Shown: in pieces, positions 1 to 64,000 of the stretch
How positions within the stretch are numbered: the first letter of the stretch is position 1
How the letters are laid out: every line of letters starts with the position of its first letter
Source: Mesorhizobium australicum WSM2073
GTDB taxonomy: Bacteria > Pseudomonadota > Alphaproteobacteria > Rhizobiales > Rhizobiaceae
Assembly (NCBI RefSeq): GCF_000230995.2
Contig: NC_019973.1
Location: forward strand, 930,001 to 994,000
DNA: 64,000 bases
Direction of reading: 5' to 3'
Position numbers and translations under genes: made by a program
Notes under the pieces: model-generated
Database searches by the model: none
What the model was told of the DNA's origin: nothing
Seen by the model: the letters and a program-made list of their open reading frames with translations, nothing else

Positions 1-2
1 GC

Positions 3-728
3 GAGCCCTATACGCCGCCGGTGCCGGATGCCTCCTGGCTCAGCCTGTCGGCGCGTGCGCCGAAAAACCTGCGCATCGGCTTCACCGTCACGCCGCCCAA
101 CGGCACCGCCATCGATCCGGAGGTGAAGGCGGCGGTGCTGGCGACCGTGGCCGCATTCGAGCGGTTGGGGCATCATGTCGAGGAGCACGACATGCCGCTC
201 GATGCCAATGGCGTATGGGCAACCTACACCAACATGACCTGCGTCCAGACGGCGGCGACCTTCGACTCCCTGGAAACGGTGATCGGCCGGCGGGTGACGC
301 CAGGCGATGTCGAGGCGGTGACCTGGGCGATCATCGAGCGCGGCCGCGCCACCAGCGGGGTCAGGCACATCTCCGATGTCGAGCAGCTCCGGCAGGTCGG
401 CCGCGATATTGTCGGCGACCTCAAGGCCTATGATCTCTTCGTCACGCCGACCTTGACGCAACTGCCGCGGCCGTTCGGCTATTACGACATGTCGGAGACC
501 GACATCGACCGCTACAACGCCAAATGGACGGATGCCGTCTTTGCCTTCCCCTTCAACATCTCCGGCCAGCCGGCGATCTCGCTGCCGCTCGGCTGGTCGC
601 ACGGCGGCGTGCCGGTCGGCGTGCAACTGGTCGGCCGCTACGGCGACGAGGCGACGGTGCTGGCGGCGTCGGCGCAGCTGGAACAGGAAATGCCATGGAG
701 GGACAAGCGGCCGGCGGTGAGCGCTTAG
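3..728 (+). CDS. Amidase-signature family protein, C-terminal part (5' end outside window)
   Basis: This is the last ~240 residues of an amidase-signature enzyme, which hydrolyses C-N amide bonds using a Ser-cisSer-Lys triad. The catalytic residues lie in the N-terminal part, outside the window. The frame is open from base 3, so the GTG at 21 is only an internal codon. What is visible matches the C-terminal domain of the family: a 'DLFVTPTL' strand, an 'FPFNISGQPAISLPLG' block (the usual FN.tG.PA.s.P motif) and a 'GVPVGVQLVG' strand near the end. The substrate cannot be told. The next gene, an M24 peptidase, is convergent, so shared function is not implied. Confidence 0.85.
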   Translation, partial: EPYTPPVPDASWLSLSARAPKNLRIGFTVTPPNGTAIDPEVKAAVLATVAAFERLGHHVEEHDMPLDANGVWATYTNMTCVQTAATFDSLETVIGRRVTPGDVEAVTWAIIERGRATSGVRHISDVEQLRQVGRDIVGDLKAYDLFVTPTLTQLPRPFGYYDMSETDIDRYNAKWTDAVFAFPFNISGQPAISLPLGWSHGGVPVGVQLVGRYGDEATVLAASAQLEQEMPWRDKRPAVSA

Positions 729-772
729 GGACCTGTACGGAGGTTTGATCGCTGGACGGCAAAACCTTTCCC

Positions 773-960
773 GTCGTCATCCTGGGGCGTAGCAAGGAGC
801 GCAGCGACGCAGCGCAGACCCCAGGATCCATGCCGCGACATCAAAGCGTTCCCGGCGGTCCAAAATTCTGCTCCGCTGCACCCCACGGAAAGGTCACGGC
901 ATGGATCCTCGGGTCTCCGCGACGGAGCTTCGCTCCTGCTCCGCCCGTGGATGACGAAGG
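773..960. repeat. Dispersed palindromic intergenic repeat, copy 1
   Basis: A ~188-bp non-coding block. It opens with GTCGTCATCCTGGGGCG and closes with GTGGATGACGAAGG, so its ends are inverted copies of each other (CGTCATCC / GGATGACG). A second copy lies at 2366-2552, with the same internal order: GGAGCGCAGCGACGCAGCGCAG, ATCCATGCCG, TCTGCTCCGCTGCACC, GGCATGGATCCTCGGGTCTCCGCGACG. The block should fold into a long hairpin. It sits between two convergent genes. I recognise this type as common between genes in Mesorhizobium genomes, but I cannot confirm copy number here. Confidence 0.75.
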
Positions 961-1008
961 TGGAGGGACCTCAGCCAATTTCCGGAGGTGCAGATCTCAA
1001 GCCTCCTA

Positions 1009-2253
1009 CTACCCAATCACCTCCAGCCGCCGCGGCAGCCGGTTCATCGCGACCGGCCCATCCGGCGTGATCAGGAACTGGTCCTCGAGGTTGAAGCTGG
1101 CGAGGCCGTCGATATAGAGCGGGATTTCGAAGGCCAGCACCATGCCGGCCTCGATCACGACCTCGCTGCCGGCCGATATGAACGGCCATTGCTCGGAAAA
1201 GACCGACTGCCCGACGCCGTGGCCGAAGTGGCCGCGGCGGTAGGAGCGCAGGCCTTGGCGCGCCAGGCTGTCGGTGGCGACGCGGTGGACATGGGCAAGC
1301 GTGTTCCCGGGAACAAGCTCGGCCAGCCCATCGTCGAAGGCGCGCTCGGCAATGGCGTGCAGTTCGGCCTGATCAGCCGAAGGCGGGCCGAAGGTGAAGT
1401 TGCGCGACATGTCGGAGGCGTAGCCACCGACCGTACAGACCATGTCGCATTTCAGCGGATCGCCCGCCACGGCCCTGGCGTCGGCGCCCTTGGCCCGGGC
1501 GCCCAGCGTCACATATTCGGCCGTGATGACCGGGTGGGACAAGCCGGCCGCCGCCGTGGCGACGCCCTGCCGGTAGAGCGCGACGAGATCGCTCTGGCGC
1601 ATGCCGGCCATGGCATCGACCTGCAGCCGCTCCAGGCCGGCTTCCGACAGGATGATGCCTTGCCGCAGCAGGTCGATCTCGCGCTGCGACTTGAGCGCGC
1701 GCAGCCGGTCCTGCACAAGCGAGCCGTCCACAACAGGGCAATCCGGCAGCAGCGCCTGGATGGCGGCAAAATCGGCGGCGGGAATGAAGTCGAGGTCGAG
1801 GCCGAGCGTGGCGCGCTCCAGCCCGAAATCGGCGAGGATTGCCTGCAGCTGTCGCACCGAGCCGGCGAGGTCGAAGGTGGCGGGACGCGCGAAATCCGGC
1901 GCGCGGCCGAGCGAAGCCAGGCCAGCCTCGATACGCTCCGCCAGGGGCAGCCCGGCAGGCTCTGTCTCGATCGGCGCTGCTTCGATCCAGATCGGGTGCG
2001 AGCGCACGACCATCTCGGGCGCGGCGGTCCGCAGTTGCGTGGCATTGAAGTCGGCGACCACGACGCCGATCGGCAGGTCCTGCCTGGCCGGGACGACGAC
2101 GAAGCCGGCGCCGGCGCGCCGGAACAGTCCGGCCGGACCGATCGAAGCGCCGGTCGCATAATGGAAGGCCTCGGGCGCTGAGAGCACCAGCGCCGCGATG
2201 CCAGCGCGTTGCATCAACTGCGTGGCGCGCTGCCGGTCGACAAAACCCGTCAT
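1009..2253 (-). CDS. M24-family metallopeptidase (Xaa-Pro aminopeptidase/creatinase fold)
   Basis: A 414-residue enzyme with the two-domain layout of prolidase/creatinase: an N-terminal creatinase-like domain (about 1-150) and a C-terminal pita-bread catalytic domain. All five metal ligands can be placed (numbering from the ATG at 2253): D270 and D281, 11 apart in 'CDMVCTVGGYASDMSR', H345 in 'GHFGHGVGQ', E376 in 'LAFEIPL' and E390 in 'NLEDQF'. A dinuclear metal-dependent peptidase or related hydrolase is therefore expected; the substrate is unknown. The start at 2253 is preferred over upstream codons because GGAGA stands 6 bases before it. Cytoplasmic, with no signal peptide. Confidence 0.88.
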   Translation of the reverse strand: MTGFVDRQRATQLMQRAGIAALVLSAPEAFHYATGASIGPAGLFRRAGAGFVVVPARQDLPIGVVVADFNATQLRTAAPEMVVRSHPIWIEAAPIETEPAGLPLAERIEAGLASLGRAPDFARPATFDLAGSVRQLQAILADFGLERATLGLDLDFIPAADFAAIQALLPDCPVVDGSLVQDRLRALKSQREIDLLRQGIILSEAGLERLQVDAMAGMRQSDLVALYRQGVATAAAGLSHPVITAEYVTLGARAKGADARAVAGDPLKCDMVCTVGGYASDMSRNFTFGPPSADQAELHAIAERAFDDGLAELVPGNTLAHVHRVATDSLARQGLRSYRRGHFGHGVGQSVFSEQWPFISAGSEVVIEAGMVLAFEIPLYIDGLASFNLEDQFLITPDGPVAMNRLPRRLEVIG

Positions 2254-2365
2254 GTGTTTCTCCGGATGTCCGAAGCGACAACGGAGCATCGCAGGTGCGG
2301 ACAATCAAGACGGTTGCTCGTATTGACGCACCGATACCTTGAGTGCGGAGCGGAGATGCCCACGA

Positions 2366-2552
2366 CTTCGTCATCCTAGAGCGGAGCAAGGAGCGCAGCG
2401 ACGCAGCGCAGGCCCTAGAATCCATGCCGGGACTCCGGAGCGTTGCCACGGTCCAGATTCTGCTCCGCTGCACCCGCCAGCACGGTCGCGGCATGGATCC
2501 TCGGGTCTCCGCGACGCCGCGCCGCGGCTGCTCCGCCCGTGGATGACGAAGG
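2366..2552. repeat. Dispersed palindromic intergenic repeat, copy 2
   Basis: Second copy of the block at 773-960, in the same orientation. Its ends form a clear inverted repeat: CTTCGTCATCCT at the left and GGATGACGAAGG at the right. The centre differs from copy 1 by several substitutions and small indels. It lies between the 5' end of the M24 peptidase gene and the 3' end of the IalB gene, so it may act as a transcript-end or mRNA-stability hairpin. Confidence 0.75.
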
Positions 2553-2586
2553 GATAGGATGTCGGCCGCGGTTGCCGGCGAACCCG

Positions 2587-3144
2587 CTACTTGATCGATT
2601 CCAGCTTGGTCAGGGCGGCGGTGAAGCCGGCCAGCGACACCGGGATGGTGACCGGCTTGCGGGTGACGGACTCCATGCCGATGTTCAGATTGGTTCCCGA
2701 CTTCATCGCCTTGACGAGGTCCGGCGGCAGCGGCGTGGCGGCATAGGCGCCGTTCTGGTCGCTGGTCTGGATGGCGATGGTCGTCTTCTGTCCCTGGTCG
2801 ATCTGGTAGCTGGCGCCGGACGGCAGGAAGAGGCCGTGCGGCAAGGCGAGCAGCATGGCGAGGCTGCCATTGCCGTTGTCGCGGCGAACGGTCACCGTAA
2901 GCACGCGCTGTCCTGTCTTCGCCTCGGTCAGGTTCTGCGACACCTGGCATTGAAGTTCGGAGCTCGCCGAGCCGCTGGAGCAGTTGACCGCCCAGGGATT
3001 GGCGTCGGCCGGCTTTGACTGGGCCGGTTGGGGCTTGGCGGCTTCCTCGGCAAGTGCGGGTCCGGCGCCCGACAGGATGAGCCACAGGGCACCAATACCT
3101 GCGGCCAAGCTCAAAGTATTAGCTACAGCTAAAACAACTCTCAT
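2587..3144 (-). CDS. Invasion-associated locus B (IalB) family secreted protein
   Basis: A 185-residue protein with a typical signal peptide: positively charged start, hydrophobic stretch to about residue 28, and 'GPALA' before the likely cleavage site. A Pro/Lys-rich linker follows, then an IalB-like domain from about 50. Family features visible are 'W.VNC' followed by a paired cysteine in 'ELQCQVSQ', the 'LTVTVRR' strand, and 'LPHGLFLPSGASYQID'. The protein is expected in the periplasm. IalB was named from Bartonella, where it affects erythrocyte invasion; in free-living and symbiotic rhizobia the family is common and its role is unclear. The gene is divergent from the giant adhesin gene. 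Confidence 0.85.
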   Translation of the reverse strand: MRVVLAVANTLSLAAGIGALWLILSGAGPALAEEAAKPQPAQSKPADANPWAVNCSSGSASSELQCQVSQNLTEAKTGQRVLTVTVRRDNGNGSLAMLLALPHGLFLPSGASYQIDQGQKTTIAIQTSDQNGAYAATPLPPDLVKAMKSGTNLNIGMESVTRKPVTIPVSLAGFTAALTKLESIK

Positions 3145-3442
3145 GTTCTTTTAGGCCCCACCGGTATTTCCCGCAGTAGGGCTTGATACAACACTCCAAT
3201 CCAGCCTGAAAGCCAGGAATCCACCGAAGCAAGCCGGCAAATCTACTGTGTCCATGTTGCCACAGAGTAGCACTTTGGTGGGCCACAACAGCAGTTTGAT
3301 CATTGGGGACTCGCTATACAATAGAATTCCATTAAACATCGGCACGCGGGACGTGTAGTCCCAGAAGGACTCGCCAGGGATGGGAACTACCGAGAAGTCT
3401 CGGCAAGTTGGTGAGATGGCGGCGCGTGGGGAGGGGTTCCTC
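3145..3442. other. Intergenic region between IalB and giant adhesin genes
   Basis: About 300 bp upstream of both divergent genes, more AT-rich than its surroundings (for example around 3290-3340). It must hold both promoters. I could not identify convincing -35/-10 pairs. An open frame on the minus strand (3151-3444) has no family resemblance or ribosome site and is not called. Confidence 0.5.
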
Positions 3443-6400
3443 ATGCGCGCCGGTTATCGCCGTTCGAGCATTGCAAGGCAGCTCTGGAAGACGACGGCGC
3501 TTACGTCGCTGGCGCTGGCGCTCTCGGGCGTGGCCGCCTATGGCGACGATGCCGGGCTCTGGCAGCCCCAGGTCCGGGCCATCATCGGCGCCGACAACAA
3601 TGGCGGCAACGCCGCGCTCGAAGGCTTCATCCCGATCAAGCAGACCGCCGAATCGGTGCTGTTCCTGGATGTGCGGGCCAAGCACGATTTCAAGGACGCC
3701 TTCGGCCAGGATATCGGCCTCGGCATCCGCCGCATCGTCAACCCGGACCTGATGCTCGGCGGCTATGCCTATTTCAATGCCGAGAGTTACGGCGGCACCC
3801 AGTTCACCGGGGGCACGCTGGGCGTCGAGGCGATCACGCCGAATTTCGACGCGCATGTGAACGTCTTCGTGCCGATCAAGGGCGACTCGACCGACCACTC
3901 GACCAGCTCGACCCTGTCGATGGTCTCCAACCAGCTGATCGAGCAGATCTCGGTGCTCGACCATCGCGACTACGCGGCCTGGGGCATCGAGGGCGAGGTT
4001 GGAGCGAAGGTGCCGCTCAATCTGCCCGACAAGCATTCGCTGCGACTGGACGTTGGCGGCTATCATTTCGAGGATCCGCACGGTGATGACGGCAGCGTCA
4101 CCGGCGCCAAGGCTGGCATCGAATATGAGATCGGCGATGTCTTCGGCACCGGAACGTCGCTGACCTTCACCGGCGAGGTGCGCAACGACAATCGCGACGA
4201 CACCCAGTTCGCCGGCAGCGTGCGGCTGAATATCCCGTTCAATCCCGGCGGCGGCTCGGACAGCACCGCGGCCATCGGGGCGGATCCGGTCTATCCGGTC
4301 AGCGAAGGCTTGCGCAAGCGCGTCAACGAGCGGGTGCGCGGCGATATCGGCGTCCGCATCCAGAGCCAGGACAAGACCGGCGGCACGACGACCCGCGTCG
4401 CCATCAACGCCGCCACCAATGCCGCGTTCGGAAAGTTCTATTTCGCCGATGGCGGCCTGGCCGGCGCCGGCACGCAGGCCGACCCGACGACATTGGACGA
4501 TGCGGTCACCAAGGCCGGCAACGGCGGCTTCGTCGTGGCGCTCGGCGGCAATGGCAATCTGACGACTGGCGGCGTGACGCTGGCCACGGGCCAGACGGTC
4601 ATCGGCGGCGGCGAAAGCGTCACCGCGAAGCTTTTCGGCGGCGGCACCGCCACCTTCAACCTCGGCGGCAGCGACGGCACGATCCAGGGCACCAACGTCG
4701 CCAACCCCGTCATCACGCTGGGCAACGGCAACACGCTGAACGGCATCACCATCACCGGCGGCGGCGACGGCATTTTCGGCAACAACGCCACCAGCACGAC
4801 GCTGACCAACGTCACGGTAACGGGCACCGGCGGCAATGGCGCCGAGTTCACCGGCAATTCGACCAATGTCAGCGCGTCCAATTTCACCGCCACCGGCAAC
4901 GGCCTCGACGGCCTGCATATCGAAGGCGACGGCACCTACAATTTCACCGGCACGACGCTGCTGTCGGGCAACCAGGACGACGGCCTCGATATTACGGGCA
5001 AGGGAACCTACAGCTTCGCCATCCTCAATGCCCAGGACAACCAGGATGCCGGCATAACGGTGAAGGGCACCGCCGTCGGCGGCAGCTTCACCACCACCGG
5101 CGGCCAAGTGACGGGCAACAAGGCCCTGGGCGACGACGGCGTCGGCATCTTCATCGACCCGATCACCGCGCATGTGGTGCTGGATTCAATCTCGCAGACC
5201 GGCGGCACATCGGGCGTGGTGCTTGACCATGTCTCGGGCAGCTTCACGGTCAACGGCGCCACCACGATCTCCAACACGACGGGACCGGCGATCGCCATTT
5301 CCGATTCGCCGGCAACGATCCGCTTCGGCGACATCAACATCACGGCGCCGGGCGGCGACGGCATGTCGTTCAGCGGCGTCAACGCGGCGGTTGTGGCCGG
5401 CAACATCGTCATCTCCGGGCTCGGTCTCGGCCATGCCGGCCTCGACTTCTCCGGCAGCCAGACGACCTTCACGGCGCTCTCGGCCAACATCAGCGGATCG
5501 GGCGCCGGCTCGATCGGCATCGATCTCGCCGACACCACCGGCGGCGCTTCGATCATCATCACCAATGGCGGCACCATTTCGGGCGTCGACACGGGCGTGC
5601 GGCTGGGCATCGCCGGCTCGCTGGCCCACTCGGCCAATGCCCAATTCAGCTTCGGCGGCGGCTCGATCGCGGGCGTCACCGCCTCGCTCGACGCGCGTGG
5701 GCTGAACCAGACGCTCGGCCTCTATGCCTTCGGCTCGACGACGTTCAGCGGCCCGCAGCTGTTCGACCTCCAGAACGTGATCTTCGTCGGCGCGGCAGCC
5801 TCGGGTGCCGGCGACGGCTCCTCGCTTGCGGACCTGGCGTCGATCGGCACCGCCGACGGCATTACCGACGCCAACGCGATCTTCGTGCTGGTCAACGACG
5901 CCGGCAACACGCCGATCAATGCGTCGGGCGGCTTCTCGCTCAGCGACGACCAGACGCTGGCGTCCTTCGGCAATGGCCGCTCCTTCTCGCTCGGCGGCGT
6001 GCCGATCAACGTCACCGGCACCAACATCCAGCACGACCAGGTCGTTTCGGATCCCGGCACCGGGGCGGCGACGCTGACCAATTCGGGCGCCGGCGACGTC
6101 GTCACGCTGGGCAACGGCAACTCGCTGCTGGATTTCAACATTTCGGGCGGCAGCGGCGCGGCTATTGGTGGGACGGGCATTGCCGGTCTGACGGTCCAGG
6201 GTGTGTCGGTCGGCGGCGTTGCCACGGGCCTGTCGCTCGACAATTTCGGCGGCACCGGCACGCTCACCAATTTCGATATCACCAGCGCCGGCTCGGGCGT
6301 CAGCATCACCGGCGGCACCACCGGCACGCTGACTTTTGATGCCGCGAGCTCCATCACCGGCACGACCGGCGTGGCGTTCAACATCGATTCCTCGACACCG

Positions 6401-9400
6401 AACCTGACCTACAACGGCACGATCAACCAGACCGCTGCTGCCAGTGCGGTCAAGATCAACGCCATGAACGGCGGCTTCGCCAGGTTCGGCGGCAAGATCA
6501 CCGCCAGCACCGGCGCGGCCAACGCCATCGACCTGACCGGCAATGCCGGCGGCGCGATTGCTTTCGTCGGCGGTCTCGATCTGACAACCGATGGCGGCTT
6601 TGCCTTCAGCGCCGTCAATGGCGGCAATCTGACGGTGTACGGGGCAAGCAATACCGTGGCGACCGGCCTGGGGCCGGACGAGAAGGGCATCCAGATCGCC
6701 GGCATGACGATCGGCCTGGCCGGAGTGAACTTCTCCAGCGTCACCGTGGATGGCTCGGGCGGCGGCGTTTCGACCGGCATCGCCATTTCCAACACCAGCG
6801 GCGGCAACGTCAACTTCGGTGGCGTCGACCTGTATCGCATCAGCGGCGTCGCCATCAGTCTCGACAATGTCGCCAGCGGCAGATACACCTTCCAGGGCAC
6901 GACCAAGGTCGACACCGTGGTGGGTGGAGGCTCCGGCTTCCTGGTTCAGAACAGCGCCGCGACCGTCGGCGTCAGCAACCTCGTAACGACGAATATCGCC
7001 GGCGCCGATGCCAGCCTGACCAACAACACCGGCACGATCGACATTGGCGGCACCATCACCAATTCCGGCACGGGCGATGGCGTCGTCGTCTCCGGCGGAA
7101 GCGCGGCGATCACGATCGGCGCGACCATCAACAGCTCGGCGACAGCGCCCGGCACGGCCGTCAGGGTCGACGGCATCACCGGCGGCTCGGTCGCCTTCAC
7201 CGGTCCGGTCACCTCAACCGGCGCGGGCAACCTGTTCGCCATCGGCTCGACCACCGCGCCGACGGGTGGCACGATCAGCTTCACCGACTCGGCGCTGACC
7301 GCCAGCGGCGGCGGTGGCGCGATCATCGCAGGCTTGGGCGCGGCCGCGACCTTCAACGCCACGTCCCCAATTTCGATCACCAACGCGGTCGGCAACGGCC
7401 TGTCGGTCTCCAATGTCGCCGGCAGCGCCACCTTCGGCGCGGTCACCGTGTCGGGTGCAACCGGCAATGGCATCGACATTTCAGGCAATTCCGGTTCGGT
7501 GACTTTCGGTACCACCAATGTGACGCTGGGCTCGGCGGCCAACACCGCCGGCATCAACTTCGGCGGCACCAACGCCGATGTCAGCTTCGGCACCACCAGT
7601 GTGACGATGGGCGCCGGCGCCAACCAGACGGCAATCGACTTCAGCGGCTCGTCGACGACGGCCGATTTCGGCGTGACCACCATCACCGGCACCGGCGAGG
7701 CCACCTCGCGCGGCATCGACCTGTCATCGACGACGGGCAACAAGACCATCACCTTCCTGCGCGGCTCAAGCATCAGCGACGTCCATATTGGCGTCGACCT
7801 GTCGTCCAGCCTCACCACGGCGACCACCGCCAACGCCAATTTCACCTTCGGCGACGGCACTTCGGCCGACGGACTGCAGTCGTCGATCAGCGCGGCGGCC
7901 GGCGGCTACACCGTCAACACGGTCGGGCTCGACCCGACGCTCGGCAATTATGATTTCGACGACGTGTTCTTCACCGGCAGCGCCAATCTGCCCTCGGCGG
8001 TCGGCGCGGTGACGATGGTCTCGCAGTCGGGCGGCGTTATCGCCGTCGGCACGTACGGCCTCAGCCAGTCGGTGACCACGATTTCGCTTGCCGACGCCGA
8101 TCTCATGACCGGCACGCAGACCTTCGCCTTCGTCGGCACCGTCGATCTCAGCGCAACGCCGTTCACGCTCGATTCCGGCCAGTCGATCACCGGCTTCGGC
8201 AACAGCAACGTCATCGCCGTGTCCGGCACCTTCCAGCAGGTGAACGTGCAGGGCAATCTCGGCGCCACCGGCGGCAACGTTACCGGCGACGAGGGCGTCG
8301 TCACCGGCACCGCGGACGCCATGCATCTGCTCGGCAGCAATCAGGTGCGCAACACCGCCTTCGACTTCACTGGCGCCAGCGGCTCGGTCTTCCTGATCGA
8401 CCAGGGTGCGGCCGGTTTCAGCAATGCCGGCGGCATCTTCATCGATGGCGTCACGGTCAGCAATGTCGCCGTTGGTCAGACGGCGTTCAAGGTCGATGGC
8501 CTCACCAGCAACGTCTCGATCACCAACAACAACATCAACGTCGCCGGGACGCTGCTCGACGCCGATGGCGGCAACGGCAACATCACGCTGACGCGCGGCA
8601 ACCTGCCCAATGGCGGGCCGGCCGGCACGCTGACCGGCGGCGGCGTCTCGATCGTCAACCGCACCGGCGGCCTTGTCGATTTCACCGACAAGGCGACCAT
8701 CGGCGGCAATGGCGTATCGCTGACCAACAACAGCGGCGCGGGAATCACCTTCGCCGATCTGGACGTTTCCACCAATGGAGCGACGGCCTTCACCGCCACC
8801 GGCGGCGGCACGATCACGGTCGACGCGGGAACGATCAATGCCACGGGCGCGCAAGCGGCGTCGCTCGACAGCATCACGGCCGACATTCATTTCACGTCCA
8901 CCAGCGCGACGTTCAGCGCCGGCAACGGCATCGACCTGCAGAACCTGGCCGGCACGGCCGCTTTCGGCACCGGCACGCTGACCAACACCGGTGCGGGCAC
9001 GTCGTTCAATGTCGGCTCGGCGACCGCCGCCAGCGGCGGCACTGCTGATATCTCCTATGGCGGCACGATCGCCACCAACGGCAGCGGCGCCGCCGTCTCG
9101 ATCCAGAGCATGACCGGTGGCTCGGTGGCGCTGTCGGGCAATTTGACCGACAGCAATGCGGCGGCCGGCGGCAACATTTTCGTTGCCGGCAACGATTCCA
9201 TCACCATCACCTTCTCGGGTACGACCAAGCAGATCAGCTCGGGCGCCGCCGATGGTGTCAATCTCGGCCTCCCCGGCGGTTGGCCTTCGGGCACGCCGAC
9301 CCCCAACACGAACTCCGCCATCAACTTCACCAATGGCGGCCTCGACATAACGACGACAACAGGCGCGGGCTTCATAGCCATCGGGGACTTCGGCTCCTCG

Positions 9401-12400
9401 ACCTTCACCGTCACCGGCAGCGGCAACAAGATCAATTCCGCCGGCAACGGTCTCCTGGCGGTCGGCGCCGATGCCGGCGTCGGCGGTGTCACCTTCGACA
9501 GCATCTCGGCGGTATCCACGAGCGCCTTGGGCGGCGGCGCCGGCGTGTTCCTGTCAGGCATGACCCTGGCGGGCAATGTCAACATCGGCGGGCTGAAGGA
9601 TACCGGCTATATCGGCGCCTCGCTGTCCGGCCTGTCCGGCCCCGGCGTGGTCAATTTCACCGGCACGAACGATCTCGACACCAGCCATGAAGGGTTCGAG
9701 ATCAGCGGCCAGGTCGGCACCATAAACATCGCCAATGTCGCCGGATCCACCCTGACCATCGACGGCAGCGAGGTCGGCATTGCGTTTGCCGTCCTCCAGA
9801 CCGGGACCGTCAATGTCGGCGGCAACGGCGGCGTCGCCAGCATCGGCGCGACGACAAGCACCACCGGGTCGGCCATAGCTCTCTCCGGCGGCAACGACCT
9901 TGTTAATGCGACGCTGAACTACAACGGTTCGATCAAGGTCGATACGGGCACGGTGCTGCAAGCCGCCGGCGGCGACTGGACCGAGTTGAACATGAGCGGT
10001 TCGGTCGTTTCGACCACGGACGCGGCGGCGGCGGGGACGGCGGCCTTCACCTTCACCGGCAACGCCAACGGCGCCTACAATATTTCAAGCACGATCAATC
10101 ATGCCGGCAAGGGCATCGGCGTGCTGTTTGACGGATCGTCCGAGGGAACGGCCACCTTCTCCGGCACGTCCAAGATCTTCAACACCAGCAGCGGCGCCAA
10201 CGGCGCCATCGTCAAGGCCCCCAGCATCGGCCCGGGCGAAGGCACGGGCACGCTCGCCTTCACCGGCGGCAATCTCAAGATCACCACCTCGAGCGGCGCC
10301 GGTTTCACCGCCAGCACCACCGGCCCGGGCACGGTCAGCGTCGGCGGCACCGGCAACACCATCACCACGACGACGGGCACCGCGCTCAACCTGGACGGCG
10401 CGACGGTCGGCGCCGATGGCGTCACCTTCGACAGCGTCTCGGTCAACGGCGCGGCGACCGGCATTGCGCTGAACAATGTTTTCGGCGGCACCGTCAGCCT
10501 CGGCGCCGCGAATTTGCTGGGCATCACCTCGCATGGCGTCGATATCTCCGGCACGCTCGGCTCGACGCTGAATTTCACCAGCCTGAACATCGGGCTCGGC
10601 GCGGCGAACGCGATCGGTCTCGACCTCAACGGCGCCGCGCTCGGCACCAGCACCGTCACGGCTGGGGATTTCGACGTCGACGGCGGCAGCTTCACCGGCA
10701 CGATCGGCATCGACATGGCCGACACGACCGGCACCGGCACGATCCAGCTCGGCGACACGACCAACAACAACCCAGCCGGCCAGACCTCGAAGATCGAGAA
10801 TGTCGGCTATGGCGTCCAGTTCTCCAGCGCCACCAACGCCAAGCTGGTCTTCGGCGACGGGGCAGGTCCGGCCGAATCTTCGATCGCCACCACCGGCGGC
10901 CAGGTCATTCACGCCACCGACACCTTGCCGACAGCGGGCGACTACAATTTCAACGACGTCAATTTCTCCGGCGACACGTCAAACCTGTCGGCGATCAGCG
11001 TCTACTACGTCACCGCCGACGCCAGCGCTCTCGGCGACGGCAGCCTGCTCAATCCAGGCACCTATGCGAACGCCCAGAATTCCACGGCCAATGTCATCGT
11101 GCTGATCGACAAGAACGGCACCGGCAGCCAGGAGACGATCGACCTGGGCGGCACCTCGTTCCAACTCGACGACGGACAGGTGCTGCTAGCCTTCAAGAGC
11201 GGCGATGCGGCCGTCGATGTCTCGCAGCTCGGTGTCGACACCAGCAGCGGCGCCTCGGCGGCATTCCATTTCACCACGGTGCAGAATTCGCCGATTATTT
11301 CGGCGCCGAGCGGCATCGATACGCTGCGGCCGATCCTGCAGAGCAACACCGCCGCCTCGGTGGTCAATTTCGCGACGACCGGCACCGGCGTCCTCACCGG
11401 CGGCATCGAGAACCTGATCATCCGCAACACCGGCAGCGGCACCGGCGTCTCGGGCAGCGTGGCGACCGCCTCCAGCTTCTTCCTCAGGAACAACGACATC
11501 GCCGCCGGCGGCCGGGCGCTCGATTTCACCACCAGCGGCGCGCCGGCTGCCGACAGGCTTCTGCTTTCGATCGACGGCAACACGCTGCAGTCGACAGGGA
11601 CCGCGCTTGCCGCCAATTTCCTCGGCCAGAGCGTCAGCGCCATTCAGAATACGATCGCGATCCGGTCGTTCGCCAACAATACGGTCATCGGCGGCACCGG
11701 CGGCGGCATTGCTTTTAACGGTGCCACTTTCGACTCGACGGGCGGCGGCGGCACCGTCAGCGCGGGCACCCTCACCGTCGGCACAACTGGTGCGCGCGTG
11801 CAGGGCGACGGCCTCAACCTGCTCAACACCAGCGGCACGCTCGATCTTGGCACCTTCAGCATTGCCAACAATGGCGGCACGGGCCTGCTGGTCAACGAAA
11901 AGGGTGGCACGACCTTCACGTTGAACAGCTCGGGCGGCTCGGTCGACACCACGAACGGCACTGCCATCAATCTCGACCCGCTGACGGTCCACATGACGCT
12001 CGGCAGCGTCACCGCCACCGGCGGCGCCAGCGGCATCATCTTCGACGGTGTTGCCGGCACCTTCGCCGTCACCGGCGCCACCAGCATCACCGGCACGTCG
12101 GGCGCCGGCATCAGCGCCATCAATACCAATACCGGCACGTTCAACTTCAACACGGTAACGGTCAACAACACGACCGGCGGCGGCATCGGCTGGGCCAGCG
12201 GCACGCTCACCGTCACCGGCCTCGCTAACATCGACACCACCACCGGCGCCGGCATAGCCGCGACGGGCGGTACGATCAGTGTCGCCGGCTCGGGCAACAC
12301 GATCACGACCGGGTCAGGAACCGCACTCGATCTCAGCGGTACGACCGTTGGTGCTGGCGGCGTGAATTTCTCCAGCGTCTCGGCCAATGGCGCCGCTACC

Positions 12401-15400
12401 GGCATCGCGCTGAACAACGTCTCCGGCGGCGCCATCGCGCTTGGCGCGGTCGACCTGCAGGGCATAACCTCGCGCGGCATCGATGTGTCCGGCACGCTTG
12501 GCGCGGCCCTGTCTTTCACTGATCTGGGCATCGGCCTGAACAGCAGCTCGGCCGTTGCCTTCGACCTGAATGGCGCGATCATCGACGCGGCGATCACGGC
12601 CAACGATTTCAGCGTCACCAATGCGGCCGCCGCAGGCACCTCGATCGGCATCGACCTGCGCGGCGCGACCGGCGGCCAGACGGTGCGGCTCGGCGACGCC
12701 GTGATCGCGGGCAACAGTTCGAGCATCGCCGGCGTCAATACCGGCATATTCCTGAACAGCGCGACGAATCTTGCCTTTGTCTATGGCGACGGCGAATCGA
12801 CCGACCAGAGCTCGACCATCAGCGCCAATGTCGGCATCGACGCCTCCAGCGCGCCAACGCTCGGCACCTACAACGTTCAGGACGTGAACTTCCAGGCCAG
12901 CCCCGGCCTCGGCTTCGGTATCGGCAAGATCTATTTCGTCGGCGCCACCGGCACCGGCGACGGCCTTGGCAAGGATCAAAGCAATCTGATGACGTTGGCC
13001 GCAGCGGAGTTCCAGGCCGGGCCAAACGACATCCTCGTTCTCGTCAACAATGGCGTCATCACAGCGGCGGGAGGCGACAACACGCTGCTGCTGCAGGCCG
13101 GCGAGCAGGTGCGCGGCTTCGGCGCCGGCAACATCAACCTGGCGCTGACCGTGCCGTCGACGATCCAGCTGGCCAGCAATAACGTCTCGATCGCCGATCA
13201 GACGTCCGGCGGCGCGGCGACGCTGACAAGCTCGGATGGCAGCAGCATCATCACGCTGGGCAGCGGCGGCAACATCATCGACGGCTTTACCATCAACGGT
13301 AGCGACGGCACAGGCGCCAATGCCGCGATCGGCATCAGCGGCGCAACGGCGAACGCCACGATCCGGAACATGACGATCAAGAACGTCACCGCCACCGATA
13401 TCGACTTCGGCGCCGGCGCCACCGGCACGACGACGCTCACCAATCTTTCCCTCTTCTCCACGGGCGCGGCCGGCACCGCCATCAAGTTTGGTGCTGCCTC
13501 CGGAACGGTCACCGCCACCAAAGTCGTCACGTCGGGCGGCGGTGGCCTGTCCGTCGCCGGCGGCGATGCTGCGTTCAGCTTCGACGACACGAGCTCGGTC
13601 TCCAGCGTCGTCGGCACCGCTGTCAGCATCACCAACCGCTCCGGCGGCAGCTTCGGCTTTGCCGGCACGGTCACGTCGAGCTTTGGAGCCAGGGCCATTT
13701 TCATTTCGGGCGCGACTGGAGCAGACACAGTAAGCTTCACCGGTGCCGTCAACCACAACAACGCCACCGGCGCCGCCGTCGCGATCAACAATGGCGGCCA
13801 GGCCTCGACCGTCAGCTTCGCCAACCTCACCATCACGACGGGCAGCGGCACCAACACCGCCTTCACCGCGACCAATGGCGGCACGGTCAATGTCACCACC
13901 GGCTCGATCAGCACGACGGCCGCCCAGGCGATCAACCTCAACGGCATCGCCGCCGGCATCAATTTCACCTCGACCACATCAGGCGGCGGCGCCAACAATG
14001 TCAGCCTGACGAACGTCACCGGCACGGTGAACCTGGGCACGGGCGCGCTGAGCGGTGCATCGGGCACGGCGTTCAACGTCAGCGGCGGCTCGGCCAATAT
14101 CGACTACAATGGCTCCATCACGCACACCGCCAACGCCACCGCGATCGACGTCCAGAACCACACCGGCACCGGCGGCGGCGCCAGCACGATCTCATTCGAC
14201 GGAGCCGTGTCGTCGAGCGGCTCGAGCCACGGCATCAACCTGGTGAGCAATGGCGGCACCAACGGCACCAATATCAATTTCACCAACACGCTGACCATCA
14301 ACACATCGAGCAGCGGCACCACCGGCTTCAACGCAACCGGCGGCGGCACGGTTATTGCCTCCAATACCAGCAACGTAATCACGTCGGGCGCGGGCACCGC
14401 GCTCAATGTCGCCAACACGACCATTGGCGGGGCGGGCCTGACCTTCCGCAGCATTTCGTCCAACGGCGCCGCCAATGGCATCGTGCTCAACAATACGGGG
14501 ACCAGCGGCGGGCTGACGGTGACGGGCGATGGCCTCGGCGCGAACAACGGCTCCGGCGGCATCATCCAAAATTCGACAGGCGACGGCATCAGCCTGACCT
14601 CGACCCAGGACGTCCATCTCGCCTATATGAACCTCACCAACAATCTGGGCGACGGCATCGGCGGCTCGGGCATCAACGGCTTCGTGCTGAACCGGCTAAA
14701 CATTTCCGGCAACGGCAACGATGCGGCGACCGACGAATCCGGCATAAACATCACGCAGCTGACCGGAACCGCCTCGAACGGCGCTCATGCGACCTCGATC
14801 AGCAATTCCGTGATCAGCAACAACAACGAGTTCGAGATTCAAATCTCGAATGCGTCGGGCACGCTGACCAACCTGCAGCTTATCAACAACACGATCTCGG
14901 CCAACGGTCTGGCCATCAATGGCAATGCCAGCTCGCAGCATGGCAATCTCGTCAATTTCCTTGGCACGGGAACGTCGACGATGGGGCTGACGGTCACGGG
15001 CGGCAGCTTCACCGGCAATATCCTATCGGACCCAACGCATCAGATTACGGGAACTGGCGTTTTCGGCAATTCGGGCGGCACCGCCATGACGGTGAATGTC
15101 TCCGGGGCGACGTTCACGAACAACAATGCCGGCGTCGACGTCTCTACCGATCCCGTAGCGACGTCGCTGACCTTCGATATTGAGAACAATACGTTCATCG
15201 GCCAGCGTTCGACCGCGATCAATCATTTCGACAATGGCAATGGGCCCTTCAACCGGACAGTGAACGGCAAGATAAGCGGCAACATCATTGGCAACAACGC
15301 GGTAACCAATTCTGGATCGCTTGTCGGGAACGGCATCAGCATCCAGAACGAAGGCGCTATAAACGGCAAGTATCTGATCACCAACAATCAGATTTATCAG

Positions 15401-15820
15401 ATCGCGACGGCTCCCGGGATCAGCGTCAATGTCGGTCTCACTGGCCTAGCCACAGGCGGCGGTGAAACCGATGTCACCATCACCAACAATATTTTCGATC
15501 ATATGAACGGCAGCCGTGCCATCACCATCCAGGACAACCAGGATCTTGGCTTCGGGCCATTCCCGACCATCTGGGCCAATCTGAGTGGCAATTCCTTCTC
15601 GAACGTAGCGGGCCAGGCCGGCAATGGCCAATTCGTGCGCATAAAGCAGACTGGTGGGACGGTGAAAGTTACACAGGGTACACCCACGGCCGCCTCCGTC
15701 GCGACGGAACTGGATGACGCCAACGGCATAAACGATCCGACGAAGTTCAGCATTTCTGGAACGGTGACATTCTCGGCGGCCGGACTGCCGCCGCTGCCGT
15801 CGACCAACCCTCTGCCGTGA
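3443..15820 (+). CDS. Giant inverse-autotransporter-like adhesin with long beta-helix passenger
   Basis: About 4,125 residues, secreted to the cell surface. The start at 3443 is chosen because GAGGGG lies 6 bases upstream and a signal peptide follows at once (basic residues, then 'TSLALALSGVAAYG'); an in-frame ATG at 3380 is the alternative. Residues ~39-270 look like an inverse-autotransporter (intimin/invasin-type) beta-barrel: alternating strands with 'GFIPI', 'LGIRRIV', 'LGGYAYFNAE', 'GVEAI', 'GVDVGGYHFE'-like turns and a final 'VRLNIPFNP'. A short basic linker ('RKRVNERVRGDIGVR') leads into a passenger of over 3,800 residues made of short Gly/Asn/Thr/Ser strands, as in right-handed beta-helices. 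There is no C-terminal barrel, consistent with type Ve export. A role in attachment is inferred. The beta-barrel family call is moderate; the surface-adhesin call is firmer. Confidence 0.8.
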   Translation: MRAGYRRSSIARQLWKTTALTSLALALSGVAAYGDDAGLWQPQVRAIIGADNNGGNAALEGFIPIKQTAESVLFLDVRAKHDFKDAFGQDIGLGIRRIVNPDLMLGGYAYFNAESYGGTQFTGGTLGVEAITPNFDAHVNVFVPIKGDSTDHSTSSTLSMVSNQLIEQISVLDHRDYAAWGIEGEVGAKVPLNLPDKHSLRLDVGGYHFEDPHGDDGSVTGAKAGIEYEIGDVFGTGTSLTFTGEVRNDNRDDTQFAGSVRLNIPFNPGGGSDSTAAIGADPVYPVSEGLRKRVNERVRGDIGVRIQSQDKTGGTTTRVAINAATNAAFGKFYFADGGLAGAGTQADPTTLDDAVTKAGNGGFVVALGGNGNLTTGGVTLATGQTVIGGGESVTAKLFGGGTATFNLGGSDGTIQGTNVANPVITLGNGNTLNGITITGGGDGIFGNNATSTTLTNVTVTGTGGNGAEFTGNSTNVSASNFTATGNGLDGLHIEGDGTYNFTGTTLLSGNQDDGLDITGKGTYSFAILNAQDNQDAGITVKGTAVGGSFTTTGGQVTGNKALGDDGVGIFIDPITAHVVLDSISQTGGTSGVVLDHVSGSFTVNGATTISNTTGPAIAISDSPATIRFGDINITAPGGDGMSFSGVNAAVVAGNIVISGLGLGHAGLDFSGSQTTFTALSANISGSGAGSIGIDLADTTGGASIIITNGGTISGVDTGVRLGIAGSLAHSANAQFSFGGGSIAGVTASLDARGLNQTLGLYAFGSTTFSGPQLFDLQNVIFVGAAASGAGDGSSLADLASIGTADGITDANAIFVLVNDAGNTPINASGGFSLSDDQTLASFGNGRSFSLGGVPINVTGTNIQHDQVVSDPGTGAATLTNSGAGDVVTLGNGNSLLDFNISGGSGAAIGGTGIAGLTVQGVSVGGVATGLSLDNFGGTGTLTNFDITSAGSGVSITGGTTGTLTFDAASSITGTTGVAFNIDSSTPNLTYNGTINQTAAASAVKINAMNGGFARFGGKITASTGAANAIDLTGNAGGAIAFVGGLDLTTDGGFAFSAVNGGNLTVYGASNTVATGLGPDEKGIQIAGMTIGLAGVNFSSVTVDGSGGGVSTGIAISNTSGGNVNFGGVDLYRISGVAISLDNVASGRYTFQGTTKVDTVVGGGSGFLVQNSAATVGVSNLVTTNIAGADASLTNNTGTIDIGGTITNSGTGDGVVVSGGSAAITIGATINSSATAPGTAVRVDGITGGSVAFTGPVTSTGAGNLFAIGSTTAPTGGTISFTDSALTASGGGGAIIAGLGAAATFNATSPISITNAVGNGLSVSNVAGSATFGAVTVSGATGNGIDISGNSGSVTFGTTNVTLGSAANTAGINFGGTNADVSFGTTSVTMGAGANQTAIDFSGSSTTADFGVTTITGTGEATSRGIDLSSTTGNKTITFLRGSSISDVHIGVDLSSSLTTATTANANFTFGDGTSADGLQSSISAAAGGYTVNTVGLDPTLGNYDFDDVFFTGSANLPSAVGAVTMVSQSGGVIAVGTYGLSQSVTTISLADADLMTGTQTFAFVGTVDLSATPFTLDSGQSITGFGNSNVIAVSGTFQQVNVQGNLGATGGNVTGDEGVVTGTADAMHLLGSNQVRNTAFDFTGASGSVFLIDQGAAGFSNAGGIFIDGVTVSNVAVGQTAFKVDGLTSNVSITNNNINVAGTLLDADGGNGNITLTRGNLPNGGPAGTLTGGGVSIVNRTGGLVDFTDKATIGGNGVSLTNNSGAGITFADLDVSTNGATAFTATGGGTITVDAGTINATGAQAASLDSITADIHFTSTSATFSAGNGIDLQNLAGTAAFGTGTLTNTGAGTSFNVGSATAASGGTADISYGGTIATNGSGAAVSIQSMTGGSVALSGNLTDSNAAAGGNIFVAGNDSITITFSGTTKQISSGAADGVNLGLPGGWPSGTPTPNTNSAINFTNGGLDITTTTGAGFIAIGDFGSSTFTVTGSGNKINSAGNGLLAVGADAGVGGVTFDSISAVSTSALGGGAGVFLSGMTLAGNVNIGGLKDTGYIGASLSGLSGPGVVNFTGTNDLDTSHEGFEISGQVGTINIANVAGSTLTIDGSEVGIAFAVLQTGTVNVGGNGGVASIGATTSTTGSAIALSGGNDLVNATLNYNGSIKVDTGTVLQAAGGDWTELNMSGSVVSTTDAAAAGTAAFTFTGNANGAYNISSTINHAGKGIGVLFDGSSEGTATFSGTSKIFNTSSGANGAIVKAPSIGPGEGTGTLAFTGGNLKITTSSGAGFTASTTGPGTVSVGGTGNTITTTTGTALNLDGATVGADGVTFDSVSVNGAATGIALNNVFGGTVSLGAANLLGITSHGVDISGTLGSTLNFTSLNIGLGAANAIGLDLNGAALGTSTVTAGDFDVDGGSFTGTIGIDMADTTGTGTIQLGDTTNNNPAGQTSKIENVGYGVQFSSATNAKLVFGDGAGPAESSIATTGGQVIHATDTLPTAGDYNFNDVNFSGDTSNLSAISVYYVTADASALGDGSLLNPGTYANAQNSTANVIVLIDKNGTGSQETIDLGGTSFQLDDGQVLLAFKSGDAAVDVSQLGVDTSSGASAAFHFTTVQNSPIISAPSGIDTLRPILQSNTAASVVNFATTGTGVLTGGIENLIIRNTGSGTGVSGSVATASSFFLRNNDIAAGGRALDFTTSGAPAADRLLLSIDGNTLQSTGTALAANFLGQSVSAIQNTIAIRSFANNTVIGGTGGGIAFNGATFDSTGGGGTVSAGTLTVGTTGARVQGDGLNLLNTSGTLDLGTFSIANNGGTGLLVNEKGGTTFTLNSSGGSVDTTNGTAINLDPLTVHMTLGSVTATGGASGIIFDGVAGTFAVTGATSITGTSGAGISAINTNTGTFNFNTVTVNNTTGGGIGWASGTLTVTGLANIDTTTGAGIAATGGTISVAGSGNTITTGSGTALDLSGTTVGAGGVNFSSVSANGAATGIALNNVSGGAIALGAVDLQGITSRGIDVSGTLGAALSFTDLGIGLNSSSAVAFDLNGAIIDAAITANDFSVTNAAAAGTSIGIDLRGATGGQTVRLGDAVIAGNSSSIAGVNTGIFLNSATNLAFVYGDGESTDQSSTISANVGIDASSAPTLGTYNVQDVNFQASPGLGFGIGKIYFVGATGTGDGLGKDQSNLMTLAAAEFQAGPNDILVLVNNGVITAAGGDNTLLLQAGEQVRGFGAGNINLALTVPSTIQLASNNVSIADQTSGGAATLTSSDGSSIITLGSGGNIIDGFTINGSDGTGANAAIGISGATANATIRNMTIKNVTATDIDFGAGATGTTTLTNLSLFSTGAAGTAIKFGAASGTVTATKVVTSGGGGLSVAGGDAAFSFDDTSSVSSVVGTAVSITNRSGGSFGFAGTVTSSFGARAIFISGATGADTVSFTGAVNHNNATGAAVAINNGGQASTVSFANLTITTGSGTNTAFTATNGGTVNVTTGSISTTAAQAINLNGIAAGINFTSTTSGGGANNVSLTNVTGTVNLGTGALSGASGTAFNVSGGSANIDYNGSITHTANATAIDVQNHTGTGGGASTISFDGAVSSSGSSHGINLVSNGGTNGTNINFTNTLTINTSSSGTTGFNATGGGTVIASNTSNVITSGAGTALNVANTTIGGAGLTFRSISSNGAANGIVLNNTGTSGGLTVTGDGLGANNGSGGIIQNSTGDGISLTSTQDVHLAYMNLTNNLGDGIGGSGINGFVLNRLNISGNGNDAATDESGINITQLTGTASNGAHATSISNSVISNNNEFEIQISNASGTLTNLQLINNTISANGLAINGNASSQHGNLVNFLGTGTSTMGLTVTGGSFTGNILSDPTHQITGTGVFGNSGGTAMTVNVSGATFTNNNAGVDVSTDPVATSLTFDIENNTFIGQRSTAINHFDNGNGPFNRTVNGKISGNIIGNNAVTNSGSLVGNGISIQNEGAINGKYLITNNQIYQIATAPGISVNVGLTGLATGGGETDVTITNNIFDHMNGSRAITIQDNQDLGFGPFPTIWANLSGNSFSNVAGQAGNGQFVRIKQTGGTVKVTQGTPTAASVATELDDANGINDPTKFSISGTVTFSAAGLPPLPSTNPLP
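4427..13155 (+). repeat. Five long-period modules within the giant adhesin gene
   Basis: Related ~95-residue modules begin near 4427, 5719, 7941, 10938 and 12861. Each starts with an aromatic strand (such as 'YDFDDVFF', 'YNFNDVNF', 'YNVQDVNF'), runs through 'FVGA..GTGDG'-like and 'ILVLVN'-like segments, and ends in 'L..GQ.. GFG..N'. The stretches between them are beta-helix of 1.3 to 3 kb. Within these, one ~230-bp segment near 10411-10650 is repeated near 12349-12590 ('NGAATGIALNNV' in both copies), with a shorter relative near 14425. The pattern suggests growth of the gene by internal duplication. Confidence 0.65.
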
Positions 15821-16022
15821 GCGTAACGTTGTGTTCCTGTGAATTCGCGCTATGGCAGGGCAGTCTAAAAACCGACTTGCAAAGCGGTGAAAACAACTGT
15901 TCAATGCGGGCTGCAATATTTGTTTTCTGATTAGCAGACAAGTTTAAGTACCGGAGCGTAACCTGTGGGGAAGTATTCCTGCAGGGCGAGTGATTGCAAT
16001 CTGGGAACAGCGGGAGGGGACT

Positions 16023-16535
16023 TTGGCAGAACCATTTCTGTCTGAAATCAGAATCATGTCTTTCGTCTTTGCGCCTAAAGGTTGGGCGCTATGCAATGGG
16101 CAACTCCTGCCCATCAACCAGAACCAAGGGCTATTCTCGCTACTGGGCACGACATTCGGCGGCGATGGGCGTGTGAATTTCGCCTTGCCCGATTATCGCG
16201 GATGCGTCCCGATCCATGTCGGCAGCACTCATACGCTTGGCGAGCGCGGCGGCGAACAGGCTCATACACTTTCGATCGCGGAAATCCCGACCCACCTGCA
16301 CGTCGCCAACGCGTCTGGTTCACAGGGCAACTCAACCAATCCGAATTTTGGCGGCACGGGCAATGTCCTGGCGCAGGATCCGGGAAATATCTACGGCCCC
16401 GCGGCCAACCTGGCCGCCTTGAACGCTGGAAGCGTCAGCAGCGTCGGCGGCGGCCAGGCGCATCTGAACATGCAGCCCTTCCTGACATTGAGCTTCTGCA
16501 TCGCCCTGCAGGGCATTTTCCCGTCGCCGAATTGA
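16023..16535 (+). CDS. Phage tail-collar domain protein (microcystin-dependent protein family), copy 1
   Basis: 170 residues starting at a TTG; GGGAGGGG immediately upstream and the match of 'MAEPFLSEIR' to the starts of the next two genes decide this start over the GTG at 15990. Family features: 'F.PKGWALCNGQLLPI', 'LFSLLGTTFGGDGRVNFALPDYRG' (the tail-collar signature in two parts), 'GE.GGEQAHTL...EIPTHLH' and an 'L.MQPFLTLSFCIAL.GIFP' end. It is the first of three tandem paralogues. The domain is shared with phage tail fibres, but no other phage gene is nearby. The cellular function of these stand-alone proteins is not known to me. Confidence 0.85.
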   Translation: MAEPFLSEIRIMSFVFAPKGWALCNGQLLPINQNQGLFSLLGTTFGGDGRVNFALPDYRGCVPIHVGSTHTLGERGGEQAHTLSIAEIPTHLHVANASGSQGNSTNPNFGGTGNVLAQDPGNIYGPAANLAALNAGSVSSVGGGQAHLNMQPFLTLSFCIALQGIFPSPN

Positions 16536-16547
16536 GGGAGCGCGATC

Positions 16548-17051
16548 ATGGCACAACCTTACATCGGTGAAATCAGAATGTTTGCCGGCAATTTCGCACC
16601 GGCGGGCTGGATGCTCTGCGAGGGACAGCTTCTGCCGATCTCGGAGAACGAAACGCTGTTCCAGCTGATCGGTACCACCTATGGCGGCGATGGCGAGAGC
16701 ACGTTCGCCTTGCCCGATGCGCGTGGCCGACTCCCAATTCATCAGGGCAATGGCTTTGTCCTCGCCGAGACTGGCGGCGCCGAAGAGATTACCCTGACGA
16801 TCTCCCAGATCCCCGCGCACACACACGCTTTTCTCGGAAATGCCGGCAACGGATCGCAAGCAGCACCACAAAACAATGTGCTTGCAAGCTCGACCTTAGT
16901 GAGGCTCTACGCGTCGGAGACGGCAGACGCCAACATGGCAGCACCGGCTATTTCGTCAGTGGGCGGCAGCCAGCCCCACAGCAACTTCCAGCCCTATCTC
17001 TGCATCAACTTCATCATCTCACTGTTCGGCATTTTTCCATCACCTACCTGA
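16548..17051 (+). CDS. Phage tail-collar domain protein (microcystin-dependent protein family), copy 2
   Basis: 167 residues, 12 bp after copy 1, with GAGGGAG before the ATG. The same blocks are present: 'FAPAGWMLCEGQLLPI', 'LFQLIGTTYGGDGESTFALPDARG', 'EEITLTISQIPAHTHAF' and 'PYLCINFIISLFGIFPSP'. The middle (about 90-130) is the most divergent part among the three copies, as expected if it forms the exposed tip. The spacing suggests one transcript with its neighbours. Confidence 0.87.
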   Translation: MAQPYIGEIRMFAGNFAPAGWMLCEGQLLPISENETLFQLIGTTYGGDGESTFALPDARGRLPIHQGNGFVLAETGGAEEITLTISQIPAHTHAFLGNAGNGSQAAPQNNVLASSTLVRLYASETADANMAAPAISSVGGSQPHSNFQPYLCINFIISLFGIFPSPT

Positions 17052-17062
17052 GAGGGACCGTC

Positions 17063-17590
17063 ATGGCCGACCCGTTCGTTGCCGAAATCCGCATCTTTCC
17101 GTTCAATTTTGCCCCAAAGGGCTGGGCCTGGTGCGATGGACAGTTGCTGCCGCTGTCGCAGAACACGGCGCTGTTCTCGCTGCTTGGCACCACCTATGGC
17201 GGCGATGGCAGATCCAATTTCGCCTTGCCCGATTTGCAGGGCAGCGCGCCGATGCACCCCGGCCAGGGGCCAGGCCTGTCGTTGCATGACCTTGGCGAGA
17301 GCGGCGGATCGGAGACGATCACTCTGCTCCAGTCCGAGATTCCCTCGCACAACCATACGATGCGAGGCACGGTCGAAGATGGCACACAAGGGACACTGAC
17401 GCCCAACATCACGTTGGCGACCTCCATAGGCGGAGCCGCGTTCCAGACGACAACCAACGCCGGTCTGGTCCCTTTGAACAGCAACGCACTGGCGCCGGCC
17501 GGCGCCAGTCAGCCGCACAACAACATGCAGCCCTATCTCACCTGCTACTTCAACATCGCGCTGCAGGGCGTGTTCCCTCCACGTCCCTGA
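17063..17590 (+). CDS. Phage tail-collar domain protein (microcystin-dependent protein family), copy 3
   Basis: 175 residues with a strong ribosome site (GAGAGGGACC) and 11 bp from copy 2. Blocks as in the others: 'FAPKGWAWCDGQLLPL', 'LFSLLGTTYGGDGRSNFALPDLQG', 'SETITLLQSEIPSHNHTM' and 'MQPYLTCYFNIALQGVFPP'. The three copies differ throughout, so the duplication is old. All three probably fold as trimeric tail-collar-type domains. Confidence 0.87.
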   Translation: MADPFVAEIRIFPFNFAPKGWAWCDGQLLPLSQNTALFSLLGTTYGGDGRSNFALPDLQGSAPMHPGQGPGLSLHDLGESGGSETITLLQSEIPSHNHTMRGTVEDGTQGTLTPNITLATSIGGAAFQTTTNAGLVPLNSNALAPAGASQPHNNMQPYLTCYFNIALQGVFPPRP

Positions 17591-17591
17591 C

Positions 17592-18110
17592 GTGTCGATG
17601 AATCCTGTTAGCAAACCGGCCGGCTGGGTACGCGCGGCCGGCCTTGGCCTAATATTTCGCCCTATGACGGAAATCGATCTGCCGTTCCTGGCGCGGGTTT
17701 ATGCCTCGACCCGTGCCGAGGAACTGACCCTCACCTCGTGGAACGAGGCGCAGAAGGCGGCGTTTCTGGACATGCAGTTCCAGGCGCAGCACGCGCACTA
17801 CCAAAAATATTATCCCAACGCCGACTGGCTGGTGATGATGTATGAAGGCAGCGACATCGGCCGCCTCTATATCGAACGCTGGCCAAGCGAGCATCGCATC
17901 ATCGACATCACCTTCCTGCCCGCCTTTCGCGGCAAAGGGTTCGGCAAGGCGCTGCTCGCCGACCTGATCGACGAGGCGGGCGCCGTCGGCAAGGCGGTGT
18001 CGATCCATGTAGAAAAGCACAACCCGGCCATGCGGCTCTATCTGCGGCTGGGCTTCACGGTCGCCGAGGACAAGGGCGTCTACGACCTGATGTTGCGACC
18101 GCCGTCGTAG
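17592..18110 (+). CDS. GNAT-family N-acetyltransferase
   Basis: 172 residues with the GNAT fold: the 'FRPMTEIDLPFLARVYASTR' opening, a central strand 'DIGRLYIERW', and the acetyl-CoA pyrophosphate loop 'FRGKGFGKALLADLIDEA' (R/Q-x-x-G-x-G/A) at about 115-125, followed by 'VEKHNPAMRLYLRLGF'. The acceptor substrate is unknown. The gene starts one base after the third tail-collar gene (GTG 17592; ATG 17598 is also possible), so it is very likely in the same operon and may modify those proteins or another partner; that link is inference. Confidence 0.85.
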   Translation: MSMNPVSKPAGWVRAAGLGLIFRPMTEIDLPFLARVYASTRAEELTLTSWNEAQKAAFLDMQFQAQHAHYQKYYPNADWLVMMYEGSDIGRLYIERWPSEHRIIDITFLPAFRGKGFGKALLADLIDEAGAVGKAVSIHVEKHNPAMRLYLRLGFTVAEDKGVYDLMLRPPS

Positions 18111-18113
18111 CGG

Positions 18114-18698
18114 TTACGATGATGTGCCACGATACCACGACACGATGCTGAACCGCTCACCGCGCGTGACCGGGGTGACTTCGTGTGTCGTTTCCGAACG
18201 AAACGCGATCAGCGAGCCCGGCAATGCCTGCATGGCGATGCGCAGGTCCGGACCGCTATAGGGCCCGTGCAGGACCAGCGAGCCGCCCGCGTAGTTATCC
18301 GGCAAAGGATCGTCGGATTGGCTATTGAGAAAGATCACCGCCGAGATTTTTCGGAAGCGCGATTCGTCATGAATGAGCGGCGTGTTGCCGTCCTGGTGCG
18401 GCACGAAGAAATCGCCCTCCTGGTAGTGCAGGAACTGGGGTTTCTCAAACGCGCCGAGTACGACGCCAAAGTGCCGTTCCAGGGCCGCCTTCTGTTCAGC
18501 CAGCAAGCCGCTTACCCGCGCCTCGGTGGCTGCTGAAACCTCGGCGCGCCTGCTCCGGCGCACCCGCGGCCATGCCGGCTTCTGGTCGGAACGGCCGAGC
18601 AGGCCTGCATCCCGGCCGGCGGCGCCGCGAATTTCGGCGCACAGAGCGTCGCATGCCGCTTTGTCCAGCGCTTCCGGGACAATGAGATAGTCGACCAT
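18114..18698 (-). CDS. 2OG-Fe(II) oxygenase family protein
   Basis: 194 residues with the prolyl-4-hydroxylase-like double-stranded beta-helix. The iron-binding triad is visible as H-x-D in 'VPHQDGNTPL' and a distal H in 'ETTHEVTPV', with the 2-oxoglutarate-binding Arg in 'TRGERFSIVSWY' near the end. It should hydroxylate or otherwise oxidise a side chain or small molecule. It follows the DUF6916 gene by 12 bp on the same strand and is convergent with the GNAT gene (3-bp gap). Confidence 0.85.
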   Translation of the reverse strand: MVDYLIVPEALDKAACDALCAEIRGAAGRDAGLLGRSDQKPAWPRVRRSRRAEVSAATEARVSGLLAEQKAALERHFGVVLGAFEKPQFLHYQEGDFFVPHQDGNTPLIHDESRFRKISAVIFLNSQSDDPLPDNYAGGSLVLHGPYSGPDLRIAMQALPGSLIAFRSETTHEVTPVTRGERFSIVSWYRGTSS

Positions 18699-18710
18699 TT
18701 CAAGCCGGGC

Positions 18711-18986
18711 TCAGTTGAACACGGCCTCATAGTGATAGCCCGACGCATCGACCGAAACCGGCACGATGAAAATGTCGTCGGCAATTGTGTCACCGGTGAA
18801 GTGATAGATGGCCTGCGGTAGCCTTACGTCGCCTGGTCCCTTGAACAGCAATGTGAAGCCGCCGCCGTCTCGCGGGCTGGCCTCGATGCGCCGGACCTGG
18901 GTCAGCTCGAGCGAAAACCGCCTTCCACCGGCCGACACCGTGAAAACCGACCCCGCCGCCCGCTCGAAATCCGCTGCCGAAACCAT
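18711..18986 (-). CDS. DUF6916-like small protein
   Basis: 91 residues from the ATG at 18986, chosen because GAGGCGGAC precedes it. The sequence is a compact beta-rich domain: 'F...AGSVFTVSAGGRRFSLELTQVRRIE', 'FTLLFKGPGDVRLPQAIYHF' and 'DIFIVPVSVDASGYHYEAVFN'. It resembles the DUF6916 family, whose function is unknown; the resemblance is from memory. It heads a two-gene unit with the 2OG-Fe(II) oxygenase, next to the tail-collar and GNAT genes, which suggests these six genes form one functional locus. Confidence 0.7.
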   Translation of the reverse strand: MVSAADFERAAGSVFTVSAGGRRFSLELTQVRRIEASPRDGGGFTLLFKGPGDVRLPQAIYHFTGDTIADDIFIVPVSVDASGYHYEAVFN

Positions 18987-19250
18987 CTTGTCCGCCTCAA
19001 CCTGTTTTGAAGTCCGCGGCAATGTCGCCGCTTCGCGGCAAGCTGTCTAGAGCCATCGGCGACCTCTGCCGCAGTGCGCTGCAAACCATGGTACTGCTTT
19101 TGCGGCAGTGAAGAACGCTGTAGAGCATTTGCTTCATCTTGCGCATGATCATATCCAAATCGAGGATCAGTATGCAGGAACAGATCCCGGCTGGTGCTGG
19201 TCACCCATGGGCGAGCCGCCGCGACCGGCGTGCGGGAGAGGAACGAAACG

Positions 19251-20054
19251 ATGGCTGACAGCGGCGTGAAAACGGAAACGGCACCGGCGGGCGAAGCATT
19301 GCCGCTTTTCTACTCCAGGCCGGAGGCGCTCAATCCGGCGCGGCACGGCTCGCTGGGGTTGACCGCGCGCAGCGACTTTTCCTTCGCGCGCTCGGCGCAC
19401 GCCATCCCGGTGGTGGCGTCGGAGATGCCGGCGGCGATGCGCTCCTATCCGATCGTCTTCATCGGCGCCGCCAAGGCCCCCGTCATCATCACCGGCGTTC
19501 GCCAGGACGAGAACCTGTTCGTCGATGCCGACGGCAAGTGGAACGCGCCGCACTACATCCCGGCCTATGTCCGCCGCTACCCTTTCATCCTGGCCGAGGA
19601 TCCGACCTCGGCCGGCCGGCTGACGCTGTGCGTCGACCGGGCGAGCGATCGTGTCGTCGACCAGCTGATGGCGCCCTTCCGCGACGACAAGGTGCTGCCG
19701 TTCTTCGGCGGCAACGAACCGACCGAGGCGACCAGGCAGGCGCTCGCCTTCTGCAACCAGTTCCAGATCGATTTCAGGGCCACCCGCGAGATGGTCGACA
19801 AGATCGACGCGCACGGTCTGTTTTCGCCGCGCCAGAGCAAGGTGACGCTGGAAGGCGGCGAAGTGCTCAACCTCACCGACTTCCAGGTGATCGACGAAGC
19901 GGCCTTCAACAAATTGAGCGACGAGGCCTTCCTCGACCTCAGAAAGTCCGGCGCGCTCGGCCTGCTCTATTGCCACCTCGCCTCGACCAACAGCTGGACC
20001 TCGCTGGTGCACCAGGCGTCGCTTCGCAAGGCGGAGACCGCGAAGAGTGCCTGA
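19251..20054 (+). CDS. SapC family protein
   Basis: 267 residues. The start at 19251 is favoured over an in-frame ATG 57 bases upstream by GAGAGGAACG before it. Family features: 'LPLFY..PEAL....HG.LGL', 'IPVVASEMPAAMRSYPIVF', 'YIPAYVRRYPFILAE', 'LPFFGGNEPTEATRQALAFCNQF' and an 'F..IDEAAFNKLSDEAFLDLRKSGAL...Y.HL.S' end. SapC was first linked to S-layer export or attachment in Campylobacter, but in alphaproteobacteria its role is unproven. No signal peptide is seen. Confidence 0.85.
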   Translation: MADSGVKTETAPAGEALPLFYSRPEALNPARHGSLGLTARSDFSFARSAHAIPVVASEMPAAMRSYPIVFIGAAKAPVIITGVRQDENLFVDADGKWNAPHYIPAYVRRYPFILAEDPTSAGRLTLCVDRASDRVVDQLMAPFRDDKVLPFFGGNEPTEATRQALAFCNQFQIDFRATREMVDKIDAHGLFSPRQSKVTLEGGEVLNLTDFQVIDEAAFNKLSDEAFLDLRKSGALGLLYCHLASTNSWTSLVHQASLRKAETAKSA

Positions 20055-20144
20055 CGGCATTGCCCGACCTGCCGAGGGCGACGACATCCAAATTGGAACA
20101 TTTCAGGCGTTGTCCGGTTGCTTCCTCAGGGAAGGAAGACGGCC

Positions 20145-20345
20145 ATGGTGATCAGCCAGGAAGAACGTGTCGCGCATATCAGCAAGCGGGCCCGCGAACT
20201 CTGGGAACGGGAAGGCTTGATGCCCGATCGTGAGAAGGCCTGCTGGGACAAGGCGGTCGAGGAGTTCGAGTCCGGCCGGCTGACCGCCGGACGAAAGCAA
20301 CCAGGCGCGGATGCCGCTGGCGACAACGCGGGTACCAAACACTGA
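20145..20345 (+). CDS. DUF2934 family small protein
   Basis: 66 residues from the ATG at 20145, preceded by GGGAAGGAAG. The core 'RVAHISKRARELWEREG' followed by 'WDKAVEEF' matches the DUF2934 pattern (I..RAyeLWE.eG....hW..A). The C-terminus is low-complexity. Function is unknown; such proteins are common and often duplicated in rhizobia. Confidence 0.75.
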   Translation: MVISQEERVAHISKRARELWEREGLMPDREKACWDKAVEEFESGRLTAGRKQPGADAAGDNAGTKH

Positions 20346-20642
20346 CGCTGATGGCACAATCGGAGCGAACCCAGAGACGTATCGGACCGACGCCAAAGTG
20401 GATGCCGTCATGGCCCGCGTCACATACAAGTTCGGGATGGGTCAGTAGCCCAGTCGAGCGGCGCAGGAATTTCCCGTGCACCCAACGGAGGGCGCCTGTG
20501 CGACAGGCCACGCCGGCAGCGCCCGACATCACGGATTCGTGATGCTCGGGATGAACGGCGTCCGAAAAGCGTTTCAGTCTTTGTTCGCCGGGTGCTCCTG
20601 AGACCGCGAGCGCCCTGAAATCAAACCGATTTTGGGAGAACA
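20346..20642. other. Intergenic region with an imperfect hairpin
   Basis: About 300 bp with no convincing gene. At 20522-20550 an imperfect hairpin (CCCGACATCACG, loop GATT, CGTGATGCTCGGG) is visible, but no T-run follows, so it is not a clear intrinsic terminator. The promoter and ribosome site (GGGAGAAC) of the next gene are at the right end. Confidence 0.4.
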
Positions 20643-21029
20643 ATGATGAAACATCACCTTATCCCCGTGGTGCTGGGCTTGCTGATGACCTCCGCCGGCC
20701 TGGCCTCGGCAGCCAACGTCCACTCGGTAACGGGGACGAAAGGTCAACCCGATCAAACGATCGGCACCGCTCAGACAGGAAGTGTTACGCCTGGCAATGC
20801 CAGCACCGCGCCGGGTTCGGCCTTCAATCCGGACGGAAATGCGGGAACACACTACGCAGGCACCCAGCCGCAGAACTCCAAGAACCCGAACAGCGTATCT
20901 CAGTACGACGTTGCCGCTTCCAGCAGTCCCATAAGTGACATCCGGCTCTTGGGGGCGGTCGAGGTTCAATCCGCCAAAAACGAAAAAGCCGCGGCGAACC
21001 GCGGCTTTTCGATGCTTGATTCCCGTTGA
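20643..21029 (+). CDS. Small secreted protein, probably frameshifted near its 3' end
   Basis: The open frame codes for 128 residues: a signal peptide ('LGLLMTSAGLASA'), then a Gly/Thr/Asn-rich region ending in 'HYAGTQPQNSKNPNSVSQYDVAA'. The frame then runs through a perfect intrinsic-terminator hairpin (20984-21009), so the last ~30 residues are unlikely to be native. In another frame, bases after 20915 read FQQSHK and stop at 20936-20938, just before the terminator. I recall related rhizobial proteins ending in 'SQYDVAC...', which one inserted base would restore. A single-base deletion (or sequencing error) near 20915 is inferred. Function unknown. Confidence 0.6.
   Translation: MMKHHLIPVVLGLLMTSAGLASAANVHSVTGTKGQPDQTIGTAQTGSVTPGNASTAPGSAFNPDGNAGTHYAGTQPQNSKNPNSVSQYDVAASSSPISDIRLLGAVEVQSAKNEKAAANRGFSMLDSR
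20984..21009. terminator. Intrinsic terminator hairpin (bidirectional)
   Basis: A perfect 11-bp inverted repeat, AAAAGCCGCGG and CCGCGGCTTTT, around a CGAA loop, giving a GC stem flanked by A-run and T-run. It can end transcription of the secreted-protein gene on the plus strand and of the tRNA-Gly on the minus strand, whose 3' end lies 27 bp away. Confidence 0.85.
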
Positions 21030-21035
21030 GGAAAC

Positions 21036-21080
21036 TGGAGCGGGTGAAGCGATTCGAACGCTCGACCCCAACCTTGGCAA
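21036..21080 (-). other. attL: 3' fragment of tRNA-Gly(GCC), left end of integrative element
   Basis: Read on the minus strand, these 45 bases run from the anticodon loop TTGCCAA through the 3' anticodon stem (GGTTG), variable loop, T-arm with GTTCGAATC, acceptor strand CACCCGC and encoded CTCCA. The 5' half of a tRNA is missing: the bases to the right (AGTCAAATTC...) cannot form the 5' anticodon stem, D-arm or acceptor strand. This is the displaced 3' end left by integration into a tRNA gene, with the integrase gene 204 bp further in. The intact tRNA-Gly should lie at the other end of the element, outside the window. Confidence 0.85.
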
Positions 21081-21208
21081 AGTCAAATTCTGTCTTCGCT
21101 GCCCTATCCGAATCTCCGCTATGCGGCGATAAATGGTTGAATAGCCTACACATACCCAGCTCTGACTCCGCGCTGATATCCGACGAGCGCCCCATTTTCT
21201 ATTTCGAT

Positions 21209-21255
21209 TGCTTACATTGCGCTTACATTCTGGTGCGGCCGTGATAATGTAAGCA
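21209..21255. promoter_or_regulatory. Three TGCTTACATT-type sites before the integrase gene
   Basis: TGCTTACATT at 21209-21218 is followed by a direct copy, GCTTACATT (21221-21229), and by an inverted copy, AATGTAAGCA (21246-21255). They lie between attL and the integrase start. The arrangement fits arm-type binding sites for the integrase or an excisionase, or an operator controlling int; which of these is not decided by the sequence. Confidence 0.55.
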
Positions 21256-21283
21256 GGATCGCGCAACCAGAGAGCCGCCAACA

Positions 21284-22531
21284 ATGGGAAAACTGACCAA
21301 ACGCGCCGTAGACGCCCACACGCCCCCAGGAAAAGGACAGGCGTTCCTGTGGGACGGTGAAATAAGAGGCTTTGGCGTCCGCGTTGTGCCCTCTGGCCTG
21401 AAGACGTTCGTCGTTCAGTACCGCAATGTTGAGGGCCGCACCCGTCGCATGACGATCGGCCGCTACGGAGTGATGACGGTCGAGCAAGCCCGCGACCAAG
21501 CCAAAGTCAAGCTGGGTGCTGTAGCGGGTGGCGCAGACCCGGCCGCAGAGAACGCCAGTTTGCGCGAAGCGATCACTGTCACGGAGGTCTGCGACTGGTA
21601 TCTGGCAGAGGCTGAGGCAGGTCGCATCCTGGGGCGCCGTCATCGCCCCATCAAAACGTCCACATTGGCGATGGATCGGAGCCGTATTGAAACCCACATC
21701 AAGCCGCTTCTCGGTCGCCGGCAAGTGCGGGCGCTCAAGCTCGGAGATGTTGAGGCCATGCAGTCCGACATCGCGAGTGGAAGGACTGCAAAGCCGCGCG
21801 GCGTTGGCCGTGGAGGAGCCACCACCGGCGGCGCCGGTGTTGCGGCGCGAACCGTCTCGACGCTCCAGAGCCTCTTTGCGCATGCAGTGCGGCTCGACGT
21901 TATTACCTCCAACCCGGCTGTGGGCGTGCGCAAGCGCGCCGGGAAGAAGAAGGAACGCCGGCTGAGCGTCGCCGAGATCAAAAGGCTCGGCGATGCGATG
22001 CGTGTCGCCGAAAGGAATGACGAGCACCCGGTCGCGCTGGCCGGAGTGCGACTGATGCTGCTGACGGGATTTCGGATATCGGAAGTTCAAGGAATGAGGC
22101 GCGACTGGCTGCACGCCGATCAGGGTTATGTCCATTTCCCTGATACCAAGAGCGATGGTCAGGTGCGCGCGATCGGACTGAGCGCCGCTGATCTCGCAGC
22201 CAGCCAGCCAGCACGCAAGAACTGCCCTTACGTTTTTCCATCAGATGTCGGCGATGGTCACTTCACGGCCACGAAAAGCTGTCTTGCTCGGTTGTGCGCC
22301 CGCGCCGACATCGCAGGCGTCACTCCGCACACGCTGCGGCACACCTTTGGCAGCGTGGCCGGCGACTTAGGATTTTCCGAGTTGACTATTGCTGCGCTTC
22401 TCGGCCACGCCGCCAGGGGCGTCACTCAAGGGTACGTTCATATCGACGAGGCCCTCAAACTCGCCGCGACGCGGACGTGCGAGGAAATCGCCTCTCTGCT
22501 AAGTGCAAGCGACGGCGGAGACCTGCCGTAA
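21284..22531 (+). CDS. int: Tyrosine-type site-specific integrase
   Basis: 415 residues in the layout of tRNA-targeting genomic-island integrases: an N-terminal arm-binding DUF4102-like domain ('LTKRAVDAHTPPGKGQAFLWDGEIRGFGVRV', about 1-90), a SAM-like core-binding domain, and a catalytic domain. The full active site is present: R264 ('TGFRISEVQ'), K289, H349 and R352 ('HTLRHTFGS'), H375 ('LLGHAA') and nucleophile Y384 ('QGYVHI'). It should catalyse integration at, and excision from, tRNA-Gly. Start ATG is preceded by GAGAG. It lies beside attL and points into the element. Confidence 0.92.
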   Translation: MGKLTKRAVDAHTPPGKGQAFLWDGEIRGFGVRVVPSGLKTFVVQYRNVEGRTRRMTIGRYGVMTVEQARDQAKVKLGAVAGGADPAAENASLREAITVTEVCDWYLAEAEAGRILGRRHRPIKTSTLAMDRSRIETHIKPLLGRRQVRALKLGDVEAMQSDIASGRTAKPRGVGRGGATTGGAGVAARTVSTLQSLFAHAVRLDVITSNPAVGVRKRAGKKKERRLSVAEIKRLGDAMRVAERNDEHPVALAGVRLMLLTGFRISEVQGMRRDWLHADQGYVHFPDTKSDGQVRAIGLSAADLAASQPARKNCPYVFPSDVGDGHFTATKSCLARLCARADIAGVTPHTLRHTFGSVAGDLGFSELTIAALLGHAARGVTQGYVHIDEALKLAATRTCEEIASLLSASDGGDLP

Positions 22532-22560
22532 GGCCGCTTGCAGCACGCGCTCTCGGATAT

Positions 22561-25500
22561 CTATCGAAGGGGATCGTCGTCATCTTCCTGGCGGTCTTGA
22601 TCAATCCAGCGACGCAGACTGTCAATCGCGGCGTTGGCCCAGGCTCGGATCGCCGGGGCATGATGATTTTGCCACGCAGAGACCATTGGGATAAGCGGCT
22701 CGACATAAGAAGCCAGTGAATCTGACATTAGGCTGGGACGAAGCCGACCCGACAAGCCACGCAACACATCCGGCTGTGAGCCAAACTCCTCGACAAAGGA
22801 AACCATAGCTGGATGCCAAACCAATGAACCGTCATGCTGCTTTACCGCTAGCGGCAACCATGGCACGGCGATTGAAGCGCGAGTGGCCGGCTCCGCTCGC
22901 ACCCAGCTAAGATACAGATCACGCGGGAGCTCAAACAAAAGGCCAGGTCCAAGCCAATCTTCGCGATCCTGGTCAATGAGTCTGCGCAGGCGGTGCCTGA
23001 CAAGCGGGTCTTTATTTTCCAGTTTGCTCGAGAGTACCTCCCATGCCTCCGCAGGATGGCTCTTCAGAAGCTGCTGCAGCGCCTCGCGCGCCGGATCGTC
23101 CAATGCAAAGAAGACGTCGCTGTTGGGGACCTGGGAAAGCTTGACAATCTGGGCCGTCATGGCGCGCGCGAATTTGGTATCGATGGCGCCGTGCTTGGCC
23201 AGCAGCTCAACCGATTCAAAAAAATGACTTCCGTCCATCGGCCCCTGATTGACTTTGTTATAGAGATCGGGCGCGAGGAGCACGGATTTGATTGTCCGGA
23301 CAAGCCCGGGCGACGGACGCTTGCCGCCGAACAGGTACATGAACACAATGTCGAGGGCCGCCCATAGCCCGGCAGCCCCCTTTTTGCGGAGCGCGTTGAG
23401 GAGTGGCATGATCTCGGCGCTGGAAAGATGATCCAGGCCGCGTCCGTAGGAGAGCGCGGCACAGCGCCACGGCTCCACATCGCCGCTCTCAAGCAGCGCA
23501 ATGACCACGTCCAAATCACCCGGCTGAAGTTTGCCGGATCCGATCATCGAGATGGCATCATCTTTGAGCTTCGGGGCACGCAAGGCCGCTCGAATGCACT
23601 CGCGCGCGGCAACGGGATCGCGCGCATCGGTTCCAGTGATCAGTCCTCCAAAGAGCTGGCGGTTGGCGGCTGCCGGACCTCCGTCGAGTTTTGCGACAGC
23701 GAGCCTGAAAAGCTCAACCGGATCGGCAGCCGAGTGAGCCAGCGCGCGCGCGAAGGCAAAAGCGTTGTTAGCTTCCGTGCAACAAAGGCTGCCCAGCGTT
23801 CGATCGAGGGCATCGGGATCTGCGGCGATGACCGGCGCTAATTTCGCGGATTCTCGGCCTGAATATTCGAAATCGTGGTTTCCATTCAGGCCCCGATCGT
23901 AGCGTGTCTCGGGAGCGTGAAAGTCCGCGGGCCAGCCATGGGTGTATACGATAACCTTGTCGACAGGATCATCCGGCATGAGTTCATCAAAATAGGCTCG
24001 AACCTTGGTGACTTGTTCCTGTCTGGCCTCCGCCGCATCGAAGTAAAGCCATGCGGTCACCGCCTCGATCGCATCCGGCCAAAGGCCAGAGTGGGCGACG
24101 ATCTTGTCAATCATGGCGCGCACGTCCTCGAACGGGACTGAGCTGATCAGCCCACGGATATGCCGGGCAATCGCCGTTTTGGCCTGATCGGCGTATGGTC
24201 CGCCGGATACTGCGAAATCGGTCAAGCGCCTTATGCCCGCGCGGTGGAAGTCCCAAATCTCACCGTAAGTTTTCGGGAGCCAATCCTGAAGCGGCTGGGC
24301 GCTGCCGATTTCCTCGGCTCCACCGCCTCGGGAGAAATGGCTCGTTGCAATCATCTGTTCCAATGCGTCGATCGAGACCTGGCGTTCCGCGGCATTGAGC
24401 GACGAGAGCCCTTCATCCAGTACCCGCAACCTCACCTCCGGTTCGGCTGCCGTGCCGGAGAGATGAAGCTGATAGAACTGCTTGAACGTTTCTCCGGCGC
24501 CGGTCGAATGACCGTTATCGATCTCGGTAGCAGCCAGGCGCCGTAGGAGTACGGCCGAGCGATCAAAGCTCTCTTTGCGGAATGCCAGCTTTTGCAGCGC
24601 CCACACGAGATAGTTGCGGCCATCCCGGATGGCTTGCAGTTCGTCGTGGCTTAAGGGGAACAAGACCCGGTCGATCGTTGCAGCGGCGCGATCAGGATCT
24701 ACATGCACCAGTCGGTCGAAGCACTTTGCCCCGAATTCCGTATTGAGTGCAGCGAGATTGCCGATACCTTCGGGCAAGAGCAACGCCAACGCAAACGCCT
24801 TTGCCGTTGGGGAAGTATCCAACCAACGCATGCGTCCCAGAAGGCTTGCCTTTAATCCATCCGGCGCATCGGAAAAAATTCGAACAAGGGCGTCCGATGA
24901 AAGGCGACCGAGCCGTGGCGCGCCAAGCCGCGCAGCCAGCGGGATGGGTAGAACTTGAAAGTAGCTGCCGCGAGTTTCGATAATGCCGCGCTGTTTGAAG
25001 CTCAAGATCTGGTCGATAAATTGGTCTGTTGTCATACCGGCCAGTTTGCCAGCGACAAACGCTGCCTCGCCTATCGGCTGGCCCTTAAAGCCAACCCATT
25101 CAAAAAGGCTGAGCACCTCTAGGGCCTTTTGCGCTTCGTCGTTGTGGGGCCGGTCCCCCCAGATCACACGGTCCAGAACCTGGTCGGCGGACCGAATCGT
25201 GTCGCGTCCGTCACCGTTTTGCTGCGCCCCTAGTACGGCCATCTGCGGGAAGCCATTGGCCAGTTCCGCGACGAAATGCGCGTCCGTCTGACGGAGGGCG
25301 GGAGCCGCGCTTTTTGCGATCGCTTCGATGGTCGCGTCATCCGCCCGGTCAAGGCGGATCGTCAAGGTTCCCTTCACTTGCGTAAACTTGGTCTCGACAT
25401 TCACAGTGATCAGCCGAAGCTGCGAGCTTTCGCGACCGGCGAATTCAGCCAGCTTGCGATGAAAATCATCGGGACACTCATCGGCCACCAGCGTAACCGT

Positions 25501-26430
25501 TGACCCTGAATCTGCGATCTCCAGCGCCACTTTCAGGAGTTCGTCCCCCACGACGAGGCAATCGGCATAGATAACCGACCTCATGGAGCTTTGATCTGCT
25601 ACCGTCAGCCCATCCTTCAGCAGTTCGTAGACGAACCGCGACTTTCCGAATCCGGAAGGACCGACGATGCGGATAATACGGTCCTTGCCCTCCATGCCCT
25701 CCCGGCAAGCCGACCCCGCCTGATCAAAGGACCAGGCATTGATGGCGGAGTTCTTGCGCTCGGTATCCGGGATGGTCCGATTGACCGGAACGTAGCGCGG
25801 TGTCTCAGAAGCTACCCAGGGGACAAAAGCTATGTTCGGTGACTTGCTCCAGCCATCATGGGTTTGAAAACCGGCAAGGGACCGTCCGCGCTGCAGTGCT
25901 GCCAACCATAGAGCGACGGCTGGATGCACGTTAGCCCAATCGGCAATCTTGTTCGCATCGAAATATTCGATTGCTGCAGTTTTGGCCGGATCGCCGCCGC
26001 CATCCTTGATCGCGGCTTGTATGGCGGCGACAAATTTCTTCTTCGCCGCTTCAACAACGGGGTAGGAGCAGAAAACGATATAGGCGCCGCCTTGCGCTAG
26101 GACGTCCGATATAGCCTCGTTGAGTACAACCGGGCCGTCCTTCTTTTTCTTCAGAATTTCGCTGCGAAGTTTGGTCACCGTGAGATTGGTTGCCTTGGCT
26201 TGAAACAGCGTAACGCGGTGTGGAAAGTAGGCGGTCTTGGCAGGGCCGTCGGTCCATTCGACGCGGCCATCTTCGCCCCCGTCAGCCACGGTCACCTGAA
26301 GGGGGACAGAGGCGGCTCGCAATGGCAATCCTGTGAGACGGCATTCGGCGAGTAGCAGGCGTTTCATCAGCTCGACAAGCTTCGTGCTATCGAGAGTCTT
26401 GATGAAATCTGGATCGGCTTCGAATATCAT
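22561..26430 (-). CDS. Large P-loop NTPase with N-terminal PD-(D/E)XK-like domain, candidate antiphage (STAND-like) protein
   Basis: 1,289 residues from the ATG at 26430; a GTG at 26487 and an ATG at 26457 are also in frame, but 26430 leaves ~70 bp for divergent promoters. Residues ~50-80 hold D-G-G-E-D-G-R and, ~23 residues on, Q-A-K, the spacing of Mrr/PD-(D/E)XK nucleases. Walker A GPSGFGKS (257-264) and Walker B-like 'VTLVADE' (312-318) follow, then a winged-helix-like stretch and ~700 residues of helical repeats, probably the sensor part. This nuclease-NTPase-repeat order is that of STAND defence proteins such as the Avs types; assignment to a named type is not possible by eye. It is convergent with int (29-bp gap). 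Confidence 0.7.
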   Translation of the reverse strand: MIFEADPDFIKTLDSTKLVELMKRLLLAECRLTGLPLRAASVPLQVTVADGGEDGRVEWTDGPAKTAYFPHRVTLFQAKATNLTVTKLRSEILKKKKDGPVVLNEAISDVLAQGGAYIVFCSYPVVEAAKKKFVAAIQAAIKDGGGDPAKTAAIEYFDANKIADWANVHPAVALWLAALQRGRSLAGFQTHDGWSKSPNIAFVPWVASETPRYVPVNRTIPDTERKNSAINAWSFDQAGSACREGMEGKDRIIRIVGPSGFGKSRFVYELLKDGLTVADQSSMRSVIYADCLVVGDELLKVALEIADSGSTVTLVADECPDDFHRKLAEFAGRESSQLRLITVNVETKFTQVKGTLTIRLDRADDATIEAIAKSAAPALRQTDAHFVAELANGFPQMAVLGAQQNGDGRDTIRSADQVLDRVIWGDRPHNDEAQKALEVLSLFEWVGFKGQPIGEAAFVAGKLAGMTTDQFIDQILSFKQRGIIETRGSYFQVLPIPLAARLGAPRLGRLSSDALVRIFSDAPDGLKASLLGRMRWLDTSPTAKAFALALLLPEGIGNLAALNTEFGAKCFDRLVHVDPDRAAATIDRVLFPLSHDELQAIRDGRNYLVWALQKLAFRKESFDRSAVLLRRLAATEIDNGHSTGAGETFKQFYQLHLSGTAAEPEVRLRVLDEGLSSLNAAERQVSIDALEQMIATSHFSRGGGAEEIGSAQPLQDWLPKTYGEIWDFHRAGIRRLTDFAVSGGPYADQAKTAIARHIRGLISSVPFEDVRAMIDKIVAHSGLWPDAIEAVTAWLYFDAAEARQEQVTKVRAYFDELMPDDPVDKVIVYTHGWPADFHAPETRYDRGLNGNHDFEYSGRESAKLAPVIAADPDALDRTLGSLCCTEANNAFAFARALAHSAADPVELFRLAVAKLDGGPAAANRQLFGGLITGTDARDPVAARECIRAALRAPKLKDDAISMIGSGKLQPGDLDVVIALLESGDVEPWRCAALSYGRGLDHLSSAEIMPLLNALRKKGAAGLWAALDIVFMYLFGGKRPSPGLVRTIKSVLLAPDLYNKVNQGPMDGSHFFESVELLAKHGAIDTKFARAMTAQIVKLSQVPNSDVFFALDDPAREALQQLLKSHPAEAWEVLSSKLENKDPLVRHRLRRLIDQDREDWLGPGLLFELPRDLYLSWVRAEPATRASIAVPWLPLAVKQHDGSLVWHPAMVSFVEEFGSQPDVLRGLSGRLRPSLMSDSLASYVEPLIPMVSAWQNHHAPAIRAWANAAIDSLRRWIDQDRQEDDDDPLR

Positions 26431-26498
26431 GCGCTCACTAGTAGCAGGAACGGGCATGGGCGCAACGCGCCGGTTTATATAACCCACTGGATAGGCTT

Positions 26499-27116
26499 AT
26501 GAAAAAGGAGTTTCCGAACTTCGCCGCGCTAAAGGGCGCAAAGAAAGAAAACAAGGACTATCGTGTCGTGGTCCGGTCGGGATCGAATACTGGCGGCGCC
26601 CTCGTGATGACACCGCATGGCGGCGGGATCGAGCGTCACGTTTCGATGGTCACCGCGGCTGTCGCGGACGGCGACCTCGATATGTATTGCTTCGAAGGGA
26701 CGATGCGTGACGGCAATGCAGAACTGCACATCACGTCAGAGAATTTTGACGAGGATCGCGCGATCGAGCTGCTGAAAACAAAAAGCACCGTCGTCGCAAT
26801 CCATGGCCGTGCCGACGAGGGTGACGCGGATACGATCTATCTGGGCGGCAAGGATGCCGATCTGGTAGCGGCCATCGATGAGGGCCTGCGAGCTGCGGGA
26901 TTGAAGACAAAAGGCAGCGGACATCGGTTCCCCGGCATGAAAGATTCGAACATCGTCAATCGTGGATCGACGGGCAAAGGGGCACAACTGGAATTGCCCC
27001 TATCTTTGCGCAATCGGCTCGCCAAGGAGCCGGAGCTCTTGGAGACGTTTAGCAGTGCCGTTCGGGGCGCCATTAGCGCGCTCGACTCGGCGCGACGCGA
27101 AGGGGCTACCTCCTAA
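26499..27116 (+). CDS. Poly-gamma-glutamate hydrolase family protein
   Basis: 205 residues matching the PGA-hydrolase family (phage PghP-like, carboxypeptidase-related zinc fold). Visible are the zinc-site motifs 'TPHGGGIERH' (~40-46), 'CFEGTM', 'ELHITSENFDE', 'VVAIHGRAD' (~107), 'IYLGGKD', 'SNIVNRG' and 'QLELPLSLR' (~165), which supply the expected His, Glu, His and Glu. In phages such enzymes strip gamma-polyglutamate; in bacterial genomes the substrate is usually unknown. It lies divergent from the large NTPase gene, an arrangement that suggests shared control, although a joint function is only inferred. No signal peptide, so it should act in the cytoplasm. Confidence 0.82.
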   Translation: MKKEFPNFAALKGAKKENKDYRVVVRSGSNTGGALVMTPHGGGIERHVSMVTAAVADGDLDMYCFEGTMRDGNAELHITSENFDEDRAIELLKTKSTVVAIHGRADEGDADTIYLGGKDADLVAAIDEGLRAAGLKTKGSGHRFPGMKDSNIVNRGSTGKGAQLELPLSLRNRLAKEPELLETFSSAVRGAISALDSARREGATS

Positions 27117-27316
27117 CCGCCAGTAGCATCTGACAATTCCCCCAAAACGGGCATGCGACCTCATAGCATCCTTGCGACTCGCTAGTGAACGGAATGATTG
27201 CGAGACTCGCGCCGGGAGGCAACATTCTACCACGCAGACGGTATTCCGGAATGACGAGGTGGAACTGAATCGCGCGCCGATGCTTGAATCGCGTTCGAGT
27301 AACTGAGGGTGGCGTG

Positions 27317-27583
27317 ATGCAAGACAAGCGTTTCGATATGCCCGTTTCGGTCGCGTTAGGCCGATCCGGCAACACTATTTACAAGGTTGAGCGCGTTGCG
27401 CAGGCGGCCGACGTGCTACTCAATCGTTGGCCGGCAGTGACGGGGAAAAGCCATGTGGCCGCTCGAAGGGCCTGCCTGGCGGTCTTGGACGGGATCAAAG
27501 AAGCCAGCGTGGCAAGGGCGGCGTTCGTGAAGGCCGCGGCTGACGCCGACATCTTGCGCGAGGACGACTATGGCCGTGGCTAA
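27317..27583 (+). CDS. DUF982 domain protein
   Basis: 88 residues from the ATG at 27317 (GAGGGTGG upstream). The DUF982 pattern is clear: 'FDMPVSVALGRSG..Y.VERVAQAADVLLNRWP', 'AARRACLAVLDG' and 'ARAAFVKAAADADI'. The family is nearly confined to Rhizobiales, is often plasmid- or island-borne, and its function is unknown. The last codons overlap the next gene by 14 bp. Confidence 0.8.
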   Translation: MQDKRFDMPVSVALGRSGNTIYKVERVAQAADVLLNRWPAVTGKSHVAARRACLAVLDGIKEASVARAAFVKAAADADILREDDYGRG

Positions 27584-27797
27584 GAAGGATCAGGAGCGCG
27601 TCGGATATGCCTGGCTCTATGGGGTACAAGCGCGCAAGGACGGAAGGGAGCGGGTCGTGCCTGAGTTCTGGAAGGAGTATGCCGACGTTTGGTTGCAGGG
27701 CTTCGATGGCGAGTCCGTCCAGGGTGCTGGCAAGGCCGAGCCGGTCGGCGATCAGATGGAAGCGGAGGTCGATGAAGCTGGGGTCAGCAAACTGTAG
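27570..27797 (+). CDS. Small protein of unknown function, coupled to DUF982 gene
   Basis: 75 residues, starting inside the end of the DUF982 gene. N-terminal half is charged ('VAKKDQERVGYAWLYGVQARKDGRERVVPEFWKEYADVWLQGF'), the C-terminus acidic. Not recognised. Being a real gene rests mainly on the overlap with its neighbour and on the convergent boundary with the next operon. Confidence 0.5.
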   Translation: MAVAKKDQERVGYAWLYGVQARKDGRERVVPEFWKEYADVWLQGFDGESVQGAGKAEPVGDQMEAEVDEAGVSKL

Positions 27798-27805
27798 CCG
27801 GCAGC

Positions 27806-28057
27806 CTAAAGCGGCTTGCCGGCGCGTACCATAGCACGCGCGATCGCGAGCTCGGCTTCCGTCTTGGCATTCTCTTTCTGGGTCATGTTATCGGCGGCAA
27901 TGAGCCGCTTCAGCGCCCGCAATGTCTCACTCCGGGTCCAGCCCACTTCCAACATGCAATCGATGATTGCCTGAAAGCCGGGCTCCATGGCCTCCTGGCA
28001 ATCTAGCGCGCGGTCTGCGTAGTCATGGTCATGCAGGTGCCTTGGCGGATCGATCAT
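27806..28057 (-). CDS. Small conserved-looking protein, unknown function
   Basis: 83 residues, His/Asp-rich at the start ('HLHDHDYADRALDCQEAMEPGF'), then a helical part ('AIIDCMLEVGWTRSETLRALKRLI'). GGAGTGA precedes the ATG. It is the third gene of a tight minus-strand trio (3-bp gap to the gene before it). No family recognised. Confidence 0.6.
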   Translation of the reverse strand: MIDPPRHLHDHDYADRALDCQEAMEPGFQAIIDCMLEVGWTRSETLRALKRLIAADNMTQKENAKTEAELAIARAMVRAGKPL

Positions 28058-28060
28058 TCT

Positions 28061-28321
28061 TCACTCCATGTCCGGCACTTCGCCGTTGGTGAACAGCACT
28101 GTCGGCGGCCCATAGTCGCCAAGCGCCGGGTCGGCGTCGCGACTCCATGCAATGACACCGGCGTGGTTTGAAGCCAGCGCCTTTGCCGTGCGGATCGCGC
28201 GGTCCTCGCTTTGCTGGTCGGTCGGGCCGTATGCGGTGAACAGCTCGCCATCCTCGCCGCGGTCGAACGCCACGACTACGATCAGCTTCGGCTTTTTCTG
28301 GTCTGGCACATCGTCTGACAC
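28061..28321 (-). CDS. Small protein, unknown function
   Basis: 86 residues starting with GTG at 28321, immediately after the stop of the upstream gene. It has an alternating strand-helix pattern: 'KLIVVVAFDRGEDGELFTAYGPTDQ', 'RAIRTAKALASNHAGVIAWSRDADP', 'GPPTVLFTNGEVP'. Not recognised; cytoplasmic. Gene order suggests co-translation with its neighbours. Confidence 0.65.
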   Translation of the reverse strand: MSDDVPDQKKPKLIVVVAFDRGEDGELFTAYGPTDQQSEDRAIRTAKALASNHAGVIAWSRDADPALGDYGPPTVLFTNGEVPDME

Positions 28322-28519
28322 TCAGTGCGTCCTGCCGGAGCGGAGATGCATCTCGATCTTATTGATTGCCTTGGTGAGCACATCGACTGCCTGCAGATTA
28401 ACGGCGAAGTCGAAGTTGCCTTGCGCCGTTTCGAATATCAGAACGCCGACCCTGGTCTCGTCGTCGCTCATCATGCCCATTCCAATGCCGGTCGGCATAT
28501 AGGGTGGTTTTTCTGACAT
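28322..28519 (-). CDS. Small protein, unknown function
   Basis: 65 residues from the ATG at 28519 (GAGAAAG upstream); the same frame is open further back to 28741 but there the sequence looks non-coding. The protein reads 'MPTGIGMGMMSDDETRVGVLIFETAQGNFDFAVNLQAVDVLTKAINKIEMHL', a small beta-beta-alpha-like unit. First gene of the trio ending at 27806. Not recognised. Confidence 0.55.
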   Translation of the reverse strand: MSEKPPYMPTGIGMGMMSDDETRVGVLIFETAQGNFDFAVNLQAVDVLTKAINKIEMHLRSGRTH

Positions 28520-28635
28520 GGTCTTTCTCATCAGACGTGGTGTGGCCTCGTCAGCCGTTCGGCCATCTGGTCGTGCGACTGGAGTGGCCAAAGCACGATC
28601 GATAGACGATAACGGTCGTGTTATCCCGTTCACCA

Positions 28636-29391
28636 CTATTCGAAATACATCGACTGGCCGCGCATCATTGCCAGGGTCAGTGCGATCGCAGGATTTGCAG
28701 GCGGCTTCTCCATAAGCAAGGAGCCGTCGAAATCGCGCCACGCCGCCATGCGCAATTCGTCACCGTCATCGGCGGCTGCAGGGTCGAAAACGTGGGCATC
28801 ATAGGGATTCCGGCCAATTTCAATTGTCCAGCCCTTGAGCGCCTTGCGAGCCATTTCTTCAACCTGGGCGAGGTCGCTGGTGAAGAAGGGGATACGGTCG
28901 CCATCTTCCGAAAGCGGCTCGACCCGATCCAGCGTCGGCCGCTCGGGCACCCAACCAAGAACGAAGGCAATGTCGAAATCGATCTGGCGGTCCGGGCCAG
29001 CTGTAACCTCCAGCCGTTTAACGACGTCAGGGTAGAGCTGCTTGCGCGCCGGCCACATGTCCGGAAGCGCCTCGGCTTGCAATCTCGTTCGGGGAACGTC
29101 GATCAGTTCCATGATCTGATGGTGCGGAACTTTGTCCTGGGGCCAGCCCACGCAACACGCAGTCGTCGCAGCCTTGTCGGCCTCCAACCAGACTGCCGCA
29201 CCTCGATCCTCGTCCTCGGTAGGCTTGTCATCTCCCGGAAAACCCTTGATATCCCAACCTTCCAAGGCGAACAGGCCTTCTGCGCCTTGCAACGCCGTGA
29301 TGCCGGCCCGCGCAAAGACCGCTTCGGCTGCCGCAACACCGCGTGCGAGTTCTTCGGGCGTTGCGTCTTCGATGTTTAAGCGAAGTTCCAT
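28636..29391 (-). CDS. Protein of unknown function behind a LexA box
   Basis: 251 residues; ATG at 29391 preceded by a near-perfect AGGAGG. Acidic protein. The N-terminal ~60 residues ('TPEELARGVAAAEAVFARAGITALQGAEGLFALEGWD') look like a helical repeat; the C-terminal part ('DFDIAFVLGW', 'DGDRIPFFTSDLAQVEEMARKAL') is faintly like the small sandwich domain seen in some phage proteins, which I do not trust as a function call. A LexA-type box lies 32-46 bp upstream of the start, so the gene is probably induced by DNA damage. Confidence 0.7.
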   Translation of the reverse strand: MELRLNIEDATPEELARGVAAAEAVFARAGITALQGAEGLFALEGWDIKGFPGDDKPTEDEDRGAAVWLEADKAATTACCVGWPQDKVPHHQIMELIDVPRTRLQAEALPDMWPARKQLYPDVVKRLEVTAGPDRQIDFDIAFVLGWVPERPTLDRVEPLSEDGDRIPFFTSDLAQVEEMARKALKGWTIEIGRNPYDAHVFDPAAADDGDELRMAAWRDFDGSLLMEKPPANPAIALTLAMMRGQSMYFE

Positions 29392-29422
29392 GTTCGCCTC
29401 CTGTGCCAATCATGCTCACAGT

Positions 29423-29437
29423 GAACAAAATAAGAAC
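29423..29437 (-). promoter_or_regulatory. LexA (SOS) box, GTTC-N7-GTTC
   Basis: GAAC-AAAATAA-GAAC on the plus strand, an exact match to the alphaproteobacterial LexA operator. It lies 32 bp before the ATG at 29391, where it would cover the promoter. Confidence 0.75.
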
Positions 29438-29843
29438 ATTGGAGTCAATAGGCTCTTGACAACAGGGGAATAGGTTCCCTTTTCCAACTCCTATAGCCCA
29501 CTAGACGATGATCGGCCCTCCGTCCCGGTTTCCAAGGCAACTGCATCCATCGCCGATCAAGATGCGGACCACCGCGGACGGGGACAGTCGGTCCCGCGTC
29601 CCGTCCTGCGGCCGGCGCTATGCTGACGCTCCTACGGCTGTCCTGTTAACCGCCCGCGGCGGGGGCGAATTTCCTCCGTCCTACGCGCGACAATCGTCCG
29701 CTGTTGCGGACGCGCGCAGGACTGCGGCTTATACGCCGTTTTCCTTAGAGCGCCGGCGGTCGCCGGCGCGGAGCCAATGATCGTGGAGACCTCAGATGGC
29801 TTCCGAGCCACATCCGGACTTACCGGCACCGCGTCGATGCGGC
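29438..29843. other. Non-coding stretch with a perfect GC hairpin
   Basis: About 400 bp without a credible gene. At 29750-29769 a perfect 9-bp inverted repeat (GCGCCGGCG, GT, CGCCGGCGC) lies 75 bp beyond the stop of the minus-strand vsr gene. It could end the methyltransferase-vsr operon, but there is no T-run on either side. Confidence 0.45.
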
Positions 29844-30278
29844 TTATTCCAGGTCGGGCTCACGCCGGATATCGGCTGCTAACATTTCCGCTTTTGAGTT
29901 TGCACGCGTCCTAGACTGAAGATCGCACTCCCATATGACGAAAACACGCCATCCTTGCGCTCGCAGCTCATCTTGCACGCGTGCATCGCGAGCGACGTTT
30001 CGGTCAAACTTATCCTTCCAGAACTGTGTGTTGCTCTTCGGCGTAGAGGCGACCTTGCAGCCATCGTGTCGATGCCAAAAGCAACCGTGCACAAACACGA
30101 CGGCGCGATGCTTTGGAAAGACCAAGTCGGGCTTGCCCGGGAGGCCCTTCTTGCGAAGCACGTAGCGAAAGCCGAGGCGGTGGAGCGCCCTGCGCAGCGT
30201 GACCTCCGGCGACGTATCGTTGGATCGTATTCGCGCCATCCTAGCGGAGCGTTCCGCAGGCGACAGGAAGTCCGCCAT
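29844..30278 (-). CDS. vsr: Very-short-patch mismatch endonuclease Vsr
   Basis: 144 residues, full length for the family. It nicks 5' of T in T:G mismatches formed when 5-methylcytosine deaminates. Hallmarks: 'SPAERSARMARIRSNDTSPEVTLRRALHRLGFRYV', 'GKPDLVFPKHRAVVFVHGCFWHRHDGC' (catalytic Asp, then the zinc-site His/Cys cluster), 'FWKDKFDRN', and 'WRVFVIWECDL'. It is the last gene of a five-gene minus-strand operon and starts 3 bp after the giant ATPase gene. Its presence agrees with the C5 methyltransferase heading that operon. Confidence 0.93.
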   Translation of the reverse strand: MADFLSPAERSARMARIRSNDTSPEVTLRRALHRLGFRYVLRKKGLPGKPDLVFPKHRAVVFVHGCFWHRHDGCKVASTPKSNTQFWKDKFDRNVARDARVQDELRAQGWRVFVIWECDLQSRTRANSKAEMLAADIRREPDLE

Positions 30279-30281
30279 GGC

Positions 30282-33200
30282 TTAACCCTCGGCCTTACTC
30301 GCCATCAGCTCGTAGAAGGGCAGGCCCTTGATCACTTGACCCGGCACGTCGAACGACTTGTAGAGGCAATGATGGTTTGGCAGGCCCTTGATCCGTTCCG
30401 CAATCTCGCCTGCCGAGCTCGCCAGACCCAGCGCACTGAGTTCCGCCGCCGTCACGTTGGGGACCTTGTGCACAAACCAGGTGAGCAGCGGCTCCCTGTA
30501 GTCGGTCGCGTTCACCTTGAAGTGCCGGAGGTACTGCGAGGCGAGGATTACGCCGCAGCCGAATTCCCGGCCTTGCAGGAGCAACTTGCGAAGGACGTCG
30601 AATTCGTACCGCATAATGTTGTCGGCTTCGTCGACCAACAAATACGAGTCGATGGCGCGAAGCTGGGGACCCGTTCCAATGAACGGTCGCTTAGGTATGC
30701 GAAGCATGTTCTCATAAAACATGTTCAGCATGACGGCGACCAGCATGTTCTTGCTGCGGTCGTCCTGCCCAAGCGCATCAAGCGAGATCACCACGGCGCC
30801 ATCAAGGAAGTCGGCAAATGGCTTTGTCTTTGTCGGGTCGGGCTCGAAGATTTCCATGTCGACCAAGTCGTCGATGATGGACATCGGGGAATCTGACTTG
30901 CCATCCAGCAATTCGGCATATGCGGCATGGACATCATAGATGGTCGGCGCACGCCCAGCACAATTTTCGTAGGCGGACTTCACGGCGCGCTTCAGCTTGT
31001 CTCGTTGGACCGGACCAATCCCCGAATAGATCTTGTCGAGCACATCGGCAAAAAACCGAAAGCGATCGAGCCAAGGAACCATCGAGTCTTCCATTCCGGC
31101 CGTATCGAAAAGATTGAGCGGAAGACGATAAGGCTTCACGACCCTCGCGCCCGTGGCCTTGACGAAGTCGTCGCTGCTGTAGTCGCGCTTATAGTCGAAG
31201 ATCAGGATGCGCGGCTTTATCCCCCTGTTGCTCGGCGCAGAAGCCGCAATCTGGAAGACGAGGGACTTTAGGAGCTGGGTCTTACCGGTGCCGAGATCAC
31301 CAACCACGCCCATGTTGAGCTGGTTGAGCCTAGTATCCGATAAGAGGAGAGAGACGTCCCTGCGCTCGAACCCGTCGACTGTCATCCCGACCGCAAGCTC
31401 TACCCCGCTGCCGTCGACACCTGGTGCCGGTGGAAGTAATTCCTCCGTGACCACTGGTGCCAAGGCGGGCGGAACAGCCGCACCGCTCGCTTCGGCAGGT
31501 CCGATATCAGCGATCGTTTCCAGCGCAAGATCCAACGGATCGACGATGATTGTGTCGCTGGACTCGTGGTCGCCGTCGGCACGCCTTGCTCCCATCGACC
31601 AATCGCCAATTTTGGCCCTGATACTATCGTAGAATCCCTGTGCGTCACCCGCGACGATCCGCCCGGCGTCGCGCGCCCCAATGACCATTGTCTCCTCAAA
31701 ACCGTCACCATCGCGATCCACAGCATCACTGATGACACTGTCATCAACGACGATCAGACGGCCGCGTCGGTCTACAGTGACATCACCGTTTACCCCGAGG
31801 ACGGCGCCGGCGATCCTCTCGTGGAATCCAGCCCAGTCGGCCGAGGCGCCCGACAGATCATGATGCGCACTATACACCCTCATCCCAAAACCGATGATCG
31901 ACAGCAGCAGGTGCTGGTAGGCGAGGCGCCAGGCCGACAGCGCGTCCTTTTCCTCTGCTAGTACGGAAAGGAGGTCCGCCAGGGATCTTGCCTGGCCAAG
32001 AGCATCCTTGACGTCGGCGACCGGGAACACATAGCCGAGACGGCACTTCACCTCGATCGGAGTCAGGTGAATACGAGTCTTCCCCGATTCCAAGGTGATG
32101 CCAACGACCAGCAGGTCCGGTCGCGCCAGCGTTGCGTCGGGCCGATCTTGGTTTAGCGCCCGCGAGAGGTCATCAAGATATCCGCGGAACGGATCGACGG
32201 GGATGACCAGGGAGATCGTTGGTTCATCGCTACTTCCGCCGATGACGGGCATAAGGCTATTGCCGCTTGATGCTAGTCGGAACCGGTCCTGCAACAGGCG
32301 GGCGGCGACGAAAAGTCCGAGGTCTCCCGTCGCTCCGGTGTCATCGCCAGCGAGCCCGCGGATCGTCGGGATGCCACGGCGCGCGACTTCAAGCAGAATG
32401 TCTTCCACGCGAGAGTCGTCCAGGGCTTCGCAACCGGGCAGACGGGACAGCACCTTCCTAAGGCCATCGCGGTCAGAGGCTTTCACCCGGGACAGCAGAT
32501 AATAGCCGTTAGTATCCCCGGCGCGGTGCGAATAGGACGGAAGATCGTAATCCCACAGATAGGATTGCGGGAGCCAGCCTCCGAGGAAGCACGCGGGGTC
32601 AACCGCAGACGAGGACACAGCGACAAAATCGGTCTTCTTCGCTTCTAGCATGTCGCCGATAGCATGGACGTTTGGAGCGAAGCGAAGCCCTGCCGGCCGT
32701 TCGCCCGTGTTCTCCAAGGCTCCGATACAGGCCGCAACCTTATCCGCCAACGGATCGCCCGAAGTGCTCGCGGGCCGCGCCTGCCGGGACTCGCTTAGAA
32801 AGAAGCCGGGAAGCTGGCGGCGCACCCGATGGCGGATGAGCCCTCCGACGCCAAGGGATGACAGCGACGGCGTCTCCGAAGCTTCCGGCTCCGAAGAGTC
32901 GAGTTGGGCGATAATGCCTAAGTCGAGGCCAGCGCCAACTGGGTGCCCTGAAAACCACCGGACATGGTTCCGGGTGTCTTCGGAGAGATTGGCGATCGTG
33001 GCCTCATCCGGCCTCGCTCCCTCCGTTCTAGTGTCAAATACATCTAGGCGTCGGGGACCGGATGTGTGTCGTCTTGCGGGCTTGCCTCCCTCCGCGTATC
33101 GGGCACCAGACCAGGCGACTAGGCCCTCGTTGCAGGAATCCGTCGCGCCTCCAGCGCTCGAAACAACAACGCTTATGATTGGCTTGGCGCAGAGGACATT

Positions 33201-35741
33201 CGAGACGTCATCGAGCGCCCGTTCCACCTGACTCGCACTAAAGCCTGTCGAGATTCCGCCAACCGAGAGGCCAAGAGCCGGGCCGAAAGGCGCGGAACGA
33301 GACCTTTCAGGCAACGTACGCAGACGCGCGCCATTCCAAAGAACCGACCAATAGTCTGAGTTCGATTCGACGGCTAGGAACGGAATGTGCTCCACCCCTT
33401 CGGGGGAGATAACGGGCATCCGGAGGATATCCGGCACCATCCCAGGATCGAGGACACCAGCTGCTGGGCAGGGCCGGCTACTTGATGCCGACGCGTCCAG
33501 TACACCCTGAGCCACGGCGTGCCACGCCAGGCGCATGGGATGCAGAGGCGAGAGCAGAATGGCGTCGGGCACGCGCGACAGTGTGCGACCGCCCGGCTCC
33601 AGCGAAGCGATCGCGATGACGTCGGACCAAGTCGCCACTTCAGGGCTAGCCTTCAGCCACCCCGCGTAGGCATCGAGGTATTGCTCAATGAGTGCCGGGA
33701 AGGATTCGTCGTTGCGTAGCCACTCCCCCAGGGGGGCGGCCTCTATCAGGCCCGACTGGTCCCCTGGCCCTCGGATCAGCGCAGCGATCGCCCGCCGCGC
33801 CTCTACAAAGCCCGCAGGAGGATCGAAGTGGCTCGCCGGTGGGCGTGGATCCTGAAGGAACCGCCCCGCAGACAAGATTCGTCCGGTCTCCTCCGCCCAC
33901 TTTGGTTGCACCCACTGGTCGCCGTAGTCTTCCGCTAGAACAAGCGGCAGGTATGATAGCGAGACGTCCTCGTCCTGTAGCATCCATGCCTGCAAGCTGC
34001 TCGTCCGCGCGCTCCTGTTCAACTGCACGACAGGTTTCGATCCAGTCGGATCGACCTGCCTTCGGTTTAGCTTGATCAGCCGCTCGAACTCGCTCCTGCA
34101 TCCGTCCTCGACGACGTCCTCGCATGAAAGGAATACACGGCACGTCTCAGAGGCTAACTTGCCGTTCGGCAATGCCCGCTCAAACGAGATGTCGACCTGG
34201 TACGAGCCGTCTGCTTCAACCTCGAGCTGGTGCAAGCCCGGACGCATCTCCCGGAGCACTAGCTCCTGGGAGTCGTCTCCGCCATTGCCATCGCCGCCCG
34301 CTGTCCCTGCCGCTCGCTCCACGACCGTCGTGCCCGGCGACATAAATATCAGGAGCTCGTATCGTCCAGGCCCAGGAAGGGAGATACTCGTCTCCCAATT
34401 TGCCCCGCGCGTTCGCCTTGCGGGTGCCTTCGGGGAAGTGATCTTCCTGGCGAGCCGGCACGCCACAAAGATGCCGGGAAGCCACGTCAAAAGCGATATT
34501 ACCTTGATTGAACCCGGCTTGTGGCTTTCGGCGCTTGCCTTGTATTGGATCGGAGAGCGGTGGGGCGGAGGAGCTGCGTCCGTGAACTCCGCTCCGCCTC
34601 CGACGTCGAGCGCGCCGGGAAAACCGCCGGCATTTTTACCGGGCGAGCGATCGAGCGTCACCGCAACGGGCTCATTGCCTTCGGTTCCCGCTCGGATTGC
34701 AAGTTGGACCTCGCCGTCAACGAGTAGCGGGACTCCCTTCGAGGGAGGCAACAATGGATTGAGGCACTCGAGCCGTATGTCCCCGGTAATCTCCGGCTCG
34801 TCGGTTAGGAGTTCCGCCCATAGCTCGGCTGTTAGCCCCATCCACCAGGCTGGGGGATCACTCAGGCCCAGCCCCGCCGCAGGGGCGTAGAAGGCTTCCG
34901 GCGCTCGCTCTAGCGCCGTAGGCACATCGCACGTCGACCGAATGTGCTGCAGGAAGGCTTCGACCCACACCTTCTGGTCAGTCGCGGCGGCTTCCAGGGC
35001 GTCGGCGAGGCCAGACCTGAAGCCGTCAGATAGCGCAGCAGCGACGCCGTCCAGCGTCGCGTGCTGCTCGCTTGAGGAGAGCTTGTCGTCGGACATTGGC
35101 GGCACGCCGCAGGCAAGGCTGATGCCGCGCGTGGCAGTGAGAGAGCCGCCGCCGACCGCGAACACGCGGGACAGGAGCCGCCACGCCGCTCGGCGGCTAT
35201 CCTTGTCTTGATCGACATCATCCACTGCCCGCATCGCACGCTGCACAAGCTCAGCGGCACTGTCGCGATTGTCGTTAGAGACGCCTGTGGCATCAAGGGC
35301 GGCTGCAATCACGCGTTGGATGAACGAGTCGGCCCACCACTGGTCGAATGGCACGTTGGCACCGTTGCTCGCACCAGACACACCAAATTCGTCAGTTGTG
35401 GACGATACCGACCGGATCGCGTGTTGCCGGGGTGGAACCAAGGCAAGGTAACTCGAAGCGGTCGGCGAATTCCGCAAGTCCAGCAGATGAGTTTCGTCGC
35501 ATCGGCCAGAGGCGCCGATTGGAGGATTGAACCCGTCGGGCTCGTGCCCGGGAACTTGAAGGAGGATCGGCAAGTCTAGAGCAGTCGATCCAGCCACAAG
35601 CAGATCATAGACTTCGCCAAGGACTTCGAGTGGAGGCCCGTGAAAGATGAGCCGCGACTCACCACCGCTAGCAGCTCCAGACGCGGTTTCGGCCACACGA
35701 GACCGGATCGCGCCGGCAAGCCAGTCTGAGAGCTTCCTCAT
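30282..35741 (-). CDS. Giant DptH-like protein: PD-(D/E)XK-type nuclease motif plus HerA/FtsK-like ATPase
   Basis: 1,819 residues from the ATG at 35741, which overlaps the stop of the preceding gene (ATGA); a longer open frame to 36002 is antisense-like and rejected. Residues ~1207-1231 hold 'RPDLLVVGI' and, after ~20 residues, 'PIEVKCR', the PD...E-x-K core of restriction-type nucleases. A HerA/FtsK-type motor follows: Walker A GDLGTGKT (~1479-1486), 'RILIFDYKRDYS', Walker B 'SYLLVDEADNIM' (~1700) and 'ILASQYLRHF'. The first ~1,200 residues are unassigned. Size, order and partners resemble DptH of the phosphorothioation-linked DptFGH restriction machinery, but no dnd genes are nearby. Confidence 0.75.
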   Translation of the reverse strand: MRKLSDWLAGAIRSRVAETASGAASGGESRLIFHGPPLEVLGEVYDLLVAGSTALDLPILLQVPGHEPDGFNPPIGASGRCDETHLLDLRNSPTASSYLALVPPRQHAIRSVSSTTDEFGVSGASNGANVPFDQWWADSFIQRVIAAALDATGVSNDNRDSAAELVQRAMRAVDDVDQDKDSRRAAWRLLSRVFAVGGGSLTATRGISLACGVPPMSDDKLSSSEQHATLDGVAAALSDGFRSGLADALEAAATDQKVWVEAFLQHIRSTCDVPTALERAPEAFYAPAAGLGLSDPPAWWMGLTAELWAELLTDEPEITGDIRLECLNPLLPPSKGVPLLVDGEVQLAIRAGTEGNEPVAVTLDRSPGKNAGGFPGALDVGGGAEFTDAAPPPHRSPIQYKASAESHKPGSIKVISLLTWLPGIFVACRLARKITSPKAPARRTRGANWETSISLPGPGRYELLIFMSPGTTVVERAAGTAGGDGNGGDDSQELVLREMRPGLHQLEVEADGSYQVDISFERALPNGKLASETCRVFLSCEDVVEDGCRSEFERLIKLNRRQVDPTGSKPVVQLNRSARTSSLQAWMLQDEDVSLSYLPLVLAEDYGDQWVQPKWAEETGRILSAGRFLQDPRPPASHFDPPAGFVEARRAIAALIRGPGDQSGLIEAAPLGEWLRNDESFPALIEQYLDAYAGWLKASPEVATWSDVIAIASLEPGGRTLSRVPDAILLSPLHPMRLAWHAVAQGVLDASASSSRPCPAAGVLDPGMVPDILRMPVISPEGVEHIPFLAVESNSDYWSVLWNGARLRTLPERSRSAPFGPALGLSVGGISTGFSASQVERALDDVSNVLCAKPIISVVVSSAGGATDSCNEGLVAWSGARYAEGGKPARRHTSGPRRLDVFDTRTEGARPDEATIANLSEDTRNHVRWFSGHPVGAGLDLGIIAQLDSSEPEASETPSLSSLGVGGLIRHRVRRQLPGFFLSESRQARPASTSGDPLADKVAACIGALENTGERPAGLRFAPNVHAIGDMLEAKKTDFVAVSSSAVDPACFLGGWLPQSYLWDYDLPSYSHRAGDTNGYYLLSRVKASDRDGLRKVLSRLPGCEALDDSRVEDILLEVARRGIPTIRGLAGDDTGATGDLGLFVAARLLQDRFRLASSGNSLMPVIGGSSDEPTISLVIPVDPFRGYLDDLSRALNQDRPDATLARPDLLVVGITLESGKTRIHLTPIEVKCRLGYVFPVADVKDALGQARSLADLLSVLAEEKDALSAWRLAYQHLLLSIIGFGMRVYSAHHDLSGASADWAGFHERIAGAVLGVNGDVTVDRRGRLIVVDDSVISDAVDRDGDGFEETMVIGARDAGRIVAGDAQGFYDSIRAKIGDWSMGARRADGDHESSDTIIVDPLDLALETIADIGPAEASGAAVPPALAPVVTEELLPPAPGVDGSGVELAVGMTVDGFERRDVSLLLSDTRLNQLNMGVVGDLGTGKTQLLKSLVFQIAASAPSNRGIKPRILIFDYKRDYSSDDFVKATGARVVKPYRLPLNLFDTAGMEDSMVPWLDRFRFFADVLDKIYSGIGPVQRDKLKRAVKSAYENCAGRAPTIYDVHAAYAELLDGKSDSPMSIIDDLVDMEIFEPDPTKTKPFADFLDGAVVISLDALGQDDRSKNMLVAVMLNMFYENMLRIPKRPFIGTGPQLRAIDSYLLVDEADNIMRYEFDVLRKLLLQGREFGCGVILASQYLRHFKVNATDYREPLLTWFVHKVPNVTAAELSALGLASSAGEIAERIKGLPNHHCLYKSFDVPGQVIKGLPFYELMASKAEG

Positions 35742-37261
35742 GACGCAACACCCACTCGACCGTGCCGGGCAGCGGCAAATGGTGGCACCAGGAGCATCCC
35801 ACTTTCGGCGTCCGGACTGTCCAGCACCAGGCCGAGCATGCGTAGCTGATGCCCCAGGTCGTTTTGCGCGATGTCGCGATGGTCCACGGCAATTCCATAG
35901 GCGGCCATATGCTGCGCGAGCCGATGCACCGATCGAGGCCCAGCGAGGCCCGCTAGCGAACAATGTACCAAGGCGAGCACGGCAACGGGGCCTGGGGAGC
36001 ACACCCAGGGGCTGGATTTGGCCGCTCCACGCTTCCGCAAGATGTAGCCTTGGTCATAGCCCCGAAGGATCGGGTTCGCGGCCTGGCGTTGGTAGAGGAC
36101 ATGCCGCCCGAACTCCATGAGGTTCGAGCCCACTCCCTTGCGGCAGAGGAGCGCCCGGGCCTCCCTGTCGGCAAGGTCGTCGACAAGGCTCGTGACCTCT
36201 AGCAGTTTCGACCGATGTGCGCCGACATGGCGGCAAAAGTCCCCGAGCTCAGCGGCGGAGGAAAGTTGCCCCGCAAATGGTGCTCCGGCCTCTTCCAGAC
36301 TCCAGAGCACCGCATTCATGCCGAGGCGTGAACGTAGGTACTTCGATGTTCGGTCCTTAAGTTCCGAAACCGCGCCCGTGCCATAGCTGAGATAACTCAG
36401 CACGCGAGGGTAAAACAACGTCCGTGGATCATCGGGTACGGGCTGGCCCTCAACCGAGCGCCTTACGCTATCCCACGTCATTTTCTGAACTTCGCAAAGC
36501 CACGCCACATGTGCCACAGCTGCGACCCGCACGAGGGCCTCAACGAGGCTGGTCCATTGCCGGCGCGTCATCAAAGGCTTTGCGGCAACGACGGCGTCGA
36601 GGTCTCGAACAAACTGGCGCGCTGGAAACGCGTAGCCTTCGAGCTCAGCCGGCGGAAGGCAATGCACGTCGTTCGCATCGGGCGGGATGCACGCAGGTCC
36701 CCAGCTGATCCCAGTCCAAGCGGACAGCTCGTCTCTCAGGAACCGCGCAAAAACGTCATCATCGTCGTGCACCATCAATGCATCGAACAGATTTGCCCAA
36801 CGGGCCTCCGCAGCCTTGTCACTGTTGGATCCAAGCCAGACCATCCTACGCACAAGAGCGCCCGCCGGCCACGGATTGCCAGCCAGGCGAGCGGACCCCG
36901 AGAATGACGCGGTCTCCCCGACTAGAGGCGTTACTTGCAGGAAGCGCTTCGTCGACTGGTTGGGAAGCTTCGGGCTTTCCAGCACATCGTGCAGGAGCGC
37001 GTGCAGGGCATCGCCCTCTAGCGATGCGCCAGCTGGCTTGGTCCGCCTGTCACGGCGGGTACCGATGTTGCGATCGAGCTCCCTTCCCTTAAGAGGAACC
37101 ATGCCCTCGCTCAGCCCAGCCAGTCCGATAGTTCGATATAGTCCCGCTACGAGGACTTCGGAGTTGGCGTATTCTGGCGCCGGGGTTATGGAGAGCGCTG
37201 CCGCCTTGTAGAGCGGGTGGGATTTCGCCCACGGCGACGCCTTGAATTCCGCAAGGCTCAT
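35738..37261 (-). CDS. Unknown protein in DptG-like position
   Basis: 507 residues, starting at an ATG that overlaps the stop of the ATPase gene before it (ATGA) and ending in an ATGA overlap with the giant gene after it. It is largely helical. No motif is recognised; the C-terminal third has 'NPILRGYDQGYILRKRGA' and 'PGPVAVLALVHCS', then a helix-turn-helix-like 'SVHRLAQHMAAYGIAVDHRDI'. Strict translational coupling on both sides says it acts in a complex with the two ATPases. By position it corresponds to DptG, but I cannot show homology by eye. Confidence 0.7.
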   Translation of the reverse strand: MSLAEFKASPWAKSHPLYKAAALSITPAPEYANSEVLVAGLYRTIGLAGLSEGMVPLKGRELDRNIGTRRDRRTKPAGASLEGDALHALLHDVLESPKLPNQSTKRFLQVTPLVGETASFSGSARLAGNPWPAGALVRRMVWLGSNSDKAAEARWANLFDALMVHDDDDVFARFLRDELSAWTGISWGPACIPPDANDVHCLPPAELEGYAFPARQFVRDLDAVVAAKPLMTRRQWTSLVEALVRVAAVAHVAWLCEVQKMTWDSVRRSVEGQPVPDDPRTLFYPRVLSYLSYGTGAVSELKDRTSKYLRSRLGMNAVLWSLEEAGAPFAGQLSSAAELGDFCRHVGAHRSKLLEVTSLVDDLADREARALLCRKGVGSNLMEFGRHVLYQRQAANPILRGYDQGYILRKRGAAKSSPWVCSPGPVAVLALVHCSLAGLAGPRSVHRLAQHMAAYGIAVDHRDIAQNDLGHQLRMLGLVLDSPDAESGMLLVPPFAAARHGRVGVAS

Positions 37262-39342
37262 TGGCGTCCCCCGCGCTTCCCTGCCTCGAAGCGTCCGCGA
37301 TATCGTTCTACGGATACTGTTTCTCCCAGGATGATCGTAGGCCGCTCGCGCACGTCACGATCCCTGACGATGGATCCCGCCATCCGAGCTCTCGTCGTGT
37401 CTAGAAGAGCAAGCACGCTACGGGGAAGCGACGCCGGCGAGAGCCCTTGGTCAAGATCGCTCACGGCTTTGAAGAGGTCGTATGTCAACGCGATTGGCTG
37501 CGGCGTTGATCCCACCTCCACGTCCAGGAAGCAGATCGACGGACGCGGGCGTCCCTTGAGGGCAACGTCGCGAGGGAAGACACGCCGGCGCGACACAACC
37601 AGCGTCGCTCGGCGACGGGACGGTGGTAGTGGCTGGCCGAACGTCGTTGTCAGCGACACGTTGAAATTGTGGTCGTCGTTGAGGAGGTCCTCAACCTGAT
37701 TTGCGATCTCTCGCAGGTCGTGGCCCTGCCCGTCGGCATCCGCGACAACGCGCTTGAACGCGTCCAATGTCGCCGCGTCGGGCACTGCCGCATTCCTCGC
37801 GCCGACGCTGCGACGCGTTACCCTGCAGGCGAAGTCCCTCACGGCGCGCTGGATGCGGTTGGCAGCGGCTGGCCGCTTGAGCCGCAGCCGCGGAACAGCG
37901 AGAAGTTCATCTAGGACGGAAAGACGCTCTAGCAGCATCCGCTCGTTATGCGACAATGCCCTGCAGGCAATCGCGTAGTCCAGGCCCTCGCGAACAGACC
38001 GGCTGAACCGGGCGTCAAATTCGCCCAGCCGAACCGACCCGCCCCATAGCGTCACTTCGGCATCCGGCGACGACATTGCGGGATCCAACAGCTCGACAAA
38101 AGCGTCCAGCGACGCCGCAATCGTTGCCGGAACGTAACCTGCGATTCGTGACTGCAAAAAGTAGTGCAGCCCCATCGCTGTGTTGTCTTCCTGCAAGCCG
38201 AGATCACGGATGTCTTGGAGCAAGGAGGACGCGAGGCCGCGGTCCCAGCGATGGAAAAGTGCGTGCTGGTACTGAGCCGAAACGAGCCAAAACAGCGCAG
38301 CCGACGTGTCGCGCTTGGGTCTTCCACGCAGTTGGGCCTGCTTGTCGGCCTCCACCAGACTCGCGGCCCATTCACATGGATCGACGGAGGCCCCGCGCTG
38401 TCCGGTTCCGCTCCCGGCCAACATGTAGGAGGTCAGGGAAAAGAGATCCCGGAAGGCCCAGCGCTTGCTCGTCCCGAGTTCGAACCATCGCAGCATACGG
38501 AGAAAAGATTCAGCCTCCCTTCGCCCGGCCAACGCCTTTCGGCTGCCGCAGAACGGACAAGCGATGCCGGCCTGGCAAGTCCCGGCCTCAAGCCAGCGCG
38601 CGGGATCGAGCGCCCGGCTAAGTACTGCCGCCGCAGGCGCGTCATCGTCGTTGTCGGTTGGCTCGACCAAGGACTCGGCGTCCATAGGCCATGCTGCGAC
38701 CGCTGGATACTCTTCCAGCGGCCAACACGACGGTGCGTCGGGTGCCAGGCTCACAGCACGTACGACCGCCTCCAGCAAGTCCTGCGACTTGCTCAGTCCG
38801 CGGTCGATCGATTGAATCAACGCGTCGTCGAGGACTCCGCGGTTCACACAGCAGATGAATGCTCCAGTAGGCGACCCCAGCGCGGCTTCCAGTTCGTCTA
38901 CGAGCAACATAGCGGGAGAGTAGCCGCCTTGTCCTCCGACCGTTGCGTCTTGGACTACCTCGATCCGAAGATCTCGCTCGGGCTGGCTCGTCGCGCCCAC
39001 GTCCACGGCAACAAGCCGCGGAACGGCCTTACCCGCTGGTGGGTGATAGGATTTTGCCAATTCTTCAACGAGCGCCCCGCTACAGCTGAGCGCCTTGTCG
39101 AGCTCCTCAATGGTCGCCTCGACGGCTTCCGTTTTTCCGTTGCCCGGTCCGCCGACCAATAGCACCACACGGGGTGCTTCCTTGTCCGCGGCCGCGATGC
39201 TTCGCGCCCAATCTCGCAGTCGGCCGAGAAGATTCGTCTCGAAAACGACTTCCCCTGGGCGGCCGCTGGCTGAGTCGAAAAGGCGCCTTACTCCGCCGCC
39301 GCGATGGCCCGCCCAGTCAAGCAAGCCTGCTGGATAGCGCAT
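37258..39342 (-). CDS. DptF-like AAA-type ATPase
   Basis: 694 residues from the ATG at 39342 (GAGGGGAGG upstream); an in-frame TTG at 39384 is a weaker choice. Walker A GGPGNGKT lies at 64-71 and a Walker B-like 'MLLVDELEA' at ~149. A possible zinc site follows: C256, C262 and C265 in 'CQAGIACPFCG'. Then 'FRDLFSLTSYMLAG', a block I associate with DptF. The rest is helical. It is the second gene of the operon, 62 bp after the methyltransferase, and is coupled to the next gene. In Dnd-linked restriction DptF is the small ATPase partner of DptG and DptH. Confidence 0.72.
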   Translation of the reverse strand: MRYPAGLLDWAGHRGGGVRRLFDSASGRPGEVVFETNLLGRLRDWARSIAAADKEAPRVVLLVGGPGNGKTEAVEATIEELDKALSCSGALVEELAKSYHPPAGKAVPRLVAVDVGATSQPERDLRIEVVQDATVGGQGGYSPAMLLVDELEAALGSPTGAFICCVNRGVLDDALIQSIDRGLSKSQDLLEAVVRAVSLAPDAPSCWPLEEYPAVAAWPMDAESLVEPTDNDDDAPAAAVLSRALDPARWLEAGTCQAGIACPFCGSRKALAGRREAESFLRMLRWFELGTSKRWAFRDLFSLTSYMLAGSGTGQRGASVDPCEWAASLVEADKQAQLRGRPKRDTSAALFWLVSAQYQHALFHRWDRGLASSLLQDIRDLGLQEDNTAMGLHYFLQSRIAGYVPATIAASLDAFVELLDPAMSSPDAEVTLWGGSVRLGEFDARFSRSVREGLDYAIACRALSHNERMLLERLSVLDELLAVPRLRLKRPAAANRIQRAVRDFACRVTRRSVGARNAAVPDAATLDAFKRVVADADGQGHDLREIANQVEDLLNDDHNFNVSLTTTFGQPLPPSRRRATLVVSRRRVFPRDVALKGRPRPSICFLDVEVGSTPQPIALTYDLFKAVSDLDQGLSPASLPRSVLALLDTTRARMAGSIVRDRDVRERPTIILGETVSVERYRGRFEAGKRGGRQ

Positions 39343-39404
39343 CCTCCCCTCGGTGCCCCCGGTCTTATGCAAGTTGATCGACAATTCGAAAGTCGGTCGC
39401 CATG

Positions 39405-40778
39405 TTATGCTGCCAGCCTGTTAGAGCGAGCCGCCGCTGCTAGGTGCTTCAGCAGCACTTCGCCCCACATCTCGGCGATCAGCGGCGGAACGGCATTCGC
39501 CACCTGGGTAAAACGAGGCACCTCGCGGGCCCGACGCTCGCCCCCGGTTGTATATTTGCCTTGGAATGCAAACCAGTCTGGGAACGTCTGCAGGCGCGCG
39601 TTTTCCCGGACCGTCAATGTCCTAGGCTCCGAATAGTGAAGCAGGTCGTCAGGCATGCTCGTAATGGTCGGGGCAGCTTTTTCGGGGTCGAGCACCCGCG
39701 TCGCCATCTTCCTTATCCCGTAGCGTTCGCGCATCTCGCGGTTTAGCTGAACGCAGAGCCGGCCGGCTGCCTTACAATCCGCGATGATGTTCGTGAAGCG
39801 CTCGATAATATGAGGGCGGTGCTTAGCGAGCCGGGTATCGGGAACTGCACCATGAAATCCATCCCGCATCACGCGCTGGTAGGCGGTGCGTGGCTGAGCT
39901 GTGAGCAAGGCGTCGTATCCCTTGGAATCCGGGCAAGGACCCGAGCCCGCATGCGCTAGCTCAAGGTCAGAGATCGCCTGCCTGCAGGTCACCCTTGAGC
40001 GAAGCCCTCGTTGGTCGAGGAAGCGCACTTTCGCCGATCGCAACCGGGCAAACGGGTCGTCGCGGCGTGGCAGCTTCCTCATCTCGGTCTTCAGCATGCC
40101 TACCAGGAAGAACCGAGGCCGCTGTTGAGGCACCCCATATTCCGAGCACCGGACCGTGTCTTTGTAAACATGATAATGTCGGCCAAGTCGCGCGATGAGC
40201 TCCTCCGCGAAGTTCCGGGGCGGGACATTTTCGTTGTCGTCAATGAAGTCGTACGTGATCCCTCGAACATTCTCGATGAGGACCATCCTGGGGAGCACGA
40301 TTTCGACGAACTCAAGATAGCGTTCCACGAGCTCGTTGCGCGGGTCGCCTTGGCGCCTACGGCCGGCACTGGAGAAGCCCTGGCAAGGCGGTCCTCCCGC
40401 AAGGAGATCGATTTGGCCGCGGAGCGCTGAGAGCTTGTCGCCATGCGTTTCCACCAGCGCCTCGATCGTCCATGGCTGCTGTTCAAGCCAGGCGGGCCAG
40501 TCGTAGCGAACCCGCGCTCCCGGATCGATCAGGTTGGCTTTCAGCGTACTAAACGCAAACGCATCCTTCTCGATAGCGAACAGGCCCCGCCACCCGGATC
40601 GTAGCAGGCCCAGACTGAGGCCGCCACAGCCCGCGAAGGCGTCGATGAAGACAGGTTGATAGCCATTGGTACGCACGCTCATCCCCAGTTCGCCCCCACG
40701 CCAATTCGAGCCGGGAAGAGTTACGTTGAAACCCAATCCTGCGCCATATGTTCTGTCGCAAGACAGCAGCATATACAT
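39405..40778 (-). CDS. DNA (cytosine-5-)-methyltransferase
   Basis: 457 residues. The ATG at 40778 is preceded by GAAGGA at good spacing. The C5-methylase motifs are all in order: I 'FAGCGGLSLG', IV 'GGPPCQGFS' with the nucleophile Cys, VI 'ENVRG', VIII 'QQRPRFFLVG', IX 'LTVRENARLQTFPDWF' and X 'QVANAVPPLIA'. The target-recognition region between VIII and IX is short, ~150 residues. It heads a five-gene operon with two ATPases, an unknown protein and Vsr. The simplest reading is that it marks self DNA for a restriction complex made by the next three genes. Confidence 0.93.
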   Translation of the reverse strand: MYMLLSCDRTYGAGLGFNVTLPGSNWRGGELGMSVRTNGYQPVFIDAFAGCGGLSLGLLRSGWRGLFAIEKDAFAFSTLKANLIDPGARVRYDWPAWLEQQPWTIEALVETHGDKLSALRGQIDLLAGGPPCQGFSSAGRRRQGDPRNELVERYLEFVEIVLPRMVLIENVRGITYDFIDDNENVPPRNFAEELIARLGRHYHVYKDTVRCSEYGVPQQRPRFFLVGMLKTEMRKLPRRDDPFARLRSAKVRFLDQRGLRSRVTCRQAISDLELAHAGSGPCPDSKGYDALLTAQPRTAYQRVMRDGFHGAVPDTRLAKHRPHIIERFTNIIADCKAAGRLCVQLNREMRERYGIRKMATRVLDPEKAAPTITSMPDDLLHYSEPRTLTVRENARLQTFPDWFAFQGKYTTGGERRAREVPRFTQVANAVPPLIAEMWGEVLLKHLAAAARSNRLAA

Positions 40779-41061
40779 TTAATCCTTCGTTTCGCTTAAG
40801 GTCCAGAGGTTATCACCTCATCGGCCATGGCGCCGGTATTCATCCCAAACGCATGAGCACAACGCGTTCAACACGGCGCGCCACCCCGCATGATGCCCGA
40901 CAAGAAAACGTCACCTGAACACGCAGCGCATCGGCCGTGGACGATCAGATGTCCAACCATTGATTCTCCGGTTGTGCTCCACACGTCATCTCCGTTGACT
41001 CTTTGCCAGGATGAGAACAAAGAAGGAACATACCACAGGAATTCCGAGTTTCAAGGGACAG
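40779..41061. other. Divergent promoter region between methyltransferase and imuA
   Basis: 283 bp between two operons pointing away from each other. The imuA side has TTGACT at 40995-41000 as a possible -35 and a LexA box where a -10 would be. On the methyltransferase side no clear promoter is seen. Confidence 0.55.
41015..41029 (+). promoter_or_regulatory. LexA (SOS) box upstream of imuA
   Basis: GAAC-AAAGAAG-GAAC, an exact alphaproteobacterial LexA operator, 33 bp before the imuA ATG at 41062. It overlaps an in-frame upstream ATG (41011), which therefore cannot be the real start. imuA-imuB-dnaE2 cassettes are known LexA targets. Confidence 0.85.
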
Positions 41062-41823
41062 ATGAGTGCATCGGCGCCAACAGCTGTCATTTCCGATCTT
41101 CGAGACCGCATCGCGCGTCTCGAAGGCGGAAATGCGCGCGAACGGGCGGTGCTTCCTTTTGGCATCGCGGCTATCGACCGAGTGCTGCCGGGAGGAGGAC
41201 TGGCGCTTGGCGCGCTGCATGAGGTGGCAGGCGGCGGAAATGGCGCGATCGATGGCGCGGCAGCTGCATTGTTCGCGGCCGGTATTGCGGCCCGGACGCA
41301 TGGGAAGGTCCTTTGGTGCGTGACGCGGCCGGATCTCTTTGCCCCGGCAATCGCGCAGGCCGGGCTAGCGCCCGATCGCGTGATCTATGTCGAGGCGGGC
41401 GACGAGACGTCCCTTCTTGCCTGCTTCGAGGAGGGGCTGCGGCATCCTGGGCTCGGTGCTGTTGTCGCCGAGGTTGCTCGCCTCTCCATGACAGCGTCGC
41501 GGCGTCTCCAACTTGCCGCCGAGACGTCCGGCGCCATCGGGATTGCCGTCCGCCGCTGGCGCCGGCAGACCGAGGCCGCCGACTTCGGACAGCCGACGGC
41601 TTCCATCACCCGGTGGCGAGTGTCGGTGCTTCCTTCATCCCCTTTGCCGGTCCCGGGCGTTGGACGTGCACGCTGGCAGCTGGAGCTGATCCGGTGTCGT
41701 GCCGGCAAAAGTGCGGATTTCGAAGTAGAGGCAAGCGATGACAAGGGTCGTATCGCTCTTCCTTCCAACGTGGTCCACGGATCGCCTCAGAAGGAAATTG
41801 GGCGACGCCGCGCCTCCTCGTGA
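41062..41823 (+). CDS. imuA: ImuA, RecA-like accessory protein of mutagenic translesion synthesis
   Basis: 253 residues; start at 41062 because the LexA box lies before it and AGGGAC precedes it. The protein has the ImuA layout: 'LRDRIARLEG', 'FGIAAIDRVLPGGGLALGALHEVAG', 'GKVLWCVTRPDLFAPAIAQAGLAPDRVIYVEA', 'EEGLRHPGLGAVVAEVARLSMTASRRLQLAAE' and 'WRVSVLPSSPLPVPGVGRARWQLELIRCRAG'. ImuA works with ImuB and DnaE2 in error-prone synthesis past damaged bases. Overlaps imuB by 86 bp. Confidence 0.9.
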   Translation: MSASAPTAVISDLRDRIARLEGGNARERAVLPFGIAAIDRVLPGGGLALGALHEVAGGGNGAIDGAAAALFAAGIAARTHGKVLWCVTRPDLFAPAIAQAGLAPDRVIYVEAGDETSLLACFEEGLRHPGLGAVVAEVARLSMTASRRLQLAAETSGAIGIAVRRWRRQTEAADFGQPTASITRWRVSVLPSSPLPVPGVGRARWQLELIRCRAGKSADFEVEASDDKGRIALPSNVVHGSPQKEIGRRRASS

Positions 41824-43261
41824 GACGCCGCTCGTCCTGACAGGACGTGATGGACGACGCCGTGTCGTGCTCGCCGCCGATCCCGCGGCGCTTGCCGTTG
41901 GCCTGCGCGTCGGCATGCCGGCCACCAAGGCGCAGGCCTTGGTGAAGGATCTCGTCGTCAACGACGCGGATCCACAAGACGACGCCGAGGCACTCGACCG
42001 TCTCGCGGTATGGGCGCTCCGGCGCTATGCGCCGATCGTTGCCCCCGATCCGCCAGATGGTCTGGTCATCGATACGACCGGCGCCGACCATCTGCATGGC
42101 GGTGAAAGCGCCATGCTCGCCGATATGGTCGAGCGCCTCGCTGCGGCCGGCTTTGCCGCGCGTGCGGCAATCGCCGACAGTTGGGGCGCCGCCCATGCAT
42201 TGGCACGTTTTGGCGTCGGGCCGATGATTGTCGTTCACCCTGCCGGAAACGCCAACGCGATCGCGAACCTGCCGATCGCAGCGCTCCGGCTGCCGGCCGA
42301 CATGGTAGACAGCCTCCGCAAGCTTGGCCTGGACCGCATCTTAGACCTCGTCGCCAAGCCGCGCGCGCCGTTCGCCTTGAGGTTCGGACCCGAACTCGGT
42401 CGTCGTCTCGACCACGCGATGGGCCGGCTCTCTGAACCGATCGATCCCATCCGCCCGCCGGACATCATCGAAGTGCGCCAAATGTTCGGCGAGCCGATCG
42501 GTGCTGCCGAGACGATCGCCCGCTACACCGGAAAACTCGTCGGTGAACTTTGCGACCTTCTCGAAACCCGAAGCCTCGGTGCCCGCCGCCTCGATCTTTT
42601 GCTTCACCGGGTCGACAATCGCATCGAGGCAATCCGCATCGGCACAGCATTGCCGCTGCGGGATGCAAAGCGGTTATCCCGCCTGCTCACCGACAAGATT
42701 GAAACCATCGATCCAGGCTTCGGCATCGAGTTGATGCGGCTCGCCGCCACCATCGCCGAACCGCTGGTATCCAGGCAGACGATCTCCTCGCTCATCGAAA
42801 CTCCCGAGGCTGATGTCTCCGATCTCATCGACACGCTTTCCAACCGCGTCGGCGAGGAGCGTCTCTATCGCATGGCGCCGATGGCGAGCGACGTGCCTGA
42901 GCGATCCGTACGACGGGTAGCGCCGACAGCGCCAGAGAGTGGAGAAGGATGGCCTAGACACTGGCCGCGTCCGGCTCGTCTGCTGCCAGTTCCGGAGCCG
43001 ATCGAGACCGTGGCGCTGTTGCCGGATCATCCACCTGTCACCTTCATCTGGCGCGGCATACGCCGGCGAGTCAAACGAGCTGATGGTCCTGAACGCATCT
43101 TCGGTGAGTGGTGGAGGCGCGACGCTGAACTGATCGCCGTGAGGGATTATTTCCAGGTCGAGGACGAAGCCGGCGAGCGTTACTGGATTTATCGTGCCGG
43201 TGATGGCGAGGATCTCACGACTGGCTCGCATCGCTGGTTTCTGCACGGAATCTTCGGATGA
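41738..43261 (+). CDS. imuB: ImuB, Y-family polymerase-like protein
   Basis: 507 residues. It resembles Y-family polymerases ('[20 protein letters not shown]', '[14 protein letters not shown]', '[16 protein letters not shown]', 'HALARFG', a helix-hairpin-helix near '[17 protein letters not shown]', and a little-finger-like part from ~240). The usual acidic catalytic residues of a DinB palm are not seen, as is typical for ImuB, which acts as a clamp-binding hub for ImuA and DnaE2. Second gene of the SOS cassette, joined to dnaE2 by an ATGA overlap. Confidence 0.92.
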
Positions 43262-46200
43262 CGACCACGCGCTACGTCGAGTTGCAGGTGACCTCGCACT
43301 TCTCGTTTTTGCGCGGTGCAAGTTCGTGCGAAGAGCTGTTTGCACAGGCGGCTGCGCTCGGTATTGAGGCGCTCGCCATCGTCGACCGCAACAGCCTTGC
43401 CGGTATAGTGCGAGCCCACGAAGCGGCGAAGACCACGGGCGTCAGGCTGATTGTCGGCTGTCGTCTTGACCTCAGGGATGGCATGTCCGTCCTCGTCTAT
43501 CCGACCGATCGGCCCGGTTATTCCAGGCTCTGCCGGCTGCTGTCTCTCGGGAAAGGCCGCGGGGGCAAGGCCAAGTGCATCTTGGACTGGTCCGATCTCG
43601 TCGCCTATGGCGAGGGGCTGATTGCCGTCTTGGTCCCGGATGAACCCGACGAAACCGGTACGCAGCACTTGCGCTGGCTGCGCGACGCGTTCGAGGACCG
43701 AGCCTACATGGCGCTGACGTTGCGCCGGCGACCGAACGATCAACTCAGGCTGTACGAATTGGCGAACCTGGCCGCGAAGATGGGCGTGCCGACCGTCGTG
43801 ACCAACGACGTGTTGTTTCACATTCCGGCACGCCGAATCCTGCAGGATGTCGTTACTTGCATCCGCCACAACGTCACCATCGATGATGCCGGCTTCAGAC
43901 GCGAACGGCACGCCGATCGTTATCTCAAGCCGCCAGAGGAAATGGAGCGCCTGTTCAGCCGTTATCCCGAAGCGCTCGCCCGCACCGTCGAAATCGCAGA
44001 TCGCTGTCGCTTTTCGCTCGATGAACTCGCTTACCAGTATCCGGAAGAGCGGATGCTGCCCGACCTGACGCCGCAACAGGCTTTGGAGAAGCTCACATGG
44101 GAGGGTGCGACAGAGCGCTTTCCCGAAGGTGTGCCCGACAAGGTAACATCGATCCTGAAACACGAGCTTCAGCTGATCGAAAAGCTGGAGTACGCCCCAT
44201 ACTTTCTGACCGTGAAGTCGATCGTCCGCTTCGCCCGCAGCCGGGACATATTGTGCCAGGGTCGTGGTTCGGCTGCCAATAGCGCGGTCTGTTATGTGCT
44301 CGGCATCACCTCGATCGATCCGGAGCGCAACGATCTGCTTTTTGAGCGCTTCGTTTCCGAGGAACGCCGCGAGCCGCCCGACATCGATGTTGATTTCGAG
44401 CACGAACGGCGCGAGATCGTCATGCAGTGGGTGTTCGAGACCTACGGCCGCGATCATGCCGCACTTTGCTCGACTGTAATCCGCTACCGGTCGAAAGGCG
44501 CCATGCGCGATGTCGGTAAGGCGCTGGGCCTTACCGAAGACCTGATCAAGATGCTGTCCGGCCAGGTCTGGGGCTGGTCGACAGAGGGGGTCGAGCCGAA
44601 ACATGCCGAGGAGTTGAATCTCAACCTCGGCGATCGCCGCCTGCGGCTGGCGCTCGAACTCGCCCGCGAGTTGATAGGAGCGCCGCGCCATCTCTCCCAG
44701 CATCCTGGCGGTTTCGTGCTGACGCGCGACCGGCTCGATGATCTGGTCCCGATCGAACCGGCCGCCATGAAAGACCGGCAGGTCATCGAATGGGACAAGG
44801 ACGACATCGATGCGCTGAAATTCATGAAGGTCGACGTGCTTGCGCTGGGCATGCTGTCCTGCATGAAGCATGGCTTCGATCTGCTTGCACAGCACAAGGG
44901 CATTAGTCTCGACCTTGCAACGATCCCTGCCGAGGATCCGCGCACCTATGCGATGATCCGCAAGGCCGATACGCTCGGAACCTTCCAGATCGAATCCCGG
45001 GCGCAGATGTCGATGCTGCCCCGCATTAAGCCGCGGACCTTCTATGATCTGGTGATCGAGGTGGCGATCGTGAGGCCAGGGCCGATCCAAGGCGACATGG
45101 TGCATCCGTATCTGCGCCGGCGCGAAGGCAAGGAGGACGTCGTCTACCCCAAGCCCGAGCTCGAAAAGGTGCTCGGAAAAACGCTGGGCGTGCCGCTGTT
45201 TCAGGAGCAGGCAATGCGGGTGGCGATCGAATGCGCCGGCTTTACGCCGGGCGAAGCCGACCAGCTTCGCCGCGCCATGGCGACATTCAAGCATACCGGC
45301 GGCGTGTCGAAATTCGGCACCAAGCTGATCGTAGGCATGGTGAAGAACGGCTACGAGCGGGAGTTCGCAGAGAAGACCTTCAAGCAGCTCGAAGGCTTCG
45401 GCAGTTACGGCTTTCCAGAAAGCCATGCAGCAAGCTTTGCGCTGATCGCTTACGCCTCATCCTGGATGAAATGCCACCATCCCGATGTCTTTTGTGCCGC
45501 GCTCCTCAATGCCCAGCCAATGGGCTTCTATGCGCCTGCGCAGATCGTCCGCGATGCGCGCGATCACGGCGTTGAAGTCCGTCCTGTCTGCGTCAACGCC
45601 TCACGATGGGATTGCACGCTCGAGCCAACCGACCAGGACGATCGCTTCGCCGTTCGGCTCGGTCTGCGCATGGTGCGTGGACTTGCCAACGCCGACGCCG
45701 CGACCATCGTCACCGCACGCGCCGATCAGCCTTTCGTTTCGGTCGATGATCTCTGGCGCCGGGCCGGTGTTCCAGCTTCATCGCTCGTCGAACTCGCCGA
45801 GGCCGATGCGTTTCAACCCTCTTTGTCGCTGGCCAGGCGCGAGGCGCTCTGGGCCATCAAGGCGCTGCGCGATGAACCACTGCCGCTGTTTGCTGCAGCC
45901 TCCGCGCGTGAGCAGGAAACGGTGCCGGAGATCCAGGAGCCGATCGTGACATTGCGGCCCATGACTGCCGGCGGCGAGGTCGTCGAGGACTATGGCCATG
46001 TCGGCCTGACGCTGCGGGACCATCCCGTCACCTTTCTGCGCGCGGATCTTCGGCGCAGGCGCATCGTCACCTGCCGCGAGGCAATGCTGGCACGCGACGG
46101 CCAATGGCTGGAGGCCGCCGGCCTCGTTCTCGTCCGTCAGCGGCCCGGTTCAGCCAAAGGCGTCATGTTCGTCACGCTGGAAGACGAAACCGGCATCGCC

Positions 46201-46527
46201 AACCTCGTGGTCTGGGCCAAGGTGTTCGAGAAGTATCGCCGTGTCGTTCTCTCGGCCGGCATGATCGGCATCTACGGTCGCATCCAGCGCGAGGGCGAGG
46301 TGGTGCATCTCGTCGCACACCGATTGAGCGACCTGTCCACAGATCTCGCAAGTGTCGGCGATCGCGACGCTGCATTCCCGCTGCCGCATGGGCGTGGCGA
46401 CGAATTCCACCATGGCAGCCCGACACCTGATCCGCGTGGCCTGCCGAAGGGGCCGAAGCCGCGCAATATCGTCGACCCCTATGGACACATCGATCAGATC
46501 GGGGTGAGGACGCGGGATTTCCGGTAG
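43258..46527 (+). CDS. dnaE2: DnaE2, error-prone DNA polymerase III alpha subunit
   Basis: 1,089 residues, a normal DnaE2 length. An N-terminal PHP domain ('[21 protein letters not shown]') leads into the polymerase: '[23 protein letters not shown]', the catalytic-Asp block '[16 protein letters not shown]', '[22 protein letters not shown]', '[18 protein letters not shown]' and '[20 protein letters not shown]', and a C-terminal OB-fold ('[18 protein letters not shown]'). It lacks the clamp-binding tail of replicative DnaE1. It performs mutagenic gap filling with ImuA and ImuB after damage. That this set lies on an integrative element suggests a second, mobile copy. Confidence 0.95.
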
Positions 46528-46545
46528 CAACGCCAGGCGAATACG

Positions 46546-47313
46546 CTACTGCTCGAGCATTCTTTCATCCTCGATGATTAGCAACGTCAGCGTCTGACCT
46601 ATTCCGATCCGCACCGTCTGTTCCTGAAGTTCGAACCAACTCGCATCGTGACGATCGAACCAGGCGTCCGCGTTGATCTTTTGCGGAAGCGGCGTGTCCT
46701 TCCTGCCCCCGAAAAGAACGTCGAATGCCGGGCTGTCCCGGTCCAAGGATCGTTGAGGGAACCATTTGTCGGAGACCAGTGGCGAACGGCGAAACCACTG
46801 TCGGCCGTTGATGCCATGACAGACCAGAAGCGCCGGAATACTGCGACTCTCGACAACCCTGATCGCCGCTGCTGTGAGGCTCACGTCGAACTTTTCCGCA
46901 AGACCTCGGATTGCGGAAAAGTTGAGCTTACGGATCGTCCTAAGCGCTGCATCAAATAGATAGCGCGGCATTAGAAGATCGGCGGAATAGCCATCAGCAA
47001 TACGCTCCGGGTTGAGAACGCGAGTCGAGTGGTTGTCTATGTCTTGGGCCTGGCAAATTAAGGTCTTGCCCTGATCGAAGTGCCAATGTCCGAGTTCGTG
47101 CCCTAGCGAGAAGCGCTGCCGACCACGGGGGCTTGTGCTATTGATCGTCACGATAGCCTTTGTGTCGGCCCCTACGATCCGAGCATCGCAGAGTTCAAGC
47201 GGCTCGTATCGAACCTTGACACCCAATGTCCAAGCAATTGCTTCGAGATCGATTTCGTCGGGAGCTTCCACGCCCAAGCTAACCAGCAGGCGCTCAGCAG
47301 GTGAAAGAGACAT
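46546..47313 (-). CDS. ImmA/IrrE-family metallopeptidase
   Basis: 255 residues from the ATG at 47313 (TGATG overlap with the upstream gene). The zinc-peptidase motif is H72-E73-L-G-H76 in 'SLGHELGHWHF', in the ImmA/IrrE setting: 'EIDLEAIAWTLGVKVRYEPL' before it and 'ADGYSADLLMPRYLF' after it. The C-terminal ~90 residues are extra. Family members usually cleave a partner repressor (as in ICEBs1 ImmA-ImmR) or DNA-damage regulator. It is third in an operon behind a sigma-like protein, divergent from the ubiquitin-like conjugation operon, and so may switch that operon on. Confidence 0.87.
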   Translation of the reverse strand: MSLSPAERLLVSLGVEAPDEIDLEAIAWTLGVKVRYEPLELCDARIVGADTKAIVTINSTSPRGRQRFSLGHELGHWHFDQGKTLICQAQDIDNHSTRVLNPERIADGYSADLLMPRYLFDAALRTIRKLNFSAIRGLAEKFDVSLTAAAIRVVESRSIPALLVCHGINGRQWFRRSPLVSDKWFPQRSLDRDSPAFDVLFGGRKDTPLPQKINADAWFDRHDASWFELQEQTVRIGIGQTLTLLIIEDERMLEQ

Positions 47314-47729
47314 CACGTGTCGTTCTCGTCGTCTATGCCGAGATCATGAAAGTTCGTCAGTAGTCCCAGAACATCGGAATCAGACAGCCCGACTCCATTT
47401 CGGGCCGCAAGAGTGAGCTTCGTAGCCGCCTCAGGGAAACGCCGCAGCAAACGTTGCAGCCGAGCCCGAGCGGTAGCGCCGTCAATGGCGATAACTGTTC
47501 GCGGATGCGCAGCATCTGTGTCAACCGCGTTACGCGCTTGAATGAGGCTAGCTTTTCGCTTCGCCGTCAGCGCTCTCTCGAACACTGCTCGCGCCTTTGC
47601 TGCCACCGCAACAGGGTCTTCGCCGCGTTCACGAATCTCCATCGCGATCTCGGCGTCAGTCATATCGAGGAAATCCTGCACAAGGTTCTCCACGAGAAAA
47701 CCAAGCGGGTCCATCTTATCCTTGTTCAT
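47313..47729 (-). CDS. Small unknown protein between sigma-like and ImmA/IrrE genes
   Basis: 138 residues from the ATG at 47729, which forms an ATGA overlap with the sigma-like gene and is therefore preferred to the ATG at 47738. A helical N-terminus ('LGFLVENLVQDFLDMTDAEIAMEIRERGEDP') with 'AKARAVFERAL' is followed by a second helical region. Not recognised in detail. Tight coupling on both sides suggests it links regulator and peptidase, perhaps as the substrate of the latter. Confidence 0.7.
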   Translation of the reverse strand: MNKDKMDPLGFLVENLVQDFLDMTDAEIAMEIRERGEDPVAVAAKARAVFERALTAKRKASLIQARNAVDTDAAHPRTVIAIDGATARARLQRLLRRFPEAATKLTLAARNGVGLSDSDVLGLLTNFHDLGIDDENDT

Positions 47730-48310
47730 GGCTTCCATCCATCTGGGAATGCCTTGTCGATCCGACGCCGGACCAGTCGGCGCTTGCTTGCGAACGCTTT
47801 CGGTTCCAGGTCAAGCAACGCCCGAAGTTCTTCGCCGTCGAGTTCGACCATCATAAGATCTGCCAAGTCACGCGCAACTTCATCATCATTGAAGAGTCCG
47901 AGAACGGCAGATCTAAGCCGAGCCGCAGCCTGGTTCTCAGCCAAAGCTGACTCGGGATCGAGCCGCTCGTCGGCAGGGTCGAAGGCAACACTATTTCCAT
48001 CTTTCGTTTTGAGTTTGACGTCATCCATTCCGATCGTCCGGAAGCCGGCTTTGCGGAGCTCACCTGCTATGCTCTTCATCGTCAGGATAAGGAATGCGAC
48101 GGGGTCCACGTCGTAGGGGCAATTTCTCTTGCCATCCAAGGTCCTGCTAATCGCCTCGCTCAGGAGGTCATCGCCTGACGTTGAGCAATACCTGGCATAC
48201 CGTCGGGCAACCTCGCCCACGCGGATCCAGTCTTCGTTTGTCAGCGCGCTAAGCGCTGACACGAATTCGTCGACGCTGAGCGTCTCCGATACGGCTGCAG
48301 TCGGCAGCAT
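47726..48310 (-). CDS. Sigma-70-like (ECF-like) protein
   Basis: 194 residues. Residues ~40-85 ('DDLLSEAISRTLDG...DPVAFLILTMKSIAGELRKAG') resemble sigma region 2, with the late positions of the helix that contacts the -10 box. The C-terminus ('ELDGEELRALLDLEPKAFASKRRLVRRRIDKAF') resembles the region-4 helix-turn-helix. The linker is acidic, as in ECF sigma factors. It should either direct RNA polymerase to a few promoters or act as a related regulator. First gene of the minus-strand operon; GAAGAGGAC precedes the ATG. Confidence 0.7.
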   Translation of the reverse strand: MLPTAAVSETLSVDEFVSALSALTNEDWIRVGEVARRYARYCSTSGDDLLSEAISRTLDGKRNCPYDVDPVAFLILTMKSIAGELRKAGFRTIGMDDVKLKTKDGNSVAFDPADERLDPESALAENQAAARLRSAVLGLFNDDEVARDLADLMMVELDGEELRALLDLEPKAFASKRRLVRRRIDKAFPDGWKP

Positions 48311-48364
48311 GTCCTCTTCCCTTTCCCCCTCCCACTAACATGCAGTGCGCATGAGAAGCACGGA

Positions 48365-48391
48365 CTCGGACATCGAGAAGACATGTCCGAG
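48365..48391. promoter_or_regulatory. Perfect inverted repeat between divergent operons (putative operator)
   Basis: CTCGGACAT, a 9-base spacer, ATGTCCGAG: a perfect 9-bp palindrome in the 140-bp gap between the sigma-like gene and the ubiquitin-like gene. Half-site centres are 18 bases apart, about two helical turns, as for a dimeric regulator. No other candidate operator is seen in the gap. Confidence 0.6.
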
Positions 48392-48450
48392 CGGTGTCGA
48401 CTCACGCGCACATTGGATCAGGTTCCACCAACGCCTGAAAGGCCCCGACC

Positions 48451-49560
48451 ATGACCACCTCCGAAACCACGGGCGCGAGCCCAGCCGAAAGCACTGTGAT
48501 CCTCGAACTTGCGGGTATCGATTTGACCTTCCGTCAGGTCCCGATCGCGGACCATACTCCCACGGGCGGCCAGATCGCGGCCGCCGCTGGCTTGGTCCCA
48601 GCCGAAGATCCCTATGTTCTCCAGTTTCTCACCAATGGCGAGTTGGTCGAGATCCTCGCCTCGCAGCCAGCCGATCTTAAGCTCAACGGTAACCGCTTCC
48701 TTGTGACGTCTAGCGACCGTGCCTACCGTCTGGTCGTCGATGGTGAGCAGTACGATTGGCCGACACGTGTCATTTCTGGGGCGACCATTCGCAAGCTCGC
48801 TACTATCTCGCCTAACGTTCAGCTTTTGCTGGATCGCGAAGGTGAGCCGGATCGTCTCATCGGCGACAACGATCTCATCGATCTCGGCAAGGCCGGCGTC
48901 GAGCGCTTCCACACCCGCAAGGAGTCCTGGAAGCTCAAGGTGCAGGACGTCACGGTCGAGTCCGACACGCCGACGATCGTTGTGTCGGACGCAATGCAGC
49001 GCGCGGGCTTCGATATCAGTCAGCCTTGGCACATCTACCTGAAAGTGCATGGCCAGCCTAAGCAACCCGTCGGAACCAATCAGGTGATCGATCTTCGGAC
49101 TCCCGGCATCGAAAAGATCCGCTTGACTCCCAAGGATGTCAACAACGGCGAGGCTGCCCAGCCCCGCCGTACCTTCGCCATTCTTGAGACGGACGAACTC
49201 CATCTCGATGCCATGGGCAGGAAGTGGGAGACAATCGCTGACGGCGGCCGGCGCTGGCTGCTCATCGAGGACTACCCGCTTCCCACAGGCTACGCGATGC
49301 CCACCATCGTGCTTGCTCTTGAGATTCCATCCTCATATCCAGGGGCTCAGATCGACATGTTTTACGTCTATCCGCCGCTGCGCACGTCTGTGGGCGGGGT
49401 CATCCCGGCCACCCAGACGATCGAGACCATTCTCGGCCGTGGTTTCCAGCGCTGGTCCCGGCATCGTGGGCCCCAGTCGCCATGGAATCCCAGGACCGAC
49501 AATGTGATCACCCATCTGGCACTTGTCGAGGGGGCTATCGCGAAGGAGGTCAACCAGTGA
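48451..49560 (+). CDS. Multi-ubiquitin-like protein fused to an E2-like domain
   Basis: 369 residues. Three ubiquitin-like repeats can be laid out at ~17-90, ~91-157 and ~159-230; each ends in a strand before a charged linker ('NRFLVTSSDR', 'GVERFHTRK', 'GIEKIRLTPKD'), which is the pattern of multi-ubiquitin domains. From ~240 follows a prokaryotic E2-like domain: 'LPTGYAMPTIVLALEIPSSYPGAQIDMFYVYP', 'GFQRWSRHRG' and 'WNPRTDNVITHLALVEGAI'. A catalytic Cys is not obvious in the E2 part. The Ubl repeats would be freed or conjugated by the JAB-E1 protein encoded next (GTGA overlap). The fusion is the modifier and carrier of a bacterial ubiquitin-like pathway, probably antiviral. Confidence 0.82.
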   Translation: MTTSETTGASPAESTVILELAGIDLTFRQVPIADHTPTGGQIAAAAGLVPAEDPYVLQFLTNGELVEILASQPADLKLNGNRFLVTSSDRAYRLVVDGEQYDWPTRVISGATIRKLATISPNVQLLLDREGEPDRLIGDNDLIDLGKAGVERFHTRKESWKLKVQDVTVESDTPTIVVSDAMQRAGFDISQPWHIYLKVHGQPKQPVGTNQVIDLRTPGIEKIRLTPKDVNNGEAAQPRRTFAILETDELHLDAMGRKWETIADGGRRWLLIEDYPLPTGYAMPTIVLALEIPSSYPGAQIDMFYVYPPLRTSVGGVIPATQTIETILGRGFQRWSRHRGPQSPWNPRTDNVITHLALVEGAIAKEVNQ

Positions 49561-50933
49561 ACACCACTTCGCTCGTCGTCTCCGCTGGTATCAACGCGGC
49601 GCTGCAGACCCACCTGTTTCCGGGCGACGGCAACGAAGCGGCGGGGATCCTACTTTGCTCCTCCGCACCTGGCGAACGCCTTAAGCTGTTGGCGAACAAG
49701 TGGATCCCCGTCCCTCACGCTGCCTGTCAGGTCCGCGAGCCCGATCGCATCTCGTGGCCCGGAAGCAGTATCGAAGAGGCGATTGACCACGGCGAGGCCG
49801 AGAATCTCTGCGTTGTATTGATCCATTCCCATCCTGGTGGCTACTTCGACTTTTCGTTGGTCGACGATCAGAGCGACCGTGTGACCGTACGCGCGTTGCT
49901 CGCAGCGTACGGGGATCGGCATGGATCAGCGATAATGACGCCCGATGGGGCGATTAAGGCGCGGATCTACAACCATGCGCTCGAAGCCAGTGTTGTTGAC
50001 CTGGTGATGGTTCCAGGCGCGGATATCGCTCTTTGGTGGAGCGATGGAGACATGCGCCGACCAATGGCGTTTACGAGCGAGATGACCACGTGGAACAGTC
50101 GACTGTCGGCTGCCGTCATTGGGGCCTCGGGGACAGGCTCTATCGTCATCGAGCAGCTAGCCCGGCTAGGTTTCGGCCGTATTGTCGCCGTTGAGTTCGA
50201 TATCGTGGAACTGAGGAATCTCAACCGGATTCTCAACACGACCCGAGCCGATGCCGAAATTAGATTGCCCAAAGTCGAGGTGATGGCTCGAGCCGTCGCT
50301 CTTCACCGTGGTGCAGGCGTGCTCATCCCGGTCGCGTCCTCCATCATGAACCGCGACGCGATCATTGCCGCTGCGGGCTGCGACTTCCTTTTCTGCTGCG
50401 TCGACACGCTTGAGGCGCGATATGTAGCCGATCTAATGACGATCGCCTTTCTAATGCCAGCTATCGATATGGGCGTTGTCATCCCGGTCCGCCGACAAAA
50501 CAATCGTGCCTTCATCGCCGATGTGGTCGGTCGGATCGACTATGTCTATCCCGGTGGGTCCAGCCTTGAAGAAAGGGGGGTTTACTGCCCAGAAACGCTA
50601 AGAGCGGAATATCTGCGGTTCAACGCACCGGCAGCGCATCAGGATCTTCTCCAAGAAGGCTACATCAAAGGCATGGTGGAGCAGGCCCCCTCCGTGATCA
50701 CCCTGAATATGCGGGCAGCATCTGCGGCTGTCGGCGAGTTAATTGCCCGCCTCTATCACTTCCGGCACGAGCCCAATCGCCGTTATGCCAGGACGCTATT
50801 CAGCCTCGCGGCCGGCGACGAGGACTTTACCGCAGAGGACGAGTTCCAGTCATCGCCGTCGCCGGACCTAGCAAGAGGCAATGCCGAACCATTGCTCGGC
50901 TTGCCCGCCCTTGCGTCGAGGAGGAAGCGATGA
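49557..50933 (+). CDS. JAB deubiquitinase-E1 (ThiF-like) fusion protein
   Basis: 458 residues starting with GTG, which overlaps the previous stop and has a perfect AAGGAGGT. The N-terminal JAB/JAMM domain has E27 and the zinc site H90-S-H92-x7-S100-x2-D103. The C-terminal domain from ~180 is an E1-type adenylating fold: 'VIGASGTGSIVIEQLARLGFGRIVAVEFDIVELRNLNR', then 'CCVDTLEARY' with the expected Asp. Cys344 in 'GVYCPETLR' is a possible thioester site. One polypeptide thus holds a protease that trims and an enzyme that activates Ubl tails. Such E1-E2-JAB sets, without a CD-NTase, are the hallmark of stand-alone bacterial Ubl conjugation systems. Confidence 0.88.
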   Translation: MNTTSLVVSAGINAALQTHLFPGDGNEAAGILLCSSAPGERLKLLANKWIPVPHAACQVREPDRISWPGSSIEEAIDHGEAENLCVVLIHSHPGGYFDFSLVDDQSDRVTVRALLAAYGDRHGSAIMTPDGAIKARIYNHALEASVVDLVMVPGADIALWWSDGDMRRPMAFTSEMTTWNSRLSAAVIGASGTGSIVIEQLARLGFGRIVAVEFDIVELRNLNRILNTTRADAEIRLPKVEVMARAVALHRGAGVLIPVASSIMNRDAIIAAAGCDFLFCCVDTLEARYVADLMTIAFLMPAIDMGVVIPVRRQNNRAFIADVVGRIDYVYPGGSSLEERGVYCPETLRAEYLRFNAPAAHQDLLQEGYIKGMVEQAPSVITLNMRAASAAVGELIARLYHFRHEPNRRYARTLFSLAAGDEDFTAEDEFQSSPSPDLARGNAEPLLGLPALASRRKR

Positions 50934-51301
50934 TGCAACGCTTGCGCCGGCGGGTGGGTGCCCTTGTTGCCGAATGGCGTCGTGGGTTCGAGGATGTCCG
51001 CGAAAGATTTGGGCCGGCTCGACGCCTAGTCATAGTACATGGTGACAGCCTTCCGGAGCGCATGCCGAGCCGTGATCTTGTTTTGGCTCGGGATGGTAGT
51101 GAGGACTGGTGCATGGGGATGAAATGCCCTTGCGGTTGCGGCCGTACCATCGAATTGCTGGTCTTTCCGGAGGCGAAGCCACGCTGGTCGCTCAAGGTGG
51201 ATCGGCGGCGGAGGCCCAGTTTGACCCCGTCGGTGTGGCTACAGACCGGCTGCCGCTCGCACTTCTGGGTGCGGAACGGCCGGGTTCACTGGTCCCGATG
51301 A
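50930..51301 (+). CDS. DUF6527 family protein
   Basis: 123 residues, joined to the JAB-E1 gene by an ATGA overlap. It has a zinc-like cluster 'MKCPCGCGRTIELLVFPEAKPRW', then 'SLTPSVWLQTGCRSHFWVRNGRVHW', the two conserved blocks I associate with DUF6527. The family is known to me from gene neighbourhoods of bacterial ubiquitin-like (Bub, or type II BIL) operons, where it is thought to be a peptidase acting on the modifier; its exact chemistry here cannot be read from sequence. Confidence 0.8.
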   Translation: MMQRLRRRVGALVAEWRRGFEDVRERFGPARRLVIVHGDSLPERMPSRDLVLARDGSEDWCMGMKCPCGCGRTIELLVFPEAKPRWSLKVDRRRRPSLTPSVWLQTGCRSHFWVRNGRVHWSR

Positions 51302-51343
51302 AAGCAGGCCTCGCCCAGCTTGAGGCGTTCTCGGCTGCTTCCA

Positions 51344-51550
51344 ATGACCTATGTCTCCGGTCTCGTTTCCGGCAACCTCTGGAAGGGCGCCCAATTCTTC
51401 GGTCAGACGCGGGCAGGCGGTGGAATCGTCAGCGGGCTCGTCGCAACGGGAGTCCTTCAGTCGCTTTGTATATTGTCGGACGGACTCTTGACGGAGGGTC
51501 AGTTGGCGATTCTAATGCAGGTGGTCGACTTGGAGGAGAGCAGATGCTAG
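51344..51550 (+). CDS. Small unknown protein in the Ubl operon
   Basis: 68 residues, partly hydrophobic ('TYVSGLVSGNLWKGAQFFGQTRAGGGIVSGLVATGVL'), with no clear ribosome site (a TTG at 51320 is the alternative start). It overlaps the next gene by 7 bp, which supports it being real. A single membrane-like stretch may be present. Not recognised. Confidence 0.5.
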   Translation: MTYVSGLVSGNLWKGAQFFGQTRAGGGIVSGLVATGVLQSLCILSDGLLTEGQLAILMQVVDLEESRC

Positions 51551-51864
51551 CGGCGACGTCGATGGATCGCGATGAGAGTCCCGCTCCATTTCACGTCGCT
51601 TTGCGAATTCTGAGCAGTGAGCGATCTATACCGGAGAAGCTCGCTGTTTATCTCCGTGATGTGATGACCCAAGCCCTGCAGATCGCGTCGGATCCGGATA
51701 CGATAGACGGCGAGACATTGCCCGAGGCAATTCGACTTGCTCTGGACCTCCGCGAGTCAGACGCCCTGAGAGCTGCCGTTGGCATGGTTGGAGCCGGCAC
51801 GATCTCGGCGGAACTGGCGAGGGAAATCCTTTCGGCGGAGCACAAGTTTGCGGTCACGCGTTGA
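51544..51864 (+). CDS. Small helical unknown protein in the Ubl operon
   Basis: 106 residues from the ATG at 51544, preceded by GGAGGAGAG; the same frame is open further left but reads as non-coding there. It is mainly helical ('FHVALRILSSERSIPEKLAVYLRDVMTQALQI', 'ETLPEAIRLALDLRESDALRAAVGMVGAGTISAELAREIL'). Not recognised. Overlaps on both sides argue for translational coupling. Confidence 0.55.
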   Translation: MLAATSMDRDESPAPFHVALRILSSERSIPEKLAVYLRDVMTQALQIASDPDTIDGETLPEAIRLALDLRESDALRAAVGMVGAGTISAELAREILSAEHKFAVTR

Positions 51865-52906
51865 TCTGCATCTCGTCGCAAACACGCTCAAACAGCTAAA
51901 CGATTCTGCCTATTTTGAGCAGCGACTGCACGAATTCACCCGACATTTGATTGGGGCGATCGAGCATGTTCTCGACAATCCAGGCAAATACGACGCGGCG
52001 GTCGAAGAGACCTTCGCCAAAGTTGCGCGGAGCGTGCAGTCCTATCTCTCCGGGAGCACGAACAATGAGGTGCCGTACGAGGTGGTCTACTGCCTCACCG
52101 ACGCCCTTAAGCGGTGGAAGCTAAGCGAAGCGGTTATCGTCACGTTCCTGACAGAGGACCGCAACGCACATCACGACTTCCATCTGCGGAACTCCGATCC
52201 TTGGCTATTCATCGAGGCCTTCATCACAGACTATGATCCGCAGGGATTTAAGCTGCCTTTGGTGATGATCGGTGTACCTCGAATTTACGCTCACAAGCCC
52301 GTCTTCTGCGTTCCGCTGTTCCACGAACTAGGTCACTTCGTCGACCACCAGCACAGTGTTAGCGCGGTTTCGATGATTCAGAATTCAAACCTGATCGGCC
52401 CGCAAAACGGTAACGAACTGAGCCATCGCCGAGAGTACTTCGCAGATCTGTTTGCGGCGTGCTTTGTTGGACGATCAAGCATCGCAGCCCTCGAGGCTAT
52501 CGCGCCGAACGTTTCCTCTTCGCTCACCCACCCGGCTACGGCCGACCGAGCGGCTCTCGTGGATGCTTTTCTGGCTGGCGGATCACATCCCATAATAGAC
52601 CTAGTGCAGAATGCATTGCAGGCTCTTCAACTCCCAACCTTGACCCCGATCTTTCAGCGCGTCGAGGTCGGTGCCGACTACGACGACATTCGTACTTTTG
52701 TGCCTGCATCAATGGAGCAGGTCTATGGGCTCTTCGACAGCGCCTGGAACTACCTGTTCGGCGCTATCGACAATAACCGAAATCCATGGAATTTCTCATC
52801 AGCGAAAGACGGCGATATCGAGGTACTCACGAACGACCTTACCGAGAAATCGATCCGAAACTTCGCCATAAGGCAGGCATGGGATGTCGCTTCTACAGGC
52901 TCCTGA
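51848..52906 (+). CDS. Zinc metallopeptidase-like (HExxH) protein in the Ubl operon
   Basis: About 352 residues. No ATG is in frame near the 5' end; the TTG at 51848 with GGCGGAG upstream is the best start, but this is uncertain. The zincin motif is H159-E160-L-G-H163 in 'VPLFHELGHFVDH', and a third ligand is likely in 'RREYFADLFAACF' ~35 residues on. The N-terminal half is helical and unassigned. A target within or outside the Ubl pathway is possible; by position it may be the effector. It overlaps the next gene by 23 bp. Confidence 0.7.
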   Translation: MRSRVDLHLVANTLKQLNDSAYFEQRLHEFTRHLIGAIEHVLDNPGKYDAAVEETFAKVARSVQSYLSGSTNNEVPYEVVYCLTDALKRWKLSEAVIVTFLTEDRNAHHDFHLRNSDPWLFIEAFITDYDPQGFKLPLVMIGVPRIYAHKPVFCVPLFHELGHFVDHQHSVSAVSMIQNSNLIGPQNGNELSHRREYFADLFAACFVGRSSIAALEAIAPNVSSSLTHPATADRAALVDAFLAGGSHPIIDLVQNALQALQLPTLTPIFQRVEVGADYDDIRTFVPASMEQVYGLFDSAWNYLFGAIDNNRNPWNFSSAKDGDIEVLTNDLTEKSIRNFAIRQAWDVASTGS

Positions 52907-53483
52907 AATCCATCGCCGAATCGGCCTGACAGACAGCGCCAGGCTGTACATCGATCCGCTCCTTGAACCGAGCCAAGTTGGCGAGGTGAGCATCGATCTC
53001 CGACTGGGACCCGACTTTCTCGTCTCCCTGCTGACGCGCAAGGCTGCGGTTGAGTTGGCAACCCTGCCTCGGCGCGGAGTATCGTCCTATTTCCGCATGA
53101 CCCGTCGGGAGGTCGGTGATAAGTTCGTCCTCTATTCCGGCCAGATCGTATTGGCGACTTCGCTAGAGTACGTCGGCATGCCCAACGATGTGTACGCCGA
53201 CATCATTAGCCGGAGTAGTTACAGCAGGCTCGGAATTCACCTGAACACCATGATCCAACCGGGGTTCCGAGGGTGTATCCCACTCGAACTTGTTAATCAC
53301 GGCAACAACCCAGTGGAGTTGGTGGTAGGCAGTCGGCTCGTCCAGGCGCGGCTATTCTCCGTGGGTACAGCAAGCGGCTACCAGTCTGGTTCCAGCAATC
53401 GGAAGTATCTAGGTAACGTGCGACCAATCGTATCGCGGGCGCAAGACGACAAAGATCTCGCAATCCTGTCCAAAATGCGCTAA
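52884..53483 (+). CDS. dCTP deaminase-like protein
   Basis: 199 residues of the dCTP deaminase/dUTPase fold: 'GEVSIDLRLGPDF' (~34-45), 'DIISRSSYSRLGIHLNT' (~107-122) and 'QPGFRGCIPLELVNHGNNPVEL' with E135 in the place of the deaminase catalytic Glu; there is no dUTPase-type Asp motif. It should convert dCTP to dUTP. Stand-alone phage-activated dCTP deaminases are a known defence that depletes nucleotides, so this may be an effector arm of the Ubl operon rather than housekeeping. It is the last gene of that operon. Confidence 0.85.
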   Translation: MSLLQAPEIHRRIGLTDSARLYIDPLLEPSQVGEVSIDLRLGPDFLVSLLTRKAAVELATLPRRGVSSYFRMTRREVGDKFVLYSGQIVLATSLEYVGMPNDVYADIISRSSYSRLGIHLNTMIQPGFRGCIPLELVNHGNNPVELVVGSRLVQARLFSVGTASGYQSGSSNRKYLGNVRPIVSRAQDDKDLAILSKMR

Positions 53484-53563
53484 CGAGATCAGCGGCCAAT
53501 GCGCGTCGTATGGCGCTCTCTCCCCAAAATCTTCAGATCGGCCTCCGAGGATGACCCGGAGGA

Positions 53564-54154
53564 TCAGTCGGAACCCGCACGCACTGTCTCCACATGGAGT
53601 GATCCCTCGGGAAGCGGCCGCAGCAGTTCCGCCTCGGGTTTCGTCAGATAAATCCACGCACCCCAATCCGCTGGCTGCAGCACGACAATTTGACGATCGT
53701 GAATGGGCGCGACGTCTGGGCCGGGTTCGGTCGTCAGCATCGTGAAGGCGGGCGGATGATTGCCTTGGCCCTCACGCCAAAGGCCCGCGATCGCCATAAA
53801 TGGCGCATTCTTCAGAGTGAACCGGTGCTTGGCTTTTGGATATTTCTTGCCGGTGAATTCGAAGAAAGCGCTCGCCGGAATCAGGCAGCGATTGCTATTG
53901 GCGAAGCTTCGCCCGTCTGACCGGAAGTTGAATATCGGCCCGCCTTTGCCCGAGGGCGGAAAGCTGAAATTCATTTGAACCAGTTCGATCAGATTGCCGG
54001 TCGCGCGCATGGCCGGCCCCATGTCGTTGATCTTGACGTCGTCCGACTGAGGCAGGTCGAGTTCTGTCTGTTGCGTCGGGATGCCGAGTTCCAGGTCCTG
54101 CATCATCTTGCAGTATTCGGCCCAGCGGATGTGTTGTTCGTAGTCGTTGCACAT
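53564..54154 (-). CDS. SRAP family protein (SOS response-associated peptidase, YedK/HMCES-like)
   Basis: 196 residues starting at the second of two nearby ATGs (54154) so that Cys2 ('MCNDY') becomes the new N-terminus, as the family requires for the thiazolidine link to abasic sites; GAGGG precedes it. Other family marks are 'NSNRCLIPASAFFEF' (with the conserved Asn and Glu) and 'APIHDRQIVVL', where the usual H-x-R-M-P reads H-D-R-Q-I. It shields abasic sites in single-stranded DNA. Convergent with the Ubl operon. No LexA box seen in front. Confidence 0.88.
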   Translation of the reverse strand: MCNDYEQHIRWAEYCKMMQDLELGIPTQQTELDLPQSDDVKINDMGPAMRATGNLIELVQMNFSFPPSGKGGPIFNFRSDGRSFANSNRCLIPASAFFEFTGKKYPKAKHRFTLKNAPFMAIAGLWREGQGNHPPAFTMLTTEPGPDVAPIHDRQIVVLQPADWGAWIYLTKPEAELLRPLPEGSLHVETVRAGSD

Positions 54155-54427
54155 GACCCTCAACTTAGAGACTTTTCGTCATTTTTCGAGGGCTCTATCG
54201 GGCGTCCCCCACGGGCCGGGCTGTCGGCAAAGCCGAAGCCCCGCCTGCGACGGGTCTTCACCCTTACGGGCTTCCATCCCTGACGCGAGATCGGTCACGC
54301 CGACCTTTCCTTGCTTCCGCCGGTGGGTATCGAGACGAGTCGATGAGAGTGAGAGTGCAGACCGGGTTTGCCGTGACGGGTTGAAGGTCGGGAGAGAGTC
54401 TCCTGGCGCCCGTCGCGGAGAACCGCG

Positions 54428-55861
54428 ATGTCCAGAAACGCCGCCAGAGCCCATTCCGGCAACGACCGGCCAAGCCTGTATCAAGAAATCACCGACAAGA
54501 TCATCGCCGAGCTGGAAGCCGGACGCATCCCGTGGGTGCAGCCCTGGGGGACGGCGGCGGCAAGGGCGCCGCTCGCAATGCCGGAAAACGCGTCGACCCA
54601 CCGGCGCTACTCTGGCATCAACGTCCTGATCCTGTGGGGCGCAGTCATCGAGTACGGATTCAGCGGCCAGAGCTGGCTTACTTTCCGCCAGGCGCTCGGT
54701 CTTGGCGGTAACGTCAGGAAGGGAGAGCGAGGTACGACCGTCGTCTACGCCGACCGCTTCATTCCGAACGACGAGAAGAAGCGAGCCCGCGAGAGCGGCG
54801 ACGAAGCGCAGGCGATCCCGTTCCTCAAGCGCTTCACCGTCTTCAATGCGGACCAATGCGAGAACCTGCCGGAGGACATCGCCGCCGTCGCACCACCACC
54901 TCTGCCGGGCATGATCGAACCGCAAGCAGACGCGCTGATCCGGGCCACCGGCGCGGATTTTCGGATCGGAGGCAGCCGCGCCTTCTACAGCCCGCCGCAC
55001 GACTTCGTGCAGGTCCCGCCGCCAGCCGCCTATTTCGAACCGATCAATTGGCACCGCACCGCATTCCATGAACTGGGGCACTGGTCGGGTCATCCTTCCC
55101 GTCTCGGCCGTGTCATGGCCGGTTCCTTCGGCTCCAAATCCTATGCACGCGAGGAACTTGTGGCGGAGATGGCCGGCGCCTTCATCTGTGCTTCGCTCTC
55201 CATCGTGCCGACGGTGCGCCATGCCGACTACGTCGGTTCATGGCTGGAGGTTCTGCGTGAGGACAGCCGCGCGGCTCTCGGCCGAAACGGGCCTGCCGCA
55301 CATGAAGGCGGTCGCCGGCGAGCATGTCGCTGGAGTCTATCGCCGGCGCCTCACGCTCACATCCGGCCGCTTCGCGATGATCGACAACGGCCTCGGCTTC
55401 CAGCTCGTTCCGTGGTCGCCGCCACTCGAGAAGAAACTCGGTCAGAGCATCGCCGGCATTGCCAAGGATGGAGGCGACATCGGATGGAGCTTTGGCCGGA
55501 AACGTGGGCTTGGATTGTAGTTTGCAACGCTCCGAAGCATGGACCCCGCCATCACTGTCGCCAGTGGAACGGACCCTTCAAGAGTGTTGGATGGCAGGCG
55601 TTGGCCGATCGCGGTCTGTCTTTCGCCGCCACAGCGCATGTGCGCAAGCGTCTACGCAACGGCTGCGACCGGCGACCTGATTATGTTGCCGACCCTTCTT
55701 CACGCTGCGACGTCCTATCACCGCACGAGGGATTGGGTACTCTTCCCCCACCGTTCTCAATGAGTATTTTGCCCGCAATCTCGCGAATTACCACGCGCGT
55801 GACACAGCACATGCTCAAGCCGCGCATTCACACAAAGACATGGAGGATTGAGATACGATGA
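54428..55861 (+). CDS. ArdC-like antirestriction protein with aberrant, out-of-frame C-terminus
   Basis: The first ~282 residues are ArdC: an N-terminal ssDNA-binding DUF1738-like domain ('YQEITDKIIAELEAGRIPWVQPW', 'YSGINVLILW', 'WLTFRQALGLGGNVRKGERGTTVVY') and a zincin-like domain with H214-E-L-G-H218 ('FHELGHWSGHPSRL'), then 'YAREELVAEMAGAF' and 'YVGSWLEVLREDSRA'. ArdC protects incoming conjugative DNA from restriction. At about 55,275 the frame leaves ArdC and reads relaxase DNA out of phase, adding ~195 meaningless residues to a stop at 55,861. Only the last 20-odd native residues seem lost, so the protein might still work. Bases 55,521-55,857 hold no other gene. Confidence 0.8.
   Translation: MSRNAARAHSGNDRPSLYQEITDKIIAELEAGRIPWVQPWGTAAARAPLAMPENASTHRRYSGINVLILWGAVIEYGFSGQSWLTFRQALGLGGNVRKGERGTTVVYADRFIPNDEKKRARESGDEAQAIPFLKRFTVFNADQCENLPEDIAAVAPPPLPGMIEPQADALIRATGADFRIGGSRAFYSPPHDFVQVPPPAAYFEPINWHRTAFHELGHWSGHPSRLGRVMAGSFGSKSYAREELVAEMAGAFICASLSIVPTVRHADYVGSWLEVLREDSRAALGRNGPAAHEGGRRRACRWSLSPAPHAHIRPLRDDRQRPRLPARSVVAATREETRSEHRRHCQGWRRHRMELWPETWAWIVVCNAPKHGPRHHCRQWNGPFKSVGWQALADRGLSFAATAHVRKRLRNGCDRRPDYVADPSSRCDVLSPHEGLGTLPPPFSMSILPAISRITTRVTQHMLKPRIHTKTWRIEIR
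55275..55520 (+). pseudogene. C-terminal remnant of a DUF3363/VirD2-type relaxase
   Basis: In the frame ending at the TAG at 55518, ~80 codons read 'LSAETGLPHMKAVAGEHVAGVYRRRLTLTSGRFAMIDNGLGFQLVPW...' to 'GWSFGRKRGLGL', the C-terminal end of the large relaxase/mobilisation proteins of Tra/Trb-type rhizobial elements. The rest of that gene, including the nicking domain, is absent: the DNA to its left is ArdC. It is a deletion scar joining two genes normally separate, and it should abolish self-transfer unless a relaxase is encoded elsewhere. Confidence 0.8.
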
Positions 55862-56631
55862 TCACAGCGCACCTTCTCGACATGGACGGGGTTTTGGTCC
55901 GCGGCGGCCAACCGATTGAAGGCTCGATCGACTATGTCGCCGCCTTGGTTGCCACAGGCAAGCCGTTTCAAATCTTCACTAACAACTCTCGCTTTACGCC
56001 GGAAGATCATGCCGAGCGGCTCCGAGCGGTTGGCTTCCCAGTAACCCCTGAACACATCTACACTTCGGCCCTGGCGACCGCGCGGTTCGTCGAATTGCAA
56101 AAGCCCGGATCATCCGCCTATGTCATCGGCGACCACGGGCTGGTCGAGGCTCTGCGGCGTGCAGGCTGCCGGATCACGGAGTATGGGCCGGATTTCGTGG
56201 TCCTCGGCGACACCACTTCGTACCACTACGAACAGATCGCCACTGGCGCCGAGCTGGTGGCAAAGGGAGCGTGGTTTCTTGCCACGAATCCGGATGCGAC
56301 CGGCCCGACAGAGCGCGGATTCCATCCGGCCTGCGGCGCGGTTGCAGCACTGATCGAAAAGGCTACCGGCCGCCAGCCCTACTTCGTTGGGAAGCCGAAC
56401 CCATTCATGATGCGAAGCGCGCTAGACCGGCTAGGAGTTAGTGCGGCTGATACGATTCTGGTCGGTGACAGAATGGATACGGACGTGGTCGCCGGATTGG
56501 AATCGGGCCTGAAGACAGCGCTAGTACTTACTGGTGTGAGCACGCGGGCTGACATGGAGCGGTTTCCATTCAGACCGGATCACGTGATCGAGCGCCTCGC
56601 CGATCTGGGAAAGGTCATCATGATGGAATGA
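55858..56631 (+). CDS. HAD-IIA family hydrolase (NagD-like phosphatase)
   Basis: 257 residues with the HAD motifs: I 'LLDMDGVLVRGG' (nucleophile Asp and Asp+2), II in 'FQIFTNNSR', III Lys in 'VGKPNPFMM', and IV 'ILVGDRMDTDVVAGLESGLKTALVLTGVS'. The class IIA cap is between II and III. Such enzymes dephosphorylate small substrates such as nucleotides or sugars. It sits as a lone cargo gene between the relaxase remnant and the TraG/TrbE chimera. GGAGG upstream. Confidence 0.9.
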   Translation: MITAHLLDMDGVLVRGGQPIEGSIDYVAALVATGKPFQIFTNNSRFTPEDHAERLRAVGFPVTPEHIYTSALATARFVELQKPGSSAYVIGDHGLVEALRRAGCRITEYGPDFVVLGDTTSYHYEQIATGAELVAKGAWFLATNPDATGPTERGFHPACGAVAALIEKATGRQPYFVGKPNPFMMRSALDRLGVSAADTILVGDRMDTDVVAGLESGLKTALVLTGVSTRADMERFPFRPDHVIERLADLGKVIMME

Positions 56632-56999
56632 CACTCCCAAGGGAGAGCGCGGGATGGCTGCCGCCACCCAGGCCACGAACGAACACAACCGCGAAATGTC
56701 CGACAGTAAGAGATAGGCGCGCTCAAGACTTCTCGTCGACGCGGAAGGTCGCCCTGCCGATTTCGTGCCGAAACGAGACGTCTGATCGACTATCAAACAG
56801 CACGCTTCATAAGTGCGAGCGTTCCACTGCCTTCGCCGGCGATGACGAAACTAGGGCCGCCCGCCGGCGTCGCCCGCCTGCTCTTTCTCAAGTATATGTT
56901 CTCTAGTATCGCCGGGACTGCGACCAGCGAAGATGACGCCTTGCAATCCTCTGCACTGACCACCGACCTTGATGGCATTTGCTGTCGAGGAACCTGCTA
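56632..56999. other. Region without a recognisable gene upstream of traG
   Basis: About 370 bp. Several short frames are open but none has a ribosome site, family resemblance or coding feel. It is likely a promoter region plus debris from rearrangement. Confidence 0.5.
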
Positions 57000-58532
57000 T
57001 TGACCGCCACGAAAATCCTCTGGGGCCAGATCACTGTCGTCTTCCTGGTCGTGATCGCCACGACCTGGGCGGCCACGCAGTGGACGGCATGGAGGCTCGG
57101 ATTCCAGCCACAGCTCGGGGCGTCATGGTTCGAGCTGGCTGGCGTCCCGTTCTATTATCCGCCGAGCTTCTTCTGGTGGTGGTACTCCTACGACGCCTAC
57201 GCGCCGTCCATCTTCGTCGAGGGCGCCTATATCGCAGCTTCCGGCGGCTTCATCTCCATCGCCGTGGCGATCGGCATGTCGGTCTGGCGGGCGCGCGAGG
57301 CAAAGAACGTCGAAACCTACGGCTCGGCGCGCTGGGCCACCCCAAACGAGGTCAAGTCCGCCGATCTGCTCGGCCCTGACGGCGTGGTGCTCGGCAAGCT
57401 CGATCGCGACTATCTCCGCCACGATGGACCCGAGCATGTGCTGTGCTTCGCGCCGATGGCCTTGCAGTTCCGGCGCTACAGCCAAGCCCAGGTCTTCGCC
57501 TTCGACTTCGGCGGCTCGATCCGCGCGGCGGCGCTTGCCATGGGCGGCGACTGGCATGACCTTGGCGGCGACCTGACCGATGGCGCCGCGGCGTCCGTCT
57601 CGCTCCAGCCGCTGGCGCGCATCCATCACCCGCCCGAGCGCGCGTGGGCTGCCGACTGGATCGTGGCGATCCTGCTGCGCGAGAGCGTCGCCATCACTCC
57701 GGAAGTGAAAGAGCATCTGTGGTCGGCGCTGACCTCGCTCGCGTCGGCCCCGGTAGCAGAGCGCACGTTGACGGGCCTTTCGGTGCTGTTGCAATCATCG
57801 GCCCTGAAGCAGGCGCTTCGACCCTTTTGCGTCGGCGGACCATACGGCCGGCTGCTCGACGCCGAGACCGAGCGGCTCGGCGAGGCATCCGTGCAGGCTT
57901 TCGAGACCGAAGGGCTGATCGGCACGGGCGCGGCGGCTGCCGTGCTCTCCTATCTGTTCCACCGCATCGAGGACCGCCTCGATGGGCGACCGACGCTGCT
58001 GATCGTCGATGAAGGCTGGCTCGCTCTCGACGACGAGGGGTTTGCCGGCCAGCTCCGCGAATGGCTGAAGACGCTGCGCAAGAAGAACGCCAGCGTCGTG
58101 TTCGCCACGCAGTCGCTCTCCGACATCGATCGCAGCGCGATCGCGCCCGCCATCATCGAGAGCTGCCAGACGCGACTGCTGTTGCCGAACGAGCGGGCGA
58201 TTGAGCCGCAGATCACGGCGATCTATCGGCGCTTCGGCCTCAACGATCGGCAGATCGAAATCCTCGCGCGGGCAACCCCGAAGCGCGACTATTACTGCCA
58301 GAGCCGCCGTGGCAACCGGCTATTCGAACTGGGTCTCGGCGAAGTGGCCCTCGCCCTCACCGCCACCTCGTCCAAGACCGATCAGGCCGCGATCGAGCGC
58401 GTCCTGGCCGAGGACGGCCGCGACGGCTTCGTGCCCGCATGGCTCCGAGCACGCGGCGTCGCGTGGGCGGCCGACCTCATCCCCGATCTTGTCAACCTCA
58501 GTCCCCAAACCAAGCCGGAGGCCCAACCATGA
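57000..58532 (+). CDS. In-frame chimera: TraG N-terminus fused to TrbE C-terminal part
   Basis: 510 residues from the TTG at 57000 (GAGGA upstream). Residues 1-152 are the N-terminus of the coupling protein TraG: two membrane segments ('VVFLVVIATTW', 'FISIAVAIGMSVW'), then 'NVETYGSARWATPNEV' and 'DYLRHDGPEHVLCFAP', where TraG should continue into its Walker A (T-R-S-G-K-G). From residue 153 the protein is TrbE: 'MALQFRRYSQAQVFAFDFGG', then Walker B 'RPTLLIVDEGWLAL' and 'FATQSLSDID'. TrbE's own Walker A, which normally precedes 'MALQF', is lost too. trbB, trbC and trbD, usually between traG and trbE, are missing. The chimera should lack ATPase function. Confidence 0.85.
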   Translation: MTATKILWGQITVVFLVVIATTWAATQWTAWRLGFQPQLGASWFELAGVPFYYPPSFFWWWYSYDAYAPSIFVEGAYIAASGGFISIAVAIGMSVWRAREAKNVETYGSARWATPNEVKSADLLGPDGVVLGKLDRDYLRHDGPEHVLCFAPMALQFRRYSQAQVFAFDFGGSIRAAALAMGGDWHDLGGDLTDGAAASVSLQPLARIHHPPERAWAADWIVAILLRESVAITPEVKEHLWSALTSLASAPVAERTLTGLSVLLQSSALKQALRPFCVGGPYGRLLDAETERLGEASVQAFETEGLIGTGAAAAVLSYLFHRIEDRLDGRPTLLIVDEGWLALDDEGFAGQLREWLKTLRKKNASVVFATQSLSDIDRSAIAPAIIESCQTRLLLPNERAIEPQITAIYRRFGLNDRQIEILARATPKRDYYCQSRRGNRLFELGLGEVALALTATSSKTDQAAIERVLAEDGRDGFVPAWLRARGVAWAADLIPDLVNLSPQTKPEAQP

Positions 58533-59290
58533 ACACCCGTTCCCGATCGCTCGTCGCCCGCCTTGCGATGGCTCTCCTCACCGCGCCTATTTCGCTGTCG
58601 CCGATGTTCGCGACAACAGCCCACGCCTTCATCGTTTTCGATCCGACGAACTATGGGCAGAATGTCCTTCAAGCCGCCCGCGCCCTGGAGCAGATCACCA
58701 ACCAGATCACCTCGCTGCAGAACGAGGCGCAGATGCTGATCAACCAGGCACGCAACCTAGCGAGCCTGCCCTACTCCTCCCTTCAGCAGCTTCAACAGTC
58801 GGTCCAGCGGACGCAGGGACTCCTTTCCCAGGCGCAGAACATCGCCTTCGACGTCCAGCAGATCGACCAGGCGTTCCAGACGACCTACGGCAACGCCTCG
58901 CTCTCGGCCTCGGATCAGCAGTTGATCGCTGGCGCCCGCGAGCGTTGGCAGAACACCGTCGGCGGCCTTCAGGACGCCATGCGCGTGCAGGCCGGTGTCG
59001 TCGGCAACATCGACACCAATCGAACCCAGATGTCTGCGCTCATCGGGCAGAGCCAGGGTGCCACCGGCGCGTTGCAGGCGACGCAGGCCGGCAATCAGCT
59101 CCTCGGTCTCCAGGCACAGCAGCTCGCCGACCTGACTGCTGTGGTCGCCGCGAACGGCCGAGCGCAGGCGCTTCAATCGGCCGAGCAGGCCGCGGCCGCC
59201 GAACAGGGCCGCGAGCAGCGCCGCCGCTTCCTGACGCCCGGCAACGGCTACCAGCCGGGCAACGTTCGCATGTTCCAGAACGGCAACTGA
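58529..59290 (+). CDS. trbJ: TrbJ, conjugative transfer protein
   Basis: 253 residues, beginning in an ATGA overlap with the chimera. Signal peptide ('LAMALLTAPISLSPMFATTAHAF'), then 'IVFDPTNYGQNVLQAARALEQITNQI' and long coiled-coil-prone helices, typical of TrbJ/VirB5-like minor pilus components of mating-pair formation. Periplasmic. Confidence 0.9.
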   Translation: MNTRSRSLVARLAMALLTAPISLSPMFATTAHAFIVFDPTNYGQNVLQAARALEQITNQITSLQNEAQMLINQARNLASLPYSSLQQLQQSVQRTQGLLSQAQNIAFDVQQIDQAFQTTYGNASLSASDQQLIAGARERWQNTVGGLQDAMRVQAGVVGNIDTNRTQMSALIGQSQGATGALQATQAGNQLLGLQAQQLADLTAVVAANGRAQALQSAEQAAAAEQGREQRRRFLTPGNGYQPGNVRMFQNGN

Positions 59291-59300
59291 GGGCGGAAGC

Positions 59301-59585
59301 ATGGACGGAAAAATGCTTGCCCGGCTCGGTGCGATCGGATTCGTCGGGATCGCCATCGCGGCGACAGCGATCGGACTGAGCCGGAAAGAAGATAGCTCCG
59401 CGGCCACCTCGATCGGCCGATCGGAGGCCGCCAGCGCCGATCCGTTGCGCGGCGAGTTGATCCGCTGCCGGGAGCTTGGCGAAGCAGGCACGCGCGATCC
59501 TGCTTGCCTGCGGGCCTGGGCCGAGAACCGCCGCCGCTTCCTCGCGCCCGCGCCGCCGACGATCGATCGACGAAAGGCCCAATAG
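59301..59585 (+). CDS. trbK: TrbK-like entry-exclusion/accessory protein
   Basis: 94 residues with one N-terminal membrane segment ('LGAIGFVGIAIAATAIGL'), then 'PLRGELIRCRELGEAGTRDPACLRAWAENRRRFL', the signature of the alternative TrbK family in rhizobial Trb operons. It may prevent redundant uptake of the element. Inner membrane. Confidence 0.85.
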   Translation: MDGKMLARLGAIGFVGIAIAATAIGLSRKEDSSAATSIGRSEAASADPLRGELIRCRELGEAGTRDPACLRAWAENRRRFLAPAPPTIDRRKAQ

Positions 59586-59589
59586 CACC

Positions 59590-60951
59590 ATGGGCGGCAC
59601 CGGCGTCATCGATCATTTTCTCGAAATCTTCACCCGCTACATCGATTCCGGCTTCGGCCTGCTCGGTGGCGAGGTCGCCTTCATCGCCACTACGCTGATC
59701 GTAATCGACGTTACCCTGGCGGCCCTGTTCTGGTCGTGGGGCGCCGATGACGACATCATCGCGCGCCTGATCAAGAAGACGCTCTTCATCGGTGTCTTCG
59801 CCTATATCATCGGCAACTGGAACAGTCTCGCCCGCATCGTCTTCGAAAGCTTCGCCGGCCTCGGCCTCAAGGCCTCCGGCACAGGCTTTACGACCGCCGA
59901 TCTTCTGCGTCCCGGCAAGGTTGCGCAGACAGGGCTGGACGCTGGACGACCCCTGCTCGACTCCATCTCTGGCCTGATGGGCTATTGGTCATTCTTCGAG
60001 AATTTCATCCAGATCGCCTGCATGTTTCTGGCTTGGGCGCTGGTGCTGTTCGCCTTCTTCATCCTCGCCGTCCAGCTCTTCGTCACGCTGATCGAGTTCA
60101 AGCTCACCACACTGGCTGGCTTCGTGCTGATCCCCTTCGGCCTCTTCGGCAAATCGGCCTTCATGGCCGAGCGCGTGCTCGGCAACGTCATCTCCTCCGG
60201 CATCAAGGTGCTGGTGCTCGCCGTGATCATCGGCATAGGCTCGACGCTCTTCTCCGAATTCACCGCCGGCTTCGGCGGTGCTGCGCCCACCATCGACGAC
60301 GCCATGGCGATCGTGCTTGCGGCGCTCTCGCTGCTCGGCCTTGGCATTTTTGGGCCCGGCATTGCCAACGGCCTCGTCTCCGGCGGCCCCCAACTCGGCG
60401 CCGGCGCCGCTGTCGGCACTGGTCTGGCTGCTGGAGGCGTCGTGATGGCCGGCGGTGCCGCTCTTGGCGCAGCGGCGGGCGGCATCGGCGCTGTGGCCGG
60501 TAATGCTGCGACCGCCGCGCGAGGTGGCGCGGCGCTCGCCGGTGGTGCAGCGGCCTCCTACAGCCTCGCGTCTGCCGGCCAGACTGGCGCGGCCGGCGTT
60601 GCCTCCGGCCTGAGCGGCGTCGCGCGTGCCGGCGCCAGCGCTGCCACATCGCCACTCAGGCGCACAGCGTCCCGCACCGCCGAGGCCATGAAACAGAGCT
60701 TCTCCAGTGGCGCGATATCCGCCTTCGCGGCCACTGGCGGCACGTCGACCGAAGGCTCGATCGCTGGCACGGCCGAGGCCGAGGGCGATCCTTCCCATTC
60801 CGCCAGTTCTTCGACGCCGCCCGCCTGGGCCAGGCGCATGAAACGCTCTCAGACGGTCGGCCATGGGGTCTCGACCATTAGCCACGCCGTCCGATCGGGC
60901 GACGCCCATGGCGGCGGCTCATCCATCAATCTCTCAGAAGGGGACCGCTAA
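59590..60951 (+). CDS. trbL: TrbL, membrane protein of the conjugation channel
   Basis: 453 residues; the start at ATG 59590 gives the usual 'MGGTGVIDHFLEIFTRYIDSGFGLL' opening. Five to six membrane segments lie between ~20 and ~260 ('VAFIATTLIVIDVTLAALFW', 'LFIGVFAYIIGNW', 'IACMFLAWALVLFAFFILAVQLFVTLIEF', 'LAALSLLGLGIFGPGIANGLV'), followed by a long Gly/Ala/Ser-rich tail. It corresponds to VirB6. TAATG overlap with trbF. Confidence 0.92.
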   Translation: MGGTGVIDHFLEIFTRYIDSGFGLLGGEVAFIATTLIVIDVTLAALFWSWGADDDIIARLIKKTLFIGVFAYIIGNWNSLARIVFESFAGLGLKASGTGFTTADLLRPGKVAQTGLDAGRPLLDSISGLMGYWSFFENFIQIACMFLAWALVLFAFFILAVQLFVTLIEFKLTTLAGFVLIPFGLFGKSAFMAERVLGNVISSGIKVLVLAVIIGIGSTLFSEFTAGFGGAAPTIDDAMAIVLAALSLLGLGIFGPGIANGLVSGGPQLGAGAAVGTGLAAGGVVMAGGAALGAAAGGIGAVAGNAATAARGGAALAGGAAASYSLASAGQTGAAGVASGLSGVARAGASAATSPLRRTASRTAEAMKQSFSSGAISAFAATGGTSTEGSIAGTAEAEGDPSHSASSSTPPAWARRMKRSQTVGHGVSTISHAVRSGDAHGGGSSINLSEGDR

Positions 60952-61634
60952 TGTTCAAACGACCGTCCACCCACTACGGCAAGACACCCCAACCCGAGAC
61001 CCCTTACCAAAAGGCCGCCCAGGTCTGGGATGAGCGGATCGGCTCGGCGCGTGTCCAGGCGAAGAACTGGCGCTTGATGGCTTTTGGCTCATTGCTGCTC
61101 GCCGGCGGCTTCGCGGCAGCGGTGGTCTGGCAATCGGGGCGCGGGACGATCGTCCCCTGGGTGGTGCAAGTTGATCGGCTCGGCCAGGCTCAAGCCGTCG
61201 AACCAGCCGTCGCCGACTACCGCCCCACGGATCCTCAAATCGCCTGGCACCTGGCCCGCTTCATCGAACAGGTCCGCTCGATTCCCGCCGATGCAATTAT
61301 CGTTCGCCAGAACTGGCTCCGGGCCTACGACTTCACGACCAACCGCGGCGCGCTCGCTCTCAACGACTACGCCCGCGCCAACGATCCTTTTTCCAAGGTC
61401 GGCAAGCAGCAGATTGCCGTGGAAGTGTCGAGCGTCATCCGCGCCTCCCCGGATAGCTTCCGCGTCGCCTGGATGGAGCGCCGCTATCAGGACGGTTCGC
61501 TGGCATCCACCGAGCGCTGGACCGCCATCGTCACCGTCGTCATCCAACCACCACGCGACGCTGAGCGGCTGCGCAAGAATCCCCTCGGCGTCTTCATCAA
61601 CGCCATCAACTGGTCGAAGGAGTTGGGCCAATGA
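60951..61634 (+). CDS. trbF: TrbF, conjugative transfer protein (VirB8-like)
   Basis: 227 residues: short cytoplasmic tail, one membrane segment ('LMAFGSLLLAGGFAAAVVW'), then a VirB8-type periplasmic domain ('IVPWVVQVDRLGQAQAVEP', 'RQNWLRAYDFTTNRGALALNDYA', 'ERWTAIVTVVI'). 'NPLGVFINAINWSKEL' closes it as in the family. Overlaps trbG by 4 bp. Confidence 0.93.
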   Translation: MFKRPSTHYGKTPQPETPYQKAAQVWDERIGSARVQAKNWRLMAFGSLLLAGGFAAAVVWQSGRGTIVPWVVQVDRLGQAQAVEPAVADYRPTDPQIAWHLARFIEQVRSIPADAIIVRQNWLRAYDFTTNRGALALNDYARANDPFSKVGKQQIAVEVSSVIRASPDSFRVAWMERRYQDGSLASTERWTAIVTVVIQPPRDAERLRKNPLGVFINAINWSKELGQ

Positions 61635-62677
61635 CTTTTGGTAACCGCGGAGCTGTTGAACCGAATCCACGGAAAGCCGGATTTCCTCATTTCCGTACAT
61701 CCGTGTTTCCACTTGTGCTGCTCTCAGCAACAGCGCTTGGCGGCTGCGCCACCAAAAAGCCGCCGCAGATTTCCTACGACGATCCGCAGCCCGCTGTGTT
61801 CGCGCCCGCTCCGCCGGCACCGGTTCAGGTCGTTGAACTTCCCCGACCTCTGCCTTTGCCGGGCCAGTTGAAACCAATCAAAGAAACCCGCCATGCCCCC
61901 GAGCCCGCGGAGCCCACCGCCCGGGTCAACCAGGCCAACGCCGCCGCGCGCATGCAGCCAGTTCGTGACGGCTTCATCAACGCGATGCAGGTCTATCCGT
62001 TCACAGAGGGCGCGCTCTATCAGGTCTATGCCGCAGTTGGACAAATCACCGACGTCGCCCTCCAGCCCGGCGAGCAACTTGTTGGCTCCGGCCCCGTTGC
62101 CGCCGGCGACACGGTGCGCTGGGTCATCGGCGATACCGAAAGCGGCTCTGGCGCAACGCGCCAGATCCACATCCTCGTCAAGCCGACCCGTGCGGACCTG
62201 ACCACGAACCTTGTCATCAACACCGACCGCCGCACCTATCACATGGAGCTCCGTTCGACCGAGAAAACCTACATGGCCTCGGTGTCCTGGCAATATCCGC
62301 AGGACCAGCTCATCGCCCTTCGGCGGCAAAACGCCCAGGCCGAGGTCGCTCAGCCCGTCGCCGCCGGCGTCGACCTCGCCTCGATCAACTTCCGCTATTC
62401 GATCGACGGCGACCGTGCGCCTTGGCGGCCGCTGCGCGCCTTCGACGATGGCCGTCAGGTGTTCATCGAGTTCCCGCGCGGCATCGGCCAAGGCGAAATG
62501 CCGCCGCTGTTTGTCGTCGGCCCAGAGGGCAAGACCTCTGAGCTCGTCAACTACCGCGTCCGCGGCAATCACATGATTGTCGACCGTCTGTTTGCTGCGG
62601 CTGAGCTGCGCTTCGGTAGCGGTCGCCAGCAACAGCGCGTTCGTATCGCCCGCACCGACGGAAGGCCCGCGTCATGA
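61631..62677 (+). CDS. trbG: TrbG, conjugative transfer lipoprotein (VirB9-like)
   Basis: 348 residues. A lipoprotein signal with lipobox 'LGGC' (Cys at ~39) and a Pro-rich linker lead into the VirB9/CagX fold: 'VYPFTEGALYQVYAAVGQITDVALQPGEQL', 'IHILVKPTRADLTTNLVINTDRRTYHMEL', 'FNFRYS'-like 'INFRYSIDGDRAPWRPLRAFDDGRQVFIEFP' and 'YRVRGNHMIVDRLFAAAELR'. Part of the outer-membrane core complex. Overlaps trbI by 4 bp. Confidence 0.93.
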   Translation: MTFGNRGAVEPNPRKAGFPHFRTSVFPLVLLSATALGGCATKKPPQISYDDPQPAVFAPAPPAPVQVVELPRPLPLPGQLKPIKETRHAPEPAEPTARVNQANAAARMQPVRDGFINAMQVYPFTEGALYQVYAAVGQITDVALQPGEQLVGSGPVAAGDTVRWVIGDTESGSGATRQIHILVKPTRADLTTNLVINTDRRTYHMELRSTEKTYMASVSWQYPQDQLIALRRQNAQAEVAQPVAAGVDLASINFRYSIDGDRAPWRPLRAFDDGRQVFIEFPRGIGQGEMPPLFVVGPEGKTSELVNYRVRGNHMIVDRLFAAAELRFGSGRQQQRVRIARTDGRPAS

Positions 62678-63879
62678 GCGAGGGCCGGGAAGAGGAAGAA
62701 AGGCCGTCAGGCAGGGCCGAAGCGCCTGATGCCGCGCCCATGCGCCTACGTGGCGAGACGCCGCGTGTCACCCGCCTGTCCCGCCGTGTGCTGGCCAGCC
62801 TCGGCCTGGTCGCCAGCCTCGGGGTTGGCGGTGCGCTCGTCTATGCCCTGCAGTCGCGCCATTCCGGCCTCGGCAACGAGGAGCTATACTCGACCGACAA
62901 CCGCACCACGGCGGACGGTCTCGCCGGATTGCCACGGGATTATTCCGGCATCCCGCGGCCCAGTGTTCCACAATTGGGTCCGCCGCTTCCCGGAGACCTA
63001 GGTCGTCCGATACTCAGCGCCCAGAACCGCGGTCAGCCCGTCGCAGGCGTCAGCGCCGAGGAACAACGGCGGCTCCAGGAGATCGAAGCCGCGCGCACCA
63101 GCCGTCTGTTCACCGGCACCGAAACGCGGTCGGCACCGGCGGCCACTCGGCCACCCGCGTCGGGCGAAACGCCGGCCATGGAGTCGCCGACGCTCGCAGG
63201 CCTTGGCCTCGCGCCACAGCCTTCGACCCCCACCGCGCAAGAACGACAGGCCGCCTTCCTCAACGCCGCCGCTGACCGCCGCACGGTTAGCCCTGATCGC
63301 GTTGCAGCGCCGGCATCGCCCAATATCCTGCAGGCAGGTTCGATCATCTCGGCCGCCCTCATCACCGGCATCCGCTCCGACTTGCCCGGCCAGATCACCG
63401 CGCAGGTGACCGAGAATGTCTATGACAGCCCGACTGGGCAGATCCTCATCGTTCCACAGGGCGCACGGCTCGTCGGGCAGTACGACAACGGCGTCGGGTT
63501 CGGTCAGCGTCGCGTGCTGCTGGTCTGGAACCGCATCATCATGCCGAACGGCAGGTCCGTCGTGCTGGGACGGCAGCCTGGCGTCGACTCTCAAGGCTAT
63601 GCCGGGCTTGAGGACGGTGTCGACTATCACTGGCGCGAACTCTTCAAGGCCGCCGCGCTCTCCACGCTGCTAAGCATCGGCGCGGAGAGCGGATCGTCGA
63701 GCGGTGAAAGTGATATTGTTCGCGCGCTGCGCCAGGGCGCGTCCAACAGCACTAGCCAAATCGGGCAGCAGATCGTTGGTCGTCAGCTCAATATCGCCCC
63801 GACGCTGACCATTCGGCCGGGCTTCCCCGTCCGTGTGATCGTCACCCGCGATCTCGTCCTCGAACCATATGGAGGATGA
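62674..63879 (+). CDS. trbI: TrbI, conjugative transfer protein (VirB10-like)
   Basis: 401 residues: cytoplasmic tail, one membrane segment at ~45-65 ('VLASLGLVASLGVGGALVYAL'), a Pro-rich periplasmic region, and the VirB10 beta-domain ('ILQAGSIISAALITGIRSDLPGQITAQVTENVYDSPTGQILIVPQGARLVGQY', 'RVLLVWNRIIMPNGRSVVL', 'GFPVRVIVTRDLVLEPY'). It spans the periplasm and links both membranes. Confidence 0.94.
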   Translation: MSEGREEEERPSGRAEAPDAAPMRLRGETPRVTRLSRRVLASLGLVASLGVGGALVYALQSRHSGLGNEELYSTDNRTTADGLAGLPRDYSGIPRPSVPQLGPPLPGDLGRPILSAQNRGQPVAGVSAEEQRRLQEIEAARTSRLFTGTETRSAPAATRPPASGETPAMESPTLAGLGLAPQPSTPTAQERQAAFLNAAADRRTVSPDRVAAPASPNILQAGSIISAALITGIRSDLPGQITAQVTENVYDSPTGQILIVPQGARLVGQYDNGVGFGQRRVLLVWNRIIMPNGRSVVLGRQPGVDSQGYAGLEDGVDYHWRELFKAAALSTLLSIGAESGSSSGESDIVRALRQGASNSTSQIGQQIVGRQLNIAPTLTIRPGFPVRVIVTRDLVLEPYGG

Positions 63880-63880
63880 C

Positions 63881-64000
63881 ATGACGAAGCTAAAACTTGG
63901 AGCTATTGCCGACGACAAGCCCTTCAAGATGTCGATCGAACTTCCGGCCGCTGTTCATCGGGATCTCATCGCCTACGCAGAGGTTCTCGGACGAGAGACT
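63881..64000 (+). CDS. DUF2274 family protein (3' end outside window)
   Basis: The first 40 codons are present, with GGAGG 5 bases before the ATG and one base after the trbI stop. They read 'MTKLKLGAIADDKPFKMSIEL' and 'HRDLIAYAEVLGRET', the start of DUF2274 proteins that regularly follow trbI in such elements. Function unknown; the sequence looks like a small ribbon-helix-helix-type protein. Confidence 0.8.
   Translation, partial: MTKLKLGAIADDKPFKMSIELPAAVHRDLIAYAEVLGRET

Follow-up and report, generated by a model that had tools for sequence, protein, structure and literature searches.

On the minus strand of the window, that is, the whole 64,000-nucleotide stretch of Mesorhizobium australicum WSM2073 DNA that was analysed, five genes follow each other in the order M-F-G-H-V, just as the initial annotation had reported: a cytosine-5 DNA methyltransferase (M; 39405..40778, 457 aa), a putative P-loop protein of the DndF/SspF type (F; 37258..39384, 708 aa), a DndG-like protein (G; 35738..37261, 507 aa), a DndH-like protein (H; 30282..35741, 1,819 aa) and a Vsr mismatch endonuclease (V, Vsr; 29844..30278, 144 aa). 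The genes are compactly spaced, the distances M-F, F-G, G-H and H-Vsr being 20, −4, −4 and 3 bases, respectively. It should be pointed out that the 708 residues of F are counted from a TTG codon, an in-frame ATG 42 bases further on reproducing the 62-base M-F gap given previously, and that the 1,819 residues of H are counted from the ATG overlapping G, the raw open reading frame beginning at 36002.

Concerning the two outermost genes, their first assignments are both borne out. M matches PF00145 with an E-value of 1.6e-43 and is a C5 methylase with intact catalytic motifs, the motifs I, IV (PPCQ), VI (ENV), VIII and X being present in all 11 aligned M proteins; the 11-row alignments used throughout cover the 13 loci except L027, where the contig ends after F, and L013, where M and H are split. 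Vsr scores above the cut-off of TIGR00632 (E 3e-43) and its residues 3–130 align with the structure of the E. coli Vsr (1cw0; E 4e-29). Type II restriction-modification (R-M) systems with a C5 methylase and Vsr are a known kind, and the present locus resembles them in having both genes in one operon; it differs in that its nuclease site is part of a translocase-type protein of 1,819 residues that has two partners, and the list of open reading frames shows no small endonuclease encoded separately in the operon.

The protein H carries a HerA/FtsK ATPase at about residues 1458–1816, which is matched by the PADLOC model DndH (E 1.1e-70 over 1475–1813); H also matches the DptH of PDB entry 7es4 (E 3e-62), and Walker A, Walker B and the sensor Gln are found in 11/11 proteins. 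The nuclease residues pointed out earlier—D1209, E1230 and K1232—constitute a PD-(D/E)XK site, which reads RPD...EVK and is invariant in all 11 aligned proteins, that of the window included; its EVK aligns with the canonical PLEVK, the pattern P[LIVM]EVK being found in four of the five canonical DndH proteins. The profile signal extends past the ATPase, 259 columns that end in the nuclease giving an hhalign score of 50.2, and tandem β-sandwiches are predicted at about 320–542 in a low-confidence model (mean pLDDT 52.9) that is too poor beyond them for the fold to be read. A second look at this model listed no other DndH domains, which, given its quality, excludes nothing; as regards the inactive adenine-methylase domain with target recognition domains that belongs to DndH, the motif [NDS]PP[YFWH] is absent from all 11 H proteins as well as from the five canonical DndH proteins, the H model being poor in that region. 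No PADLOC family matched residues 1–1200 in any of the 11 members, and the 33–35% identity to DptH-type proteins obtained by BLAST concerns the ATPase part only. By profile and motifs, H is a relative of DndH.

The remaining two proteins are more divergent. All 11 aligned F proteins share GGPGNGKT, CC[VI]N and C-x5-CPFC, the cysteine cluster noticed initially (C270, C276 and C279) thus being invariant, also in the window, and the Walker B position carries Asn; an alignment of F with one SspF spans Walker A, this Walker B with its Asn and the Cys cluster. The hhalign scores of F were 38.9 with DndF and 29.8 with SspF versus 15.9–20.9 for ten mismatched pairs, the known kin in the same set giving 25.4 (DndF-SspF) and 31.4 (DndG-SspG), with probabilities outside the HerA domain that are low (2–47%). 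The sets compared are small (five DndF, five DndG, five DndH, one SspF and one SspG), because the search of 299 genomes with TIGR03237 (DptH) and that of 199 with SspF gave one above the cut-off and one, respectively. With shallow hhalign sets, F aligned in Walker A only, at a probability of 47%, and G reached 1.4%. The PADLOC model SspF matches two of the 11 F proteins weakly (best E 0.069), and motifs together with a weak profile signal suggest that F is a DndF/SspF relative. As for G, its predicted structure, albeit a low-confidence model, has DndG as the best match, so that a resemblance to DndG in fold is predicted; the PADLOC DptF and DptG models matched none of the 11 G proteins, one of which gave the single match to JetA (E 6.5e-4).

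The middle trio had been likened to dptF-dptG-dptH. This holds in part: H matches DndH models, the predicted fold of G is like that of DndG and F shows the motifs and weak profile signal described above, whereas F and G match no curated DptF or DptG model of PADLOC or NCBIfam, nor does F match a curated DndF model. At E ≤ 0.1, the NCBIfam models TIGR03238, TIGR03236 and TIGR03237 (DptF, DptG and DptH) found no match in F, G and H, and the canonical trio L016 matches all three of them; the outcome named beforehand as refuting the likeness, a lack of significant profile matches in all three proteins, did not arise, because H matches the DndH models. Pfam searches yielded just four scattered matches (E 0.06–0.94), each in one of 11 proteins. 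In line with the lack of dnd modification genes noted initially, DndC has no match genome-wide at E ≤ 0.001 and no dnd modification family occurs among the operon proteins. A whole Dnd phosphorothioation system was rejected as a candidate because DndC was not found in the genome.

With DndFGH/DptFGH the cassette shares three closely packed genes in the order F-G-H, a G model closest to DndG and an H having the DndH-type HerA domain, PD-(D/E)XK site and tandem β-sandwiches; unlike them, it has in its operon a C5 methylase and, in most cases, Vsr, in a genome where DndC was not found, and its F, G and H have diverged too far to be matched by the curated Dpt models. The methylation-associated defence system MADS, consisting of eight genes, likewise combines methylation of DNA with relatives of DndG (mad7, matching canonical DndG) and of HerA (mad8, matching H with E 8e-12), whereas PADLOC mad7 is matched by none of the 11 G proteins. 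SspFGH is similar in being a three-gene module with a Walker-A F and an FtsK-like H (PMC8092258), the difference being that G has no profile signal to the one SspG compared (score 14.7).

The order M-F-G-H-V is intact in nine of the 13 loci, the window included, and, given this recurrence, the five-gene arrangement is not a matter of chance. The same genome contains a second five-gene copy, with F, G and H 54–58%, M 44% and Vsr 55% identical; both the PF00145 and the Vsr matches genome-wide number only two, one per cassette copy. The cassette is horizontally spread, neighbouring other defence genes and occurring on plasmids. Left out of the 13 loci were a weak F match in the genome G854 (E 6.5e-4, 29%, residues 101–237, one stop), a partial H match in CP002245.1, another Sinorhizobium fredii GR64 record, and matches to H without the other genes, in Vibrio plasmids and elsewhere, covering the ATPase alone.

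The C5 methylase adjoins F or H in 13/13 loci (split in L013), and M, F, G and H overlap or lie no more than 28 bases apart in eight of the nine loci in which all five genes are intact. Overlaps of four bases join F to G in nine and G to H in eight of 11 loci, the remaining junctions of these pairs overlapping or being 15 bases apart, except for 523 bases holding one extra gene between G and H in L008. The conserved linkage of M is also compatible with a methylase that is retained on other grounds. Based on the architecture described, the cassette is probably an R-M system, the DndFGH-type translocating nuclease complex serving as the restriction half and the operon-encoded C5 methylase as the modification half. 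A rather unlikely alternative sees F-G-H as a standalone complex acting on invader signals, with M and Vsr as a separate, self-stabilising pair travelling along and the loss of M doing harm via Vsr; DndFGH, for which a trigger by invader signals has been proposed, has indeed been argued to be a standalone system (PMC10853773), and Caulobacter cells that lose ScmA, a solitary C5 methylase, mount a damage response that depends on Vsr (PMC12907096). Both the tight spacing of M with F, G and H and the methylase adjoining them in every locus speak against it, the latter including two loci without Vsr, one of them with a different gene order.

In the favoured R-M system, M would methylate its own motif throughout the host chromosome, and F, G and H would form a complex that contacts DNA through G and through the N-terminal portion of H. 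F would bind nucleotide and the HerA motor of H would translocate, the PD...EVK site of H then presumably nicking or cutting when the host mark is missing, while Vsr would repair the T:G mismatches arising by deamination of 5-methylcytosine, as in known VSP repair. Guidance by absent cytosine methylation together with protection by Vsr, as proposed from the outset, would fit the co-inheritance of the genes. In hosts devoid of the respective mark, unrestrained SspFGH causes damage, as does DndFGH according to the same study (PMC8092258).

M is the first gene in 12 of the 13 loci and the last in L008. This position bears on a reading in which the complex attacks methylated DNA in a Type IV-like manner, with M labelling the DNA to be attacked or having some other purpose. 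Although some restriction systems are modification-dependent (PMC12904381), it is judged very unlikely, since a complex with M first in its own operon would presumably turn on the host itself; moreover, no domain reading 5-methylcytosine was listed for F, G or H in profile searches with a limit of E ≤ 0.1, a weak argument given that Pfam models leave most of G and H unmatched. Vsr, in turn, closes the gene order in 10 of the 12 loci that are not truncated by the end of a contig and has no counterpart in the two most distant relatives. The former would suit a role of Vsr as the effector nickase of the complex instead of a repair enzyme, Vsr-type domains acting as nucleases in other defence systems; that role is scarcely probable, the protein being separate, unfused, above the curated cut-off and alignable with its E. 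coli counterpart over residues 3–130, and the two relatives having F-G-H without it.

Returning to methylase-guided restriction, both M and H are split between frames in L013, a single case in which an assembly error is possible but which would follow if M were indispensable as long as H is functional. The loci L008 and L029 share 73–79% identity in F-G-H and 37% in their methylases, which stand in different positions. This contrast suggests that the two methylases may be of different origin and the low identity, along with the positions, that the methylase is replaceable as long as it is a C5 one, although exchange is not proven by an AU test in which a single methylase clade was not rejected (p 0.077). 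A search for a specificity domain matched to M found none, the split into two M classes being mirrored by no stretch of F, G or H in both measures used; a few windows above 0.12 in one of them are F 401–442 and 541–590, G 14–76 and 223–295, and H 742–788, most of M being above 0.12 in both. In the F+G+H tree, M class 2 forms one side of a branch (support 69/58), with no conflict for that split. It is about as plausible as not that the DndFGH-type machine is a general, mark-agnostic restriction engine, the self mark in this clade being 5-methylcytosine set by an exchangeable C5 methylase.

In the host genome, only 10–15% of the consensus sites carry the modification, and all eight dnd genes occur in only 316 taxa versus 1,798 with DndFGH components (PMC10853773). 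A clade in which machinery of this kind is tied to a single-enzyme C5 methylase gives direct access to the way in which DndFGH and its kin discriminate between self and foreign DNA, because a single gene suffices to set or abolish the mark, and standard methylome sequencing can read it; the presence of two paralogues in the same genome allows, in addition, a comparison of cross-protection. An ordinary methyl mark may be what enables the cassette to distinguish its own from foreign DNA. If so, the machinery need not read sulphur, and the cassette would represent a system of the DndFGH type that has its own base-methylation module built in, one not described in the available portion of the DndFGH census (PMC10853773).

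The operon under study occupies positions 40778 to 29844 of the window, on the minus strand, where the open reading frames of a cytosine-5 (C5) methyltransferase, M (457 aa; PF00145, E 1.6e-43), and of the DndF-, DndG- and DndH-like proteins F, G and H (708, 507 and 1,819 aa) are followed by that of the mismatch endonuclease Vsr (144 aa). The compact order methylase-F-G-H-Vsr of the initial annotation was recovered, all five genes being found with intergenic spacings, from M to Vsr, of 20, -4, -4 and 3 bases. M retains all five of the checked C5 methylase motifs, and Vsr scores above the curated cut-off of TIGR00632 (E 3e-43) and matches the E. coli Vsr structure 1cw0 (E 4e-29).

Used as a query, F matched 1 of 397 genomes at the order level and 1 of 385 at the class level (in both cases only the own genome), as well as 5 of 146 at the genus level, one of them weak and dropped. 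At the phylum level a seven-row F profile matched 2 of 398 genomes—the own one and G943, whose F in turn matched only G943 itself among the 78 genomes of its order. Scans of genome contigs, plasmids and viral contigs gave, respectively, one locus (Bradyrhizobium sp. 21), 4 of 72,556 records (Shinella, Sinorhizobium, Rhizobium and Pseudoalteromonas) and two contigs with a match. Among the total of 13 loci, the window and its paralogue included, nine carry the full set of five unbroken genes in one and the same order (the window, L003, L004, L005, L006, L007, L014, L015 and L028). L013 shares this order, but its M (8815-10172) and H (13819-19274) are each split between frames, possibly by assembly error, with F, G and Vsr open; L027 is cut by a contig end after M-F, L029 holds M-F-G-H, and the Pseudoalteromonas plasmid L008 reads F-G-x-H-M. 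A C5 methylase adjoins F or H in 13/13 loci, and Vsr is present in 10 of the 12 that no contig end cuts. It should be noted that in L008 (9722-22400), where the methylase comes last and Vsr is absent, G and H are separated by an additional 164-aa protein; upstream lie an HNH protein and a class I methyltransferase whose match is mad2-like (E 2.6e-12).

M falls into two classes, with identities of 41-47% across the classes and 59-94% inside each, a split not clearly mirrored in the identities of F, G, H and Vsr; scanning F, G and H for a local segment following it yielded none in both measures, a few scan windows passing one. Since L008 and L029 share 73-79% identity in F, G and H vs 37% in M, which stands last in the former and first in the latter, these sequences suggest that the methylase is exchangeable, while having one is not. 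A single M clade for the two was, however, not rejected in the tree test (p 0.077), and the class split does not conflict with the F+G+H tree (support 69/58).

Concerning the surroundings, a second defence gene, matching PD-Lambda-4_A (1,308 aa; 22561-26487, minus strand; PADLOC E 1.5e-97), lies near the operon, and a tyrosine recombinase (21284-22531, plus strand; PF13356, PF00589) on the opposite flank of the defence genes may delimit an integrated island that ends near 41 kb. HamA (17028-17849, plus strand; E 6e-101) is found near the second copy, L004, Druantia DruE (2572-8676, minus strand; E 0) near the Shinella copy, L003, and the Bradyrhizobium sp. 21 copy has a recombinase ahead of it; these four neighbourhoods are defence-island and mobile settings. 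Divergent from the operon, at 41011-46527 on the plus strand, are an ImuB-like Y-family polymerase and a DnaE2-like polymerase III alpha, preceded by a 270-aa frame without Pfam match in the ImuA position; these genes make up an SOS mutagenesis cassette adjoining a predicted DNA-damaging system. The window also encodes a PF05908 poly-gamma-glutamate hydrolase family protein (26499-27116, plus strand; E 2.8e-45), of a family often seen in phages, and a 4,146-aa open reading frame (3380-15820, plus strand) that no Pfam model matches at E<=0.001.

Among known systems, the PADLOC model PDLC03556, named Type II restriction enzyme, matches canonical DndF strongly at L016 (7119-8729; E 1.7e-156) and L017 (3421-5019; E 2.7e-122), so that proteins listed as Type II enzymes include some that are DndF-like. 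Another DptFGH adjoins a base-methylation restriction-modification pair on the Priestia plasmid L021 (1-13047), where an AlwI-type restriction enzyme and a Dam-type methylase precede it by ~320 bases. On the Vibrio plasmids L018 (10138-13149) and L022 (10111-13047), proteins encoded next to mobI and TraG, one of them annotated as a UvrD-helicase, have ATPase domains 34-37% identical to that of H, in line with the proposed capture of HerA domains. MADS, as judged from PADLOC models, already joins methylation to DndG-like and HerA-like proteins; it is named in PMC12904381. In the portion of PMC10853773 available, DndFGH is regarded as standalone, 'lacking an inbuilt modification module', cytosine methylases are tied to a CxC-DndE core, and 'Vsr' is absent from the main text, as it is from the available part of PMC12839542. 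Among the matches listed for DptFGH, DptH, DndFGH, SspFGH or HerA together with Vsr, cytosine methylation or methyltransferase, titles and abstract openings did not describe the present gene combination, most subscription journals and all supplements lying outside this scope.

The second copy, at 6.10 Mb, comprises all five genes; their identity to those of the operon at 29844-40778 is 54-58% for F, G and H, 44% for M and 55% for Vsr. The claimed lack of dnd modification genes held for DndC, the one searched genome-wide, whose profile found no match in the own genome. The main rival reading makes M and Vsr a pair of their own, on the model of Caulobacter, in which Vsr-dependent damage follows loss of ScmA (PMC12907096, abstract). 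Both PF00145 and both Vsr matches of the own genome (E<=0.001) lie inside the two operons; C5 methylase and Vsr are thus found there only with F-G-H. Together with Vsr, a C5 methylase whose motifs are intact and a nuclease/translocase of the DndFGH type that keeps its active-site residues make up one co-inherited cassette. Unrestrained SspFGH and, according to the same paper, DndFGH damage unmarked hosts (PMC8092258, in the part available). In the most likely reading, M would mark the host DNA, F-G-H would, like these complexes, cleave or nick DNA without the mark, and Vsr would repair deaminated sites.
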